Source: a virus. Taken from it: a stretch of 41,760 nucleotides of DNA. The DNA lies in IMG/VR virus record IMGVR_UViG_3300030329_002226, positions 1 through 41,760 of that record. One strand, given 5' to 3'. This document shows, piece after piece, positions 1 to 41,760 of this stretch. Made by a program: the position numbers and the translations under genes. The notes under the pieces were generated by a model, which had not been told where the DNA came from, searched no databases, and worked only from the letters and a program-made list of their open reading frames with translations. Positions within the stretch are counted from its first letter, which is position 1, and each line of letters begins with the position of its first letter.

Positions 1-292
1 CTTCTTTAAATATGATTAAAGTAGGTACCATTCTTACTTTGTATTTCTTTTTTGCTGCAGGACATTTAGTTATGTCTGCTCTATAATAAACTACGTCTTC
101 TAGTTTATTCCAATCCTCAAATTTATTATCATCATTAAATTCTGCCCAGAACTCAACAATAACAGGTTTTGTTTGATCATCTCCAAACGCCTGTTTTTCA
201 TTTATTTTACTATCAAAATTTGCATCTGTAACCCATTCTTGTCCATAAGTATTAAAACACAATAATAGTAAAAATATATTTAAGTATTTCAT
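1..292 (-). CDS. Secreted thioredoxin-fold protein lacking CXXC, partial (runs off left edge)
   Basis: Reading the minus strand from the ATG at 292-290 gives 97 uninterrupted codons up to the window edge, so the C-terminus is missing. Residues 1-17 form a signal peptide with a Leu/Phe-rich core ending TYG, followed by QEW. The mature part shows the thioredoxin pattern: KPVIVEFWAEF, then a helix, then YYRADITKCPAAKKKYKV, then the cis-proline strand RMVPTLIIFKE. The position of the catalytic WCGPC reads FNDDN, so both redox cysteines are Asn and oxidoreductase activity is not expected. The start overlaps the stop of the preceding gene (TAATG), which implies translational coupling. The fold assignment is inference from the pattern. 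The protein is probably periplasmic; its role is unknown, perhaps binding or chaperoning an envelope protein. Confidence 0.72.
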   Translation of the reverse strand, partial: MKYLNIFLLLLCFNTYGQEWVTDANFDSKINEKQAFGDDQTKPVIVEFWAEFNDDNKFEDWNKLEDVVYYRADITKCPAAKKKYKVRMVPTLIIFKE

Positions 293-582
293 TAGTTTAT
301 TTTTTTCGTTATTTCATACAAACGCTCATCTATTTTATCAATTGATTCTTTTATTTCTTCTACATCATCTTGAGTATCCATTATAGTATTTCTAATCAAT
401 TCATCTTTTAGTTCATATTCTGTCTTAGATATTTCTGGTTTAGGCAATTCTTTAGCTTCCGCAATATCTGCCTGCATTACAAAATACATACTTGCAATTG
501 TAATGGTAAAACCTACTATCATTCCGATAGTTTTAAGATCTAGTGTTACTTTAGTTGATTCCCCTATTTGTGGTGCTGCCAT
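292..582 (-). CDS. Small inner-membrane protein with coiled coil, candidate i-spanin
   Basis: This 96-residue protein has a 17-residue N-terminus with two lysines, one hydrophobic segment at about residues 17-37, and then a charged helix (about 40-93) with heptad-like spacing (DDVEEIKESIDKIDERLYEI). That is an N-in, C-out topology with a periplasmic coiled coil, as in inner-membrane spanin subunits. Its first 32 bases overlap the end of the upstream lipoprotein gene, and paired overlapping TM/coiled-coil and lipoprotein genes are the hallmark of two-component spanins. In Rz/Rz1 the order is the opposite. Alternatives are a single-TM holin-like or structural membrane protein. The stop overlaps the start of the thioredoxin-fold gene. 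Confidence 0.75.
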   Translation of the reverse strand: MAAPQIGESTKVTLDLKTIGMIVGFTITIASMYFVMQADIAEAKELPKPEISKTEYELKDELIRNTIMDTQDDVEEIKESIDKIDERLYEITKKIN

Positions 583-994
583 TTCCTTTATTTGTATTAG
601 AATTTGTTGGTGTATTTAAACTTGGACTTAATGATGGACCAGTTCCTGAATTAGCAGGTTTATTATATGTACCGGTCGGTTTAGTTGGTATGGTTACATT
701 AGGAATATTTACATTATTAGGTCTAGTTCCACTAGGTCTAACATAGTAATAGTTATTCCAACCCCATCCATAAAATGGAGATGGTCTCCAGTAATTATGA
801 TAATAAGGATATGTATGGTATATATTTTGATACACTCTAGGTCTTAATGAATTAACATTAAGCTGTATTGTATCACCTTCAGCTGTTACAGCTAAGACTT
901 TAATCGTGTTTGACGGTGCTGGCGTTAAAGAAGCACAACTGCTAACAAAGGCCGCAATGACCGCCACATAAAGGACAAATTTCCATATTTTCAT
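551..994 (-). CDS. Outer-membrane lipoprotein, Tyr- and Pro/Thr/Asn-rich, candidate o-spanin
   Basis: This 147-residue protein has a lipoprotein signal: MKIWK, a hydrophobic core, and a lipobox VSSC placing the lipidated cysteine at residue 20, followed by ASLTPAP. Residues about 55-86 are dense in Tyr, Trp and Pro. The last 60 residues are low-complexity Pro/Thr/Asn/Gly, probably extended. It is predicted to be anchored in the outer membrane facing the periplasm. The stop codon of the upstream barrel gene overlaps its start region (994), and its 3' end overlaps the TM/coiled-coil gene by 32 bases. The proline-rich lipoprotein plus overlapping inner-membrane coiled-coil partner suggests an o-spanin. 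It is longer than classical Rz1, so this role is inference. Confidence 0.75.
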   Translation of the reverse strand: MKIWKFVLYVAVIAAFVSSCASLTPAPSNTIKVLAVTAEGDTIQLNVNSLRPRVYQNIYHTYPYYHNYWRPSPFYGWGWNNYYYVRPSGTRPNNVNIPNVTIPTKPTGTYNKPANSGTGPSLSPSLNTPTNSNTNKGNGSTTNRGIN

Positions 995-2181
995 TATTTA
1001 AGTGTTATGTTCAGACCAACTGAACTATTATATATTTCAGAATCCCAAAATTTAGTATATTCTCCTTCAAAGAATACACCAATGGATCTACTTAATTTCC
1101 ATCCAAAAACTAAACCAGCTTGATAATCTTCCCACTGTTCATGTATAGCATCTTCACGTAATCCACCAAGTCCCCAATTATTTCTATTTAAATAACTAAA
1201 GTCTTCATCACCTTTAACATATTTATGATACGGTGGTAAATAAGATCCATAAATGTGAGTCCAGAAATTATTTTTATAATGGTAAAAATCAAATCCGATC
1301 ACAGGAGATACTACGCCAAATGCATCTATTTCTGCCCACATTTCTTCATTATAACGATTCATCAAGTTGGTAAATACTGTCTCTCTAAACTCTAAATCTG
1401 TATGGGCTACGATATTACCATCTGGGTCAGTCCAATACCAATCATATAATGTTTGACCTTGATATTGAGTTGTAGTATAATGATCATCGTATCCATAATA
1501 AAATCCTAATGTATACCAAGGATTTACAGCATATCCTTCTTCAGTAGTTTCATTTAACCATATTTCTACAGGATTATATCCATAAGGTCTTTCATGTGTA
1601 CGATACATTATTCCTGCAGATAAACTAAATTTCTTACCAATAGGTAATTTAGCTCTTAATTCTGCTGATTGATAATTAAAATCTACTTTACCTTGTTTTC
1701 TACTTTCTAATTTAACCATGTGATATTTACCACTGTGTTTTAAAAAGTATCTATGATTATCATAGAGTTCATCTCTTTCTCTTTCTTTTTCCCAATGAAA
1801 TACATATTCTAATCCTTTAACTGGAGAATTTGTAGCAGATAAACCTACATTGTTTTCAGTACCATCATAATACTGTTTACCTTTTACTTCATAATCATAT
1901 CTAGCTAGTTTTCTTATACCTATACCATATCTATAATCAAATTCATAATAATCAGTACCATCAACTACAACTGGTATATCATATAAACCTCCATCTGGAT
2001 TAGTTCTTACAAAATAATCTGGTACATTTTCCTTAGGATTTTGCATATCACCAGCTACATAAACAGTACTGTATTTAAATAGCTCGTCATAAATAGATTT
2101 AAAAAATCTACCTTTTTCTTTTTCCTGTCCACTTATATTAAACGTGATAAGTAAACAAAGTGTAAGTAAAATTTGTTTCAT
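994..2181 (-). CDS. Predicted secreted outer-membrane beta-barrel-like protein
   Basis: A 395-residue protein with a signal peptide (MKQILLTLCLLITFNISG, then QEKEKG). The mature part is rich in Tyr, Trp, Phe and charged residues in short alternating strands, for example FSLSAGIMYR, YQAGLVFGWK, IGVFFEGEYTKFW and SSVGLNITL at the extreme C-terminus. Strand pairs with tight turns and a terminal beta strand are typical of outer-membrane barrels in Bacteroidota. I do not recognise a named family. The gene abuts the stop of the upstream small secreted gene (2181/2182) and touches the lipoprotein gene downstream, so it is part of one envelope-directed cassette. A role in superinfection exclusion or envelope remodelling is speculation. 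A virion protein with a leader is the main alternative. Confidence 0.75.
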   Translation of the reverse strand: MKQILLTLCLLITFNISGQEKEKGRFFKSIYDELFKYSTVYVAGDMQNPKENVPDYFVRTNPDGGLYDIPVVVDGTDYYEFDYRYGIGIRKLARYDYEVKGKQYYDGTENNVGLSATNSPVKGLEYVFHWEKERERDELYDNHRYFLKHSGKYHMVKLESRKQGKVDFNYQSAELRAKLPIGKKFSLSAGIMYRTHERPYGYNPVEIWLNETTEEGYAVNPWYTLGFYYGYDDHYTTTQYQGQTLYDWYWTDPDGNIVAHTDLEFRETVFTNLMNRYNEEMWAEIDAFGVVSPVIGFDFYHYKNNFWTHIYGSYLPPYHKYVKGDEDFSYLNRNNWGLGGLREDAIHEQWEDYQAGLVFGWKLSRSIGVFFEGEYTKFWDSEIYNSSVGLNITLK

Positions 2182-2406
2182 TTAGTTTTTCTTTTTACGG
2201 GTTTTTCTTTTCTTTTGTAATGCATCCCACTCTTTTTTTAAATATGTTCTTACTACAATAAGATTTTTACATTTATCTATTTTAGTAACTTTAACTCTAT
2301 ATTCTTCTACATATTCTATTTTAGTGACAACACATTTTTTCTTTCTCTCCTGCCCATTAGCAGTTAAAGAAAAAGATAATAATAAGATTATAATTAAATT
2401 TTTCAT
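2182..2406 (-). CDS. Small secreted basic protein
   Basis: This 74-residue protein begins with a signal peptide (MKNLIIILLLSFSLTANG, then QERKKK), nearly the same design as the next gene's leader. The mature 56 residues are strongly basic, with Cys25 and a second Cys near residue 46 that could form one disulfide, short beta-like stretches, and a Lys/Arg-rich tail (KKRKTRKKKN). Its start overlaps the stop of the 29-codon gene upstream (TAATG), and its stop abuts the barrel gene start. No family is recognised. Export and a periplasmic location are inferred from the leader. Interaction with LPS or anionic envelope components is possible but unsupported. Confidence 0.7.
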   Translation of the reverse strand: MKNLIIILLLSFSLTANGQERKKKCVVTKIEYVEEYRVKVTKIDKCKNLIVVRTYLKKEWDALQKKRKTRKKKN

Positions 2407-2495
2407 TATTTATATTTTTTAAACATTAATTTATACATTAATCGGTTCCATGCTTTTTGTATTTTATCAATACCTTTTTTAATTTTTTCTATCAT
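2406..2495 (-). CDS. 29-residue cationic amphipathic peptide
   Basis: The minus strand has an ATG at 2495-2493 preceded by ACAATT, the start context used across this window. It is followed by 29 codons and a TAA at 2408-2406 that overlaps the ATG of the next gene. The peptide starts MIEKIKKGIDKIQKAWN and ends in a Lys/Tyr-rich tail, with about eleven Lys/Arg. Hydrophobic Ile, Leu, Met, Trp and Phe are spaced every three to four residues, as in an amphipathic helix. It lies 11 bases after the giant gene's stop, filling an otherwise empty gap. It is probably translated; function is unknown. Membrane association is inferred from composition only. Confidence 0.5.
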   Translation of the reverse strand: MIEKIKKGIDKIQKAWNRLMYKLMFKKYK

Positions 2496-2505
2496 AATTG
2501 TTTTT

Positions 2506-5500
2506 TTAAAAATTTAATTTTGGTTTAAATTCTAATCCTTTAAAATCTAAATTAGGTCCAAAATCTAAAGGACCAGTTCTACCTCTTCTTCCATTTCCAT
2601 CTTCTATATTTAATCCTAAATTCCACGTACTATATCCTAAGAAGAATAATATTCTTTGCCACATTTCAAAGTCACTATCAAATGCATTTTTTAAATTTTC
2701 TGATTTAATATACAATCTGGCTACTGGAACTTGGGTAGCTGCTTCAAATCCAAATAGAAGTGCTTTTATTAGATTAGCATTTTTTAAAATTTTATCTGCT
2801 CCTTTTTCAAGCGCCAATATATCGTTAATTTCTTGTTGATTCCACGTGTATGTTCTATATGCTTGAACGGCTTTTCTTGATATTATAGCAGCTGGTACAA
2901 TTCCTTCGGATAAAGAAAGAACAAAATCACCTTCTTTATAAATAGCTTTATCATCTTTACCCATTCTGATTGTAGTAAGAATTATGTTTTTAATCCATGA
3001 TATAAATGCTCCATATATTCCTTGACCTTTTAATGTAGAATCAACCCAACCATTTGCGAATCTATTCCAGTTTTTATTATATTTTTCTGTTGGAAGTTCT
3101 TTTTCTTCTTCGTCCCACATTGTAGCCATTAAAGCGTTTTGAAGAAAAGCAAAAATAGCATATTGTAATCCTCCATAATAACTTATAACTCCAAGATTGT
3201 GTAATAAATTACCTCGTCCTTTAGCAATATCCATTGCTTTACTTTTCATTATTCTTCCATACTGTAAAGGAGTATTTTGAAATGCTAACATTAATCTACC
3301 CAGATTTCTGGCTTGATTAAAGGATATTTTTGATGGATCTCCAGATTGCTGAGTATCTTCTGCTAATACAAACCAATCGAACTCAGCCTTTTTAATAGCT
3401 TCTTCTTCAGTAAATCCATCTTTTTTATAAGTATTTATTCTATTTCTATAAAACGTAGTACCTCCAAAAGCAATTGCAAAACTATCTACTACTCTTGTAG
3501 GTCCAAATCCTATTTTTAATAAATAAGATAGAAGGGCATTCATATATTCCATCGAGTTAGAATATTCAAATTTAGTAGCTAAATCAGCAATTTCTTGTTC
3601 CTGTAAACTATTTAACATACCTTGTCTTCTATCTTTTAAATATGAAGAATTCCATAATGTATTAAAATCTTCCATAAATTGTGGTACATTAAGTATAGCT
3701 TTTCCAGCAGCTAAAGGATTATTATCAGTTGTATTTAAAAAATTCATAAAAGAAATAGTCTGTAAAGCTGCAGAACGCATGTTAAAAAACATAGTAACAC
3801 CAATAGTATTATTTAAATAATCCATAAAAGCATGTCCTATATCTTCAGGATTATTCCTTTTGCTAATCTGTTGTTGACCATATTTCATTCTTTCTAAATT
3901 ATCCTCTATAGAAACTCTCATTGCATTTCCGTAAATAGCTTGAATTTTATTTAAATTAGCATCTGTAAATATTAAATCAACATTTTGTATAAATTTAGCT
4001 AAATATTTAGTTCTTTCTGCTTCAACAAGATTATTTTTTATTTCAGAGGAAATAGTTCGACTTGTCCACCCTTCATAAGGTTCAATCCACCCATTTGGTT
4101 GTTTGGAAATTTGTGAAGCTTTATTAGCAAATTCTCTTAATTCTTTATCTTTGTTTACTATTGCTATTAATCTAAATTTTTGTGGCATACTTAACCCTGG
4201 AATACGTTTATTTCCTTTTGCCCAGCCTTTACTCCACATATAAACTCTAACTGCATCTCCATAAGTAAATGTTTTCATTCCTTTTATAGGGGATGTTAAT
4301 TTACCTTTCAGACCTGGAGAATTTTTCCATAATTGTGTCCAAGCTTCAACAGTTTTAACTTTTGCAGTTTTTAATTCAAAATTTCCTTTCATGTAAACAT
4401 CAAATACTTTCTCCCTAAACCATTTCTTTTGTTGTTCTCCTTTTTTTCCTTTACCAGTAGCCATCAACTCCATTAATCTCAAGATATCCATATCTTTTGC
4501 TGACAATAAACCTCCACTTCTCCACCATTGACCTTTGTCAGAACCTAATCCATATTTACCTAATACTTCAGCTTTTTCTATTTGTTTTTTAGGATCTATA
4601 TTACCAGTTTCAGCTAATATTTGATTTAACGCATCACTTAAGTTATTACTATATTCATCAAAATTATAATCTTCTTTTCTACTAAATTTAACATCTCCTT
4701 CGTTTAATATTTTGCTAGTTATTTTACCAGTTGAATTCTTGGCGTTTCTAAATGTAAAATTATTATATCCTTGAGACATTTTATTTATTAAATATAAAGC
4801 AATAGCTTTATCATTTAAATTACCTAAATTAGGAACATCAAATTTAATAGAATATTTAATTTCTTGATCTCTTGATCTTAAGTCTGAATTAATGAAAGCT
4901 TGTTGAGCAACATTTGCAATAGCTATTTGTTGATCTAGAGTTCTTCCTTTAAATAATGGAGATAAATTATTGTTAATACTAAATTTAACACTATCTGATT
5001 TTCCTGTAGCCATATTATCTATAACTTCAGCTATAATATTATCTTGTTTTAGTTCTTCATATAATATTGGATTTTTTTCTGCAATTTGATTTAAAAATCT
5101 TTCACTTCTTAAAGAATTTCTAGCTTCTTGTAAAATAAGCACATCTCCAAATAATTGCATTAAAGATGTTCTTCTATCAAAAAATCCTGTTGGTCCTATT
5201 TCTCCCATTGTTTTATCAGCTTTCTCACTTAATTCAACTGGATAAGATCTTAATTGTTTTATTTCACTTTCCGGATTTTCGTTATATTTATTTATAATTT
5301 CTTCTGCTTTGTTTTTACCAAAATAAGCTTGTAAGAATAAAGCCCTAGTTATTTTTTTATTTTTTGTTGGTCTACCTTGTTCATCAAATTCTCTTAATAT
5401 AGTAGGTATTTTTTTAGCAGCATAAGTAGATTCACCAGTAACAGGATCATAAGGATTGTTTATAACTTTATATATTAATTCCCAATTATTATACATAAAG

Positions 5501-8500
5501 AAATCTAAATCTCCTTGATTTTTGAAAGTCATATATCTAGCTAAAGGAAATATAAATGATTCAAATTTATTTTTAAAGTTTCTAAAATGTAATGTAGCAA
5601 TATTTGGAGCTCTTAAAATTTGCTCTTCTACCGCTTTTATTATCATTTTAACTGGATTCATAGGAAGTGTATAAGCTTCATATGTTTTTATTACCCTACC
5701 TGATCCTAAATCATAAGCTTGAAATCCTCTTAATTTCTCTAATTCTTTTACTTCTTCATTTGTTAAATTAGATTTATTTTCTAATTCTAAACCTCTTTCA
5801 ATATTTCTTTTTTGTCGTTCTAAATCATTAATAACATCTGGATCTTCTGCTGTTTTTAATCTTTGATTAACAGCTAATGTAGGATCATTTATACCTGATA
5901 TAGTTCGTCCTCCTAAAGGTACTACATCTATTATTACTTCTGTTCCATCTTCATTTACAAAACCAAATAATGGATCTCTTAAAAAACTAACTAATTTACT
6001 TTGATTTTGCTCCCATTCTTGTTTTTGTTCTTCAGCAGTATCCTCATCTATAGTACCCATTGTTCGTGGGTCATATTCTTTGGTGTATTTTTTAGTAGTT
6101 ATTCCTGGTCTTTTTAATGCTTGTTTTATTTTATTAACTAATTGAGAATTTATCCAACCATATAAAGATTTATTTTCTTTTATTATTTCACCTTTTTCTT
6201 CTCCAGTAGTAATTTTATAACCTTGTTCGTCTTGTGTTTTTAATCTTTCTTCAATCTCACTTTTACTTAATCCTTTTTTGTATAAGCTTTCTTTATATTT
6301 GTCTCTTTCTTTTAAAAATGTTTTATTAAAATTTCTAATATGTTTTAATAATTCTTCTTGAGTTCCAAATACTATTTCATCTACTAAAACACTAGGTAGA
6401 TTAGAATAAAGAGATTCTACTTTGTTCGTTATAATTGCTTCATAATCAAATATTATATCATAAGCTACGGTATCTATTCCTGTATTTGTAGTAAATAAAT
6501 CTGCATCATAATAATTATCTATTTTCTCTCCAAATGCTTTTGGATCATATTTTTGATCTGGTATTAATGAGTATTTAGTATCAAAACCTTGTGGCTCATC
6601 AGCACTACCAGGTTTTGTTTTTTTAGTTTTAGCTGTAGCTTTTCTTCTTTTATCTATCTCTTCTTTTAAAACAGTTATTTCTTTTCTAAGCTTTTCTTCT
6701 TTTCTTTTTTCTTTTTCTGCTAATTTTTCTGATGTAGTAGTTTCTAATTCTTGTTTTTCTTTTTCTAAAGCTTTTTTATCTACTTTAGCTCCTTTGGTAC
6801 CCATTTTCTTAAAAGCTCTATTCCATTTAAGTGTTCCACTTTTAATAGCTGCATTATAATCTCTAATCATATTAAATACAGCTCTACCACTATCAAATTC
6901 AAAGTCAGTAGCTCCAATAAATTGCATTGCTCTTCTCCATGTATTCTTTAGTCTTTGAGCTACATCTTCATCAAACTTAACTAAATTTTCTCCAATAGCT
7001 TCTGAATAAATTTCTAATGCTTCTTCCCATGTATTACCATATAAGTTATTTCTTCTTCTCTCATATTCAGCTTTATCAATAACTTTATTTTTAAGATCTA
7101 TTTTTAATTTTTCTTCTGCTTTTAAAAATCTATTATAATAACTTCTAAATCTATTTACAAAATCTTTAGGTAAAACACTAGTGTCTAAATCATCATCTAG
7201 TGCTAAATCCATTTTACTTATTTCATTAAATAAAGCTTTACCTAAAAGTACTTGAGTTTCATAATCTTCACCGATTGTTTTAACCCATAACGCATGTTTA
7301 AATTCATGCTGAGCAGTTTGTGTCAAACGTTTACCTGCTCTTCCGGGTTTAGCTGCTTGCCATTTAAATTCTAAAGCAAAGTTAGTATCACCTTGTTGAA
7401 ACATAGCTCCAGTTTTGTTTGAAATAAATCTTTTCTTTAAATATTCTTCAAACTTTTTATCGTCCATGTTTTTTGTTTTCCTATTTCTAGGAATAACTCC
7501 TTTAAGATATTCTAACGCTTGTTCCTCATTTTCAAATGCTTCAAAAACTGTATTACCTGCTATTCCAGCTTTCGCCGCAGCCAAAATAGCTGCTCTATCT
7601 TTTGATGTTATAGCATCATAATATGTATTGTTTATTCTATCTTTTAAAGCTTGAATTTGATTATCATAACCAGTAAAACCTTTAGGAGAATTTTTCTTGT
7701 CATTTTCTAAATCCCTTAATTCTTTTATATCTTCTAAAATATTTTTAGCATTTTTAGCATCCATACTTTTAGGAACATCATTAATAGTGTTTTTATATAA
7801 TGATACTTCTTGTAATAAATTATCTGCTTCTTCTTGAGTATATAAACCATCTTCTACTTGTTTAGCTAATAAAGATTTTAATTCTTTTTCATTAAAAGCC
7901 ATGTAAGCTAAAGCATTAAATCTATCTACATTATCTAATCCCATAAATTGTCTATATCTATTTCTACTAGAATTTATAGTCATACCTGCTCCTGGCATAG
8001 CCATACCAGCTAAAAATGATAATTTAGAGGTTTGAATAAAATCTTCTAAATTATAATCTTCTCTAACAATTTGTTGTCCTGCTCTAATATTAGTTGCAAC
8101 TCCGATAGATTCAGTTTCGCCCCATTGTTGTATATTTTCTTGAAATAATTCTTTCCAACCTTCACGCTGCATTAAATCAGCTCCTCTAACTAATCCTTTG
8201 AATCCTTCATATGTAGTAAATTTTTTACCTTGATCTTTCCAAAATTGATTCCAACCTTGCCATCCTTTTTTCTTATATATGGTCAAAGCTGTTTCTATAG
8301 TTTCTTTTGCTGGTTTTCCAAATATTAAATTTGTGGCTTTAGTTTGAGGACTTATAGGAGCTGTTAAAGCATACCATGCTCCAGTTTGAAAAGAAGCATT
8401 AGAAGCTAATTCTCTAGCCTCTTGATCATTTATTCCTGCTTCTCTTGCTGCTAATAATGTATCTTCATATCCTCTTACAAATCCTATTGTAGACTGAGCA

Positions 8501-10407
8501 ATGATAGCATCTGCAACTATACTTTTAACTGGAAGAGATTTTAAAAAATTTTTCGTTTGACCTAAAACACCCATACCTTTAGTAAAACCTCCTATTGTAG
8601 ATTTAAGTTTACCTATTCCTCTTGTTAATGCAACTTGAAAAAACAAATCTCCAAATACTCTAGAAAATTCAAAAGCTAAACCAGCAGAAGAAGTTGATCC
8701 TCCTTGTACACCTTCTTTTTTTGTTCTTTCAATTATATCTCGTTGTTGATCTGAATTTAAAAACCCTGTAGCTTCTATTTTATTTGTAATATCAAATATT
8801 CTATTATCATCTGTAACTAAATATTCTATATTACCATATTCAGGAAATTGTAATATTTTACCTCTTTTATATCCATATCTTATTTGGTCTCCTCTTTCTA
8901 ACCCTTTAATTAAATGATTTGTTCTCCAATTTTCTGCTACATTATCCGTCCATTCTCCAGGTAAAATATCCATAGTAAAAGTACTAAAAGGAACAATTGC
9001 GTCATCCCAAAATCCTATCCAAAAATTTCCACCATTTTTAGTTAAAAAATCTCCTGTAGAAACATTACCCTTAGTTTTTAAAAGATTTTGATATTCTGTT
9101 TCTAGTTTTAATTGATTCTCTTCTAAAGTTTTATATACATAAGGTGTTTCAGTTCTCATCCAATCTTTTACCATATTAGGATTTATATTTCCTTCAGATA
9201 AATAAAATTGTATACCTTCTGTATCCGCATCTTTAGCGGGATTTTTTGTTTCCCATTCTAATTTCTGTTGTTTTAAATCTCTAGTAAATTGTTCATTTAA
9301 ATAAAGATTTAAATAATGAAGTTTTATTATCTCCCATCCTTTTTGTTTTTGAGTGGGATTATATTTTTCTAATCTTTTAATAGTGTTTTGAATATCTTCT
9401 CTATGCCCTCTGTGATTTATAAATCCATTAAAATCTTTTATATTAAAATCTTTATCTCTACTTAAAGCTTTAGTATTAAAAATACTATCAATGAATTCAT
9501 CGTCTATAGCATATTCTTCAAATATATAAGGTTGATTTAACTTTTCTGCATCTATAATTGATTCTATTTGTTTAGGAGTTTTTAAAACAAATCTATTTAC
9601 TTTTCTTCTTCCTTCTCTTTTTACTCTTTCAACATCGGTATTAAATGGCATGTCATTTTGCCACATAATTTTAAACACTTCTCTATTAGTTAGTTCTTTG
9701 CCATTAGGTAGTTTTATGCCAGAAGGACCTTCATCTATATTATTACCCATAGATTCTACCCATCCTGTATAACCTGGATACATTCCTAAAGCTAAATCTT
9801 TTTTAGTTATAAGTTTTGCATCTAATGCTTTTTTAATACTAGGTTGTCTCATAAATCCTCCAACATCTTTTTGAGAATATAATTCAAACTCAGGATCTAA
9901 TCCTAAGCCTTCATATATAGATTCTCCTTCTACTCCTGTTCTTATATAATCTTCTTTTTCAACTTTAGGATTTAATGCAGCATTTATAATAGCTGATCTT
10001 AATTCTGCATTATTAGTTATATCATCAGTAATACCGCTTATTTTAGCAAATTCAGTATCTTGTGGAGATGCTCCAAATATAGCATCTACCATTGTTATAT
10101 CACTTGGAGTTTCTTTATCGTATTGTTTGATTTTACTAGAAGTAAGTTGTTCTAGCATAGTATTTAAATCAAATTGATCATATGGTTGAGGACCAATTCC
10201 TGGATAATAGTCAGGACTTTCTACAGGTTGAATTCCACCTGGCACTCCAAATATACTAGTATCTAAAGTAATTTCTTCTTGATTTGGTTCTACCCTTTCA
10301 GCATCACTATTGTATGTTAACCATAACATTCTTGATACATCTGTAGCGTTAGTAAGATTAACTCTATCTCCTGTAGGTAATTGATAGATAAATAATTCTT
10401 CTTCCAT
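2506..10407 (-). CDS. Giant virion/ejection protein with zincin (HExxH) motif
   Basis: This 2633-residue protein is by far the largest gene here and the last of three ejection-type genes after the tail hub, the slot of T7 gp16 and of crAss-like cargo proteins. HEFKH at residues 1034-1038 fits an HExxH zinc metallopeptidase. A WEEALEIYSEA helix roughly 80-90 residues later could hold the third ligand. A Lys/Glu-rich coiled-coil linker spans about 1200-1275. Short K[F/Y]S motifs recur at Lys1278, 1808, 1851 and 1907. Hydrophobic stretches occur in the N-terminal third (around 590-850) and in the C-terminal part. I saw no DxDGD RNA-polymerase motif. Packaging in the capsid and ejection at infection are inferred from gene position and family analogy. 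Peptidase activity is inferred from the motif alone. Confidence 0.8.
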   Translation of the reverse strand: MEEELFIYQLPTGDRVNLTNATDVSRMLWLTYNSDAERVEPNQEEITLDTSIFGVPGGIQPVESPDYYPGIGPQPYDQFDLNTMLEQLTSSKIKQYDKETPSDITMVDAIFGASPQDTEFAKISGITDDITNNAELRSAIINAALNPKVEKEDYIRTGVEGESIYEGLGLDPEFELYSQKDVGGFMRQPSIKKALDAKLITKKDLALGMYPGYTGWVESMGNNIDEGPSGIKLPNGKELTNREVFKIMWQNDMPFNTDVERVKREGRRKVNRFVLKTPKQIESIIDAEKLNQPYIFEEYAIDDEFIDSIFNTKALSRDKDFNIKDFNGFINHRGHREDIQNTIKRLEKYNPTQKQKGWEIIKLHYLNLYLNEQFTRDLKQQKLEWETKNPAKDADTEGIQFYLSEGNINPNMVKDWMRTETPYVYKTLEENQLKLETEYQNLLKTKGNVSTGDFLTKNGGNFWIGFWDDAIVPFSTFTMDILPGEWTDNVAENWRTNHLIKGLERGDQIRYGYKRGKILQFPEYGNIEYLVTDDNRIFDITNKIEATGFLNSDQQRDIIERTKKEGVQGGSTSSAGLAFEFSRVFGDLFFQVALTRGIGKLKSTIGGFTKGMGVLGQTKNFLKSLPVKSIVADAIIAQSTIGFVRGYEDTLLAAREAGINDQEARELASNASFQTGAWYALTAPISPQTKATNLIFGKPAKETIETALTIYKKKGWQGWNQFWKDQGKKFTTYEGFKGLVRGADLMQREGWKELFQENIQQWGETESIGVATNIRAGQQIVREDYNLEDFIQTSKLSFLAGMAMPGAGMTINSSRNRYRQFMGLDNVDRFNALAYMAFNEKELKSLLAKQVEDGLYTQEEADNLLQEVSLYKNTINDVPKSMDAKNAKNILEDIKELRDLENDKKNSPKGFTGYDNQIQALKDRINNTYYDAITSKDRAAILAAAKAGIAGNTVFEAFENEEQALEYLKGVIPRNRKTKNMDDKKFEEYLKKRFISNKTGAMFQQGDTNFALEFKWQAAKPGRAGKRLTQTAQHEFKHALWVKTIGEDYETQVLLGKALFNEISKMDLALDDDLDTSVLPKDFVNRFRSYYNRFLKAEEKLKIDLKNKVIDKAEYERRRNNLYGNTWEEALEIYSEAIGENLVKFDEDVAQRLKNTWRRAMQFIGATDFEFDSGRAVFNMIRDYNAAIKSGTLKWNRAFKKMGTKGAKVDKKALEKEKQELETTTSEKLAEKEKRKEEKLRKEITVLKEEIDKRRKATAKTKKTKPGSADEPQGFDTKYSLIPDQKYDPKAFGEKIDNYYDADLFTTNTGIDTVAYDIIFDYEAIITNKVESLYSNLPSVLVDEIVFGTQEELLKHIRNFNKTFLKERDKYKESLYKKGLSKSEIEERLKTQDEQGYKITTGEEKGEIIKENKSLYGWINSQLVNKIKQALKRPGITTKKYTKEYDPRTMGTIDEDTAEEQKQEWEQNQSKLVSFLRDPLFGFVNEDGTEVIIDVVPLGGRTISGINDPTLAVNQRLKTAEDPDVINDLERQKRNIERGLELENKSNLTNEEVKELEKLRGFQAYDLGSGRVIKTYEAYTLPMNPVKMIIKAVEEQILRAPNIATLHFRNFKNKFESFIFPLARYMTFKNQGDLDFFMYNNWELIYKVINNPYDPVTGESTYAAKKIPTILREFDEQGRPTKNKKITRALFLQAYFGKNKAEEIINKYNENPESEIKQLRSYPVELSEKADKTMGEIGPTGFFDRRTSLMQLFGDVLILQEARNSLRSERFLNQIAEKNPILYEELKQDNIIAEVIDNMATGKSDSVKFSINNNLSPLFKGRTLDQQIAIANVAQQAFINSDLRSRDQEIKYSIKFDVPNLGNLNDKAIALYLINKMSQGYNNFTFRNAKNSTGKITSKILNEGDVKFSRKEDYNFDEYSNNLSDALNQILAETGNIDPKKQIEKAEVLGKYGLGSDKGQWWRSGGLLSAKDMDILRLMELMATGKGKKGEQQKKWFREKVFDVYMKGNFELKTAKVKTVEAWTQLWKNSPGLKGKLTSPIKGMKTFTYGDAVRVYMWSKGWAKGNKRIPGLSMPQKFRLIAIVNKDKELREFANKASQISKQPNGWIEPYEGWTSRTISSEIKNNLVEAERTKYLAKFIQNVDLIFTDANLNKIQAIYGNAMRVSIEDNLERMKYGQQQISKRNNPEDIGHAFMDYLNNTIGVTMFFNMRSAALQTISFMNFLNTTDNNPLAAGKAILNVPQFMEDFNTLWNSSYLKDRRQGMLNSLQEQEIADLATKFEYSNSMEYMNALLSYLLKIGFGPTRVVDSFAIAFGGTTFYRNRINTYKKDGFTEEEAIKKAEFDWFVLAEDTQQSGDPSKISFNQARNLGRLMLAFQNTPLQYGRIMKSKAMDIAKGRGNLLHNLGVISYYGGLQYAIFAFLQNALMATMWDEEEKELPTEKYNKNWNRFANGWVDSTLKGQGIYGAFISWIKNIILTTIRMGKDDKAIYKEGDFVLSLSEGIVPAAIISRKAVQAYRTYTWNQQEINDILALEKGADKILKNANLIKALLFGFEAATQVPVARLYIKSENLKNAFDSDFEMWQRILFFLGYSTWNLGLNIEDGNGRRGRTGPLDFGPNLDFKGLEFKPKLNF

Positions 10408-10412
10408 AAAAT

Positions 10413-12236
10413 TTATTTAGGATAATTCTTTTTAAATCTTTTTTTATACGCGGTTTTCATTCTTTTTATCCACTCTCCTTCAGATTCTGGATCTACTCCT
10501 GTGATTTGTGGATTTTGATCATACCAATCAGCAGCCCAAGCTAATGCTCTTAATCTAGTTTTATTCTCCATGTCTTCTCTTTCTGTTTTATCAATGTTAT
10601 CTAAAACAAAATTCAATCTACCTATTGCGGTATCTAAATCATAATCTCCTATATGTCCTTGAATATTTCTTCCTTGTACTTTATATAATCCTTCTGTAGG
10701 AAAATCTGCATTAAACGCTTCTACTGGATCTAGATCTTTTGATTCATAGTATTGTTTATTAGTATAGGTCTTATACTTTGGATGTTCAGATTCCAACCAT
10801 AGTGAATATATATCTTGTTTATCCATTAATCTTAAATTAGGTTTAAATTTCTTAATGGTTTGTTTAGTGGCCTCTACTCCTGTTAAATTTTTATTTTTAG
10901 GATCAATTATAGTATCCATATAGTCTACTCTATAATCTAATGGTCCATCATCATCATCTGTTGATGGAAACGCCTTAATACTATCTTGGGTATTATGAAA
11001 TATGTTTCCATTATCATCTGTAGTTATTCCATCAAAACTAGTTAAACTTTCTATTACTTTCTTAAATAATTCATCAGCCATTTGTTCATTATCAGGTAAT
11101 AACTTTTGATAGGAATTTGCAAAACCTTCATTTAGTTTTTGTAAATCTATATTCCAAAAATTAGCCATTTGTTGTGGTCCTGTTTTTGCTAGTCCTAAAA
11201 CTTTTTGTTTTAACACGCCTTGCATATCCGTACGCAAAAGATCTAAATTTAATCTTCTTTGTATATTAGTAGTTTGCATTGAACCTCCACCAGAAACAGG
11301 AATAGTTCCTTGTATAACTTTATCATCTATCCAATATCTATCTGCTATAACTCCTTTATCGTTTAATACTCCTATTCCATTTTGATTTTTACTTTGCTCT
11401 TTAAGTTTCAACATATCAATAGTTTCATTAACTACTTGAGGAACATTTGATACAAATTGAAAATCTTGATCTCCTGATGCTACTCTTGCATTCCAAGCTC
11501 TTGCGCTAATTATTTTTTCTCTATAATCTCCTAATATCATGTTTCCGTTAGTATCTAATTGATGTTCATTTCCTGATACTCTTATCTTTATATCATTATT
11601 TTCTTCATCATAAACCATTTCAAATTGAGCATCGTCATATACTCCTCCTAAAGCATTTACTAAGTATTGATTATTAGCTATTTCATTCTCATCATTACCA
11701 ATTATTGTAATTTGAGATCCAATAGTTGGTGCTTTCTCTTTCCAATAAGTTCCTAAAGCTCCAAAGTTTGTTATAGTTTCTTTAGTTAAATTTAATAAAT
11801 CATAATAATCTGCAAGAGCTTTTTGAGCACTAGCTCTTTTTGCTTTATCACCAAATTGTGTTTTTAAATATACATTAGCTTGAGTAGCTATATCTAATCT
11901 TTGTTCTAGTGTAGCACGTAATTGATCTTCTATTGCGGTAGAACGTGGCATACTATTAAGATTACTCATCTGTTCTAGATTCCATAGATCAGCATTGACT
12001 TGGATTGTTTGCATATTTTGAATAATCTTTTGTCTGTTTGCTTCTGCTAGACGTTCTTCTTGTTTTCGCGCCTCTTCTTCTTTTTGTCTTAGAATATCTC
12101 CTTGTTGTAATACTCCTACCATAGCAGCACCTGGAGTAATAGATCTACCTCTTTGAGGATTAGAATACGCGCTGTAATTTACATTAGGTAAAGTAACTCC
12201 TGGTAAAGGGTAGCTTGATTGTGCTTTTGTTGCCAT
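10413..12236 (-). CDS. Ejection/internal virion-type protein
   Basis: This 607-residue protein lies directly before the giant gene (5-base gap) and after the Gly/Ala-ended internal protein gene, the position of T7 gp15-like core proteins. A Pro/Ser-rich N-terminus is followed by a long Glu/Lys/Gln-rich helical stretch at about residues 40-80 (LRQKEEEARKQEERLAEANR), then a mixed alpha/beta region, and an acidic patch near residue 430 (STDDDDGPLDYR). The C-terminus is basic (KKRFKKNYPK). There is no signal peptide or clear TM segment. Its start has the AAATTATG context. No catalytic motif was recognised. An internal or ejected virion protein is the best guess from position. Confidence 0.72.
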   Translation of the reverse strand: MATKAQSSYPLPGVTLPNVNYSAYSNPQRGRSITPGAAMVGVLQQGDILRQKEEEARKQEERLAEANRQKIIQNMQTIQVNADLWNLEQMSNLNSMPRSTAIEDQLRATLEQRLDIATQANVYLKTQFGDKAKRASAQKALADYYDLLNLTKETITNFGALGTYWKEKAPTIGSQITIIGNDENEIANNQYLVNALGGVYDDAQFEMVYDEENNDIKIRVSGNEHQLDTNGNMILGDYREKIISARAWNARVASGDQDFQFVSNVPQVVNETIDMLKLKEQSKNQNGIGVLNDKGVIADRYWIDDKVIQGTIPVSGGGSMQTTNIQRRLNLDLLRTDMQGVLKQKVLGLAKTGPQQMANFWNIDLQKLNEGFANSYQKLLPDNEQMADELFKKVIESLTSFDGITTDDNGNIFHNTQDSIKAFPSTDDDDGPLDYRVDYMDTIIDPKNKNLTGVEATKQTIKKFKPNLRLMDKQDIYSLWLESEHPKYKTYTNKQYYESKDLDPVEAFNADFPTEGLYKVQGRNIQGHIGDYDLDTAIGRLNFVLDNIDKTEREDMENKTRLRALAWAADWYDQNPQITGVDPESEGEWIKRMKTAYKKRFKKNYPK

Positions 12237-12255
12237 AATTTATTTTATTTATTTA

Positions 12256-12371
12256 TCATTCCCCGTAGTCATAATAATACGAATTGGGGTCGCTTAAACT
12301 TTCGTAATCATCATCTTCTTCTCCGGAGTTTAAGTCTGGACTTACGGAATTACCGGCCGCTATCCCCCCCC
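12256..12371 (-). other. Candidate -1 frameshift site (G8 run) and 35-codon acidic extension
   Basis: On the minus strand the preceding gene reads ATC GGG GGG GGA TAG across a run of eight G (12364-12371). The heptamer G GGG GGA (12369-12363) fits the X XXY YYZ slippery rule. A -1 slip enters a frame open for 35 more codons (ATA GCG GCC GGT AAT...), ending with TGA at 12258-12256, 19 bases before the next start. The extension contains NSGEEDDDYES and a Tyr-rich end (NSYYYDYGE). Without it the gap is 123 bases, unusually long among these tightly spaced genes. Either the shift is programmed and makes a minor long form, or the true sequence has G9 and the gene was broken by a homopolymer error. 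Confidence 0.55.
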
Positions 12372-13034
12372 GATTAAACCTCCTATACCTCCTACTACTT
12401 GTCCTAAAGAGTTATACATTTGAGCTTCTGCCGCAGCTTCTGATGCTCTCATATCTCTTAAATCTTGTTGTGCATTAGCTAACATTGATGCTTCTCTATT
12501 AAGTTCTGCTACTTCTCTTTGTTCTTGTGTGCCAAACATAAATTGTTGACCCATAACATCAGCTGATTGTAATCTTTGCTCTTCTTGCATCCTCATTTGA
12601 TTTAATCTTTCTTCTCCTTGAGCATATAGTTTTTGATTTTGAGCTTCTTGCAATTGAATACTAGCGCCTACTTGTTTCTTACTTTGTAATGCAGCTTGGG
12701 CTAAAGCTGTAGCACCTCCAGCACTAGCTCCTGTTGCTCTTAAAGTATCTAATGTATTAGCAAGAGAAATATCTGCTTGTTCTGCTTGAAATTTAGCTGC
12801 TTCTGTTGCAACACCTAAATTAGCATAAGTATTAGAAAGATTTCCACTAGTATCAGTCACATTAGCGTATGGATTGATAATAGGTTGTCTAGTGTTTTCT
12901 AATTCCTCTAATTCACCTTGAAGTCTATCTTTTTCAATCTGAGCATTTTTTCTATCGTTTCTCGCTCTTTTTTGTGCGGCACCTGCGCCTATAACCCCTA
13001 CTATTCCTGAGGCTACACCTGAAGCTGCTCCCAT
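12360..13034 (-). CDS. Internal virion protein, T7 gp14-like type
   Basis: This 224-residue protein has a Gly/Ala-rich hydrophobic N-terminus (MGAASGVASGIVGVIGAGAA), a long Gln/Glu/Ala-rich helical body (about residues 25-205) and a Gly-rich hydrophobic end (VVGGIGGLIGGG). Hydrophobic ends around a helical rod are seen in small ejection proteins of the T7 gp14 type, and it is the first gene of the three-gene ejection block. The 0-frame stop (TAG at 12362-12360) falls immediately after a G8 run, and a -1 shift would add 35 acidic residues, so this C-terminus is uncertain. The start is one base from the stop of the GNAT-like gene. The function call rests on composition and position. Confidence 0.75.
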   Translation of the reverse strand: MGAASGVASGIVGVIGAGAAQKRARNDRKNAQIEKDRLQGELEELENTRQPIINPYANVTDTSGNLSNTYANLGVATEAAKFQAEQADISLANTLDTLRATGASAGGATALAQAALQSKKQVGASIQLQEAQNQKLYAQGEERLNQMRMQEEQRLQSADVMGQQFMFGTQEQREVAELNREASMLANAQQDLRDMRASEAAAEAQMYNSLGQVVGGIGGLIGGG

Positions 13035-13035
13035 A

Positions 13036-13455
13036 TTATTTTGGTTTATTTTTATATATTATACTGTGTTTTTTTGTTCCAATAGTGTAATCAAGTAATT
13101 TTAATTTTTCTAAAACAGAATCATATGGAGTAGTACACCATACTGCTTCTGCTCCTAAATCCCAACAAGTATTAACTGCTTTGTCTATCAATAAAATTAA
13201 TATTGCTTCTCTATTTTTTTCTTTATAATTTGGATCTGCAACTAAATAATCACAATACCAAACTGGAGAATTAGTTTCGTATATAAATACCGCTGCAACT
13301 AATTTTCCATTAATTTCAGCAACTAATCCATTCTTACCATTATTAGGTAATAATTTTTTATCTATTTTTATCTTGTGGTAACTTTCCCACCACTCATCTA
13401 TAGTAGATGCATCTTTATTAGGCTCAATAGGCCTAATAGACAATTTGTCTTCCAT
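13036..13455 (-). CDS. GNAT-like acetyltransferase
   Basis: A 139-residue protein with the layout of the GNAT fold: an N-terminal strand (LSIRPI), helix (STIDEWWESYHKI), central strands (LVAEINGKLVAAVFIYE and WYCDYLVADPNY), then the acetyl-CoA-binding segment KEKNREAILILLIDKAVNTC, a strand AEAVWCTTP, and the final helix and strand (LEKLKLLDYTIG...HSIIYK). The canonical Q/RxxGxG/A loop is replaced by KEKNREA, so cofactor binding is uncertain. It sits between the tail-hub and ejection genes, a place where marine phages often carry such a gene. The substrate is unknown. It might modify a virion or host protein. Confidence 0.6.
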   Translation of the reverse strand: MEDKLSIRPIEPNKDASTIDEWWESYHKIKIDKKLLPNNGKNGLVAEINGKLVAAVFIYETNSPVWYCDYLVADPNYKEKNREAILILLIDKAVNTCWDLGAEAVWCTTPYDSVLEKLKLLDYTIGTKKHSIIYKNKPK

Positions 13456-13464
13456 TTAATTTAA

Positions 13465-14763
13465 TTAATATGATGATTCAACGTATTCTGTAGATACGGC
13501 AAATAATTCATTAGTTTGAGTAGCTCCTGCTGTATTAGTAGCTGTAAATTTAGCTATTCCATAAAATCCTTTTATTCCAGAAATATCTTTTCCATAAATA
13601 ACTTCTCCTTGATTTACAGTGCTTGTATTTATTAAATTTGCAAAATATTTATTTTCTTTTGCTTTAAATTCATTTTTTAACAAAGCAGCTTCCATGTCTG
13701 CTAATGTTGTTGGTATTGTATAAACACCTACGGCATTAGCTGAATCAGTAGTTGTGGTAAAAGAATCTAATGCCCAATTACTATCACCTTCATAATTAAT
13801 AGTTTTAAATGTTTTACTTGTAGAAGGTTGTATATTAAAAATAGAAGTAACATCTGATGAATTATTAACTCCATAAAACGAAGCTCTATTAGAAGTTTCA
13901 GAATAATGTTGCCATAAATCTCCATCTAAATCAAAAGTATAAAATTTATTATCTAAACTAAACATTTGAGAAGGAACATAACTATAAAAACTTGTCCACC
14001 CTTTAGTTTGTTCATCAAAAGATAATGTTACAGCATTAGCTCCTGTAGAGTTGTTTAGAGTAGGTTGAATAGAAATAGTATAACATTTGTTATGTATATC
14101 CCATCCTCCTATTACTTTACCTGATACTCCTAAATTAGCAACATTTAATTGATCTCTAAAAAAATCATACATTCCGTAATTAGATATCTCAGTTAATCCA
14201 TCTTGAGATAAACGCATTACCGAACCTTTATTAGCATCACTAAAATATTTTCTATATCCATATACTGCAAAGGATTCAGGGTTTGTAGCTATTCCAAATT
14301 CTCCTGCATATGGTTGAATTTGACCTATAACTAAATTAGTACTAGTAGTTACTGGTTGACCTTCTGCTGAATAAATAGCATCTTTATCAATTAAGGCTCT
14401 ATTTACTTTATATTCTTGGAATATAACAAGATTTGTATCTTCAGCATATAGTTTTTGTATAGTTCCTTTTCCTGGATCAACTGTTCTAGTAATATCATTA
14501 GCAACTGAAAACTGATTAGTTTCATTAATATCAGTTCTTGAATTAAATATACCAGAATAAATAATAGTATTATTAAAAGCTTCTTGGTATTTATCATCAC
14601 TGCTTAAATAAGCTCTTGGTGCTAAACCAGAAAACTTAGCATTATAATCTCCTTTTATTCTTGATTCTTCTACAAACCAATCATATTGAGCATTTGCTGT
14701 ATTACTATTAATTTTTTTAAGTATATACGTGTTATAATACTTTACATTTAACGTTGTTGCCAT
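13465..14763 (-). CDS. Tail hub / muzzle-type beta-rich protein, second component
   Basis: This 432-residue all-beta protein follows the 1695-residue tail gene with a 32-base gap. Blade-like repeats such as TNLVIFQEYKVNRALID, GEFGIATNPESFAVYGYRKYF, DEQTKGWTSFYSY and NKFYTFDLDGDLWQHY resemble the beta-propeller-like part of podoviral tail nozzle (gp12/P22 gp10/muzzle) proteins. It may be the C-terminal half of a protein that is fused in relatives, or a partner assembled on the larger one. There is no signal peptide. The intergenic leader just upstream of its ATG contains a 16-base sequence repeated at 38908. The nozzle role is inference from fold pattern and position. Confidence 0.65.
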   Translation of the reverse strand: MATTLNVKYYNTYILKKINSNTANAQYDWFVEESRIKGDYNAKFSGLAPRAYLSSDDKYQEAFNNTIIYSGIFNSRTDINETNQFSVANDITRTVDPGKGTIQKLYAEDTNLVIFQEYKVNRALIDKDAIYSAEGQPVTTSTNLVIGQIQPYAGEFGIATNPESFAVYGYRKYFSDANKGSVMRLSQDGLTEISNYGMYDFFRDQLNVANLGVSGKVIGGWDIHNKCYTISIQPTLNNSTGANAVTLSFDEQTKGWTSFYSYVPSQMFSLDNKFYTFDLDGDLWQHYSETSNRASFYGVNNSSDVTSIFNIQPSTSKTFKTINYEGDSNWALDSFTTTTDSANAVGVYTIPTTLADMEAALLKNEFKAKENKYFANLINTSTVNQGEVIYGKDISGIKGFYGIAKFTATNTAGATQTNELFAVSTEYVESSY

Positions 14764-14766
14764 ATG

Positions 14767-14782
14767 TTATAATCACTTGTTT
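14767..14782 (-). promoter_or_regulatory. Repeated leader motif (AAACAAGTGATTATAA), copy 1
   Basis: The plus-strand 16-mer TTATAATCACTTGTTT occurs here and, identically, at 38908-38923. A one-mismatch version lies at 32644-32658. All three are intergenic and upstream of a minus-strand gene, and here the motif ends 3 bases before the ATG at 14763. It may be a phage promoter, a processing site or a translation leader. The role is unproven. Confidence 0.4.
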
Positions 14783-14795
14783 ATCTTAATGTTTA

Positions 14796-17700
14796 CTAAG
14801 CTCCAGGCCAGTTACTTGTTTTATACCACCAATCAGTTACAAATGGTGGAGATCCTGTTGCAGGTTGAATTGGTTTAGGATCAATAGGAGCTGCAGGAGT
14901 TGCCGCATTAACATCATAATATATTTCAATACCTGCTCCTCCATCACATGTGTTTAAAGAAGTAAAGGCTATTTTATTATTTATCCATACACAATCTCCA
15001 AAATCATAAGCAGCACCACTAGAATCTGTACCTTTATCTCCTGGAACTACTCCATCAGTAATTTGTTGAGCAGTAGGATTAAAAGGTTGTAATGTACCAA
15101 TTAATTGCCATGCAGTACTAGTACCACTATAACTCATATTGACTGCTCCTCCTAAAGCAGCTGTACCATCACCTTTTGCTGGAGAATTAGAGTTTTGGGT
15201 ATTTTCTCCATTCCAAGTTACTTGAAAACTAGAAAGAGCAGTAACTGTAGTATCACCTGGTCTAAATATATTTCCAATCTTTACATATATGTTTATTGGT
15301 ACACCAGCATTATAATCCCAGTTTGCAATTTCTCCAACCCATGTAGGTAGAACTGGAGTAGAATATTGAGTCTCACATCCCGCATACATGTTTACAGCTG
15401 GAGCGTTCCATTCATTAGCAGTTGCCGCAGGATTATTATTATAAAAGTTAATTTTTACTCCTGTATATCTAGTCGCTTTAGGAGTCCATTGTACTACAAT
15501 AGTTTCACTGTCTCCAGTAGAATTTAAATCAGTTAGTTTCATTACTAATTCTTGAAGAGTAGCTTCATATTGAGAATTATAAGTAGATAAGTTTCTATTT
15601 ACTTTAACACCATAAAAATTAGTATTACTTCCTGTAGTACAAGTTGATTGATTTCTCGCTTCTTGTCCACTTATTAACATATAATAATCAATGTCAGTTG
15701 AAGTAGGTTCTCCAGTAGGATTTTGACCTGTTATATAATCTCCCCATACACCTAAAGTATTTTGATATCTAAATGACTCAATAGACCATTGTATATCTTG
15801 AGTTCTTTGACATGGATTAGCACTTCCATTGTATCCTTTTAATACTCCTGGTCCATTTCCTGGTCCTGGATTTAATCCTCCTGGAGGAGTATATCCTGTA
15901 TAATCTAATATTTCTTTATCAGCTATTTCTGGAGCTGGAGCTAAAGATAAATCACATATAGGTGTATCATTAATTAAAGTATGTGTGATAGTTTGATAAG
16001 AAACACTACCATCGTTTTGAGTAAATTTAATCTTTATCTGATATTTTTCTAAATATTCAAAGTTAATTAAACAAGCTCTTTCTGCTCCTACTTTTAACTG
16101 TAAATAAAAACCTCCTCCTCCAGCGCTTACAATATTAAATAATGATATACTAGGTTGAACTGGTTGATCATTAGAATCATGAATAAGAGTTTCGACGATA
16201 GAAGCTGTACTGTATTCATCATTACCTTGAGGAGTTACAGGCCAAAACGTAGTTGTAATTTGAGCATTACCTGCATCACCTTCATTGAACAACCAACTAA
16301 AAGCAGATATTCCTGTTATTTGAGTTCCAGTAGATGTTATCTCGTAATTTAAATCAGATATTAAACCACTTGTAGAGGTTTCATAAAATAAATCTAGTTG
16401 AGAAACTGTAGGTGCAGTTTCATATACAGATAACCTCATGTATGCTGGATAATCTGGTCTTCCTGCTACAGGAACTGTATTATAAGATGTTTGTATTAAT
16501 CCAATACTTTTTTGAGTATTAACTTTTGCAACAAAAGGTTTTGATTCAACATCATAAATAGCATTGTTATTTATTTCATTATCACTTCCTCCTGGTCCGT
16601 CGCTATAAGTTATATCAGGGAATATATCTTTTATTCCTCCAATAAGCTCTACACCATCTGCGTTTATACTAGGAGAATATTGAGCATTTCCTGGAGTAGT
16701 TGCTTCATTTGTTACTCTTCCCCAACACATTAAATCACTATTAAATTGTTTATCCTGGTTACTTACATCTGTTAATTGTCTAGGAACTTTATTTATATTA
16801 TCATGTGTTAATACTATAAAAGCAGTACTACCTACTTCAGTTGTATTATCACCAATAGGATAACCATCTATAATTCCAGGTAAATATACATTATAAAATT
16901 CTTGTTGTTGTTGTTTTACTACTACTCTATAAGAATAAAACCCCATTTCATTAATAGTATATACATAGTTAGTATAAGCTTGAGATATAACAGGTTCTGG
17001 ATATATAGTACTACTTTGCGTTAAGAACATATAACTATCTGCTATTTCTTCATAAGTATAAATATTAAGAATATTGTTTGTACTAGGATCTGTTTGTCTT
17101 TCTATTTTAACATAATCTTGATATTTTCCTCTTAATTCTTTTCCTACTGCAAATAAATCTTTAGATGTTATTAAATCAGCAGCAGCATCTCCAGTGGTTG
17201 GAATATATGATAATGTATAATAATATTCACCACTCGTAGTATCTGTATTATATTTTAATTCTGCTTTTATTTGTTGATTTAAAGGCAATGCATTGTTTAA
17301 AGTAACTTTTAATTTTCCATTAGTTGGATCTGTTGGTGTAGAAGATGCGGCAGCTGTATATGTCGCTGGAGCAATAACAACCCATCCTGATCCATCATTA
17401 GAATATAAATTAAAAGTATTAGCAGCTGCTTGAGTATCTGAGTAATCTATACTTCCAAAAAAATATTTTAAATCTGCAGTTAAACTACCTGTGAATAAAG
17501 TAATAATTACGCTTGTACTACCTCCAATTACACTTGTAGAAATAGTAAATGTATCTCCTGCTACATAACCTGTTCCTGCTTCTTCTAAAGTTACACTAGT
17601 TACAGCATTACCAGTAAGAGTTATCTCAAAACTTGCTCCTGATCCCGCTGAAGAACTTGTAGTCCAACCCGAAGTAGTACCTGGAGTTCCTGAATAATCT

Positions 17701-19883
17701 CCATTATTTCCATCAGAAGTATTAGTAGTAACATTTGCAACTGCTAAAGTAGTTATTCTTGATCCTGTAGTATCTAAAATTTGAGTTGAATAATTTTTAA
17801 AATAAGAATATGGTGCTCCACCAGGAACAGCTACTGTGTATTGTTCTGGAACAGCATATAATCCTGCGTCATTTCCATTTACATTCACAGCGCTATCGAA
17901 TCTTACAGCTAGTTGCTCACCTTGCCATCCAGACAATGTACTAGCGTTTTCTACTGGTCTATAATTAGAAAAATAATTTGATCCTTCTGTAGGTTCTCCT
18001 CCTGCTACTAATACGTTATCTTTTGAAGAAAGTATAACATCTGTTTGTCTTCCCCATTTATCTGCTAAAATTATTCCTACTTGGTAATTTCTATTTTCTT
18101 TTACAGAGTGTTGAGGATATTCTTCATATTCTTGATTGTTTTTGTCTTTCTTTTCTACAGCATAATCTAGTCCTAAAGGAGCATTATAACCTTGTATAAA
18201 ATTTCCATACATTACTCTATTACCTGCGATTTCTTGAGATAAAGCTCTTACTGGAACTTTATCATAAACTCTAGTGGTTTCATCAGTAGGTAGAGTTTTA
18301 TAAGGAATAGTAGATTGATAAGTATATTGGTAAACATTAGTGTTATTAAGATTAGATATAAATGTAGTATCTACAGGTACACTTTGTAATACTTTGTAAG
18401 CTAAAGAATCAGATTCTTTATATATAATATCTATTTCTTGTATTTTATAATCATTTATAATATCTAAAGAAGGGAGTTCAATGTTTAATATAACATTATT
18501 AATATTATTTTGCATAAACTCTACTATTGTAGATGTCATTGTGTCATCTTCATCTTCATTAACAAACTTTCCTTCTTGTTGAGGAACAAAACATTCTTGT
18601 GTGAATGGAGCAATAAGAGAGTATTCACCGTCGTTATATTTAAATCTATAACTAAATCTTATAAATTTATCTTTCATTAATTCTGGATCACCTTGCCATC
18701 CTTTAAAACTAGCATCTTTTATTACTCTAACTGCTCTTCCTTGAAGATTAGAAGTTGATGCTGGAAGAGTTGGAGCAGCTCCACTATCTAAAATTTGAAA
18801 ATATTTATCTACTCCTTTAATCCAAAATTCTGCGTGTGTATTAATATTTTGAAAATCTGTTACACTACTAGTAGCTACTCTTTCTCCAGAAGGTAAAGCA
18901 TTAAAACCTAAACTATTGTTTGTTATAAGAGATGTAGAAGTCCAATATGCTGTTGATTTAATATCTGCTACTGTTCTTCCTCCAGATGTAGTATAAGTTT
19001 CAAGAGCAGTATAATTAGCTTCAGTAGCTAAAGTATATCCATAAGGAGCTAAATTTCTGGAATCTTCTACTGCCCATTTATTATATAGTTTTCCATATAT
19101 AACTCCATTATCATAATCATTACTATAATAACACCACGCTCCTACTTGTCTAGTATTTGCATCTACCCAATCCGCCCATGTAGTTGCGTGTTCTATTAGA
19201 TCTCCATTTCTATATCTAGTTACATCTAAGTTAACTGTTGCCCAATCCAATGCATCTATTAGTATAGTAGGAATATCAGCTCCATTACTCATTGTGCTTG
19301 GAAGAGTAGAACTAACACTTCTTAAATCTACTAATCTTGGAGCGACATATGGAGAATATTTACAAACAGTTATATCTGATTCATCAGTATAATAAGTTTT
19401 TCCAGAACCACTAGGACTGGCTGTTTGAACATTAATAACTCTTGGTTGATTCCTATTATCTGTCCAAAATAAAAGATTTTCTAATAAATTTACCCCATGT
19501 ATAGGAGCTTGAGTAGAAAAGTTGAGAAAATGACCTTCTACTAAAACATCTGGGGTATTTGTTCCTGAGCTAGGTGACCATCTACATATTTGACAAGAGT
19601 TTGTAGTAGCGATATCTTGACTTAATGTTCCTGAAAAATCTGTTAAAAAATAGTATATAAATCCTCCGGCTTGATCTACATAAGTTCCTATAGTTTCTAA
19701 AGAACCAGTACTTGAAAATACAGCTTCATTACCTAAAACAGCTTCTAAAGCCCCTACGTCTTGATTCTCTGATCTAGAAACTGCAATATTATTAGCGTCT
19801 CTGTATTCATTTTTTGGAATTAGTCTATCATCTAAGTCTTTATTCATTTTAGACTTAATGAAACTATTTTTATTTTCAGCCAT
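14796..19883 (-). CDS. Giant tail hub/nozzle protein with embedded FISUMP-type domain
   Basis: This 1695-residue beta-rich protein lies downstream of two ring proteins, the position of podoviral tail nozzle or crAss-like muzzle proteins. The N-terminus (SKMNKDLDDRLIPKNEYRDA, GVNLLENLLFWTDNRNQPR) and the region around residues 545-620 (EIAGNRVMYGNFIQGY, KENRNYQVGIILADKWGRQ) match the pattern I associate with those proteins. Between them, at about 213-392, is a FISUMP-like segment: NLDVTRYRNGD, WCYYSNDYDNGVIYGKLYNK, LAPYGYTLATEANYTAL, then AVRVIKD. It lies just before the conserved FRFSYRFKYNDGEYSLIAPF-like block (residues about 395-425), as an insertion would. It likely forms the tail tip and may touch the receptor through that domain. 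The C-terminal 1000 residues are Thr/Ser/Asn-rich beta repeats. Confidence 0.75.
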   Translation of the reverse strand: MAENKNSFIKSKMNKDLDDRLIPKNEYRDANNIAVSRSENQDVGALEAVLGNEAVFSSTGSLETIGTYVDQAGGFIYYFLTDFSGTLSQDIATTNSCQICRWSPSSGTNTPDVLVEGHFLNFSTQAPIHGVNLLENLLFWTDNRNQPRVINVQTASPSGSGKTYYTDESDITVCKYSPYVAPRLVDLRSVSSTLPSTMSNGADIPTILIDALDWATVNLDVTRYRNGDLIEHATTWADWVDANTRQVGAWCYYSNDYDNGVIYGKLYNKWAVEDSRNLAPYGYTLATEANYTALETYTTSGGRTVADIKSTAYWTSTSLITNNSLGFNALPSGERVATSSVTDFQNINTHAEFWIKGVDKYFQILDSGAAPTLPASTSNLQGRAVRVIKDASFKGWQGDPELMKDKFIRFSYRFKYNDGEYSLIAPFTQECFVPQQEGKFVNEDEDDTMTSTIVEFMQNNINNVILNIELPSLDIINDYKIQEIDIIYKESDSLAYKVLQSVPVDTTFISNLNNTNVYQYTYQSTIPYKTLPTDETTRVYDKVPVRALSQEIAGNRVMYGNFIQGYNAPLGLDYAVEKKDKNNQEYEEYPQHSVKENRNYQVGIILADKWGRQTDVILSSKDNVLVAGGEPTEGSNYFSNYRPVENASTLSGWQGEQLAVRFDSAVNVNGNDAGLYAVPEQYTVAVPGGAPYSYFKNYSTQILDTTGSRITTLAVANVTTNTSDGNNGDYSGTPGTTSGWTTSSSAGSGASFEITLTGNAVTSVTLEEAGTGYVAGDTFTISTSVIGGSTSVIITLFTGSLTADLKYFFGSIDYSDTQAAANTFNLYSNDGSGWVVIAPATYTAAASSTPTDPTNGKLKVTLNNALPLNQQIKAELKYNTDTTSGEYYYTLSYIPTTGDAAADLITSKDLFAVGKELRGKYQDYVKIERQTDPSTNNILNIYTYEEIADSYMFLTQSSTIYPEPVISQAYTNYVYTINEMGFYSYRVVVKQQQQEFYNVYLPGIIDGYPIGDNTTEVGSTAFIVLTHDNINKVPRQLTDVSNQDKQFNSDLMCWGRVTNEATTPGNAQYSPSINADGVELIGGIKDIFPDITYSDGPGGSDNEINNNAIYDVESKPFVAKVNTQKSIGLIQTSYNTVPVAGRPDYPAYMRLSVYETAPTVSQLDLFYETSTSGLISDLNYEITSTGTQITGISAFSWLFNEGDAGNAQITTTFWPVTPQGNDEYSTASIVETLIHDSNDQPVQPSISLFNIVSAGGGGFYLQLKVGAERACLINFEYLEKYQIKIKFTQNDGSVSYQTITHTLINDTPICDLSLAPAPEIADKEILDYTGYTPPGGLNPGPGNGPGVLKGYNGSANPCQRTQDIQWSIESFRYQNTLGVWGDYITGQNPTGEPTSTDIDYYMLISGQEARNQSTCTTGSNTNFYGVKVNRNLSTYNSQYEATLQELVMKLTDLNSTGDSETIVVQWTPKATRYTGVKINFYNNNPAATANEWNAPAVNMYAGCETQYSTPVLPTWVGEIANWDYNAGVPINIYVKIGNIFRPGDTTVTALSSFQVTWNGENTQNSNSPAKGDGTAALGGAVNMSYSGTSTAWQLIGTLQPFNPTAQQITDGVVPGDKGTDSSGAAYDFGDCVWINNKIAFTSLNTCDGGAGIEIYYDVNAATPAAPIDPKPIQPATGSPPFVTDWWYKTSNWPGA

Positions 19884-19885
19884 GT

Positions 19886-21160
19886 TTAATGTTTAATCCA
19901 TTTAGATTTATTACGCATTACCTGTACTATTTCATCTAATTTAATATTAGATAATCTTATTTTGGCGTTTTTTAGTTTAGCGGCTTTATCTTTTTTTAAT
20001 CTTTGTACTACATATTCAGGTTGATTAATTCTTCCAGCTATTATAGAATATAATATGTAAGAATACATTGCATCTTCTGCTAATTTAGGTACTCTACTAT
20101 CTAAATCATATGCTAACCCATCTGATATATATTCAAATACAACTAATAATCCAGATAAATTACTAGAAAAAGAAAGTTTATTTTCTCTTTCATTTATATT
20201 AAACCATCCGTTCATTTGAGAAGCAGATGGTTCTAAACCATATCTTTGACCCCATCCATAACCAGTTCCTAGTCCCCAGCCATATCCATAACCATACCAA
20301 TCTGGATCTACTCCTTGATTAACTTCATCATTAGTTAAATTATTATTTATTAAATAATCTTCTGCTCCATGCCAACGTTCTTGAGTAATAGAATCTCCTT
20401 CGGTATCATTACCAAAATTATCTTGTGTAGGAATTCCAGCTTCATCTTGAAGTTGAGTGTAATAAGGACTTATAGTAATATTATTAGTAGGATAAATAAT
20501 ATGTTTAACTCCTAAATCATCTATCCATGATAATCTTACATAATTAACATAATCCTGTGGAAGAACTAGCGTTAAACTTGGAGGAATATTTAATTCTGAA
20601 GACTTAATACTTTTTAATGTATCATAACTAAACTCTTGCATAGCTCTTTTTGCAAAGAAAATAACATCACTTCTTTTAACATTAGGAATTAATTTATCTT
20701 TACCTACATATCCTACTAAAAAATTATTTACAATATCGTTTAATTTTATATATTGATATCCTCCATAATTATCTTCTACAGCTTCTCCAAATGCTTTATC
20801 AGCATCTGTAGCTCCATATTTACCACCAGATAAACTTTTTAATTGAACAACAATAAAAACACTTGCACCTGGATTTCCAGTTATAGTTATAATATTATCT
20901 TCCAATGTAAAAGCTGAAGTATATTCAGTCCAAGTACCTGGTGTACCAAGTGTACTTGTATATATTTTAAAATTATTTAAACTATAATCAACGTTAGTAG
21001 GATCATAACTACCTAAATATAAATCGGTGTCAAAAGTTGTTGTAAATTTTTGACCAGCGGTATTACCCGCATCACCTCTAAATTGTTGAGATCCTGCATA
21101 ATATTGTTGCGCTGTTTCTGTTATTAAACCGTTATTAGGTGGTTGTATTACACTTGCCAT
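19886..21160 (-). CDS. Ring/adaptor protein (tail tubular type) with N-terminal beta domain
   Basis: A 424-residue protein in the block of tail-completion genes. Residues 1-110 form a beta domain (QQYYAGSQQFRGDAG, FDTDLYLGSYDPTN, DYSLNNFKIYTS, ITITGNPGASVFIVVQL) like fibre-attachment modules seen in podoviral proteins. The rest has the connector-ring pattern: IKLNDIVNNFLVGYVGKDKL, VKRSDVIFFAKRAMQEFSYD, LPQDYVNYVRLSW and a helical C-terminus. A Gly/Tyr/Trp-rich loop (DWYGYGYGWGLGTGYGWGQ) lies near residue 285. It probably stacks under the portal and could anchor appendages. It is 3 bases from the downstream tail gene. Its start has the AAATTATG context. Confidence 0.68.
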   Translation of the reverse strand: MASVIQPPNNGLITETAQQYYAGSQQFRGDAGNTAGQKFTTTFDTDLYLGSYDPTNVDYSLNNFKIYTSTLGTPGTWTEYTSAFTLEDNIITITGNPGASVFIVVQLKSLSGGKYGATDADKAFGEAVEDNYGGYQYIKLNDIVNNFLVGYVGKDKLIPNVKRSDVIFFAKRAMQEFSYDTLKSIKSSELNIPPSLTLVLPQDYVNYVRLSWIDDLGVKHIIYPTNNITISPYYTQLQDEAGIPTQDNFGNDTEGDSITQERWHGAEDYLINNNLTNDEVNQGVDPDWYGYGYGWGLGTGYGWGQRYGLEPSASQMNGWFNINERENKLSFSSNLSGLLVVFEYISDGLAYDLDSRVPKLAEDAMYSYILYSIIAGRINQPEYVVQRLKKDKAAKLKNAKIRLSNIKLDEIVQVMRNKSKWIKH

Positions 21161-21166
21161 AATTTA

Positions 21167-22090
21167 TTATTGTTTTTCGTTTATTTCATTAGCAGCTAAT
21201 TCTTGAGATGCTGCTTGAATTATTGTAGGATCTTTTATTGTTACCCCTGCATATTTTAATATTTCTAATATGACAGTACTTTGTTCGGATATATCTAATT
21301 CAAAATCTACAGAAGTAGTAGCGTCATATACATAATATCCTGTTGCTGAAGAAAAATTCCAAACAACATCATTAGGTTTTCTTAAATATGATATAGTAAT
21401 ATCAGATGTTATACTTTGTGGATATATTATTATATATCCTTTTTCATATAAATAAACTGGAAAATATGTAGAAGGTTTAGTAATAGTTGACATGTTCATT
21501 TGAGCTAATTCATTTCTTTGAATAGCTTGTACTTCTTTATCTGTTTTATATAAAACTGTTCCTAATTTATAAAAATTTTCAGGATATAAAGTTATAACTA
21601 AAGTAGAACCAGCCGCGATAGCTCCTGCGGTTAAATTAAACACTCCTCCAGTAATATTATAATTAGCATAATCTACACCATCTAATTTTACTACTACTGT
21701 ACTTGTTTCTACTTGTGCTTGTGTTATTGTTGTGAGGGTATAAGCCGTTTGGCCATTAACGGTAGCAAAGGTTTGTGTACCGCTAGCAACTCCTGAAGTT
21801 GTTGGAGTTGTAAAATAATCTTCACCACCAGCTACAGCTGTATAAGTTCCTGTACCTAATACTCTAAAGATATCTATTTTTTCTTGAACTGTTTTATAAC
21901 GATCTCCATATTCACTTTCGTTTTGAGGAAGACGCATTTGTTGATTTAACGTTTCAAAGTAAGTCTCAAATATTTCTAATTGTACTTGAGTTGCAATTTT
22001 ATTAAACTCGTCTGGAGTTAAGTAACCTCTTTGTTCTTTATTTATTATTAACAAGACCGTTTTATAAACTTTGTCTACGTTTATCGCCAT
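21167..22090 (-). CDS. Head-to-tail ring/connector protein
   Basis: This 307-residue protein starts MAINVDKVYKTVLLIINKEQ, then RGYLTPDEFNKIATQVQLEI and FETYFETLNQQMRLP, a start I associate with a ring protein found beside the capsid gene of crAss-like and uncultured marine podoviruses. The middle carries a Thr/Gly/Val-rich beta insert (about residues 90-170), and the end returns to a mixed fold (FPVYLYEKGYIIIYPQ, ITISYLRKPNDVVW). It follows a hairpin and precedes the second ring protein by 6 bases. Role: head completion or gp11-like connector (inference from pattern and order). Confidence 0.65.
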   Translation of the reverse strand: MAINVDKVYKTVLLIINKEQRGYLTPDEFNKIATQVQLEIFETYFETLNQQMRLPQNESEYGDRYKTVQEKIDIFRVLGTGTYTAVAGGEDYFTTPTTSGVASGTQTFATVNGQTAYTLTTITQAQVETSTVVVKLDGVDYANYNITGGVFNLTAGAIAAGSTLVITLYPENFYKLGTVLYKTDKEVQAIQRNELAQMNMSTITKPSTYFPVYLYEKGYIIIYPQSITSDITISYLRKPNDVVWNFSSATGYYVYDATTSVDFELDISEQSTVILEILKYAGVTIKDPTIIQAASQELAANEINEKQ

Positions 22091-22105
22091 TGTATTTTTT
22101 TTATA

Positions 22106-22146
22106 ATAATAATTAAGTAGCCGTCGAAACGACTACTTATTATTAT
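22106..22146 (-). terminator. UUCG-loop hairpin between the 255-residue gene and the ring gene
   Basis: As minus-strand RNA, AAGUAG-U-CGU pairs with ACG-G-CUACUU around a UUCG loop (22115-22138), with a U-G wobble that would be a C-A mismatch in plus-strand RNA. Eight further A/U pairs (22106-22113 with 22139-22146) extend it after a one-base bulge. What follows is A-rich rather than a clean U-tract, so it may be a processing or stability element rather than a terminator. Confidence 0.45.
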
Positions 22147-22154
22147 ACATTAAT

Positions 22155-22922
22155 CTATTTTAACTTTTTTTCTATAGATTTAAAGACTTCTACACCTTCA
22201 TCTGTTTTAAAGAATGCAGCCATAGCTGAATAAGGGTTTTCATCAAATGGAATATTCATTAATTTTTTGTTATTACTAGCCCAACTAAAAGATCTTTGAT
22301 CTTGAGCAAGTCTAATAATTCCTGCTTCTTGAGCTTTAATAGCAACATTTCTTAACTGAACATTTTCATCTTGTACTAGTTCAATAAATAAAACTGGATT
22401 TTGTCTAGCAAATACTAAAATATCTCTTTTAATTTCTTTTGAAGACATTTCATTTACTTTACTTCCCATTTCTACTCTTAAAATAGCTTCAGCAATATCT
22501 ACATCTATTGATCGAGCAGCGTTAAGCGCATCTACTTGTAAGTTTAATAAAGTTAAATCATCAGTTGCTTCTTCTACTGCATCAAATTCTCCATAAGATT
22601 TATTACGTAATGGATGATATAATGATAATAGTTTTTGCAAATTTTGTTTTTCCTTTGGTACAATTAATGCTCCATCTTTAAATATGATATGACCTAATGT
22701 AGCTTCTCCTTGTTGTTCATCTACAAAAGGTGAATCTTGATTAGTAGCATATCTTAATTCTCGTTGTGAACCTTTTTCTTCATCAAAATACAATAAAGCA
22801 TGTTTACGAGTATGTTTGCTTGGTATAGTATAAGTTAAAGGTTCAATATTATTTTTTAAATAATATCTTCTATCTTTCATTTCCCAACCGTCAGGTTGAG
22901 TAGTTTTTTTATTTTTTCCCAT
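22155..22922 (-). CDS. Unknown protein in the structural block, after the capsid gene
   Basis: This 255-residue soluble protein has no signal peptide. Its basic N-terminus (MGKNKKTTQPDGWEMKDRRYYLKN) is followed by a strand segment (HTRKHALLYFDEEKG, ATLGHIIFKDGALIVPKEKQN), then a helical C-terminal half (residues about 115-250). The layout looks like a two-domain virion or assembly protein. I do not recognise a family. The gene is flanked on both sides by strong hairpins, so its transcript level may be set apart from the capsid and ring genes. It could be a head-completion or decoration protein by position. Confidence 0.6.
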   Translation of the reverse strand: MGKNKKTTQPDGWEMKDRRYYLKNNIEPLTYTIPSKHTRKHALLYFDEEKGSQRELRYATNQDSPFVDEQQGEATLGHIIFKDGALIVPKEKQNLQKLLSLYHPLRNKSYGEFDAVEEATDDLTLLNLQVDALNAARSIDVDIAEAILRVEMGSKVNEMSSKEIKRDILVFARQNPVLFIELVQDENVQLRNVAIKAQEAGIIRLAQDQRSFSWASNNKKLMNIPFDENPYSAMAAFFKTDEGVEVFKSIEKKLK

Positions 22923-22946
22923 GATATAATATAATTAAATAAGTTA

Positions 22947-22978
22947 AAGGTATATGGGCGCCGAAGCGCCCTTACCTT
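22947..22978 (-). terminator. GC-rich UUCG hairpin after the major capsid gene
   Basis: The minus-strand RNA has GGGCGC-UUCG-GCGCCC (22956-22971), a perfect six-pair GC stem closed by a C(UUCG)G tetraloop. Outer arms AAGGTA/TACCTT (22947-22952 with 22973-22978) pair across a small internal loop. It starts 10 bases after the capsid stop. The following sequence is A/U-rich but not a pure U-tract. Partial termination or 3'-end protection of the abundant capsid mRNA is the likely role. Confidence 0.55.
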
Positions 22979-22987
22979 ATAAATCAA

Positions 22988-24430
22988 CTATACTCCTTTG
23001 AATAATACAAAGTTGTTAGCTGCTTGAGTTACTAGACATCTTTCTGATAAGAAGTTAACTTCCATAGCATCAAGAGTAGAAGTATAAGCACCGCCAACAG
23101 AACCTGTTAACCATGACTTCATTCTTCTATCATCAGCTTGAGAAGCTCTATATCTTACATGTAAGAAAGGTCTTCTAATGTTAGTACCTAGAATTTGATC
23201 GTAAACAGTAGAAGTTCCAGCAGGTATTAAAACACCTTCAATAGAACTAGTACCAGTCATACCTCCTCTAGTTGACGCATCATTTAGATATTTCCAGTCA
23301 GTTTTATAGAAGTCATAAGAACCTCTTCTAAAACCAGAGAAACCTAAATTAAGAGCCATTTCTTCTGAATTCTCAAATAAACCGAATGCAGTACCACCAA
23401 CAGATCCTCCTGATATAGCTGAAAGCATATCATCGAAATCTAAGGCAGTTTGTCTTTGTAAGAAAAGCATGTTTTCTTCAATAGCACCCTGTGTATCTAA
23501 GTTTTTAAGAATAGCATCAAACGTATCAATACCAGCAGCAGCAGTAAACCCAACATTTACATTACCTCTATCAGCGATAGCAGCAAATAAACCTTGAGTA
23601 CCTTTAGAAAGAGTTTTTAGAGCAGCAGGTCCGTTTTCACTTAATTCACCTTCTACCATTGCCATTTCTAAATAATCTTCAAATCTTAATCTAGTTTCAG
23701 ATTCTGCTTTAAGATACCATAAATATCCGCTTGTTCCGTCTTCAGTAGCAACTTCCACCCAACCAATCTGAGCAGTGTCAGAACCAGAAACAACATATTT
23801 GCTTCTAATTATAATTGGAGAGTTAGAGTACTGTTGAAAAGCTGGATCAACACTTATATACTGATCACCTGTTACAGCACCTGCAGTATCAGAAGCGTTT
23901 GATACAGATTGACCTTTTTGAACGTCAGAACCATAAACAAACATCTTACCTGTTGCTGCTAAGCTTTGTAAGTCAGCTGCTGTATAAGGATATACCGCAA
24001 GTACACCAGTAGCAGTATTACTAGATAATACGTAACATTTCATTTCTACACCAAGACTGTCCATAAGAACAATAGTGCTTTTAGGAGATACTACATTTTT
24101 TACTGTAGCAGTTACAGCAATTGTAACAGTATTTACACCTACACCGTTTCCGATAGTAACATTGTCATAAGCAATATGTAATCTATTTTGCTCAGACCAA
24201 ATTACTTGATCAGATGTCATTGGCATTTCCGCACCTACCATTCTCAAGAATCCTGATAACGTTCTGTTTCCATAACGCTCAACTTCTTGTTCGTAGATTT
24301 CAGGAAGATATTGCTGCGCAAAGTCAGCAAAATTATCGCCAGCTGAATCTGTCCACTGTAAGTAATTACTGTTAAGTAGCTCCTGTTTTTGTGATGGGAC
24401 AATAGCCCCAAATTGTGGAGTTAAACTCAT
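22988..24430 (-). CDS. Major capsid protein
   Basis: A 480-residue protein placed right after the scaffold-like gene and before the ring genes, as expected of an HK97-fold capsid protein. The N-terminal arm (SQKQELLNSNYLQWTDSAGD, FADFAQQYLPEIYEQEVERY) is helical. A Val/Thr-rich beta region follows (residues about 90-230). The C-terminal half has the pattern I associate with crAss-like capsid proteins (FDDMLSAISGG, LGFSGFRRGSYDFYKTDWKY, then RRPFLHVRYRAS). It has slightly higher GC and smoother codon choice than its neighbours, as is common for highly expressed capsid genes. The gene is followed by a strong hairpin. The call rests on position and pattern. Confidence 0.82.
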   Translation of the reverse strand: MSLTPQFGAIVPSQKQELLNSNYLQWTDSAGDNFADFAQQYLPEIYEQEVERYGNRTLSGFLRMVGAEMPMTSDQVIWSEQNRLHIAYDNVTIGNGVGVNTVTIAVTATVKNVVSPKSTIVLMDSLGVEMKCYVLSSNTATGVLAVYPYTAADLQSLAATGKMFVYGSDVQKGQSVSNASDTAGAVTGDQYISVDPAFQQYSNSPIIIRSKYVVSGSDTAQIGWVEVATEDGTSGYLWYLKAESETRLRFEDYLEMAMVEGELSENGPAALKTLSKGTQGLFAAIADRGNVNVGFTAAAGIDTFDAILKNLDTQGAIEENMLFLQRQTALDFDDMLSAISGGSVGGTAFGLFENSEEMALNLGFSGFRRGSYDFYKTDWKYLNDASTRGGMTGTSSIEGVLIPAGTSTVYDQILGTNIRRPFLHVRYRASQADDRRMKSWLTGSVGGAYTSTLDAMEVNFLSERCLVTQAANNFVLFKGV

Positions 24431-24441
24431 TTTTGATTTTT

Positions 24442-25647
24442 TTAATTGTTAAATTTTCGTGTTTTTATTTTCAGTTTTGAAGCATCAGAGCCACTTATCG
24501 CTTTTACTTTAATACCACCAACAAACACATCTCCACCACTTTCTTTTCTAGGTTCAGTACTTAAATTTTTAGTTTTAGCAACTAAATCTTTAGTAGCATC
24601 TGCCTTTCCTTGTTCGTAAAAATGTTTTGCAATAGTATCAGAATGTCTAGCTGCATACATAGCTTTGTGATATCCCTGTGGATCTGTTAACATACCTTTA
24701 TCATCTAAGAACGTCTTAACAAAACCGGTAATGTCTGTTTGATTATCCACTATTTCTTTAGGATTTTTTACTCCGTATCTAAATTTTTTCTCACCTACTT
24801 TAAAATCAAAACCTTTGAATTCATCAGTAAAAGTATCTTTAGTTACTTTTTGAAAAACCTCTCTCTGTTGAGATAATGTTTTCTGATCTTCATTATAGCG
24901 ATTGAAAAAATCTATAGCTTTTTGTTGATCTTTATTTACGTTAGATTTCAACTTGATTTCTTCGTAATATTTAGTTTTAAGATCATCTAAATAACTTTTT
25001 GCTTTTCCAATCTCTTCTTTTTTTGCGAGTTTCTTTTTTCGGATATCTCGCTCCTCATCCACGTCTTCATTTATTTTAAAGTTGTCTTCTAATAAAAAGT
25101 TAACTTCTTCAAAAGTTAAATGAGGTCGTGTTTTACTGTAATATTCTCTTAATAATACGTCAGTATCTACATTAGAATAATCTGCGCTTAATCTGACGTA
25201 ATCTTCTACCGTTCCTCCAGTTTCTTCCATAAATGAAACCAGTTTTTCTATATTTTCTGGTAATTCTTTGACAGGTTGTTCTACTGGTTTGGTATCTTCA
25301 ATCTTTTCTTTTGCCTTTTCTTCTTTCTTTTCTTCTTCAGTTACTGGTATTTCTTCAATAACATTCTCAGTGGGCTCTTCGTGTGTTTGTCCCACTTCTT
25401 GCAATCCCACCTTGGATCCTTCTTCGCGTAACACGCTCTCCTCTGTTTTTTGTTCTTGAACGGCATCTTTTGTTTCTGTTTTAGTTAAATCTACTTTAAT
25501 TGGTTCACTAGCTTTTTTCACAGCTGCTAAATCAATTTTTACTGTTTCTTCTGGAACAGCAAGTTTTTTAGGAGTTTTTCTTTTTTTAACTTTAAAATCT
25601 CCTTCTTGTTTTACTTCTTCTTGTGAAGTTTCTTTTGTTTCTGACAT
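24442..25647 (-). CDS. Capsid scaffolding-like protein
   Basis: This 401-residue, highly charged, mostly helical protein lies directly upstream of the capsid gene (11-base gap). Residues 1-140 are a low-complexity Glu/Lys/Val region, probably disordered. Residues about 145-290 are helical (LPENIEKLVSFMEETGG, DEERDIRKKKLAKKEEIGKAKSYL), and the basic C-terminus ends KLKIKTRKFNN. Acidic disordered N-termini, central coiled coils and a basic C-terminal capsid-binding tail are typical of phage scaffolds. No protease gene was recognised beside it, so whether it is cleaved or released intact is unclear. Confidence 0.7.
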   Translation of the reverse strand: MSETKETSQEEVKQEGDFKVKKRKTPKKLAVPEETVKIDLAAVKKASEPIKVDLTKTETKDAVQEQKTEESVLREEGSKVGLQEVGQTHEEPTENVIEEIPVTEEEKKEEKAKEKIEDTKPVEQPVKELPENIEKLVSFMEETGGTVEDYVRLSADYSNVDTDVLLREYYSKTRPHLTFEEVNFLLEDNFKINEDVDEERDIRKKKLAKKEEIGKAKSYLDDLKTKYYEEIKLKSNVNKDQQKAIDFFNRYNEDQKTLSQQREVFQKVTKDTFTDEFKGFDFKVGEKKFRYGVKNPKEIVDNQTDITGFVKTFLDDKGMLTDPQGYHKAMYAARHSDTIAKHFYEQGKADATKDLVAKTKNLSTEPRKESGGDVFVGGIKVKAISGSDASKLKIKTRKFNN

Positions 25648-25680
25648 AATATAATATAATTAAATAATTAATAAATAATT

Positions 25681-28095
25681 TTATCGTGGTTCAAATTGTT
25701 CTAAATCAAAACCACCTAATGAATCAAAACCTGCAGATTCAAAATCAGTAGGCAAAGCATTGTTTTGTCTTTGTTGTATTAACTCTGATTCCTGAGTTCC
25801 TTGCATTTTAATTCTCTTATCTTTTCTATCTTCTATTTCTCTTTCTTTAACTGTTTCTGCATCAGCTTTAATTCTTGCTAATTGCATGTTATACTGAAAC
25901 TCTTCTGCCATTAATTCTTTTTTAATACTTGCTTCTGTTTGCATTCTTTGTATTTCAAATTGAGATTTAGCTTGTTCTATTTGAACTTCTGTTTCAGCTA
26001 AAGCTTGTTGCTTTTGCATTTCAGCTAATGTAGCTTTTTCAGCTGCATCAGCATTTGCTTGTGCTTGTAACTTAATATTTTCTTGTTGATGAGCTTGATC
26101 TTTTGCTAATTTTTGTTTACGTTTTAATTTAAGTAATTGATTAGCTAATTTAAGATTTTTTATTTGTCTAATATCAATAGCGTCATCAAGATCTATACCA
26201 CCTGAAGCTAATGCTGCTTGTACATTTTGTTCTAACATTTGTCTTTCAACATCGTCAGGTTCTAGTTCTAAGAATATACCGAATTCTTGTAAATTTTTCT
26301 CCTGTAATTCCTCTAATGTTCCAGTATTATAAGCGGAAATAGAGTCTATTAAAGCAGCTCTTGTTAATGGATATTGTAAAACATCAGCTATTCTTAAAGA
26401 AATATTTTCGCATAATCGTAATGTCACGTATAATCCAGCTTTCATTACATGTCTTAAAGCTGTATTACTATTAGCTGCTGCTATTTTTTGTAGTCCAACT
26501 AAAGCTTTAGTATCAGGAGTACTAGCGTCTGTTGCTTCATTTAATCCGGTTACATCCCTTATCATTTGTAAATAATACTGATATGTTTGAATTAAACTAG
26601 CAATTTTTTGACCACCTGAAGATGTTTGTAATTCTTGTATTGGTACTTTTGCTCTATTTATATCTCCCTCTTGTGTCATAGATCTACCCACTATACTACC
26701 AGTTTGGAAATACATATTTAGTGCTTCAGCAGGATTATAATTAGTTCCATTACCCAAATCAACCTCTGTTAAACCATCTACATCCATAAAAACTCCATCT
26801 GGAACCATACGTGCTAACACTTGTTGAAGTTTTAAATGAGTAAGTTGAATCATATCAGCAAAACCTGTGATACGACTGACTGTAGATTCAATCATTCCTT
26901 TGTACATTTTAGGTGCACAAATACAATAATTCATATTAACTCTACTCACATTAGAATTAGGTCTAGTCATATTCTCTGCTAATTTCCATTCTAACATCAT
27001 TTCATGTCCTAAGATTTTAGCGCCTTGATATAATACCTCTATAGCTCTTCCTACTCTTTCAAAATTTTCACTATCTGGAGGATTAAATGTATCTGGTTTT
27101 TCTAATGCTTTTTCTAATCCTTGTTCGGTTTGTTTTATTTTAAAAACTTGATTACTATAAGTTTTGTATTCAAAATATAAAACCTGTACTTGATTATATG
27201 AATCTTGTTGAGCGTAAAAGTTTCTAGTATAATTAGCATTTCCAGGATATTTTTGAATTTTTTCTAATTCTTCATCTGTTAACCAAGGAAATTGTTTTTT
27301 AACTTCTACTAAACTTAATGATTTAACTTCTCCAACATAGTATATATCTTCAAAATTTGGATCTTCTGTATAAGAATATACTAAATTAGCTGGATCAACA
27401 TATTCAACATTAATTCCATTTGCTAAATTAAAACTAGTCTTTGTTGCTCCTATTCCTATCACAGTTAAATCTTGTAATAACCTACGTTTTACTAGTTCAT
27501 ATTTATTAGAAGCTAAAACGTTTTCTATAGCTTCTTCTTCTGCTATTTCAATACTTTGTTTATAACTTAATTGCATATGAAGATCTAAATCTTCTTGAGT
27601 TTCTGGAATATTATTAGGATCAGCAGAATTAAAAAAGTTCATACCAGTTGCTTCTTGAGTAGCTTTTATCATTTCTTTAGCATACATGTCTCTCATTATA
27701 GCTTCCGCGTATTTTGTTCTTTGTTGTAAAGCTTCAGGATCTTGAGCAAAAGCTTTTATGTCATATACTTTTTGTGACATTCCATTTACTATAATATCTA
27801 CAAATTTAGGAATTATAGGAACTGGTTTCCAATCTAAATTTAAATAAGATAAATCACCATTAACAGCTAGTTCATCTTTATATTTTTGAACAGGTTGTTC
27901 GCCTCTTGCATATAGTCTTAATCTATGGAAATTTAACCAACTATTTTGATATCTGTTTCCCATACCACCTCTATCTCCAGAAAACCACTCTCCTTCAATA
28001 GCACGTCCTACAGCATAACCATATTCCATTGTTTGCTTTTCCGCGTCTGGTACCACCTGACTAGGAAATGAACCCGCATAATTGTATGTTATCAT
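25681..28095 (-). CDS. Portal protein
   Basis: An 804-residue protein immediately downstream of the large terminase, with its start adjacent to the terminase stop. The N-terminal half shows portal-like segments: WLNFHRLRLYARGEQPVQKY, SYLNLDWKPVPIIPKFVDII, and a wing/clip region with YVDPANLVYSYTEDP. The central stem region is helical. The C-terminus (about residues 650-780) is a Gln/Ala/Glu/Lys-rich coiled coil (EKATLAEMQKQQALAETEVQ) that would form the barrel or crown. The length is close to that of crAss-like portals and longer than the ~530 residues of T7. It forms the DNA-packaging and ejection channel at the capsid vertex. Confidence 0.85.
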   Translation of the reverse strand: MITYNYAGSFPSQVVPDAEKQTMEYGYAVGRAIEGEWFSGDRGGMGNRYQNSWLNFHRLRLYARGEQPVQKYKDELAVNGDLSYLNLDWKPVPIIPKFVDIIVNGMSQKVYDIKAFAQDPEALQQRTKYAEAIMRDMYAKEMIKATQEATGMNFFNSADPNNIPETQEDLDLHMQLSYKQSIEIAEEEAIENVLASNKYELVKRRLLQDLTVIGIGATKTSFNLANGINVEYVDPANLVYSYTEDPNFEDIYYVGEVKSLSLVEVKKQFPWLTDEELEKIQKYPGNANYTRNFYAQQDSYNQVQVLYFEYKTYSNQVFKIKQTEQGLEKALEKPDTFNPPDSENFERVGRAIEVLYQGAKILGHEMMLEWKLAENMTRPNSNVSRVNMNYCICAPKMYKGMIESTVSRITGFADMIQLTHLKLQQVLARMVPDGVFMDVDGLTEVDLGNGTNYNPAEALNMYFQTGSIVGRSMTQEGDINRAKVPIQELQTSSGGQKIASLIQTYQYYLQMIRDVTGLNEATDASTPDTKALVGLQKIAAANSNTALRHVMKAGLYVTLRLCENISLRIADVLQYPLTRAALIDSISAYNTGTLEELQEKNLQEFGIFLELEPDDVERQMLEQNVQAALASGGIDLDDAIDIRQIKNLKLANQLLKLKRKQKLAKDQAHQQENIKLQAQANADAAEKATLAEMQKQQALAETEVQIEQAKSQFEIQRMQTEASIKKELMAEEFQYNMQLARIKADAETVKEREIEDRKDKRIKMQGTQESELIQQRQNNALPTDFESAGFDSLGGFDLEQFEPR

Positions 28096-30309
28096 TTAAT
28101 CTATTATTTTTGAAATATATCCTTTGTTATTATATTTTCTAAAACCTAATGGTTTTGGATCTAATTGTCTTTTAAATATAGGTTTATAAAGATTTTTATT
28201 ACAACCCATTATAGCTAAACCTGAGCTAATAGAAGCATCATGTTTTGTTCTATTATTTATATCAAATCTAGCCCAATCTTCTAATGTTTTTTGAAGATAC
28301 ATATCTCCATATTTAGTTCCCAAGTTACCAACGTAGGTTTCAATATAAGATTCTATCGCAGCTGCATGAGCTTGTTTTACATCTTCACTAGAGTTTGGTA
28401 TACCTCCAATCTCTCTTTCAGTAACTGATAATTTATTATAAAGTTTATCAGGTCTATTCATACTAAACCCTCTATATCCTCTTCTTTTAAAATGATATAA
28501 AAGTCTAGGTTTATTATTTTCTACTAATATTGGCATTCCATAAAATACACATGCCATTAATACATCTTCAAAGAATATTTCTGCTGTTTGAGGTCTAGCT
28601 ATGTATTCTAAAAAGAAATGATTAGGTGGAATATCTTCCATGCTAAATTTCGTAAGTCCGTGTAACGAACCATTTGATCCTCTAATATCCACTGTACCTG
28701 AGATATCATATGGGTCACAACCAAAACATCCACAGTGTTCGTTACCAGGATACCTTATTCCATCTTTCATTATTACATTATTTTGTAAATTATATGGAGG
28801 TGTCCATGATATTTTAAATCTTCCTGAAGGATTTGGTACAAATAATACTTTTGTATCCTTAACTCCGTGTTCCCATTGAAAAGAACCTTTAGTTACTAAC
28901 GCGTGATTTTGAGAATCTTCGTTATAATCTATTTGTTCATATATTTTAACTAGATTAAATAGTGAAGCTTTTGATTCATCTCTAAAAGCGTGTTGCGTTG
29001 TTCGTGGAAATTGTCTATAAAATTCATTTAAACCATTTTGATCTTGTTTAAGACCATCTACTTCATTTTGCCAATATTCAATAACACCTAATTCAATTTC
29101 TTCGTTTCTCGGACCTTTGACAGGTTTCGACGGTGTTTCGAAGACAGGTATTCCATAAGAATCAATGTATCCTTCGTAATTCCATTCCATAGGAATGAAC
29201 AAAGAATAGAGTCCTGAGCGAGTCTGTCCGTTGGCGTTTCTTTTTGTGACATCTGAATCATCGTATAGTTTTTTAAAGTTATCTCCACCTTTATCTAAAG
29301 CATTAGAAGTAGAACCCATCATACACTTACCTATAATTCTACTACCTAACCTTAATGTGGTTTTTGTTACTCTCCAATTATTTAGAATATTGTTTGGTTT
29401 TTCCCATTTGCCACTTTCATCATGTACTAATAGTTTTAATTTTTCACCATCATAACTATTATCTCCTGTATTTTTCCAGTCAATAGTTGTATCTAATCCT
29501 TGTAAATCTTCACTTTCTGTTCCTAACTCTATCTTTCTTCTAGTAAATTTAGAAGCTGGGACTCTATATGCTAATTCTGTTTTAGGTCGATCCATACCAT
29601 CTTGGATGGGCTTAAAAAAGAATGGATAATTAACTGATATTGGTACAACTTTATCAGTAAACATTTTTTTAGCATCTGGTCCAGTTTTAGATAATATTCC
29701 ATATCGGGAATCACTAGATATTGTTGCTAAATTAACAACCTCTCCTGATGCCATAAAAGAAAATCCAGAACGTCTATTCTTAAGATAACACATTCCATAA
29801 CATCTTTTATCAGCTTTACATGCTTCCCAAAACACAAAGAATAATCTATTAGCTTCTCTAAAATCTGGAGCTCCTACATCAATTTTACTCCATTGTAAAT
29901 ACATATAATGTGTACCAGTTAAATAAGTAGGAATATCTTTATTATAATACCAAAATCCTTCTTCCCGTCTTTTAAATTCTTGATCAATATATTCAAACCA
30001 TTTTTCTTTAAAATCTTGTGGATATTGTTTCCAATCAAAAACTGTTTTAATTCTACTTAATTCCTTAGGATATTCAGCTTTTTCAAATTTGTTAGTTTTA
30101 AATCTATGTGGTTTATTAGATTGTTTAGGAAGTGCTATTTTTAAATTTTGAATTTCATATATATCACCAATTTGACCTGTTTTAGATATAACAATAACAT
30201 CATGTTCTTTATTGTATCCATATTCCCATTTTTTATTTTTATTATTTCTTTTTATTATATGGGGCTTTATATGGTCTGTTAATATCTTATATAAAGTTTG
30301 TACGTACAT
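28096..30309 (-). CDS. terL: Terminase large subunit (DNA-packaging ATPase/nuclease)
   Basis: This 737-residue protein packages DNA into the procapsid. The ATPase half shows a Walker-A-like KNRRSGFSF (residues 177-185), a Walker B LLVHDE (293-298) and a coupling motif MGSTSN (331-336). The nuclease half has an acidic strand end at CDPYD (Asp532) and LVEN (Glu597). A later Asp (HDASISSG, about residue 700) could complete the RNase-H-type metal site. Residues 1-110 are an N-terminal extension longer than in T7 or P22 relatives. Its ATG overlaps the stop of the 93-residue gene (TAATG), and the portal follows directly. Large size and deviant Walker A match crAss-like terminases as I know them. 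Confidence 0.88.
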   Translation of the reverse strand: MYVQTLYKILTDHIKPHIIKRNNKNKKWEYGYNKEHDVIVISKTGQIGDIYEIQNLKIALPKQSNKPHRFKTNKFEKAEYPKELSRIKTVFDWKQYPQDFKEKWFEYIDQEFKRREEGFWYYNKDIPTYLTGTHYMYLQWSKIDVGAPDFREANRLFFVFWEACKADKRCYGMCYLKNRRSGFSFMASGEVVNLATISSDSRYGILSKTGPDAKKMFTDKVVPISVNYPFFFKPIQDGMDRPKTELAYRVPASKFTRRKIELGTESEDLQGLDTTIDWKNTGDNSYDGEKLKLLVHDESGKWEKPNNILNNWRVTKTTLRLGSRIIGKCMMGSTSNALDKGGDNFKKLYDDSDVTKRNANGQTRSGLYSLFIPMEWNYEGYIDSYGIPVFETPSKPVKGPRNEEIELGVIEYWQNEVDGLKQDQNGLNEFYRQFPRTTQHAFRDESKASLFNLVKIYEQIDYNEDSQNHALVTKGSFQWEHGVKDTKVLFVPNPSGRFKISWTPPYNLQNNVIMKDGIRYPGNEHCGCFGCDPYDISGTVDIRGSNGSLHGLTKFSMEDIPPNHFFLEYIARPQTAEIFFEDVLMACVFYGMPILVENNKPRLLYHFKRRGYRGFSMNRPDKLYNKLSVTEREIGGIPNSSEDVKQAHAAAIESYIETYVGNLGTKYGDMYLQKTLEDWARFDINNRTKHDASISSGLAIMGCNKNLYKPIFKRQLDPKPLGFRKYNNKGYISKIID

Positions 30310-30590
30310 TATTTAGACCTTCCTTCTGCAAAACCTTTAAAAGGTTTTTCTTTTTTAACTTCATCTTTTTTAGGTTTGTCTTCTAACATATTTTTTTCTT
30401 CTTCAATTCTATTTAAAATCTCAAAAGCATCAAAAATAGCTAATTTTTTAGTAGCAGCTGCATTCTTTAGTCTATCTGCTGAGATATCATCATCTGAATC
30501 AACAATAGGTTCTTTAGCTACTTTAATTAGCTCATCTACTGCTACTTGCCCAGCTTGGATTATATTCTTCTTGGTTTCCTTTATTTTCAT
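30309..30590 (-). CDS. Small helical protein abutting terL, possible small-terminase candidate
   Basis: This 93-residue soluble protein is helical and charged: KNIIQAGQVAVDELIKVAKE, DISADRLKNAAATKKLAIFD, AFEILNRIEEEKNMLE, ending in a Lys-rich tail (KPKKDEVKKEKPFKGFAEGR). Its stop overlaps the terL start (TAATG), and its first 59 bases overlap the upstream GroES-like gene. The position fits a small terminase, but it is short and has no clear helix-turn-helix, so this is a weak guess. The same kind of small protein before terL is a feature I associate with uncultured marine phages. Confidence 0.6.
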   Translation of the reverse strand: MKIKETKKNIIQAGQVAVDELIKVAKEPIVDSDDDISADRLKNAAATKKLAIFDAFEILNRIEEEKNMLEDKPKKDEVKKEKPFKGFAEGRSK

Positions 30591-31140
30591 ATTTAATTAC
30601 AATATCATTTGATTTCATACAATATAAACGTTCATTATCTATAATAAATTCCCATTCACCGTAAGGAGTGTAACCTACGAGATCTCCAGGATATATTTCT
30701 TTATCATCTAATGAACTATTTCCATATTTTAATATCCCTATTAAACTAACTTCTTTATCGTTGTTTAGAGATTCTTTATTTTCAATAGGTTTTATAAAAC
30801 ATCTATCATTAAAAGAATTCCATGTATCATTTCTTTTATATAAATATACTTGATCGGGTTGACAAAAATATAAATTATCTTTAAACCATGATCTACTTTT
30901 TTTCTGAACACCTTTAGTGTTATAAAAAGTTCTAAACACGTTTTGATGAATAATTAATATATCATCTACTTGTATTCCTGTATAATATGCCAAAGGAATT
31001 GCTTTTACTTTAGCATATCTATTTACAAATTTAAAATTTTCTATACTTGAATTTAAAATTAGTTCTTGGTTCTCTACTTGAATCTTATTACTATATGTTT
31101 CACCTAGGGGTTCTACGATAAAATCATATAAACTTCTCAT
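30532..31140 (-). CDS. Extended GroES-like co-chaperonin-type protein
   Basis: A 202-residue protein. The first 70 residues (MRSLYDFIVEPLGETYSNK, a loop with ENQELILN, then RYAKVKAIPL and IQVDDILIIHQNVFR) follow the strand order of GroES. Residues about 150-186 (YPGDLVGYTPYGEWEF, IIDNERLYCMKSNDIVI) match the GroES C-terminal pattern GD-V-(F/Y)...E..ID.E.L..M...DI. A 75-residue Tyr/Trp/Lys-rich insert separates the two. This suggests an enlarged or duplicated GroES-like fold, roughly twice the size of the 87-residue groES product elsewhere in this window. It may cap the phage or host chaperonin, or act as a virion-assembly protein of the same fold. This is pattern inference. Confidence 0.6.
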   Translation of the reverse strand: MRSLYDFIVEPLGETYSNKIQVENQELILNSSIENFKFVNRYAKVKAIPLAYYTGIQVDDILIIHQNVFRTFYNTKGVQKKSRSWFKDNLYFCQPDQVYLYKRNDTWNSFNDRCFIKPIENKESLNNDKEVSLIGILKYGNSSLDDKEIYPGDLVGYTPYGEWEFIIDNERLYCMKSNDIVIKYENKGNQEEYNPSWASSSR

Positions 31141-31370
31141 TAGTACTCTAAATCATATTCAACTGATATAGCCATGTTAGAATTAAATTTTTTCCATGGT
31201 AATACTTCGTTGTTTTTCTTTATATAAATGTTATATGAATTATCTTTTTCTTCAAATAAAATATGAGATATCTCATGCCCTCCATAAACTTGTTGTCCTA
31301 CAGCATAATGCATTGCATCATTTTTATAATCAGATCCAATACTTATTTTTCTAATATTATTTTCCATCAT
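31140..31370 (-). CDS. Small beta-rich unknown protein
   Basis: This 76-residue protein carries short strand pairs: IRKISIGSDYKN, AMHYAVGQQVYGG, SYNIYIKKNNEVLPW and FNSNMAISVEYDLEY. There is no signal peptide or TM segment. It overlaps the upstream coiled-coil gene by 14 bases, and its stop overlaps the GroES-like gene's start (shared base at 31140). The repeated strand-turn pattern suggests a small beta domain. I recognise the type from uncultured marine phages but know no function. HEISH inside it is probably not a metal site. Confidence 0.65.
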   Translation of the reverse strand: MMENNIRKISIGSDYKNDAMHYAVGQQVYGGHEISHILFEEKDNSYNIYIKKNNEVLPWKKFNSNMAISVEYDLEY

Positions 31371-31614
31371 TTTCTACAGATTCTTTTATAGAACCATCAT
31401 TCAAATCTATAGTTACTTCACCATATGTTTTCTGAAGATTGTTTTTAACTTCAACTATCTTAGCGTCGTTTTCATTAAAAGTTTTTATCAAATTAGAAGT
31501 TTGAATTTGTAAACTTCCTATTTGCATTGCTAAAGTATTAGCATGTGCAGTTAATTCTTGAACTTCTTTTAATTCTTCTTCTTTAATTTTATTTACTTTT
31601 TCTTTTGTTGCCAT
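31357..31614 (-). CDS. Small coiled-coil protein
   Basis: An 85-residue, mostly helical protein: MATKEKVNKIKEEELKEVQE, TAHANTLAMQIGSLQIQTSN, then NDAKIVEVKNNLQKTYGEV, with a short beta end (VTIDLNDGSI). Heptad-like spacing suggests a dimeric or trimeric coiled coil. The start has the AAATTATG context with a tandem AATTT leader. It overlaps the next gene by 14 bases, which implies coupled translation. A virion or assembly role is likely from context only. Confidence 0.68.
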   Translation of the reverse strand: MATKEKVNKIKEEELKEVQELTAHANTLAMQIGSLQIQTSNLIKTFNENDAKIVEVKNNLQKTYGEVTIDLNDGSIKESVENDGK

Positions 31615-31645
31615 AATTTAATTTAATTTAATTATTAATTATTAT

Positions 31646-32161
31646 TTAGTTTGATTTCTCTAATGCTACAATATTAGATACCCCACTAGTTCCAGTAGAA
31701 TACACTCTAACAATTTGTAGATCATATATAGTATTAGCTTCTATTCCTTCTAAAGTAACTTGATTTCCACTAATATCTAATACTTTTATTTTTTTATCTC
31801 CTGCAGAAGTTCCTACATAAAATGAATATCCATTATTTCCAGCTTGATTGCCTTTATATATTTCATATCCATCTGTCGCTCCTTGGAATACATTAGTACT
31901 TATAGATAATACTGTATCACTATCTACTTTTGAAATTTGTGATATATTATTAGGACTATCTGTAGTATTATATACTACATCGCCATTTTCAATATTATAA
32001 CCTACAAGATTAGTTTTTGCATTAGTCCATTCTGCACCCGTATCTTCTATTTTACCAGCTCCAGCACCAGCAGTACTTGTTCCACTGTCTAGAACACCAG
32101 GTTGAGGTATATTAATAGTGTCACTTGGAATTACACTAATTGCTGCTATGTATGTGCTCAT
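31646..32161 (-). CDS. Beta-rich virion surface-type protein
   Basis: This 171-residue protein is rich in Ser, Thr, Gly, Asn and Val. Repeated strands include YIAAISVIPSDTINIPQPG, ISKVDSDTVLSISTNVF, YSFYVGTSAGDKKIKVLDIS and YDLQIVRVYSTGTSGVSN. It has no leader, TM segment or catalytic motif. The composition resembles phage decoration or tail-accessory proteins. It lies between the holin and the small-gene group before terL. The long A/T-only leader sequences on both sides probably set translation. A role in the virion is inference. Confidence 0.6.
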   Translation of the reverse strand: MSTYIAAISVIPSDTINIPQPGVLDSGTSTAGAGAGKIEDTGAEWTNAKTNLVGYNIENGDVVYNTTDSPNNISQISKVDSDTVLSISTNVFQGATDGYEIYKGNQAGNNGYSFYVGTSAGDKKIKVLDISGNQVTLEGIEANTIYDLQIVRVYSTGTSGVSNIVALEKSN

Positions 32162-32183
32162 TTTTTTATTTATTTATTTGTTA

Positions 32184-32639
32184 TTATTTTTTAAAAATAC
32201 TAGTTGCCTTTTCTGTCGTGCGTCCTCCGAAATAGGCTAAGACGACCGACATCATCACCTTCTCGAAAGTATCATTCCATAATTCATTTATATGAAACGG
32301 TATTGTTTCCACACTATCTAATATTCCAGCTAATGAAAATATACATATACACCATACTAATACTAATGGACGTACATTTTTCGACATCCAAGAATCAGAC
32401 ATTGAATCTGCTTCCCATCGTGATGTTATAGCTTCTAGTTCTTTGTTTTGTTGATCGTATATTAATTGCTGTAATTTAATTTTATCTTCTTGTGGAGCTT
32501 CGGATTTAGTTATTTCTGCTATTGCTTCTTGAGGTGAAGTAACCCCTTGTAAAACATTTCCTAAAGTGGGATTAATAACTGAAGCTGCTCCAAACAATAA
32601 TTGTCCAACAGTAGTATCTTTAAATTTTTTCTTTGCCAT
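32184..32639 (-). CDS. Holin, GTA 3-TM holin type
   Basis: This 151-residue protein permits lysis by opening the inner membrane. The sequence SRWEADSMSDSWMSKNVRPL (residues 73-91), followed by a TM segment (90-108) and a second one ending in VVLAYFGGRTTEKA (131-145), is the signature of the GTA_holin_3TM family. A first hydrophobic segment lies at 9-33. The C-terminus is basic. The metallopeptidase gene lies 45 bases upstream. The gap between them carries a one-mismatch copy of the repeated leader motif 4 bases before this ATG. No larger peptidoglycan hydrolase was found in the window. Confidence 0.78.
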   Translation of the reverse strand: MAKKKFKDTTVGQLLFGAASVINPTLGNVLQGVTSPQEAIAEITKSEAPQEDKIKLQQLIYDQQNKELEAITSRWEADSMSDSWMSKNVRPLVLVWCICIFSLAGILDSVETIPFHINELWNDTFEKVMMSVVLAYFGGRTTEKATSIFKK

Positions 32640-32643
32640 TTTA

Positions 32644-32658
32644 TATAATTACTTGTTT
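32644..32658 (-). promoter_or_regulatory. Repeated leader motif, one-mismatch copy before the holin
   Basis: Plus strand TATAATTACTTGTTT differs by one base from the pair at 14767-14782 and 38908-38923. As minus-strand sequence (AAACAAGTAATTATA) it ends 4 bases before the holin ATG, the same relation as at the 14763 start. Function unproven. Confidence 0.35.
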
Positions 32659-32684
32659 TTATATTATTTTACCTCGTTATATTT

Positions 32685-33047
32685 TCATGTATTTTGATAT
32701 GCTTCTTGTTCCCAAATAAATCCTGGCCAACCTTCTTCCTTCCATTCACCTTCATAATATATTTTACCATCTTTTCGTGGATATTTTACCCCATCAAACA
32801 TTAAATAATCGTCTTCATAATCTAAACCTTTTTCACCATTAGATGCATGAAATTCTTTTACTTGTAAATTATGAGTTTTTTCATGATTATAAGTTTCTTG
32901 TTCTTCTAATGGAGATAGTTTTTCATTAATTAGAATACTACCATTTTTAGTAGCCATTCCTCTAGTATTATCATCCATTGGTTGATGATAAACTGGAGTG
33001 TGTAAAGTTTCTCTGCAATAGGGAGCACCTTTCATTTTAAAAGCCAT
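32685..33047 (-). CDS. Minimal zinc metallopeptidase-like protein, candidate lysis enzyme
   Basis: A 120-residue protein with HEKTH at 55-59 followed by Gln62 (HExxHxxQ) and a C-terminal WEQEAY (112-117), whose Glu could be the third zinc ligand, as in gluzincin-type metallopeptidases (HExxH...E). The N-terminus is basic and contains several His. There is no signal peptide, so reaching the periplasm would need the holin, whose gene follows. That pairing suggests a peptidoglycan endopeptidase or a virion-maturation protease. The upstream 67-residue gene lies 1 base away. The zincin reading is strong by motif; the substrate is a guess. Confidence 0.65.
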   Translation of the reverse strand: MAFKMKGAPYCRETLHTPVYHQPMDDNTRGMATKNGSILINEKLSPLEEQETYNHEKTHNLQVKEFHASNGEKGLDYEDDYLMFDGVKYPRKDGKIYYEGEWKEEGWPGFIWEQEAYQNT

Positions 33048-33048
33048 A

Positions 33049-33252
33049 CTATATAGGTTTCTCTACAACGTAACGTGCCCCGGGAAACGTATAATCGTAA
33101 CCGGGGTACATTATCTTTGTATATCCTCTATCATCAGTTCCTAGTACTTTAAAATCAACTCCTTTCATAGTGATTTTATTTCCTGGTATAATGTTTTGAG
33201 GTTGATTAATATCTGGGCTATTGTTTAAATAACCGGTTTTTGATATATTCAT
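33049..33252 (-). CDS. Small beta protein (MKGVDFKVLG... type)
   Basis: This 67-residue protein has an Asn/Pro-rich start (NSPDINQPQNIIPGNKI), then three short strands, ITMKGVDFKVLGTDDRG, YTKIMYPGYDYTFPG and ARYVVEKP. I recognise the MKGVDFxVLG...MMYPG.DYxFPG pattern from small proteins of uncultured marine phages, where it has no assigned role. It overlaps the membrane-protein gene upstream by 35 bases and is one base from the metallopeptidase gene, so it is likely co-translated. Possibly a small virion component. Confidence 0.65.
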   Translation of the reverse strand: MNISKTGYLNNSPDINQPQNIIPGNKITMKGVDFKVLGTDDRGYTKIMYPGYDYTFPGARYVVEKPI

Positions 33253-33436
33253 TTTTCATTTTTATTCCTATAATTCTTAAACCATACCCTAACCATAATA
33301 AAAAGGCTAAAGGTGTTAAAATACTCATATCCCAAGCTATATATGATACACTTTCATATTGTTGTAAAATATAAATTACGCCTGGATACACAAATGGTAA
33401 TAATAAGTATAAGAATACTTTAAATAAGTTTTTCAT
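33218..33436 (-). CDS. Small membrane protein, two TM segments
   Basis: A 72-residue protein with a first TM segment at about residues 5-25 (FKVFLYLLLPFVYPGVIYIL), a short loop (QQYESVSYIAWDM) and a second TM segment at about 38-57 (ILTPLAFLLWLGYGLRII), then a basic tail (KMKNEYIKNRLFKQ). The positive ends suggest an N-in/C-in hairpin in the inner membrane. It lies two genes before the metallopeptidase and three before the holin, so a second holin or antiholin is possible. Overlap with the 67-residue gene suggests coupling. Function not established. Confidence 0.65.
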   Translation of the reverse strand: MKNLFKVFLYLLLPFVYPGVIYILQQYESVSYIAWDMSILTPLAFLLWLGYGLRIIGIKMKNEYIKNRLFKQ

Positions 33437-33466
33437 TAGATTTGATTTAATTAATTAATAATGATA

Positions 33467-34234
33467 TTACCTATTCCACCAGTTTGCCAATCTTCGTAAA
33501 CCTCTACCTAACATCGTACCATCTTGATTATAATCGTGGAATACATTGTCTAAACCACCAGATGGATTACCTTCAGTAAAAGGATTTGGATTAGCTGGAA
33601 CTACTTTCCCTTCAATTGGATTTTCAGGTGGAAATAAATTTGCTCCTGGATTAGTATAACCCCATCTATTTACAGATCCTTTTGGACCTCCACTCATTCT
33701 CCACTTATGAAGTACATCGCCTGGACGTTGTCCTCCGCCTCCTAAATTAAAATCTGAAGTTCTTAGATTATTAGCCCATCTACCAATTGGACCTAAATCT
33801 TCATGTACTGGATCCCATGTAATTGTTTTACCGTCTACTTCTTGACCTACTCTACTTTGTTTTACTGGATGTCCATGCATATAATCTCTATGCGTTGCAG
33901 ATTGATCTCCATGTGATGCACCTGTGTGTCCATGATAATGTGGATCTGTATCTTTAAAATGTGCATAATCTTTATGCGTTGCAGATTGATCTCCTTTCAT
34001 AGCTCCTTTATGAGGCGCTGGTGAATTGGAATCTCCCATAACGTTATAAGCTCCTGACATATCTTTGATTTCACGTGAATCTGCTAAATTTTTAGCTGGA
34101 TGATGAGTTTCATCATTCTCTAAATAATGTAATCTTGCAGAAGCGGTTAAATCTTTATCATGTGCCATTTTAGCATCATAACGCTCTTCTTGTTTTTTTG
34201 AAAACCTTGGGTGGTTTCCTGAATATTCTCCCAT
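33467..34234 (-). CDS. His-rich low-complexity protein with internal repeat
   Basis: This 255-residue hydrophilic protein has many His, Gly, Asn and Pro. A direct protein repeat, KGDQSATHKDYAH (80-92) and HGDQSATHRDYMH (108-120), reflects a 30-base DNA repeat. The C-terminal part is Gly/Pro/Asn-rich and ends in RGLRRLANWWNR. No known domain was recognised. It is preceded by a strong terminator-like hairpin. High His could bind metal, or it may be a disordered internal virion protein. Both readings are speculation. Confidence 0.6.
   Translation of the reverse strand: MGEYSGNHPRFSKKQEERYDAKMAHDKDLTASARLHYLENDETHHPAKNLADSREIKDMSGAYNVMGDSNSPAPHKGAMKGDQSATHKDYAHFKDTDPHYHGHTGASHGDQSATHRDYMHGHPVKQSRVGQEVDGKTITWDPVHEDLGPIGRWANNLRTSDFNLGGGGQRPGDVLHKWRMSGGPKGSVNRWGYTNPGANLFPPENPIEGKVVPANPNPFTEGNPSGGLDNVFHDYNQDGTMLGRGLRRLANWWNR
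33881..33994. repeat. 30-base direct repeat inside the His-rich gene
   Basis: Plus-strand 33881-33910 and 33965-33994 match at 29 of 30 bases (they begin ATAATCTYTATGCGTTGCAG). The 84-base offset is a whole number of codons, so it encodes the GDQSATH repeat in frame. The near-identity of both third positions suggests recent duplication or strong constraint. Confidence 0.8.
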
Positions 34235-34246
34235 TTCTTTTGTTTT

Positions 34247-34275
34247 AATAAAACCCTGCTAGAAAACTAACAGGG
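34247..34275 (-). terminator. Intrinsic terminator
   Basis: Minus-strand RNA CCCUGUUAG-UUUU-CUAGCAGGG (34275-34254) forms a nine-pair stem with one U-G wobble, followed by UUUUAUU. In plus-strand RNA the wobble is a C-A mismatch, so it is oriented for the minus strand. It lies between the 101-residue gene (ends 34305) and the His-rich gene (starts 34234). Confidence 0.7.
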
Positions 34276-34304
34276 ATTTGTGATTAATAATTTGTGTTAT
34301 GATG

Positions 34305-34610
34305 TTATGAACCTGATATTCCAGATATTTTTACACCTGTACTATTTTGTACGATTGACATAACGCCTCCTGGATTAGCTGTTACTGCTGAAATCACTTG
34401 ATTAGCCCAATCTAAACCTTTTCCAGTAACTGTATATGTCCAAACAGATGCACCTTCAGCACCTTCAGTCACAACGCTAAAAGTATCCGCGCTACCAGTA
34501 CCATCTGCTGCTCCTTGAGCAACATATATAATTTTACCGATTAGTATATCAGAACCATTAGTTGTGCCTCCGTCTATATCAGCTGCTTTAATTTTAATGT
34601 AATTTGCCAT
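34305..34610 (-). CDS. Small beta-rich virion-type protein
   Basis: A 101-residue protein: MANYIKIKAADIDGGTTNG, then ILIGKIIYVAQGAAD, ADTFSVVTEGAEGAS, VWTYTVTGKGLDW, and ANQVISAVTANPGG with a beta end. It is rich in Gly, Thr, Ala and Val with alternating strands, like small phage decoration or neck proteins. It has no leader or TM segment. It is preceded by a 7-base tandem repeat in its leader and followed by an intrinsic terminator, so it may be the end of a transcript. No family is recognised. Confidence 0.62.
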   Translation of the reverse strand: MANYIKIKAADIDGGTTNGSDILIGKIIYVAQGAADGTGSADTFSVVTEGAEGASVWTYTVTGKGLDWANQVISAVTANPGGVMSIVQNSTGVKISGISGS

Positions 34611-34623
34611 AATTTTTGTTTTT

Positions 34624-34656
34624 AAATGTTAAATGTTAAATGTTAAATGTTAAATG
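34624..34656. repeat. Tandem 7-base repeat (AAATGTT x 4.7)
   Basis: Plus strand AAATGTT is repeated four full times plus AAATG in the leader of the 101-residue gene, 14 bases before its ATG. On the coding strand it reads AACATTT units. It could set leader length or reflect slippage. No protein is encoded. Confidence 0.85.
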
Positions 34657-34679
34657 AGTTTTATACAGCTCTCATACTG

Positions 34680-34829
34680 TTATTTTTTCATACGGGCTTT
34701 TTGAGCAGCAGTAGGTCCAGAACCAGCACCTTTTAATTTAGCATTAGCTATAGAACCAGCTATTTTTAGTGCTGAAGTTCTTGATTTACCTTCTCTCATA
34801 AGCTTATCTACTAGGCTTTCGAAACTCAT
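34680..34829 (-). CDS. 49-residue basic helical protein
   Basis: Reading the minus strand from ATG 34829-34827 gives 49 codons and a TAA at 34682-34680, filling a 220-base gap. The product starts MSFESLVDKLMREGKSRTSA, continues with an Ala/Lys/Gly-rich helix (ALKIAGSIANAKLKGAG) and ends basic (TAAQKARMKK). Similar MSFxS...SGKSxESA...basic-tail small proteins are common in marine phage genomes I have seen, with no assigned role. It ends 4 bases before the next gene's stop and has A/T-rich starts like its neighbours. Its basic helix could bind DNA or the capsid interior. Confidence 0.65.
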   Translation of the reverse strand: MSFESLVDKLMREGKSRTSALKIAGSIANAKLKGAGSGPTAAQKARMKK

Positions 34830-34832
34830 AAC

Positions 34833-35045
34833 TTATTTTTTTGCTAATTGAGTTATAGGACCTGCCTTATACATAGAAGGTGCTTTTAATACCTGCATAC
34901 CGTTTATACCTGAACTAGATCCCTCTCCATGAGGTCTTCCAGTTTGATCTAGTGGCCCATCCCATATATGAGATTCTCCAACTATACCAACTTTAGTTCC
35001 TGGTTTTAATTTTTCCATTGCTGGATCATATTTTTTGTTGTGCAT
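34833..35045 (-). CDS. Small Gly/Lys-rich unknown protein
   Basis: This 70-residue protein has the stretches NKKYDPAMEKLKPGTKVGIV, ESHIWDGPLDQTGRPHGEGS and a Gly/Lys-rich end (APSMYKAGPITQLAKK). It is hydrophilic and mostly loop-like, without leader or TM segment. The start has the AATTATG-type context. It lies in a run of five short low-complexity genes. No function is recognised. A minor virion component is the simplest guess. Confidence 0.58.
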   Translation of the reverse strand: MHNKKYDPAMEKLKPGTKVGIVGESHIWDGPLDQTGRPHGEGSSSGINGMQVLKAPSMYKAGPITQLAKK

Positions 35046-35056
35046 AATTTTAATTT

Positions 35057-35665
35057 TTAACTTAGTTTGTATAATTGTTCAAATGGGTTCTGTGATACTT
35101 TTGTATCACTTGCCATTACATTGTTTATAGTTTCGTTTTTAAATTGAGTTTTATCTACAGGATCTATTTCTGAAGAAAAAGTATTTAAAGCTTCATTTTG
35201 AATATCATTTGTAGGGGCTATTGTCCCATCTTTGTTAACAACATTATCTCTTAATCCTTCATTTAATGATCCTAGAGATAAAGTATCAGAACCTGAAACT
35301 TGTTGTGTTTCACCTGTAGGTAAACTAGTTGGCTTAAAATCTCCACTACCAAAAGGTCTATTTTCAATAGTAGCACCTGTTATTTTATCTTGTCTAGTGT
35401 TAGCATTATTAGCTCCCCAATTTTGATTTATACCCGCTGCATTCATAGCTCCTTGATCAAAGCTTCCTCCACTACCATAAGTAGAATTATAAGAACCTAC
35501 TCTAAATTGTTGATTAAAAGCTGCAGCTTGGTTTTGATTTATATTTTGTTGAGACCAGTTATTTATTCCTTGTTGATCCCATTGAGCTCCTCCTAATTGC
35601 ATAGCAGCAGCGTTATTTAATTGTCTTAAAGGTGGAATTTTATATGATATTTTTCTTCTTGCCAT
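35057..35665 (-). CDS. Gln/Asn-rich low-complexity protein
   Basis: A 202-residue protein with a basic N-terminus (MARRKISYKIPPLRQLNN), then a Gln/Asn/Gly/Ala-rich stretch at about residues 20-95 (QQGINNWSQQNINQNQAAAF). The C-terminus is polar with scattered hydrophobics and short acidic motifs. It is likely intrinsically disordered, with a composition unlike its neighbours. Its start touches the stop of the next gene upstream (shared base at 35665), which suggests co-translation. It may be an internal head or tail cargo protein. Function unknown. Confidence 0.62.
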   Translation of the reverse strand: MARRKISYKIPPLRQLNNAAAMQLGGAQWDQQGINNWSQQNINQNQAAAFNQQFRVGSYNSTYGSGGSFDQGAMNAAGINQNWGANNANTRQDKITGATIENRPFGSGDFKPTSLPTGETQQVSGSDTLSLGSLNEGLRDNVVNKDGTIAPTNDIQNEALNTFSSEIDPVDKTQFKNETINNVMASDTKVSQNPFEQLYKLS

Positions 35666-36291
35666 TATAACCAGTTTTTAGGATTAATTTTATCCCAGAA
35701 ATTTCCTGTTGCTCTAGCGCTTTGATTGTCTTGGAAGTTTTGTTGTTTTCTCTTTAATCTAGCTGCTTTAGCATCTTTACCTCTAGCTTCGGCATCATCT
35801 ATTCTAGCTTGTAAAGATTGATCATCTCTTTTCCAAAAACCAAATTTATTTCTATTTGGATCATCAAATTTTGCTTGTGGTCCTTCTGTTATATCTTCTA
35901 AAAAACTATAATTGAAAGCACTACTATTATTATTAGCATTAGAATCAGTTGTACCTTGTGGATTAGTATAACTACCAGAACCAAAAGTTTGTACGTCTGC
36001 TTCAGGTAAAGCAACTGTAGTTGAACCAGTTCCCATACCGTGTGATCCTTGAGGCATGTTACCATGGTATCTACCACTTCTAGGATCTAATTGAGTTTTG
36101 AGTTGATTGATAGCTTCCATCGCATTATAACCAGCATTAGCGGCTATTACACCCACTTGTTTTAATGGATGAGGCATTTCTCTTTCATGCTCTGCACCAT
36201 ATATTTTATTGGCAGCATTTACTGTTTTTTCTGAAAAAGGATGAGTTACATTTCCTGCTTTAGATTTAAGATTTGGTTTTGTGTTAGGCAT
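35665..36291 (-). CDS. Unknown polar protein, low-complexity middle
   Basis: This 208-residue hydrophilic protein begins MPNTKPNLKSKAGNVTHPF, has a short helical stretch (AGYNAMEAINQLKTQLDP), a Gly/Ser/Asn-rich central part (about 75-125) and a charged helical C-terminal segment (SLQARIDDAEARGKDAKAAR), ending NFWDKINPKNWL. The next gene, the Gln/Asn-rich protein, overlaps it by one base. It follows the winged-helix gene. No catalytic motif was seen. Likely a virion or assembly protein by context. Confidence 0.6.
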   Translation of the reverse strand: MPNTKPNLKSKAGNVTHPFSEKTVNAANKIYGAEHEREMPHPLKQVGVIAANAGYNAMEAINQLKTQLDPRSGRYHGNMPQGSHGMGTGSTTVALPEADVQTFGSGSYTNPQGTTDSNANNNSSAFNYSFLEDITEGPQAKFDDPNRNKFGFWKRDDQSLQARIDDAEARGKDAKAARLKRKQQNFQDNQSARATGNFWDKINPKNWL

Positions 36292-36293
36292 AA

Positions 36294-36740
36294 TTATCTA
36301 TTTTTATCTCTATTTACGTTATATATAGAGGTCTGTAATACTTTGTCAATATATGATTTACCTTTCATAATTGAGTTTCGTCTTTCACTAGTAGGAATAT
36401 CTTCTTCTCCTAGCATAATTCTATATATTTTATTTATAAGTTGTTTTCCTTTAAAAGAAATCTTATAAATATTATATTTTTGAGTAGTTCTATTGCGGTT
36501 TCTCCAAACTACTATCCAATTATTTTTTATTAATCTGTTCCATCTTCTATTGTCCCAACTATAAGAATATACTCCCATTTCAAAATCTTTCTTAGTAAAA
36601 AGATCAATACAATCTAAATAAATTAATAATTCAAGATCTGCGTTATTTAAGCCGTTGTTCTTACAAGCCCATTTGCGTATTATACGGTAATGTTTTAACA
36701 GGTTCATATCTTTGATATCTCCCGCTTCTAGCCTTTTCAT
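36294..36740 (-). CDS. MarR-like winged-helix DNA-binding protein
   Basis: A 148-residue protein. The helices LNNADLELLIYLDC (31-44), LFTKKDFEMG (47-56) and SWDNRRWNRLIKNNWIVVWR (61-80), the wing strand TTQKYNIYKISFKG (85-98) and a final helix (KQLINKIYRIMLG) follow a winged helix-turn-helix. The gene overlaps groES by four bases (ATGA). In uncultured marine phages the same type is annotated as MarR-like. It could regulate late genes or bind DNA during packaging, but no operator was seen here. Confidence 0.68.
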   Translation of the reverse strand: MKRLEAGDIKDMNLLKHYRIIRKWACKNNGLNNADLELLIYLDCIDLFTKKDFEMGVYSYSWDNRRWNRLIKNNWIVVWRNRNRTTQKYNIYKISFKGKQLINKIYRIMLGEEDIPTSERRNSIMKGKSYIDKVLQTSIYNVNRDKNR

Positions 36741-37000
36741 ACAACAACGACTACATCTTGAGATTTTATAACATGATATGTTTTATCTTCTACTTCTATT
36801 TTATGACCAGCATGTCTATCGAAATAAATAGTGTCATTAGACTTTAAACCATTTACTTCATCACCTACTGATAAAATAGTAGCTTCAGTATATCTTATAT
36901 CTTCTTTTTGTTTTTCTCCTAATAATAAACCACCTTGTGTTTTAGTAGTTCCTTCTTTAGTTTTTTCTATTATCAAATTTCTACCTATTGCTTTCATCAA
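36737..37000 (-). CDS. groES: Co-chaperonin GroES
   Basis: An 87-residue protein (E. coli GroES 97). It starts with a basic strand (MKAIGRNLIIEKTKEG), has a mobile-loop region with GGLLLGEK at about 23-30, where GroES has GGIVLTG, then TEATILSVGDEVNGLKSNDT, IYFDRHAGHKIEVEDK and the C-terminal strand YHVIKSQDVVVVV. It caps the GroEL ring so substrates can fold. Its start lies inside the groEL coding end (20-base overlap), so it is made from the same mRNA. The order groEL-groES is the reverse of bacterial operons. It matches phage-type GroES such as gp31-like caps only in principle. The family call is firm. Confidence 0.88.
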   Translation of the reverse strand: MMKAIGRNLIIEKTKEGTTKTQGGLLLGEKQKEDIRYTEATILSVGDEVNGLKSNDTIYFDRHAGHKIEVEDKTYHVIKSQDVVVVV

Positions 37001-38534
37001 CTCTAATATTATTAATTACACAATCTGTAGATAAAATGGTTTTAGCAACTGAAGCCGCATTTTTTAGTGCACTTTTAGTTACTAATAAAGGATCAATAAT
37101 ACCATTTTTAACCATATCTACTTGTTTTCCGCTTGTAACATCTATTCCTATCCCTTCTTTTTTAGGTAAAATAGGATCAATACCCGCGTTTTCTAGTATT
37201 GTTTTATATGGTGAGATTAATGCTTTTGCTAGAATTTTTTCTCCTTCATTTTCTTCTTTTAAATTCATTGCAGCATTTAATAAAGCTATTCCACCTCCTG
37301 GTACTATACCTTCTTTTATTGCAGCTTTAGTTGCACAAATAGCATCTTCAGCTCTATCTAATTTTTCTTTTAATTCTACTTCAGAATTAGCACCGATTTT
37401 TACTACAGCAATTTTAGCACATAATCTTGCTAATCTTTTTTCTAAAGATATTATTTTATCCGGAATTTTACATGTTATTAATTCTTTCTTAATATCTTCT
37501 ATAATAGCTATAGTTTCTGTTTTTGTGTCTCCTATTTGAATAATAGTTTCAGTATTATTAGTTATACTTTTTAAACAGCTTCCTAAATAATCTACACTTA
37601 AAAGATCCATATCATCTCCTAAGTTTTCATTTATTATAGTAGCTCCTGTTAATAAAGATATATCATCAAATATTTCTTTTCTATTAACTCCTAATACTGG
37701 AGCTTCTATTACATTTATTTTAATATTACCTTTTGTTTTGTTCATAGCTAAAGCTGCTAAAACATCTTGACTTAAATCTCCTATTATTAATAAAGGTTTT
37801 CTTTTTTTAATAACATGTTCTAAAATACTTTGTATTTGTCTTATACTATTTATTTCAGAATCTAATAATAAAACTAAAGGATTTTCTAGTTCTGCTGTTT
37901 TCTTTTCTTTATTAGTAATAAAATGAGGACTAGTTAATCCTTTTGGATATTGAGCTCCATCAATTATTTCTACTAATGTTTCACCAGATAAAGACATTTC
38001 CATCATTACTACTCCAGTAGTATCTACTGATCTAAAAGCATTAGCTATTAAACTACCTAATTTAGAATCATTATTAGTAGATATAGTAGCTACATTATCT
38101 AGCATTTTATCTTTTACAGGAATAGATATTTTATTTAAATATTTTATAACTTTATCTACTGCACTGTCAATTCCTTCTTTTATATCTCTTATATTTTGCT
38201 TATCAATAACCTTATAAGCTTCAGTTAAAATAGAATGAGATAAAACTGTAGCGGTGGTTGTTCCATCACCTGCTTCTTCTACAGTTTTTTTAGCAGCGTG
38301 TTTTAATAAAGTACAACCCATATTTTCTACTGGATGTCTTAATATTATATTTTCTGCTACAGTAACACCATCTTTGGTTATAGTTGGATTACCACTAGAA
38401 TCTTCTAAAATCACACATTTACCGCTAGCTCCTAATGTAGAGCTAACGGCTTTAGTGAGTTTTTCAATTCCTTCAAATACTTTATCTCTAGCTTCGTTTC
38501 CAAAGTTAAGATTTTTTACTATCATATTTGACAT
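36981..38534 (-). CDS. groEL: Chaperonin GroEL (group I), complete
   Basis: A 517-residue protein against about 548 in E. coli. It folds proteins inside a double ring using ATP. Conserved ATP-site motifs are present: TKDGVTVAENI (53-63, Asp55), GDGTTTATVL (89-98, Asp90) and AEDAICATKAA around Asp397, which matches the catalytic Asp398, then EGIVPGGGIALLNA at about 405-418. The apical domain keeps KPLLIIGDLSQDVLAAL and the substrate/GroES-facing segments. The C-terminal Gly-Gly-Met tail is absent (it ends NNIRVDESNR). The start has the AAATTATG context. It was probably acquired from a host and has long diverged. It sits in the late block rather than with replication genes, which fits help for virion proteins. 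Confidence 0.92.
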   Translation of the reverse strand: MSNMIVKNLNFGNEARDKVFEGIEKLTKAVSSTLGASGKCVILEDSSGNPTITKDGVTVAENIILRHPVENMGCTLLKHAAKKTVEEAGDGTTTATVLSHSILTEAYKVIDKQNIRDIKEGIDSAVDKVIKYLNKISIPVKDKMLDNVATISTNNDSKLGSLIANAFRSVDTTGVVMMEMSLSGETLVEIIDGAQYPKGLTSPHFITNKEKKTAELENPLVLLLDSEINSIRQIQSILEHVIKKRKPLLIIGDLSQDVLAALAMNKTKGNIKINVIEAPVLGVNRKEIFDDISLLTGATIINENLGDDMDLLSVDYLGSCLKSITNNTETIIQIGDTKTETIAIIEDIKKELITCKIPDKIISLEKRLARLCAKIAVVKIGANSEVELKEKLDRAEDAICATKAAIKEGIVPGGGIALLNAAMNLKEENEGEKILAKALISPYKTILENAGIDPILPKKEGIGIDVTSGKQVDMVKNGIIDPLLVTKSALKNAASVAKTILSTDCVINNIRVDESNR

Positions 38535-38559
38535 AATTTAATTGAATTTGATTTAATTG

Positions 38560-38850
38560 TTATTTAAAGGTTTTAACGACTTTTGGACCTTTTAAGAAAT
38601 CTACTTTCTTCGCATAATGTGCTACTGATCCATCAATAGCTGCTTCTGCTCCTTCAATAGTTTCTCTTCGGGTTACGTCGTGCCAAGTATCTTCCTTTTC
38701 TAGGTCTTGGTACTCGGTTTGATAGAAACCGTTTGGTAATTGAACTATTCTCCAATTTTTTTTATTTGAAAGATGAGTCCATAGGTTTACAGTTTCTTGG
38801 TTAATTTGTGGTTGACTATTCCACGTTCTAGTCGAATAATAAAACGTCAT
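38560..38850 (-). CDS. Small unknown protein, conserved in marine phages
   Basis: This 96-residue protein has the stretches WRIVQLPNGFYQTEYQD, EKEDTWHDVTRRETIEGAEA and AIDGSVAHYAKKVDFLKGP. I recognise this type as a frequent small gene in marine phages, near tail or structural genes, without assigned function. It is compact, mixed alpha/beta, with no leader or TM segment. The GroEL start follows after 25 bases. The upstream 86-base gap holds one copy of the repeated 16-mer and a small GC hairpin (CCCG-GCT-CGGG, 38890-38900). Confidence 0.68.
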   Translation of the reverse strand: MTFYYSTRTWNSQPQINQETVNLWTHLSNKKNWRIVQLPNGFYQTEYQDLEKEDTWHDVTRRETIEGAEAAIDGSVAHYAKKVDFLKGPKVVKTFK

Positions 38851-38907
38851 TGGTTTTGGTTTTAAATTAATATTTGGTTTGTTGCTCTTCCCGAGCCGGG
38901 TATGTGT

Positions 38908-38923
38908 TTATAATCACTTGTTT
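38908..38923 (-). promoter_or_regulatory. Repeated leader motif, copy 2
   Basis: An exact copy of the plus-strand 16-mer TTATAATCACTTGTTT found at 14767. It lies 57 bases before the 38850 start and 13 bases after the stop of the adhesion-type gene, followed by the short GC hairpin at 38890-38900. A promoter, processing or transcription-pausing signal is possible. Confidence 0.4.
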
Positions 38924-38936
38924 TTTTTTATTTTTA

Positions 38937-39641
38937 CTATTGAAGTCCATTAACACCTACAAAACTTGTATAAGCAACTGAATTTAATGTTTCTTGAGGT
39001 GATGTTGTGCTGTTTATATCACCAGCTGACCAACCTGTTAGTGTAGCTGTAAAAGATAGGTAAAATCTATTTCCTATACTACCATTTCCAAAACCAGAAA
39101 TATTAGTAGCAGCAAAAGGAGAATTATCACTATAATCATGTGTCCACTCTAGTATACATAGTTTAAGATAACCAGTACTAGTTATTGCACTTACTGCTGT
39201 TGAATTTAAATCAAAATAGCTTAAAGTTGTACTATCTTGCCACACTAACGAACCATCAGTAGCAGCATAAGTTACACTATCATCAAAACTATCATAATCT
39301 GCTGTTGTTAAATTAGTATCAGCATCGCCTTGAGCAGTTGATTTAACTATAGCTACTTTACATGTTCCAGAACCGGAACTTGTAGGCTTGTAATAAAATT
39401 TTAGATCTGATATTGTATAACCAGTTTGATAAGTTGTCATATCAAAAGCAAAAAATCCTCTATTAAGCGTCCATTCACTACCTTTACCACCTGAAGCATA
39501 ATAAGCGTATATATATCTTTGATTAGTACCTGTGCCATTGTTTGATAATGTATTACCTGAAGCTTGACCTCTAGTATTAGCAAAAGAAGTAGTACCACTG
39601 TATCCTACCATTCCCCATTTATCTACTGTTTTTGTTGCCAT
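38937..39641 (-). CDS. Adhesion/tail-accessory beta-rich protein
   Basis: A 234-residue protein: MATKTVDKWGMVGYSGTTSF, then GFFAFDMTTYQTGYTISDLK and KFYYKPTSSGSGTCKVAIVK, and SVTYAATDGSLVWQD. This resembles the jelly-roll pattern in which strands start with 'RGFFxFD...ISDLKFYYK', found in surface and carbohydrate-binding proteins. Gly/Ser/Thr/Tyr-rich, with no signal peptide. It follows the fibre gene with a 9-base gap. It is likely a fibre-associated adhesin or tail accessory. The assignment is by pattern. Confidence 0.62.
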   Translation of the reverse strand: MATKTVDKWGMVGYSGTTSFANTRGQASGNTLSNNGTGTNQRYIYAYYASGGKGSEWTLNRGFFAFDMTTYQTGYTISDLKFYYKPTSSGSGTCKVAIVKSTAQGDADTNLTTADYDSFDDSVTYAATDGSLVWQDSTTLSYFDLNSTAVSAITSTGYLKLCILEWTHDYSDNSPFAATNISGFGNGSIGNRFYLSFTATLTGWSAGDINSTTSPQETLNSVAYTSFVGVNGLQ

Positions 39642-39650
39642 ACTGTTTTT

Positions 39651-41760
39651 TTAAGATATTTGAATCCAAGTATTATCTGGGCAGAAGTAAATATGATTTG
39701 CATCTATAGCGTATCCCATTACCCTAACTATTTCTGAACTTGATGATGGAGCAGTAGTAGTTACTACATTATTATTATCTGCACTTAAATACAAAGGTGC
39801 TCCAATTGTAAAACCATGACTTGAATGATAGTATATTCCATGTGTTAACATACCTACCGTACTAGCAGTGCCAGTTCCTAAAGCAACAGCTATTAATCCT
39901 TTTGAAGTAGATGCAGCATCAGCTTGAGTGTCATCCCAACCACTACTACCATTTAAAATATAATACTCTGTCGCTGTTACACTAGTACTACCAAAATTAA
40001 TTATAGTACCAGAACCACCTGATGTTAAAGAAGTATCAAGTTGAATATTAGAATCACCACTTAATACTAAATCAGTACCGGATAAAGTGATATTGCCATC
40101 ACTAGTAATACCAGTTACAAGTAGATTTTCACTTATACTTACTGTTCTACTACTATTACAACTTATTACTGTACCAGATGTATTAATAATAGAAAAAGTA
40201 TTCATACCCCATTCTAATCTAGTATCTGTACTAGCTCCATAAGCTAAAGTGTCTAAGGTAAGAGTTCCATCAATATCTGCACCTGTACTTGTCGTTTCGA
40301 ATTTTTTACTTCCATTGTGATAAAGTTCTACAGCTCCTCCATTAATAAATTTTGCCATTTCTGTAGAATCATCATTATCTCTAATAACAACATCATCTTC
40401 AGCTAATATCTTAATATCATCTCCATCACTTTGAAGAATTAAATCGCCAGTTCCAACTTTTACAAATCCATTTGCACCATTATGATACACTTGCATATCG
40501 TTATCATCACCAAGCTGTAATTGAGCTGAATCGCTATCTAAATGAACAGTGCCAAAAAAAGTTGATTCACCAGTATCATCTATTTGAAATCTTGTATATT
40601 GTGTACCACCTGAGCTAGCAGCTTCTTGGAATAACAATCTACCACTACTATCAATACTTAATTCCCATAACTGAGTAGTTGCATCTGATCTATATAATTG
40701 TAGATTTGGATTAGTAGCTTCATTAATACGTAAATTACCACAAGTTATGTCTTCTGAGGTTATAGTACCTGTAAAAGTTGCATTACCAGTAGATGTTAAA
40801 CTTAAAGGTGTAGTACTGTCAGCGGTATTTTGAAATGAAAAACCTTCACCAGCAGTTCCACTTGTTGCTTCCCAAGCGCCAAACTTTCTTAAAGATCCTG
40901 TAAAATAAACATTTTGATCAGACCATATACCAGCTTCATTTGCTCTAAACCTTCTTACTCCGTCTGTTGCTATAGATACTTGTTCTTTGTTACTTGATGC
41001 ATCATATTCTTCCAGATACATTCCATTACCATCATGTGAGGTAAAGTTATAAGCAGGAGTAGTTGCGCTTCCATCTGAAGTATTTATAATACCTGCAAAA
41101 GTTGCATTTTGTGATGTATCAAATTCTAATGCCTGAGTGCTGTTTGAAAATAATTTTAACGCGTGATTGCTGTATGTACCAATAACAGAACTACTATCCT
41201 GTGAATACATTTTTAAAATACAGTCATTCGTTGTATCTGTTATAGTTAAAGTTGGACTACTAGCAGAAGACAAAGTTAAATTACCCCCAGCTGTAATAGT
41301 ACCAGTTGTAGTTATTACGTCTATGTAAGCATTAGCCCAATAATAACTTGTTGTACCTAAATCATATGTACTATCAGCGCTGGGCATGCATGCACCACTA
41401 AACTCTGTACTACCACTACTTATTTCTTGTCTAACAGATCCACTTGTTACAATTTGAAGTTTACCGCTTGAGTTTAAATACATTGCCCCGGTATCATCAC
41501 TACCGTTTATCCATTGTACTTGTGGGGTAGCTCCAGATCCATCATCTAAAACTATATTACCTGCAAAAGTATTAGCAGTTGTTCCAGTTTGAGTTAATTT
41601 ACCACCATAATTTATATCATCATTAAACGTAGCTGAACCACCTTCTGACATATCTAAGGTAAGAGCATCAATAGTTGAGCCACCATCTACACCTCGTAAT
41701 ATTAAATCACCATCAGATATTCTTGATCTTAATTGTAAATCGTTTCCACTCTTACTAAAT
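39651..41760 (-). CDS. Tail fibre-like protein, 5' end missing (runs off right edge)
   Basis: The ATG at 41651 is probably not the true start. The same frame stays open through 41652-41760, adding 36 codons of the same repeat type (DGDLILRGVDGGSTIDALTL). At least 702 residues lie in the window. Beta repeats include GNLTLSSASSPTLTITDTT, LQLGDDNDMQVYHNGANGF, DDIKILAEDDVVIRDNDD and LYHNGSKKFETTSTGADIDG, common in marine phage fibres. A C-terminal domain (GLIAVALGTGTASTVGMLTH, GAPLYLSADNN, RVMGYAIDANHIYFCPDNTW) ends the protein. No chaperone-type self-cleaving S74 end was seen. Likely role: receptor binding or side fibre. Confidence 0.78.
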   Translation of the reverse strand, partial: FSKSGNDLQLRSRISDGDLILRGVDGGSTIDALTLDMSEGGSATFNDDINYGGKLTQTGTTANTFAGNIVLDDGSGATPQVQWINGSDDTGAMYLNSSGKLQIVTSGSVRQEISSGSTEFSGACMPSADSTYDLGTTSYYWANAYIDVITTTGTITAGGNLTLSSASSPTLTITDTTNDCILKMYSQDSSSVIGTYSNHALKLFSNSTQALEFDTSQNATFAGIINTSDGSATTPAYNFTSHDGNGMYLEEYDASSNKEQVSIATDGVRRFRANEAGIWSDQNVYFTGSLRKFGAWEATSGTAGEGFSFQNTADSTTPLSLTSTGNATFTGTITSEDITCGNLRINEATNPNLQLYRSDATTQLWELSIDSSGRLLFQEAASSGGTQYTRFQIDDTGESTFFGTVHLDSDSAQLQLGDDNDMQVYHNGANGFVKVGTGDLILQSDGDDIKILAEDDVVIRDNDDSTEMAKFINGGAVELYHNGSKKFETTSTGADIDGTLTLDTLAYGASTDTRLEWGMNTFSIINTSGTVISCNSSRTVSISENLLVTGITSDGNITLSGTDLVLSGDSNIQLDTSLTSGGSGTIINFGSTSVTATEYYILNGSSGWDDTQADAASTSKGLIAVALGTGTASTVGMLTHGIYYHSSHGFTIGAPLYLSADNNNVVTTTAPSSSSEIVRVMGYAIDANHIYFCPDNTWIQIS

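Follow-up and report, generated by a model that had tools for sequence, protein, structure and literature searches.

A gene in an uncultured viral genome stops at a TAG codon directly after eight consecutive Gs, and a slip of one base backwards on this run would open 35 further codons in the gap before the next gene. This raises the question of whether the site directs programmed frameshifting, with an internal virion protein made in two forms, or whether a homopolymer sequencing error truncates the real gene; a previous sequence-only reading had left both possibilities standing. The locus lies in the stretch of 41,760 nucleotides analyzed here (the window). Comparison with related contigs favoured programmed frameshifting, with the same G8 run, stop and tail recurring in a diverged relative (L008) and GGGAAAG- or AAAAAAG-type heptamers occupying the same spot in distant ones. 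All of the evidence is comparative, without reads, transcripts, reporter or peptide data.

The gene end and its genomic setting

On the minus strand, the 0-frame gene ends with ATC GGG GGG GGA TAG. The G8 run, the TAG after it, the 35-codon -1 extension, the 19-nt spacer and the 123-nt gap between the 0-frame stop and the next start, all reported in the sequence-only reading, were confirmed from the sequence at every coordinate. The features are as follows:

13465..14763, minus strand: tail muzzle/nozzle-like gene upstream of the frameshift gene, a neighbourhood marker (Pfam crAss_MUZ_C)
12360..13034, minus strand: 0-frame gene P0001, 224 aa, internal virion/ejection-type protein (ORF, profile homology, helical prediction)
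12364..12371, minus strand: G8 run (sequence; identical run in L008)
12363..12369, minus strand: slippery heptamer G_GGG_GGA (X_XXZ_ZZN) in the 0 frame, 7 nt ahead of the 0-frame stop (same heptamer in L008)
12360..12362, minus strand: 0-frame stop TAG, directly after G8 and A (sequence)
12259..12363, minus strand: -1 frame extension of 35 codons, IAAGNSVSPDLNSGEEDDDYESLSDPNSYYYDYGE (89% identical -1 tail in L008)
12256..12258, minus strand: -1 frame stop TGA (sequence)
12323..12356, minus strand: weak candidate downstream stem, possible frameshift stimulator (MFE -7.0 kcal/mol, z = +0.15; not significant alone)
10413..12236, minus strand: next gene, 607 aa, with ATG at 12236 (19-nt spacer after the -1 stop)

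The tail is acidic and Tyr-rich and contains no K or R. No other run of six or more Gs is present on either strand of the window, one further G6 besides the G8 was found in the 67-kb record, and G/C runs of eight or more are very rare (three in 2.28 Mb of fetched loci, including that of L008 at the same position). An open frame of 35 codons is unsurprising by itself, and it is the comparison with relatives that makes it significant.

The window is part of a 67,276-bp IMG/VR record (IMGVR_UViG_3300030329_002226; G+C about 30%). Its minus-strand gene order is terminase (phrog_6681), portal (phrog_6547), other virion structural genes, a 1695-aa protein, the muzzle/nozzle gene, a GNAT-like gene, the frameshift gene, the 607-aa protein and a 2633-aa protein. 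The muzzle gene scored 38.7 bits against crAss_MUZ_C (cut-off 27), and crAss_MUZ itself gave 26.6 against 27. Matches to TerL were obtained only from flavobacterial podoviruses (Elemovirus, Cellulophaga, Tenacibaculum and Maribacter phages) and MW202828 (phages collection, E 1e-5), and for this reason the phage was not filed in Crassvirales despite its crAss-type muzzle. The terminase and muzzle proteins match Elemovirus, Pervagoviridae (e.g. phi38:1), Pachyviridae (e.g. phi18:3 and Gundel_1) and the uncultured MW202828, and the phage appears to be of a marine flavobacterial type.

Several other features of this region were recorded. The GNAT-like acetyltransferase gene (13036-13455, minus strand; weak Pfam match) lies between the muzzle and frameshift genes, and MW202828 has an annotated N-acetyltransferase at the equivalent position. 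The 1695-aa protein of the structural block (14796-19883, minus strand) has an inserted Fib_succ_major domain (residues 209-360), and a GroEL-type chaperonin is encoded by the phage at 36981-38534, minus strand (Pfam Cpn60_TCP1, 205 bits). Two genes share a 33-nt leader (TAAATAAATAAAATAAATTATGGCAACAA-like) that surrounds the start codon (31602-31635 and 12224-12256, minus strand); it represents an A-rich start context of the Bacteroidota type rather than a Shine-Dalgarno leader.

The profile of the window family was matched to that of Cellulophaga phage phi18:3 gp120 and its cultured relatives (hhalign 96.8%, E 2e-10, 123 columns). This gp120 occupies the corresponding gene position and is annotated, on the strength of MS/MS proteomics, as a virion protein; that evidence concerns the homologue and not the window phage. 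The cultured homologues were reached via TerL, the muzzle and the elemo gp20 gene; cultured-phage DNA and protein searches with P0001 or L084 found nothing. The predicted fold is almost entirely helical, with three long helices and low confidence at both ends. A sequence search of solved structures (PDB) returned no match to an ejection or cargo protein, a Foldseek fold search gave no significant match (model pTM only 0.41), and the PHROG search gave an uninformative match of marginal strength to phrog_33336 (E 0.002). The muzzle of PhicrAss001 is gp44, and its cargo protein C1 (gp45), carried in both capsid and tail, is believed to take part in forming the channel for ejection (PMC10172136). 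The earlier designation of the product as an ejection protein therefore has indirect support only (position after the muzzle/nozzle gene, a fold predicted to be all helix, and homologues detected in virions by MS), with no sequence or structure match found to solved ejection or cargo proteins; the ejection or cargo label is an inference from position and architecture.

Relatives with and without a shifted extension

Seven near relatives (L001-L007, 84-93% aa identity), among them the nearest of all (L001, 93%), end in ...IGGLIGG or similar, have the next gene 1-10 nt later and carry no tail. Likewise, the long gap after the gene is absent from the cultured relatives examined. The tail is therefore dispensable for the basic role of the protein.

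L008, an independent contig with 86% aa identity, has the identical G8 and TAG, and its -1 tail is 89% identical to that of the window, from which it differs in its end and by 3 nt inserted in frame. It had been proposed that related contigs be compared for run length and for the encoded tail, and in L008 the run is again G8 and the tail is kept in the -1 frame. It had also been held that relatives stopping at the same place without conservation of the extension's frame would refute the proposal. This is partly the case, in that L001-L007 stop there without an extension, but not in L008, the sole close relative with one, where the frame is kept; distant relatives show the same arrangement. Only about seven differences separate the two tails (pS 0.16, pN 0.04), and across the final 40 nt of the gene, the tail and the sequence up to the next gene's start the two contigs are much more similar than in the flanking coding DNA, a pattern of sequence that suggests either constraint or recent exchange of the segment. 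A search of viral_contigs by the G-run junction with variable run length allowed, in which five further matches were taken as chance, revealed no other run length of the tract, and neither this nor a degenerate peptide DNA search detected the window's particular tail in any frameshifting relative beyond L008.

Five profile searches of IMG/VR, together with a first single-protein search, yielded 178 distinct gene clusters. Core heptamers (GGGAAAG/C/T, AAAAAAG and GGGGGGA) were counted in frame within 16 nt of the 0-frame stop, and gaps on these metagenomic contigs were measured by a mechanical next-ORF rule. Where the gap was at least 50 nt, 18 of 21 loci had a core heptamer 7-13 nt ahead of the stop, with a -1 ORF filling most of the gap; none of the 151 loci with smaller gaps had one. 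The association (Fisher 1e-21) is nominal and optimistic, since the loci are related and the heptamer set was fixed after the first cases had been seen; with any X_XXZ_ZZN heptamer the value is 4e-17. Within gene bodies, core heptamers occupy 9 of 42,289 in-frame positions. Altogether, the arrangement with core heptamers was found in 20 relatives plus the window; L049 and L312, which lie near contig ends and whose gaps were not measured, also have the heptamer and the -1 ORF.

Two of the three long-gap exceptions (L103 and L110) share TTT GGG TAA C, with a +1 ORF filling the gap, and appear to use +1 rather than -1. In these loci (L103 around 3218-3310, L110 around 3209-3340) the 0 frame ends with GCC TTT GGG TAA C and the +1 ORF has 21-39 codons. 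The only unexplained long-gap locus is L138 (gene end 3166), where a 359-nt stretch contains no recognised heptamer and no long shifted frame.

The rule relating gap and heptamer also held in 11 relatives from the held-out genome_contigs set, which behaved as predicted: the only long-gap locus, L417 (102 nt), combines GGGAAAT at -7 with a -1 ORF of 30 codons, and the other ten have short gaps and no core heptamer (L418 has AAAAAAC but no tail). Some contigs (L419, L425, L421 and L422) were binned into MAGs labelled Woesearchaeota, Ilumatobacteraceae and Aliivibrio, which are probably binning errors. A quick tree required at least 17 switches between the frameshifting and non-frameshifting states, and the arrangement is therefore not one inherited event; the count takes no account of branch support, and it would be too high if 3' ends had been exchanged.

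How the tail may be reached

We consider it highly probable that programmed -1 ribosomal frameshifting produces short and tailed forms of a helical internal virion/ejection protein. Most ribosomes would stop at the TAG and release the 224-aa protein, which ends (...GGLIGG) where the non-frameshifting relatives end. A fraction would shift backwards by one base on G_GGG_GGA as the glycine tRNAs in the P and A sites re-pair with GGG GGG, and would add the acidic, Tyr-rich tail of 35 residues. Both forms would share the body, with the tail on a minority of subunits, and the ratio of short to tailed protein would be fixed by the slip rate, as in T7 10A/10B and lambda gpG/gpGT. What the comparison establishes is the anatomy of the site, its conservation, the rule across the family and the coding nature of the tails. 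Slippage on the host ribosome, the presence of both forms in the virion and a modification of channel formation or ejection contacts by the tail are inferred, no data on a trans-frame product being available. The function of the tail is unknown, and our best guess is that a minority of tailed subunits modulates packaging or ejection.

Many relatives have a hairpin a few nt past the heptamer (mean MFE -8.7 kcal/mol, versus -0.9 in non-frameshift loci; mean z -1.1 versus +0.25), with clear stems for example in L153, L162, L107 and L163. The downstream fold of the window was no better than that of shuffled sequence (z +0.15). An AGGAGG lies upstream of the window's G run, and its Shine-Dalgarno-like action in such a host is untested. 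In E. coli, the three strongest -1 motifs include G_GGA_AAG and A_AAA_AAG, and GGN codons are on average poor shifters (PMC4066793). These two heptamers are the commonest in the census, and the site of the window looks to be one of the weaker.

Slippage of RNA polymerase on homopolymers is a known alternative route of recoding (PMC5009743), and the G8 of the window and L008 has two Gs more than the heptamer needs, so the tailed form of the window might be made by transcriptional rather than ribosomal slippage. We regard this as improbable, because most relatives achieve the same effect at the same place with GGGAAAG/C/T, which is too short a homopolymer. In the family as a whole the shift is naturally read as ribosomal -1 frameshifting, since GGGAAAG offers no long homopolymer for polymerase slippage; at the window itself it may be inefficient or partly transcriptional, because heptamers of the G_GGG_GGA class are weaker on average and the fold downstream of this one lacks statistical significance.

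Phase variation in bacteria uses tracts of the G8 kind, and replication slippage could in the same way toggle genomes between G8 (short protein) and G9 (tail fused in frame). A G9 read in frame (KSGGGTNTG...) does occur in the C-terminal part of the same gene in L195 (3248-3256), a 'fused' counterpart of the G8 arrangement. Such a contingency tract is nevertheless very doubtful, considering that both independent contigs have G8, that viral_contigs held no other run length and that most frameshifting relatives have no long mononucleotide tract.

A single base would make the frame continuous, and with a homopolymer error in sequencing or assembly the true gene would have another run length and encode one long protein. 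This was not borne out and is scarcely credible now: the diverged contig L008 has the same G8, stop and -1 tail, the 0-frame end coincides with the C-terminus of the non-extended relatives, and some twenty other loci show this -1 arrangement with different heptamers. On the basis of L008 and the family rule, it was rejected as largely refuted.

Across the family, the tails behave as coding sequence. Homologous -1 tails were found in L084 and L102 (E 2e-10), L107 and L116, L109 and L175, and L135 and L163. The tails of L084 (GGGAAAG) and L102 (GGGAAAC) have YKPNDTVGFY in common, and a VSTLTPQG-type core is common to those of L135 (-1), L163 (-1) and L103 (+1). The -1 tail of L064, PPVEVGEEWGSYTPSL, matches the in-frame C-terminus of L076, PPTEVGETWGSYTPTL (81% over 16 aa, E 3e-9). 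Judged from these comparisons, the tails of the family are real, constrained peptides, and a non-coding spacer or decayed sequence is strongly argued against. That the gap is non-coding or the decaying remnant of a once-fused tail draws some support from the ease with which tails are gained and lost on the tree, but it is largely refuted for the family and hardly tenable, because tails are homologous across -1, +1 and in-frame arrangements and kept open, pooled tail pN/pS is 0.42 (five pairs), and core heptamers occur near the stop only where there are tails.

Relation to known recoding in phages

The frameshift heptamer of lambda is G_GGA_AAG, which is also the commonest in this family. Lambda gpG/gpGT and other tail-assembly chaperones (Xu et al. 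2004, cited in PMC8008677 and PMC9965538) further resemble the present case in a -1 shift conserved across distant phages; they differ in being assembly chaperones of long-tailed phages, whereas a virion-protein homologue of short-tailed phages is concerned here. T7 gene 10A/10B is a virion structural protein whose major form is short and whose minor form gains a C-terminal extension by a -1 shift near the 0-frame stop (PMC5009743), but it is the major capsid protein and not a gene downstream of the nozzle/muzzle, and its site is atypical with a distant stimulator. Kuravirus gp8 (phage YF01) is likewise a podovirus virion gene with GGGAAAG just before the natural stop and an extended -1 isoform (PMC9965538); that gene encodes the major capsid protein with a very long extension, whereas here a helical protein of 224-304 aa receives about 14-45 residues. 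PhicrAss001 cargo C1 gp45 and the T7 and P22 ejection proteins are comparable in position downstream of the muzzle, predicted helicity and a Gly/Ala-rich N-terminal stretch (PMC10172136), but no sequence or structure match to them was found, and frameshifting is not mentioned in PMC10172136. In the open-access literature, frameshifting in this gene class or phage group was not found reported (subscription papers were not covered).

The mechanism is thus known in phages, mainly from tail-assembly chaperones and capsid genes, and what appears new is the class of gene concerned, together with the recurrent gain or loss of the shift and the exchangeability of the tails. Across these aquatic Bacteroidota phages, a large group whose members are mostly uncultured, frameshifting has been repeatedly gained or lost at one site of a virion-protein homologue, which implies that a defined ratio of two protein forms matters. 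We tentatively suggest, without regarding it as established or even as the probable case, that the gene end is a module slot in which unrelated short tails are exchanged between lineages and attached in frame, by -1 (five heptamers) or by +1 (TTT GGG TAA C in L103 and L110). If so, virions would carry a tuned minority of tailed subunits, possibly as an adaptation of the ejection apparatus to the envelopes of different hosts. Such proteins are truncated by gene callers that take no account of recoding.

Follow-up and report, generated by a model that had tools for sequence, protein, structure and literature searches.

A conserved apparent chaperonin operon and a modelled tandem co-chaperonin in a lineage of presumed Flavobacteriaceae phages

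We analyzed a 41,760-nucleotide stretch of viral DNA (IMG/VR virus record IMGVR_UViG_3300030329_002226, positions 1–41,760; hereafter, the window) and found that it probably encodes a phage-owned group I chaperonin system, which would fold phage proteins and is fixed in close relatives within a lineage of phages of presumed Flavobacteriaceae hosts. An earlier note on this DNA had described groEL followed by groES and a winged-helix gene; the three genes do lie in this order, all on the minus strand and among late structural genes. The 96-aa gene, the leader element and the second co-chaperonin at 31140..30532 were not part of that description. The features are as follows:

38874..38900, minus strand: leader element, a predicted H-type pseudoknot (CCC/GGG and GCTC/GAGC), ~24–50 nt ahead of the start codon of the 96-aa gene
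38560..38850, minus strand: 96-aa gene, first of the apparent operon, kept ahead of groEL in relatives
36981..38534, minus strand: groEL, group I chaperonin of 517 aa and 55.7 kDa without the GGM tail (PHROG, Pfam, NCBIfam, motifs)
36737..36997, minus strand: groES, 86 aa from the ATG, with a GGLLL mobile loop and no roof hairpin (Pfam Cpn10, alignment)
36294..36740, minus strand: basic winged-helix (MarR-like) protein of 148 aa, pI 9.9 (predicted model, position after groES)
30532..31140, minus strand: second co-chaperonin of 202 aa, modelled as a tandem Cpn10 (Cpn20-like; PHROG 13932, model)
30309..30590, minus strand: 93-aa gene between the tandem co-chaperonin and terminase genes, without a Pfam or PHROG match
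28096..30309, minus strand: terminase large subunit, the lineage marker (PHROG 6681, E 1.3e-160)
22988..24430, minus strand: candidate major capsid protein of 480 aa and 52.1 kDa, the proposed client (PHROG 13704, virion structural protein; capsid role suggested by its place two genes after the portal gene)

To describe the relatives, we grouped 238 viral loci into 151 contig clusters. By tblastn, groEL, groES and the winged-helix gene lie on one strand in the same order in 147 of the 151, and the remaining four are cut by the end of the available sequence; all three genes have complete open frames in 115 of the 147 clusters. The groES gene overlaps groEL in 146 of the 147, by 17 bases in 121, 20 bases in 23 and 4 bases in 2, the sole cluster without a scored overlap (L110) having a broken groEL in two pieces. 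In the window, the overlap reported earlier is real, but its length of 20 bases holds only if a TTG at 37000 on the minus strand is counted; counted from the groES ATG it spans 17 bases, and in 147/147 clusters an ATG aligns with groES residue 1. The winged-helix gene directly follows groES in all 147. These two genes overlap by 4 bases (ATGA) in the window, as previously described; the corresponding overlaps in the relatives are approximate, because their start codons were set from the alignment (residue-1 codon ATG in 80/147, GTG in 10/147). In 77 of the 80 contigs with enough sequence, the 96-aa gene precedes groEL in the same orientation; its product had no PHROG, Pfam or NCBIfam match. 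We refer to these four genes as an apparent operon kept in the window's relatives. One contig (G010) carries a second, broken groEL with a groES near one end.

A second sampling of 80 loci chosen by the terminase rather than the chaperonin, with some contigs common to the first set, yielded groEL in 15/15 records with enough sequence. The shared gene order in 147/151 clusters and the absence of any N at 28000–39700 rule out the assembly junction near 36981–37000 that had been raised as a concern. The bacterial order groES–groEL was confirmed in 74 of 80 bacterial loci; one was reversed (Blastopirellula, L442), and five had no groES in the fetched stretch. In another bacterial locus (L431), the groES and groEL genes overlap.

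Upstream of the 96-aa gene, the leader contains a predicted H-type pseudoknot that covaries and that Rfam does not recognize: a scan of window positions 36000–41700 gave three sub-threshold Rfam matches, none at the leader. The element has a single match in the window record. For one leader sequence class, 29/29 exact matches in the viral collection lie less than 200 nt ahead of the 96-aa gene, and a strict pseudoknot scan found the fold ahead of the operon in 44/147 clusters; away from that position it gave one hit in the same orientation and two on the other strand. Within the sequence searched, this small RNA-like element is linked to a single operon. RNAfold predicted the GCTC/GAGC hairpin only (z −1.26), and 35 of 94 distinct leaders have no hairpin element, some of them forming a different, T-rich class. 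Since the MAFFT alignment misplaces the second helix, pairs were counted in a fixed frame. Selection of the leaders used a seed with fixed CC and GG (of 95, 49 were kept; 31 lacked the seed and 15 were duplicates), and covariation can therefore be read from the outer P1 pair and P2 only.

The window GroEL matched PHROG 5725 (GroEL, E 6.6e-137) and, with residues 26–509, covered positions 1–488 of the 490 in the Pfam Cpn60 model (PF00118, 204.7 bits), that is, a full-length domain. The NCBIfam GroEL subfamilies PRK12849 and PRK00013 scored above their cut-offs and three other GroEL subfamilies below theirs. The equivalog model TIGR02348 reached 453.7 bits against a cut-off of 582.1, and we therefore place the protein among the group I chaperonins as a divergent GroEL rather than treating it as a typical equivalog. 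The ATP-site motifs TKDG, GDGTTT, [ED]DA and GxxDP are kept in 114/114 full-length sets (aspartates D55, D90, D397 and D481 in the window), and the GGM tail is absent from all 114, which extends both earlier observations to the relatives. In E. coli numbering, Y199 is replaced by L in 10 of 11 GroELs compared, L234 by Q and the hinge residue G375 by K in 11/11, and Y203 by H, N or S; we take Y199, Y203 and L234 to be apical residues needed for GroES and substrate binding. Residues at the presumed inter-ring positions of E. coli GroEL also differ, and there is no counterpart of E. coli residues 427–433 and 466–471.

The best bacterial match was a Bacteroidota GroEL (Zobellia, 43% identity), and no GroEL above 43% occurred among the best 80 bacterial loci. 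In a first quick tree of 77 rows, in which 52 of 78 usable bacterial rows were kept by dropping every third, long branches came together and four isolate relatives fell outside the group formed by the conserved gene set (the module). A more careful tree of 50 rows, built without MaF61, Dulem 41, phi14:2, VibK471, Va1, LR756501 and the Manatee myovirus, recovered the module GroELs as one clade (support 100/99) and grouped them with the four isolate relatives against bacteria and two other phages (98/96). The GroELs of Elemo, Panino, phi38:1 and Manatee are long branches even here, so only the module clade is firm. Joining the module to Flavobacteriaceae GroEL was rejected (p-AU 0.00017). We accordingly regard it as highly improbable that a host groESL was lately acquired, shuffled and kept as a stress or metabolic gene. 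The Bacteroidota identity of the closest bacterial protein would suit such cargo, but the low identities and the separate clade reject it, also in the form of an origin inside one host genus that the earlier note had considered, and the gene order, overlaps and leader are common to relatives.

The GroES protein scored 53 bits with Pfam Cpn10 (PF00166, cut-off 21.1). Its mobile loop, [GS]G followed by three hydrophobic residues, is kept in 114/114 sets, and the alignment of 11 module members with E. coli GroES shows a 9-column gap at the roof beta-hairpin. GroES thus keeps the mobile loop but not the roof hairpin, as in T4 gp31, a phage lid needed for a large capsid protein, whose roof loops are reported to be lost and whose cage accommodates gp23 (PMC6318259). 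In contrast to the window phage, which brings its own GroEL and two lid-like proteins, gp31 works on the host GroEL. Plant Cpn10s are also reported to have no roof hairpin. As a tblastn query, GroES alone had no match at E 0.01 in 50,697 phage records, while profiles do detect GroES in some of them.

For the winged-helix protein, the best predicted model had a pLDDT of 81.0 (the other four, 66.5 to 48.4). Its resemblance to the MarR family is weak (TcaR, Foldseek E 0.038; best Z 7.5, rmsd 4.2 over 102 residues), and no Pfam or NCBIfam match was found. The DNA-binding-like fold proposed earlier is consistent with this model; the label of regulator depends on the weak MarR-like match and is too strong. 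In phi38:1 and Panino, the relative of this gene is sited away from groEL, which weakens its case as a chaperonin partner.

The second co-chaperonin matched PHROG 13932 (E 8.3e-22) and was modelled as two head-to-tail Cpn10 barrels, closest to chloroplast Cpn20. Of five AlphaFold models, a single one was confident (mean pLDDT 76.7; others 59.6 to 45.2), and its best match was Cpn20 7ekq_R (E 2.9e-5; Z 10.1 over 157 residues). Independent support comes from the BFVD model of phi18:3 cpn10, which matches along the whole length (E 3.3e-13). The C half is a Cpn10 by profile (96–98%). The N half is assigned through the model only, with Z 7.3 to Cpn10 1wnr and Z 6.2 to gp31, values that a shared arrangement may be enough to produce; Pfam, applied to the halves as well as the entire proteins, an HMM of 76 GroES (E 0.08 to 3.8), hhalign (7–32%) and a PDB profile search did not find it as Cpn10. 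Nor did the PDB profile search with the whole tandem family pick up the C half, and the C halves of Panino, Manatee and Elemo went undetected with the HMM (E 0.1 to 1.4). By eye, invariant L27 and N30 surround a hydrophobic pair in the N-domain loop region, like a mobile-loop triplet, and the second domain has a short loop without a hydrophobic triplet.

The tandem gene lies beside terL in 80/80 loci chosen by the tandem gene, with its match ending 220–232 bases ahead of the terL match in every one, and in 66/66 terL loci for which 1 kb or more of upstream sequence was available. Among 120 contigs of sufficient extent, BLAST with the window query recovered a relative in 102. In the window, it lies 5.6 kb from groES. 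The terminase matched 87 of the 50,697 phage records. Within this terminase family, phi18:3 and phi19:3 carry the two co-chaperonins but no phage GroEL, and Gundel_1, with a related terminase, gave no match to GroEL, Cpn10 or PHROG 13932, which indicates that the chaperonin system is not needed in every member. GenBank already labels these genes ‘co-chaperonin GroES’ or ‘chaperonin cpn10’, and the latter is listed as a Pervagoviridae core protein (PMC8776804). Among the matches listed from the open PMC literature, judged by title and abstract opening, we found no report of a tandem Cpn10 in phages; the text of PMC7077304 on Baltic Sea Flavobacterium phages contains no mention of chaperonins or ‘elemo’.

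A gene-order comparison, as had been proposed, showed groEL before groES in three further phages. Elemovirus (Flavobacterium phage vB_FspP_elemoB_14-3B, NC_062741) also has a second ‘co-chaperonin GroES’ gene directly ahead of a terminase 44.9% identical to that of the window; unlike the window, it has a 1-base overlap and a GroEL of 37.7% identity, and tblastn found no winged-helix relative. Manatee Spring podovirus MW202828, with the best terminase match (63.9%), has a tandem relative near the terminase and an adjoining winged-helix relative, but the latter is on the opposite strand and GroEL is 36% identical. The third is Maribacter phage Panino. Cellulophaga phage phi38:1 (Callevirus, Pervagoviridae) shares a phage GroEL, a small Cpn10, a winged-helix relative and a tandem co-chaperonin ahead of terL; its order, in contrast, is the bacterial one (groES-orf-groEL, among replication genes), and the winged-helix gene is far off. 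Outside phages, chloroplast Cpn20 (7EKQ chain R) has the two head-to-tail Cpn10 folds modelled for the tandem protein, and chloroplasts likewise keep a separate single-domain Cpn10 beside the tandem type (PMC4242682, PMC5780408); the window protein differs in being viral, not plastid, and in having an N half recognized as Cpn10 in the model and not by sequence. In Flavobacterium phage MaF61, ORF64 is a 187-aa tandem Cpn10 with both domains found by profile and Cpn20 as the top PDB hit (E 1.6e-8); the chaperonin gene ORF65 follows it directly. MaF61 is, however, a 168-kb phage with a very divergent GroEL (26.8%), and a profile comparison of ORF64 with the window tandem protein gave no real match (7.3%, 48 columns).

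We propose that one mRNA headed by a small pseudoknot would give rise to the 96-aa protein, the GroEL ring, the roofless GroES lid and the basic winged-helix protein, with either the latter or the pseudoknot possibly acting in regulation, and that overlapping start and stop codons would couple translation of groEL, groES and the winged-helix gene. The phage GroEL would hydrolyze ATP and, capped by the phage lid, enclose phage proteins for folding. The likeliest client is perhaps the 52-kDa capsid candidate, because it is near the size limit of an ordinary cage, as T4 gp23 is. The second co-chaperonin may add lid domains, alone or mixed with GroES. This reading is favored by the gene order (147/151), groEL in 15/15 terminase-chosen records and the ATP motifs and mobile loop (114/114), and further by the gp31-like roof gap, the tandem gene beside terL, the GroEL clade and the methylated peptides of phi38:1 GroEL reported from infected cells and virion samples (PMC13288928). 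The changed apical and hinge residues, the phages of the terminase family without GroEL and the presence of a tandem relative in only 102/120 contigs count against it.

The altered apical and hinge residues would also fit open phage GroEL rings that prevent aggregation without encapsulation, with the GroES-like proteins acting elsewhere, for example on host GroEL. No interaction with E. coli GroES is reported for the phage chaperonin EL, which has been proposed to work in this way (PMC7185714), and in phi18:3 and phi19:3 the lids may serve host GroEL; we nevertheless consider this distinctly unlikely, as the groES/groEL overlap (146/147) and the loop triplet (114/114) are hard to explain unless the proteins bind. 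The tandem protein might instead have a GroES fold but act in head assembly or packaging, and not as a chaperonin lid, which seems rather unlikely to us. Its nearly constant distance from terL would then reflect its role, and the second-domain loop without a triplet agrees with this, but the triplet-like N-domain loop does not, and Gundel_1 has a related terminase without the gene. Compatible with the encapsulating chaperonin is a mixed lid, in which GroES and the tandem protein would form a ring of seven Cpn10 domains, e.g., three tandem and one single, as for chloroplast Cpn10/Cpn20. We consider it possible, if doubtful: both kinds occur in one genome, as in chloroplasts, the tandem model is closest to Cpn20, and phi18:3 and phi19:3 retain the pair without GroEL, whereas sequence searches did not identify the N half as Cpn10, the two genes are 5.6 kb apart, and the stoichiometry is a guess. 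Extended speculatively, such a chloroplast-like set would make a seven-domain, open-topped lid on the phage's own divergent GroEL, a cage suiting the capsid protein; the lid pair might first have served host GroEL, as in phi18:3 it may today, with the GroEL operon and pseudoknot leader added later.

Phage-borne GroEL is known from genome papers and is not new here, having been reported in 2017 for this phage group (PMC5332604), and groEL precedes groES in Elemovirus too. Of 50,697 phage records, 287 matched the window GroEL, and in 247 of these the match spanned 80% or more of its length, with some records plainly bacterial contigs; to call phage GroEL with GroES uncommon was thus an overstatement. 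What we add is the apparent four-gene operon, the GroES without a roof hairpin, the modelled tandem co-chaperonin and the putative covarying leader pseudoknot. GroEL belongs here to a set of genes that is fixed in a phage lineage of wide occurrence. With this set and with relatives in culture (phages of Cellulophaga, Flavobacterium and Maribacter), one can test directly why certain viruses supply an entire chaperonin when T4 supplies only its lid. If real, a two-domain co-chaperonin outside plastids would imply that the Cpn20 answer to the seven-fold symmetry problem evolved on more than one occasion. The virus group is related to seawater phages of Flavobacteria-type bacteria.

The chaperonin genes lie on the minus strand of the window, itself part of a 67,276-base virus record, and a second co-chaperonin gene lies near the terminase gene. 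The features are as follows (window coordinates):

38901-38851, minus strand: H-type pseudoknot leader with a conserved TTAAAACCAAAACCA stretch ahead of the start codon; part of the apparent operon
38850..38560, minus strand: 96-aa gene, first gene of the apparent operon, without a family match
38534..36981, minus strand: groEL, identity firm
36997..36737, minus strand: groES, identity firm, start most likely at ATG 36997
36740..36294, minus strand: winged-helix gene, 148 aa, following groES
31140..30532, minus strand: second co-chaperonin, 202 aa, PHROG 13932 (named co-chaperonin GroES), one small gene ahead of the terminase

The find is real, and its support goes beyond what the earlier note, made from the sequence alone, could know. 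The positions and order of the three module genes stand as reported there; the 20-base groEL/groES overlap becomes 17 bases, since groES most likely starts at ATG 36997. IMG/VR searches (best 80 of 141 GroEL, 80 of 117 GroES and 80 of 128 winged-helix confirmed loci) yielded 238 loci, grouped by shared exact 150-mers into 151 clusters. All three genes occur on one strand and in one order in 147 clusters, the remaining four running off the stretch end, and 115 of the 147 have complete open frames for all three. Among these 147, groEL and groES overlap by 17 bases in 121, by 20 in 23 and by 4 in two, with one odd case; the groES/winged-helix overlap, placed by alignment and thus approximate, is 4 bases in 92, 7 in 48, 1 in six and 6 in one.

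Because these loci had been found with the module proteins themselves, 80 further loci were picked by terminase, some on contigs already in the first set. Fifteen of these extend 9.5 kb or more upstream; the three genes fall within the stretch in 13, and in the records of the other two groEL lies farther off. Of 80 contigs that reach far enough, 77 have the 96-aa gene before groEL, whereas the neighbours vary (tail-fibre-like gene 11/52, next gene 4/72, first gene after the module 18/139). Since the module and the 96-aa gene are kept while neighbouring genes vary, the module is a fixed cassette inside a variable late region. The 96-aa gene may be functionally tied to the chaperonin. Record G010, a relative of 69 kb, carries an additional groEL, which is broken, and an additional groES close to one of its ends (1819-3529 and 63399-65115); these may be a duplicate, decay or an assembly error.

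Among 50,697 phage records, 87 have a terminase match: 68 from Flavobacterium, 15 from Cellulophaga, two from Tenacibaculum, one from Maribacter and one unassigned. On these matches we infer a Flavobacteriaceae host for the window virus. Calle, of the same genus as phi38:1, is described as having podovirus morphology (PMC8776804). In the group 2 of Nishimura and others (2017), to which phi38:1 belongs, 36 of the 78 environmental genomes were described as having GroEL akin to that of Cellulophaga phages (PMC5332604); GroEL in such phages was therefore already known.

The groES-groEL order that had been ascribed to bacteria was borne out in 74 of 80 bacterial loci (L431 re-sorted by eye), with one reversed and five showing no groES in the fetched stretch. 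The proposed gene-order comparison divided the phages: groEL precedes groES in Elemovirus, the Manatee Spring podovirus and Panino, and the bacterial order is found in phi38:1 and Immutovirus. The earlier headline, a phage GroEL with GroES in reversed order, is thus of an already known kind. In the proposed GroEL phylogeny, a careful tree of 50 sequences, the 11 module sequences form a single clade (100/99). A further branch (98/96) sets this clade plus Elemo, Manatee, phi38:1 and Panino apart from Immutovirus, SJC03 and the 33 bacteria. In a quick tree made before, the isolate relatives fell outside a group with the module. The order of the deeper branches is unsure because of long branches. 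Joining module GroEL with 11 Flavobacteriaceae sequences was rejected (p-AU 0.00017).

Residues aligned to the E. coli GroEL ATP site (E. coli numbering) are kept in all 11 module members with three exceptions (P33 is A, N479 is N or D, A480 is V). Retention of the ATP-site Asp residues and loss of the GGM tail were both noted earlier; in the whole set the short motifs are present, and the tail absent, in 114/114. GroEL ends in DESNR or similar, its codons overlying the groES start. Changed positions are apical Y199 (10/11), Y203, L234 and V264, and hinge G375; these would fit a lid-binding surface tuned to the phage's own GroES, and could alternatively reflect altered mechanics. The GroES mobile-loop triplet is present in 114/114 and the roof hairpin is missing, a loss shared with T4 gp31, whose cage is described as accommodating gp23 (PMC6318259). 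The capsid candidate of the window is 52.1 kDa.

The gene of the second co-chaperonin, tandem by model, adjoins the terminase in every one of the 66 terminase loci that have 1 kb or more of upstream sequence, and its match ends 220-232 bases ahead of the terminase match in all 80 loci found with this protein. By profile (hhalign), its C half is Cpn10 (96.1% against an alignment that includes 11 module GroES, 97.6% against 76 GroES), whereas the N half fails to match (7-32%). Two Cpn10-like barrels are predicted by the best of five models, whose mean pLDDT is 76.7 (59.6 to 45.2 for the rest), with chloroplast Cpn20 (7EKQ chain R) as top PDB match (Foldseek E 2.9e-5, Z 10.1, 157 residues, rmsd 4.4). 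For the modelled N half by itself, the Z scores are 7.3 (Cpn10) and 6.2 (gp31), which on their own could reflect a common arrangement. The model thus suggests something new, three Cpn10-type domains across two proteins, the tandem one Cpn20-like. That phages can carry tandem Cpn10 proteins at all is shown, as judged from sequence, by Flavobacterium phage MaF61 ORF64 (L484, 912-1475), a 187-aa protein with both halves recognised (domain E 6.6e-8 and 1.4e-8, three-sequence search) and Cpn20 as top PDB hit. The chaperonin gene that directly follows ORF64 is very divergent. According to a review, the tandem form is specific to chloroplasts, and Cpn10 and Cpn20 make up rings with seven domains (PMC5780408); mixed oligomers are also described (PMC4242682). 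Both phi18:3 (L477, L567) and phi19:3 have the tandem gene and a small GroES without a GroEL match, and Gundel_1 has no match to GroEL, small GroES or tandem protein.

The second new element is the operon-specific pseudoknot. The sequence ahead of the 96-aa gene in the window is ATACCCGGCTCGGGAAGAGCAACAAACCAA. Covariation was counted in 49 leaders (50 aligned, one outside the frame), as sequences rather than independent changes: the outer P1 pair is C-G in 23, A-T in 22 and unpaired in four, and the four bases of P2 pair in Watson-Crick fashion in 45 (GCTC/GAGC 27, GCAC/GTGC 10, GCCA/TGGC 4, ACTC/GAGT 3, GTCC/GGAC 1), whereas 2000 reshuffles gave 17.8 on average and 27 at most. The two helices thus change in concert among relatives. 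The hairpin with its flanks occurs in 59 of 94 distinct leaders (0.05 expected in shuffles). An exact pattern for one class recovered 29 stretches of the viral collection, every one <200 nt before the 96-aa gene and 28 with groEL within 1 kb, the last being out of room. A looser pattern occurs once each in 4 of 17 whole records (38900..38874 in the window) and, read backwards, never in the same 17; Rfam gave no match at the leader. Our guess is that it serves to control the operon's translation or to protect its mRNA.

The winged-helix protein (best model pLDDT 81) weakly resembles MarR proteins. Because its relatives in phi38:1 and Panino are located away from groEL, we think it more probably a phage regulator drawn into the operon than a chaperonin partner. 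Two very large proteins are encoded at 10407..2506 (2633 aa, no match to PHROG or Pfam) and 19883..14796 (1695 aa). A sigma-factor-like gene on the plus strand of L002 (15625-16386; record 57225-57986; PHROG 351, E 8.2e-14) is a candidate driver of the late genes.
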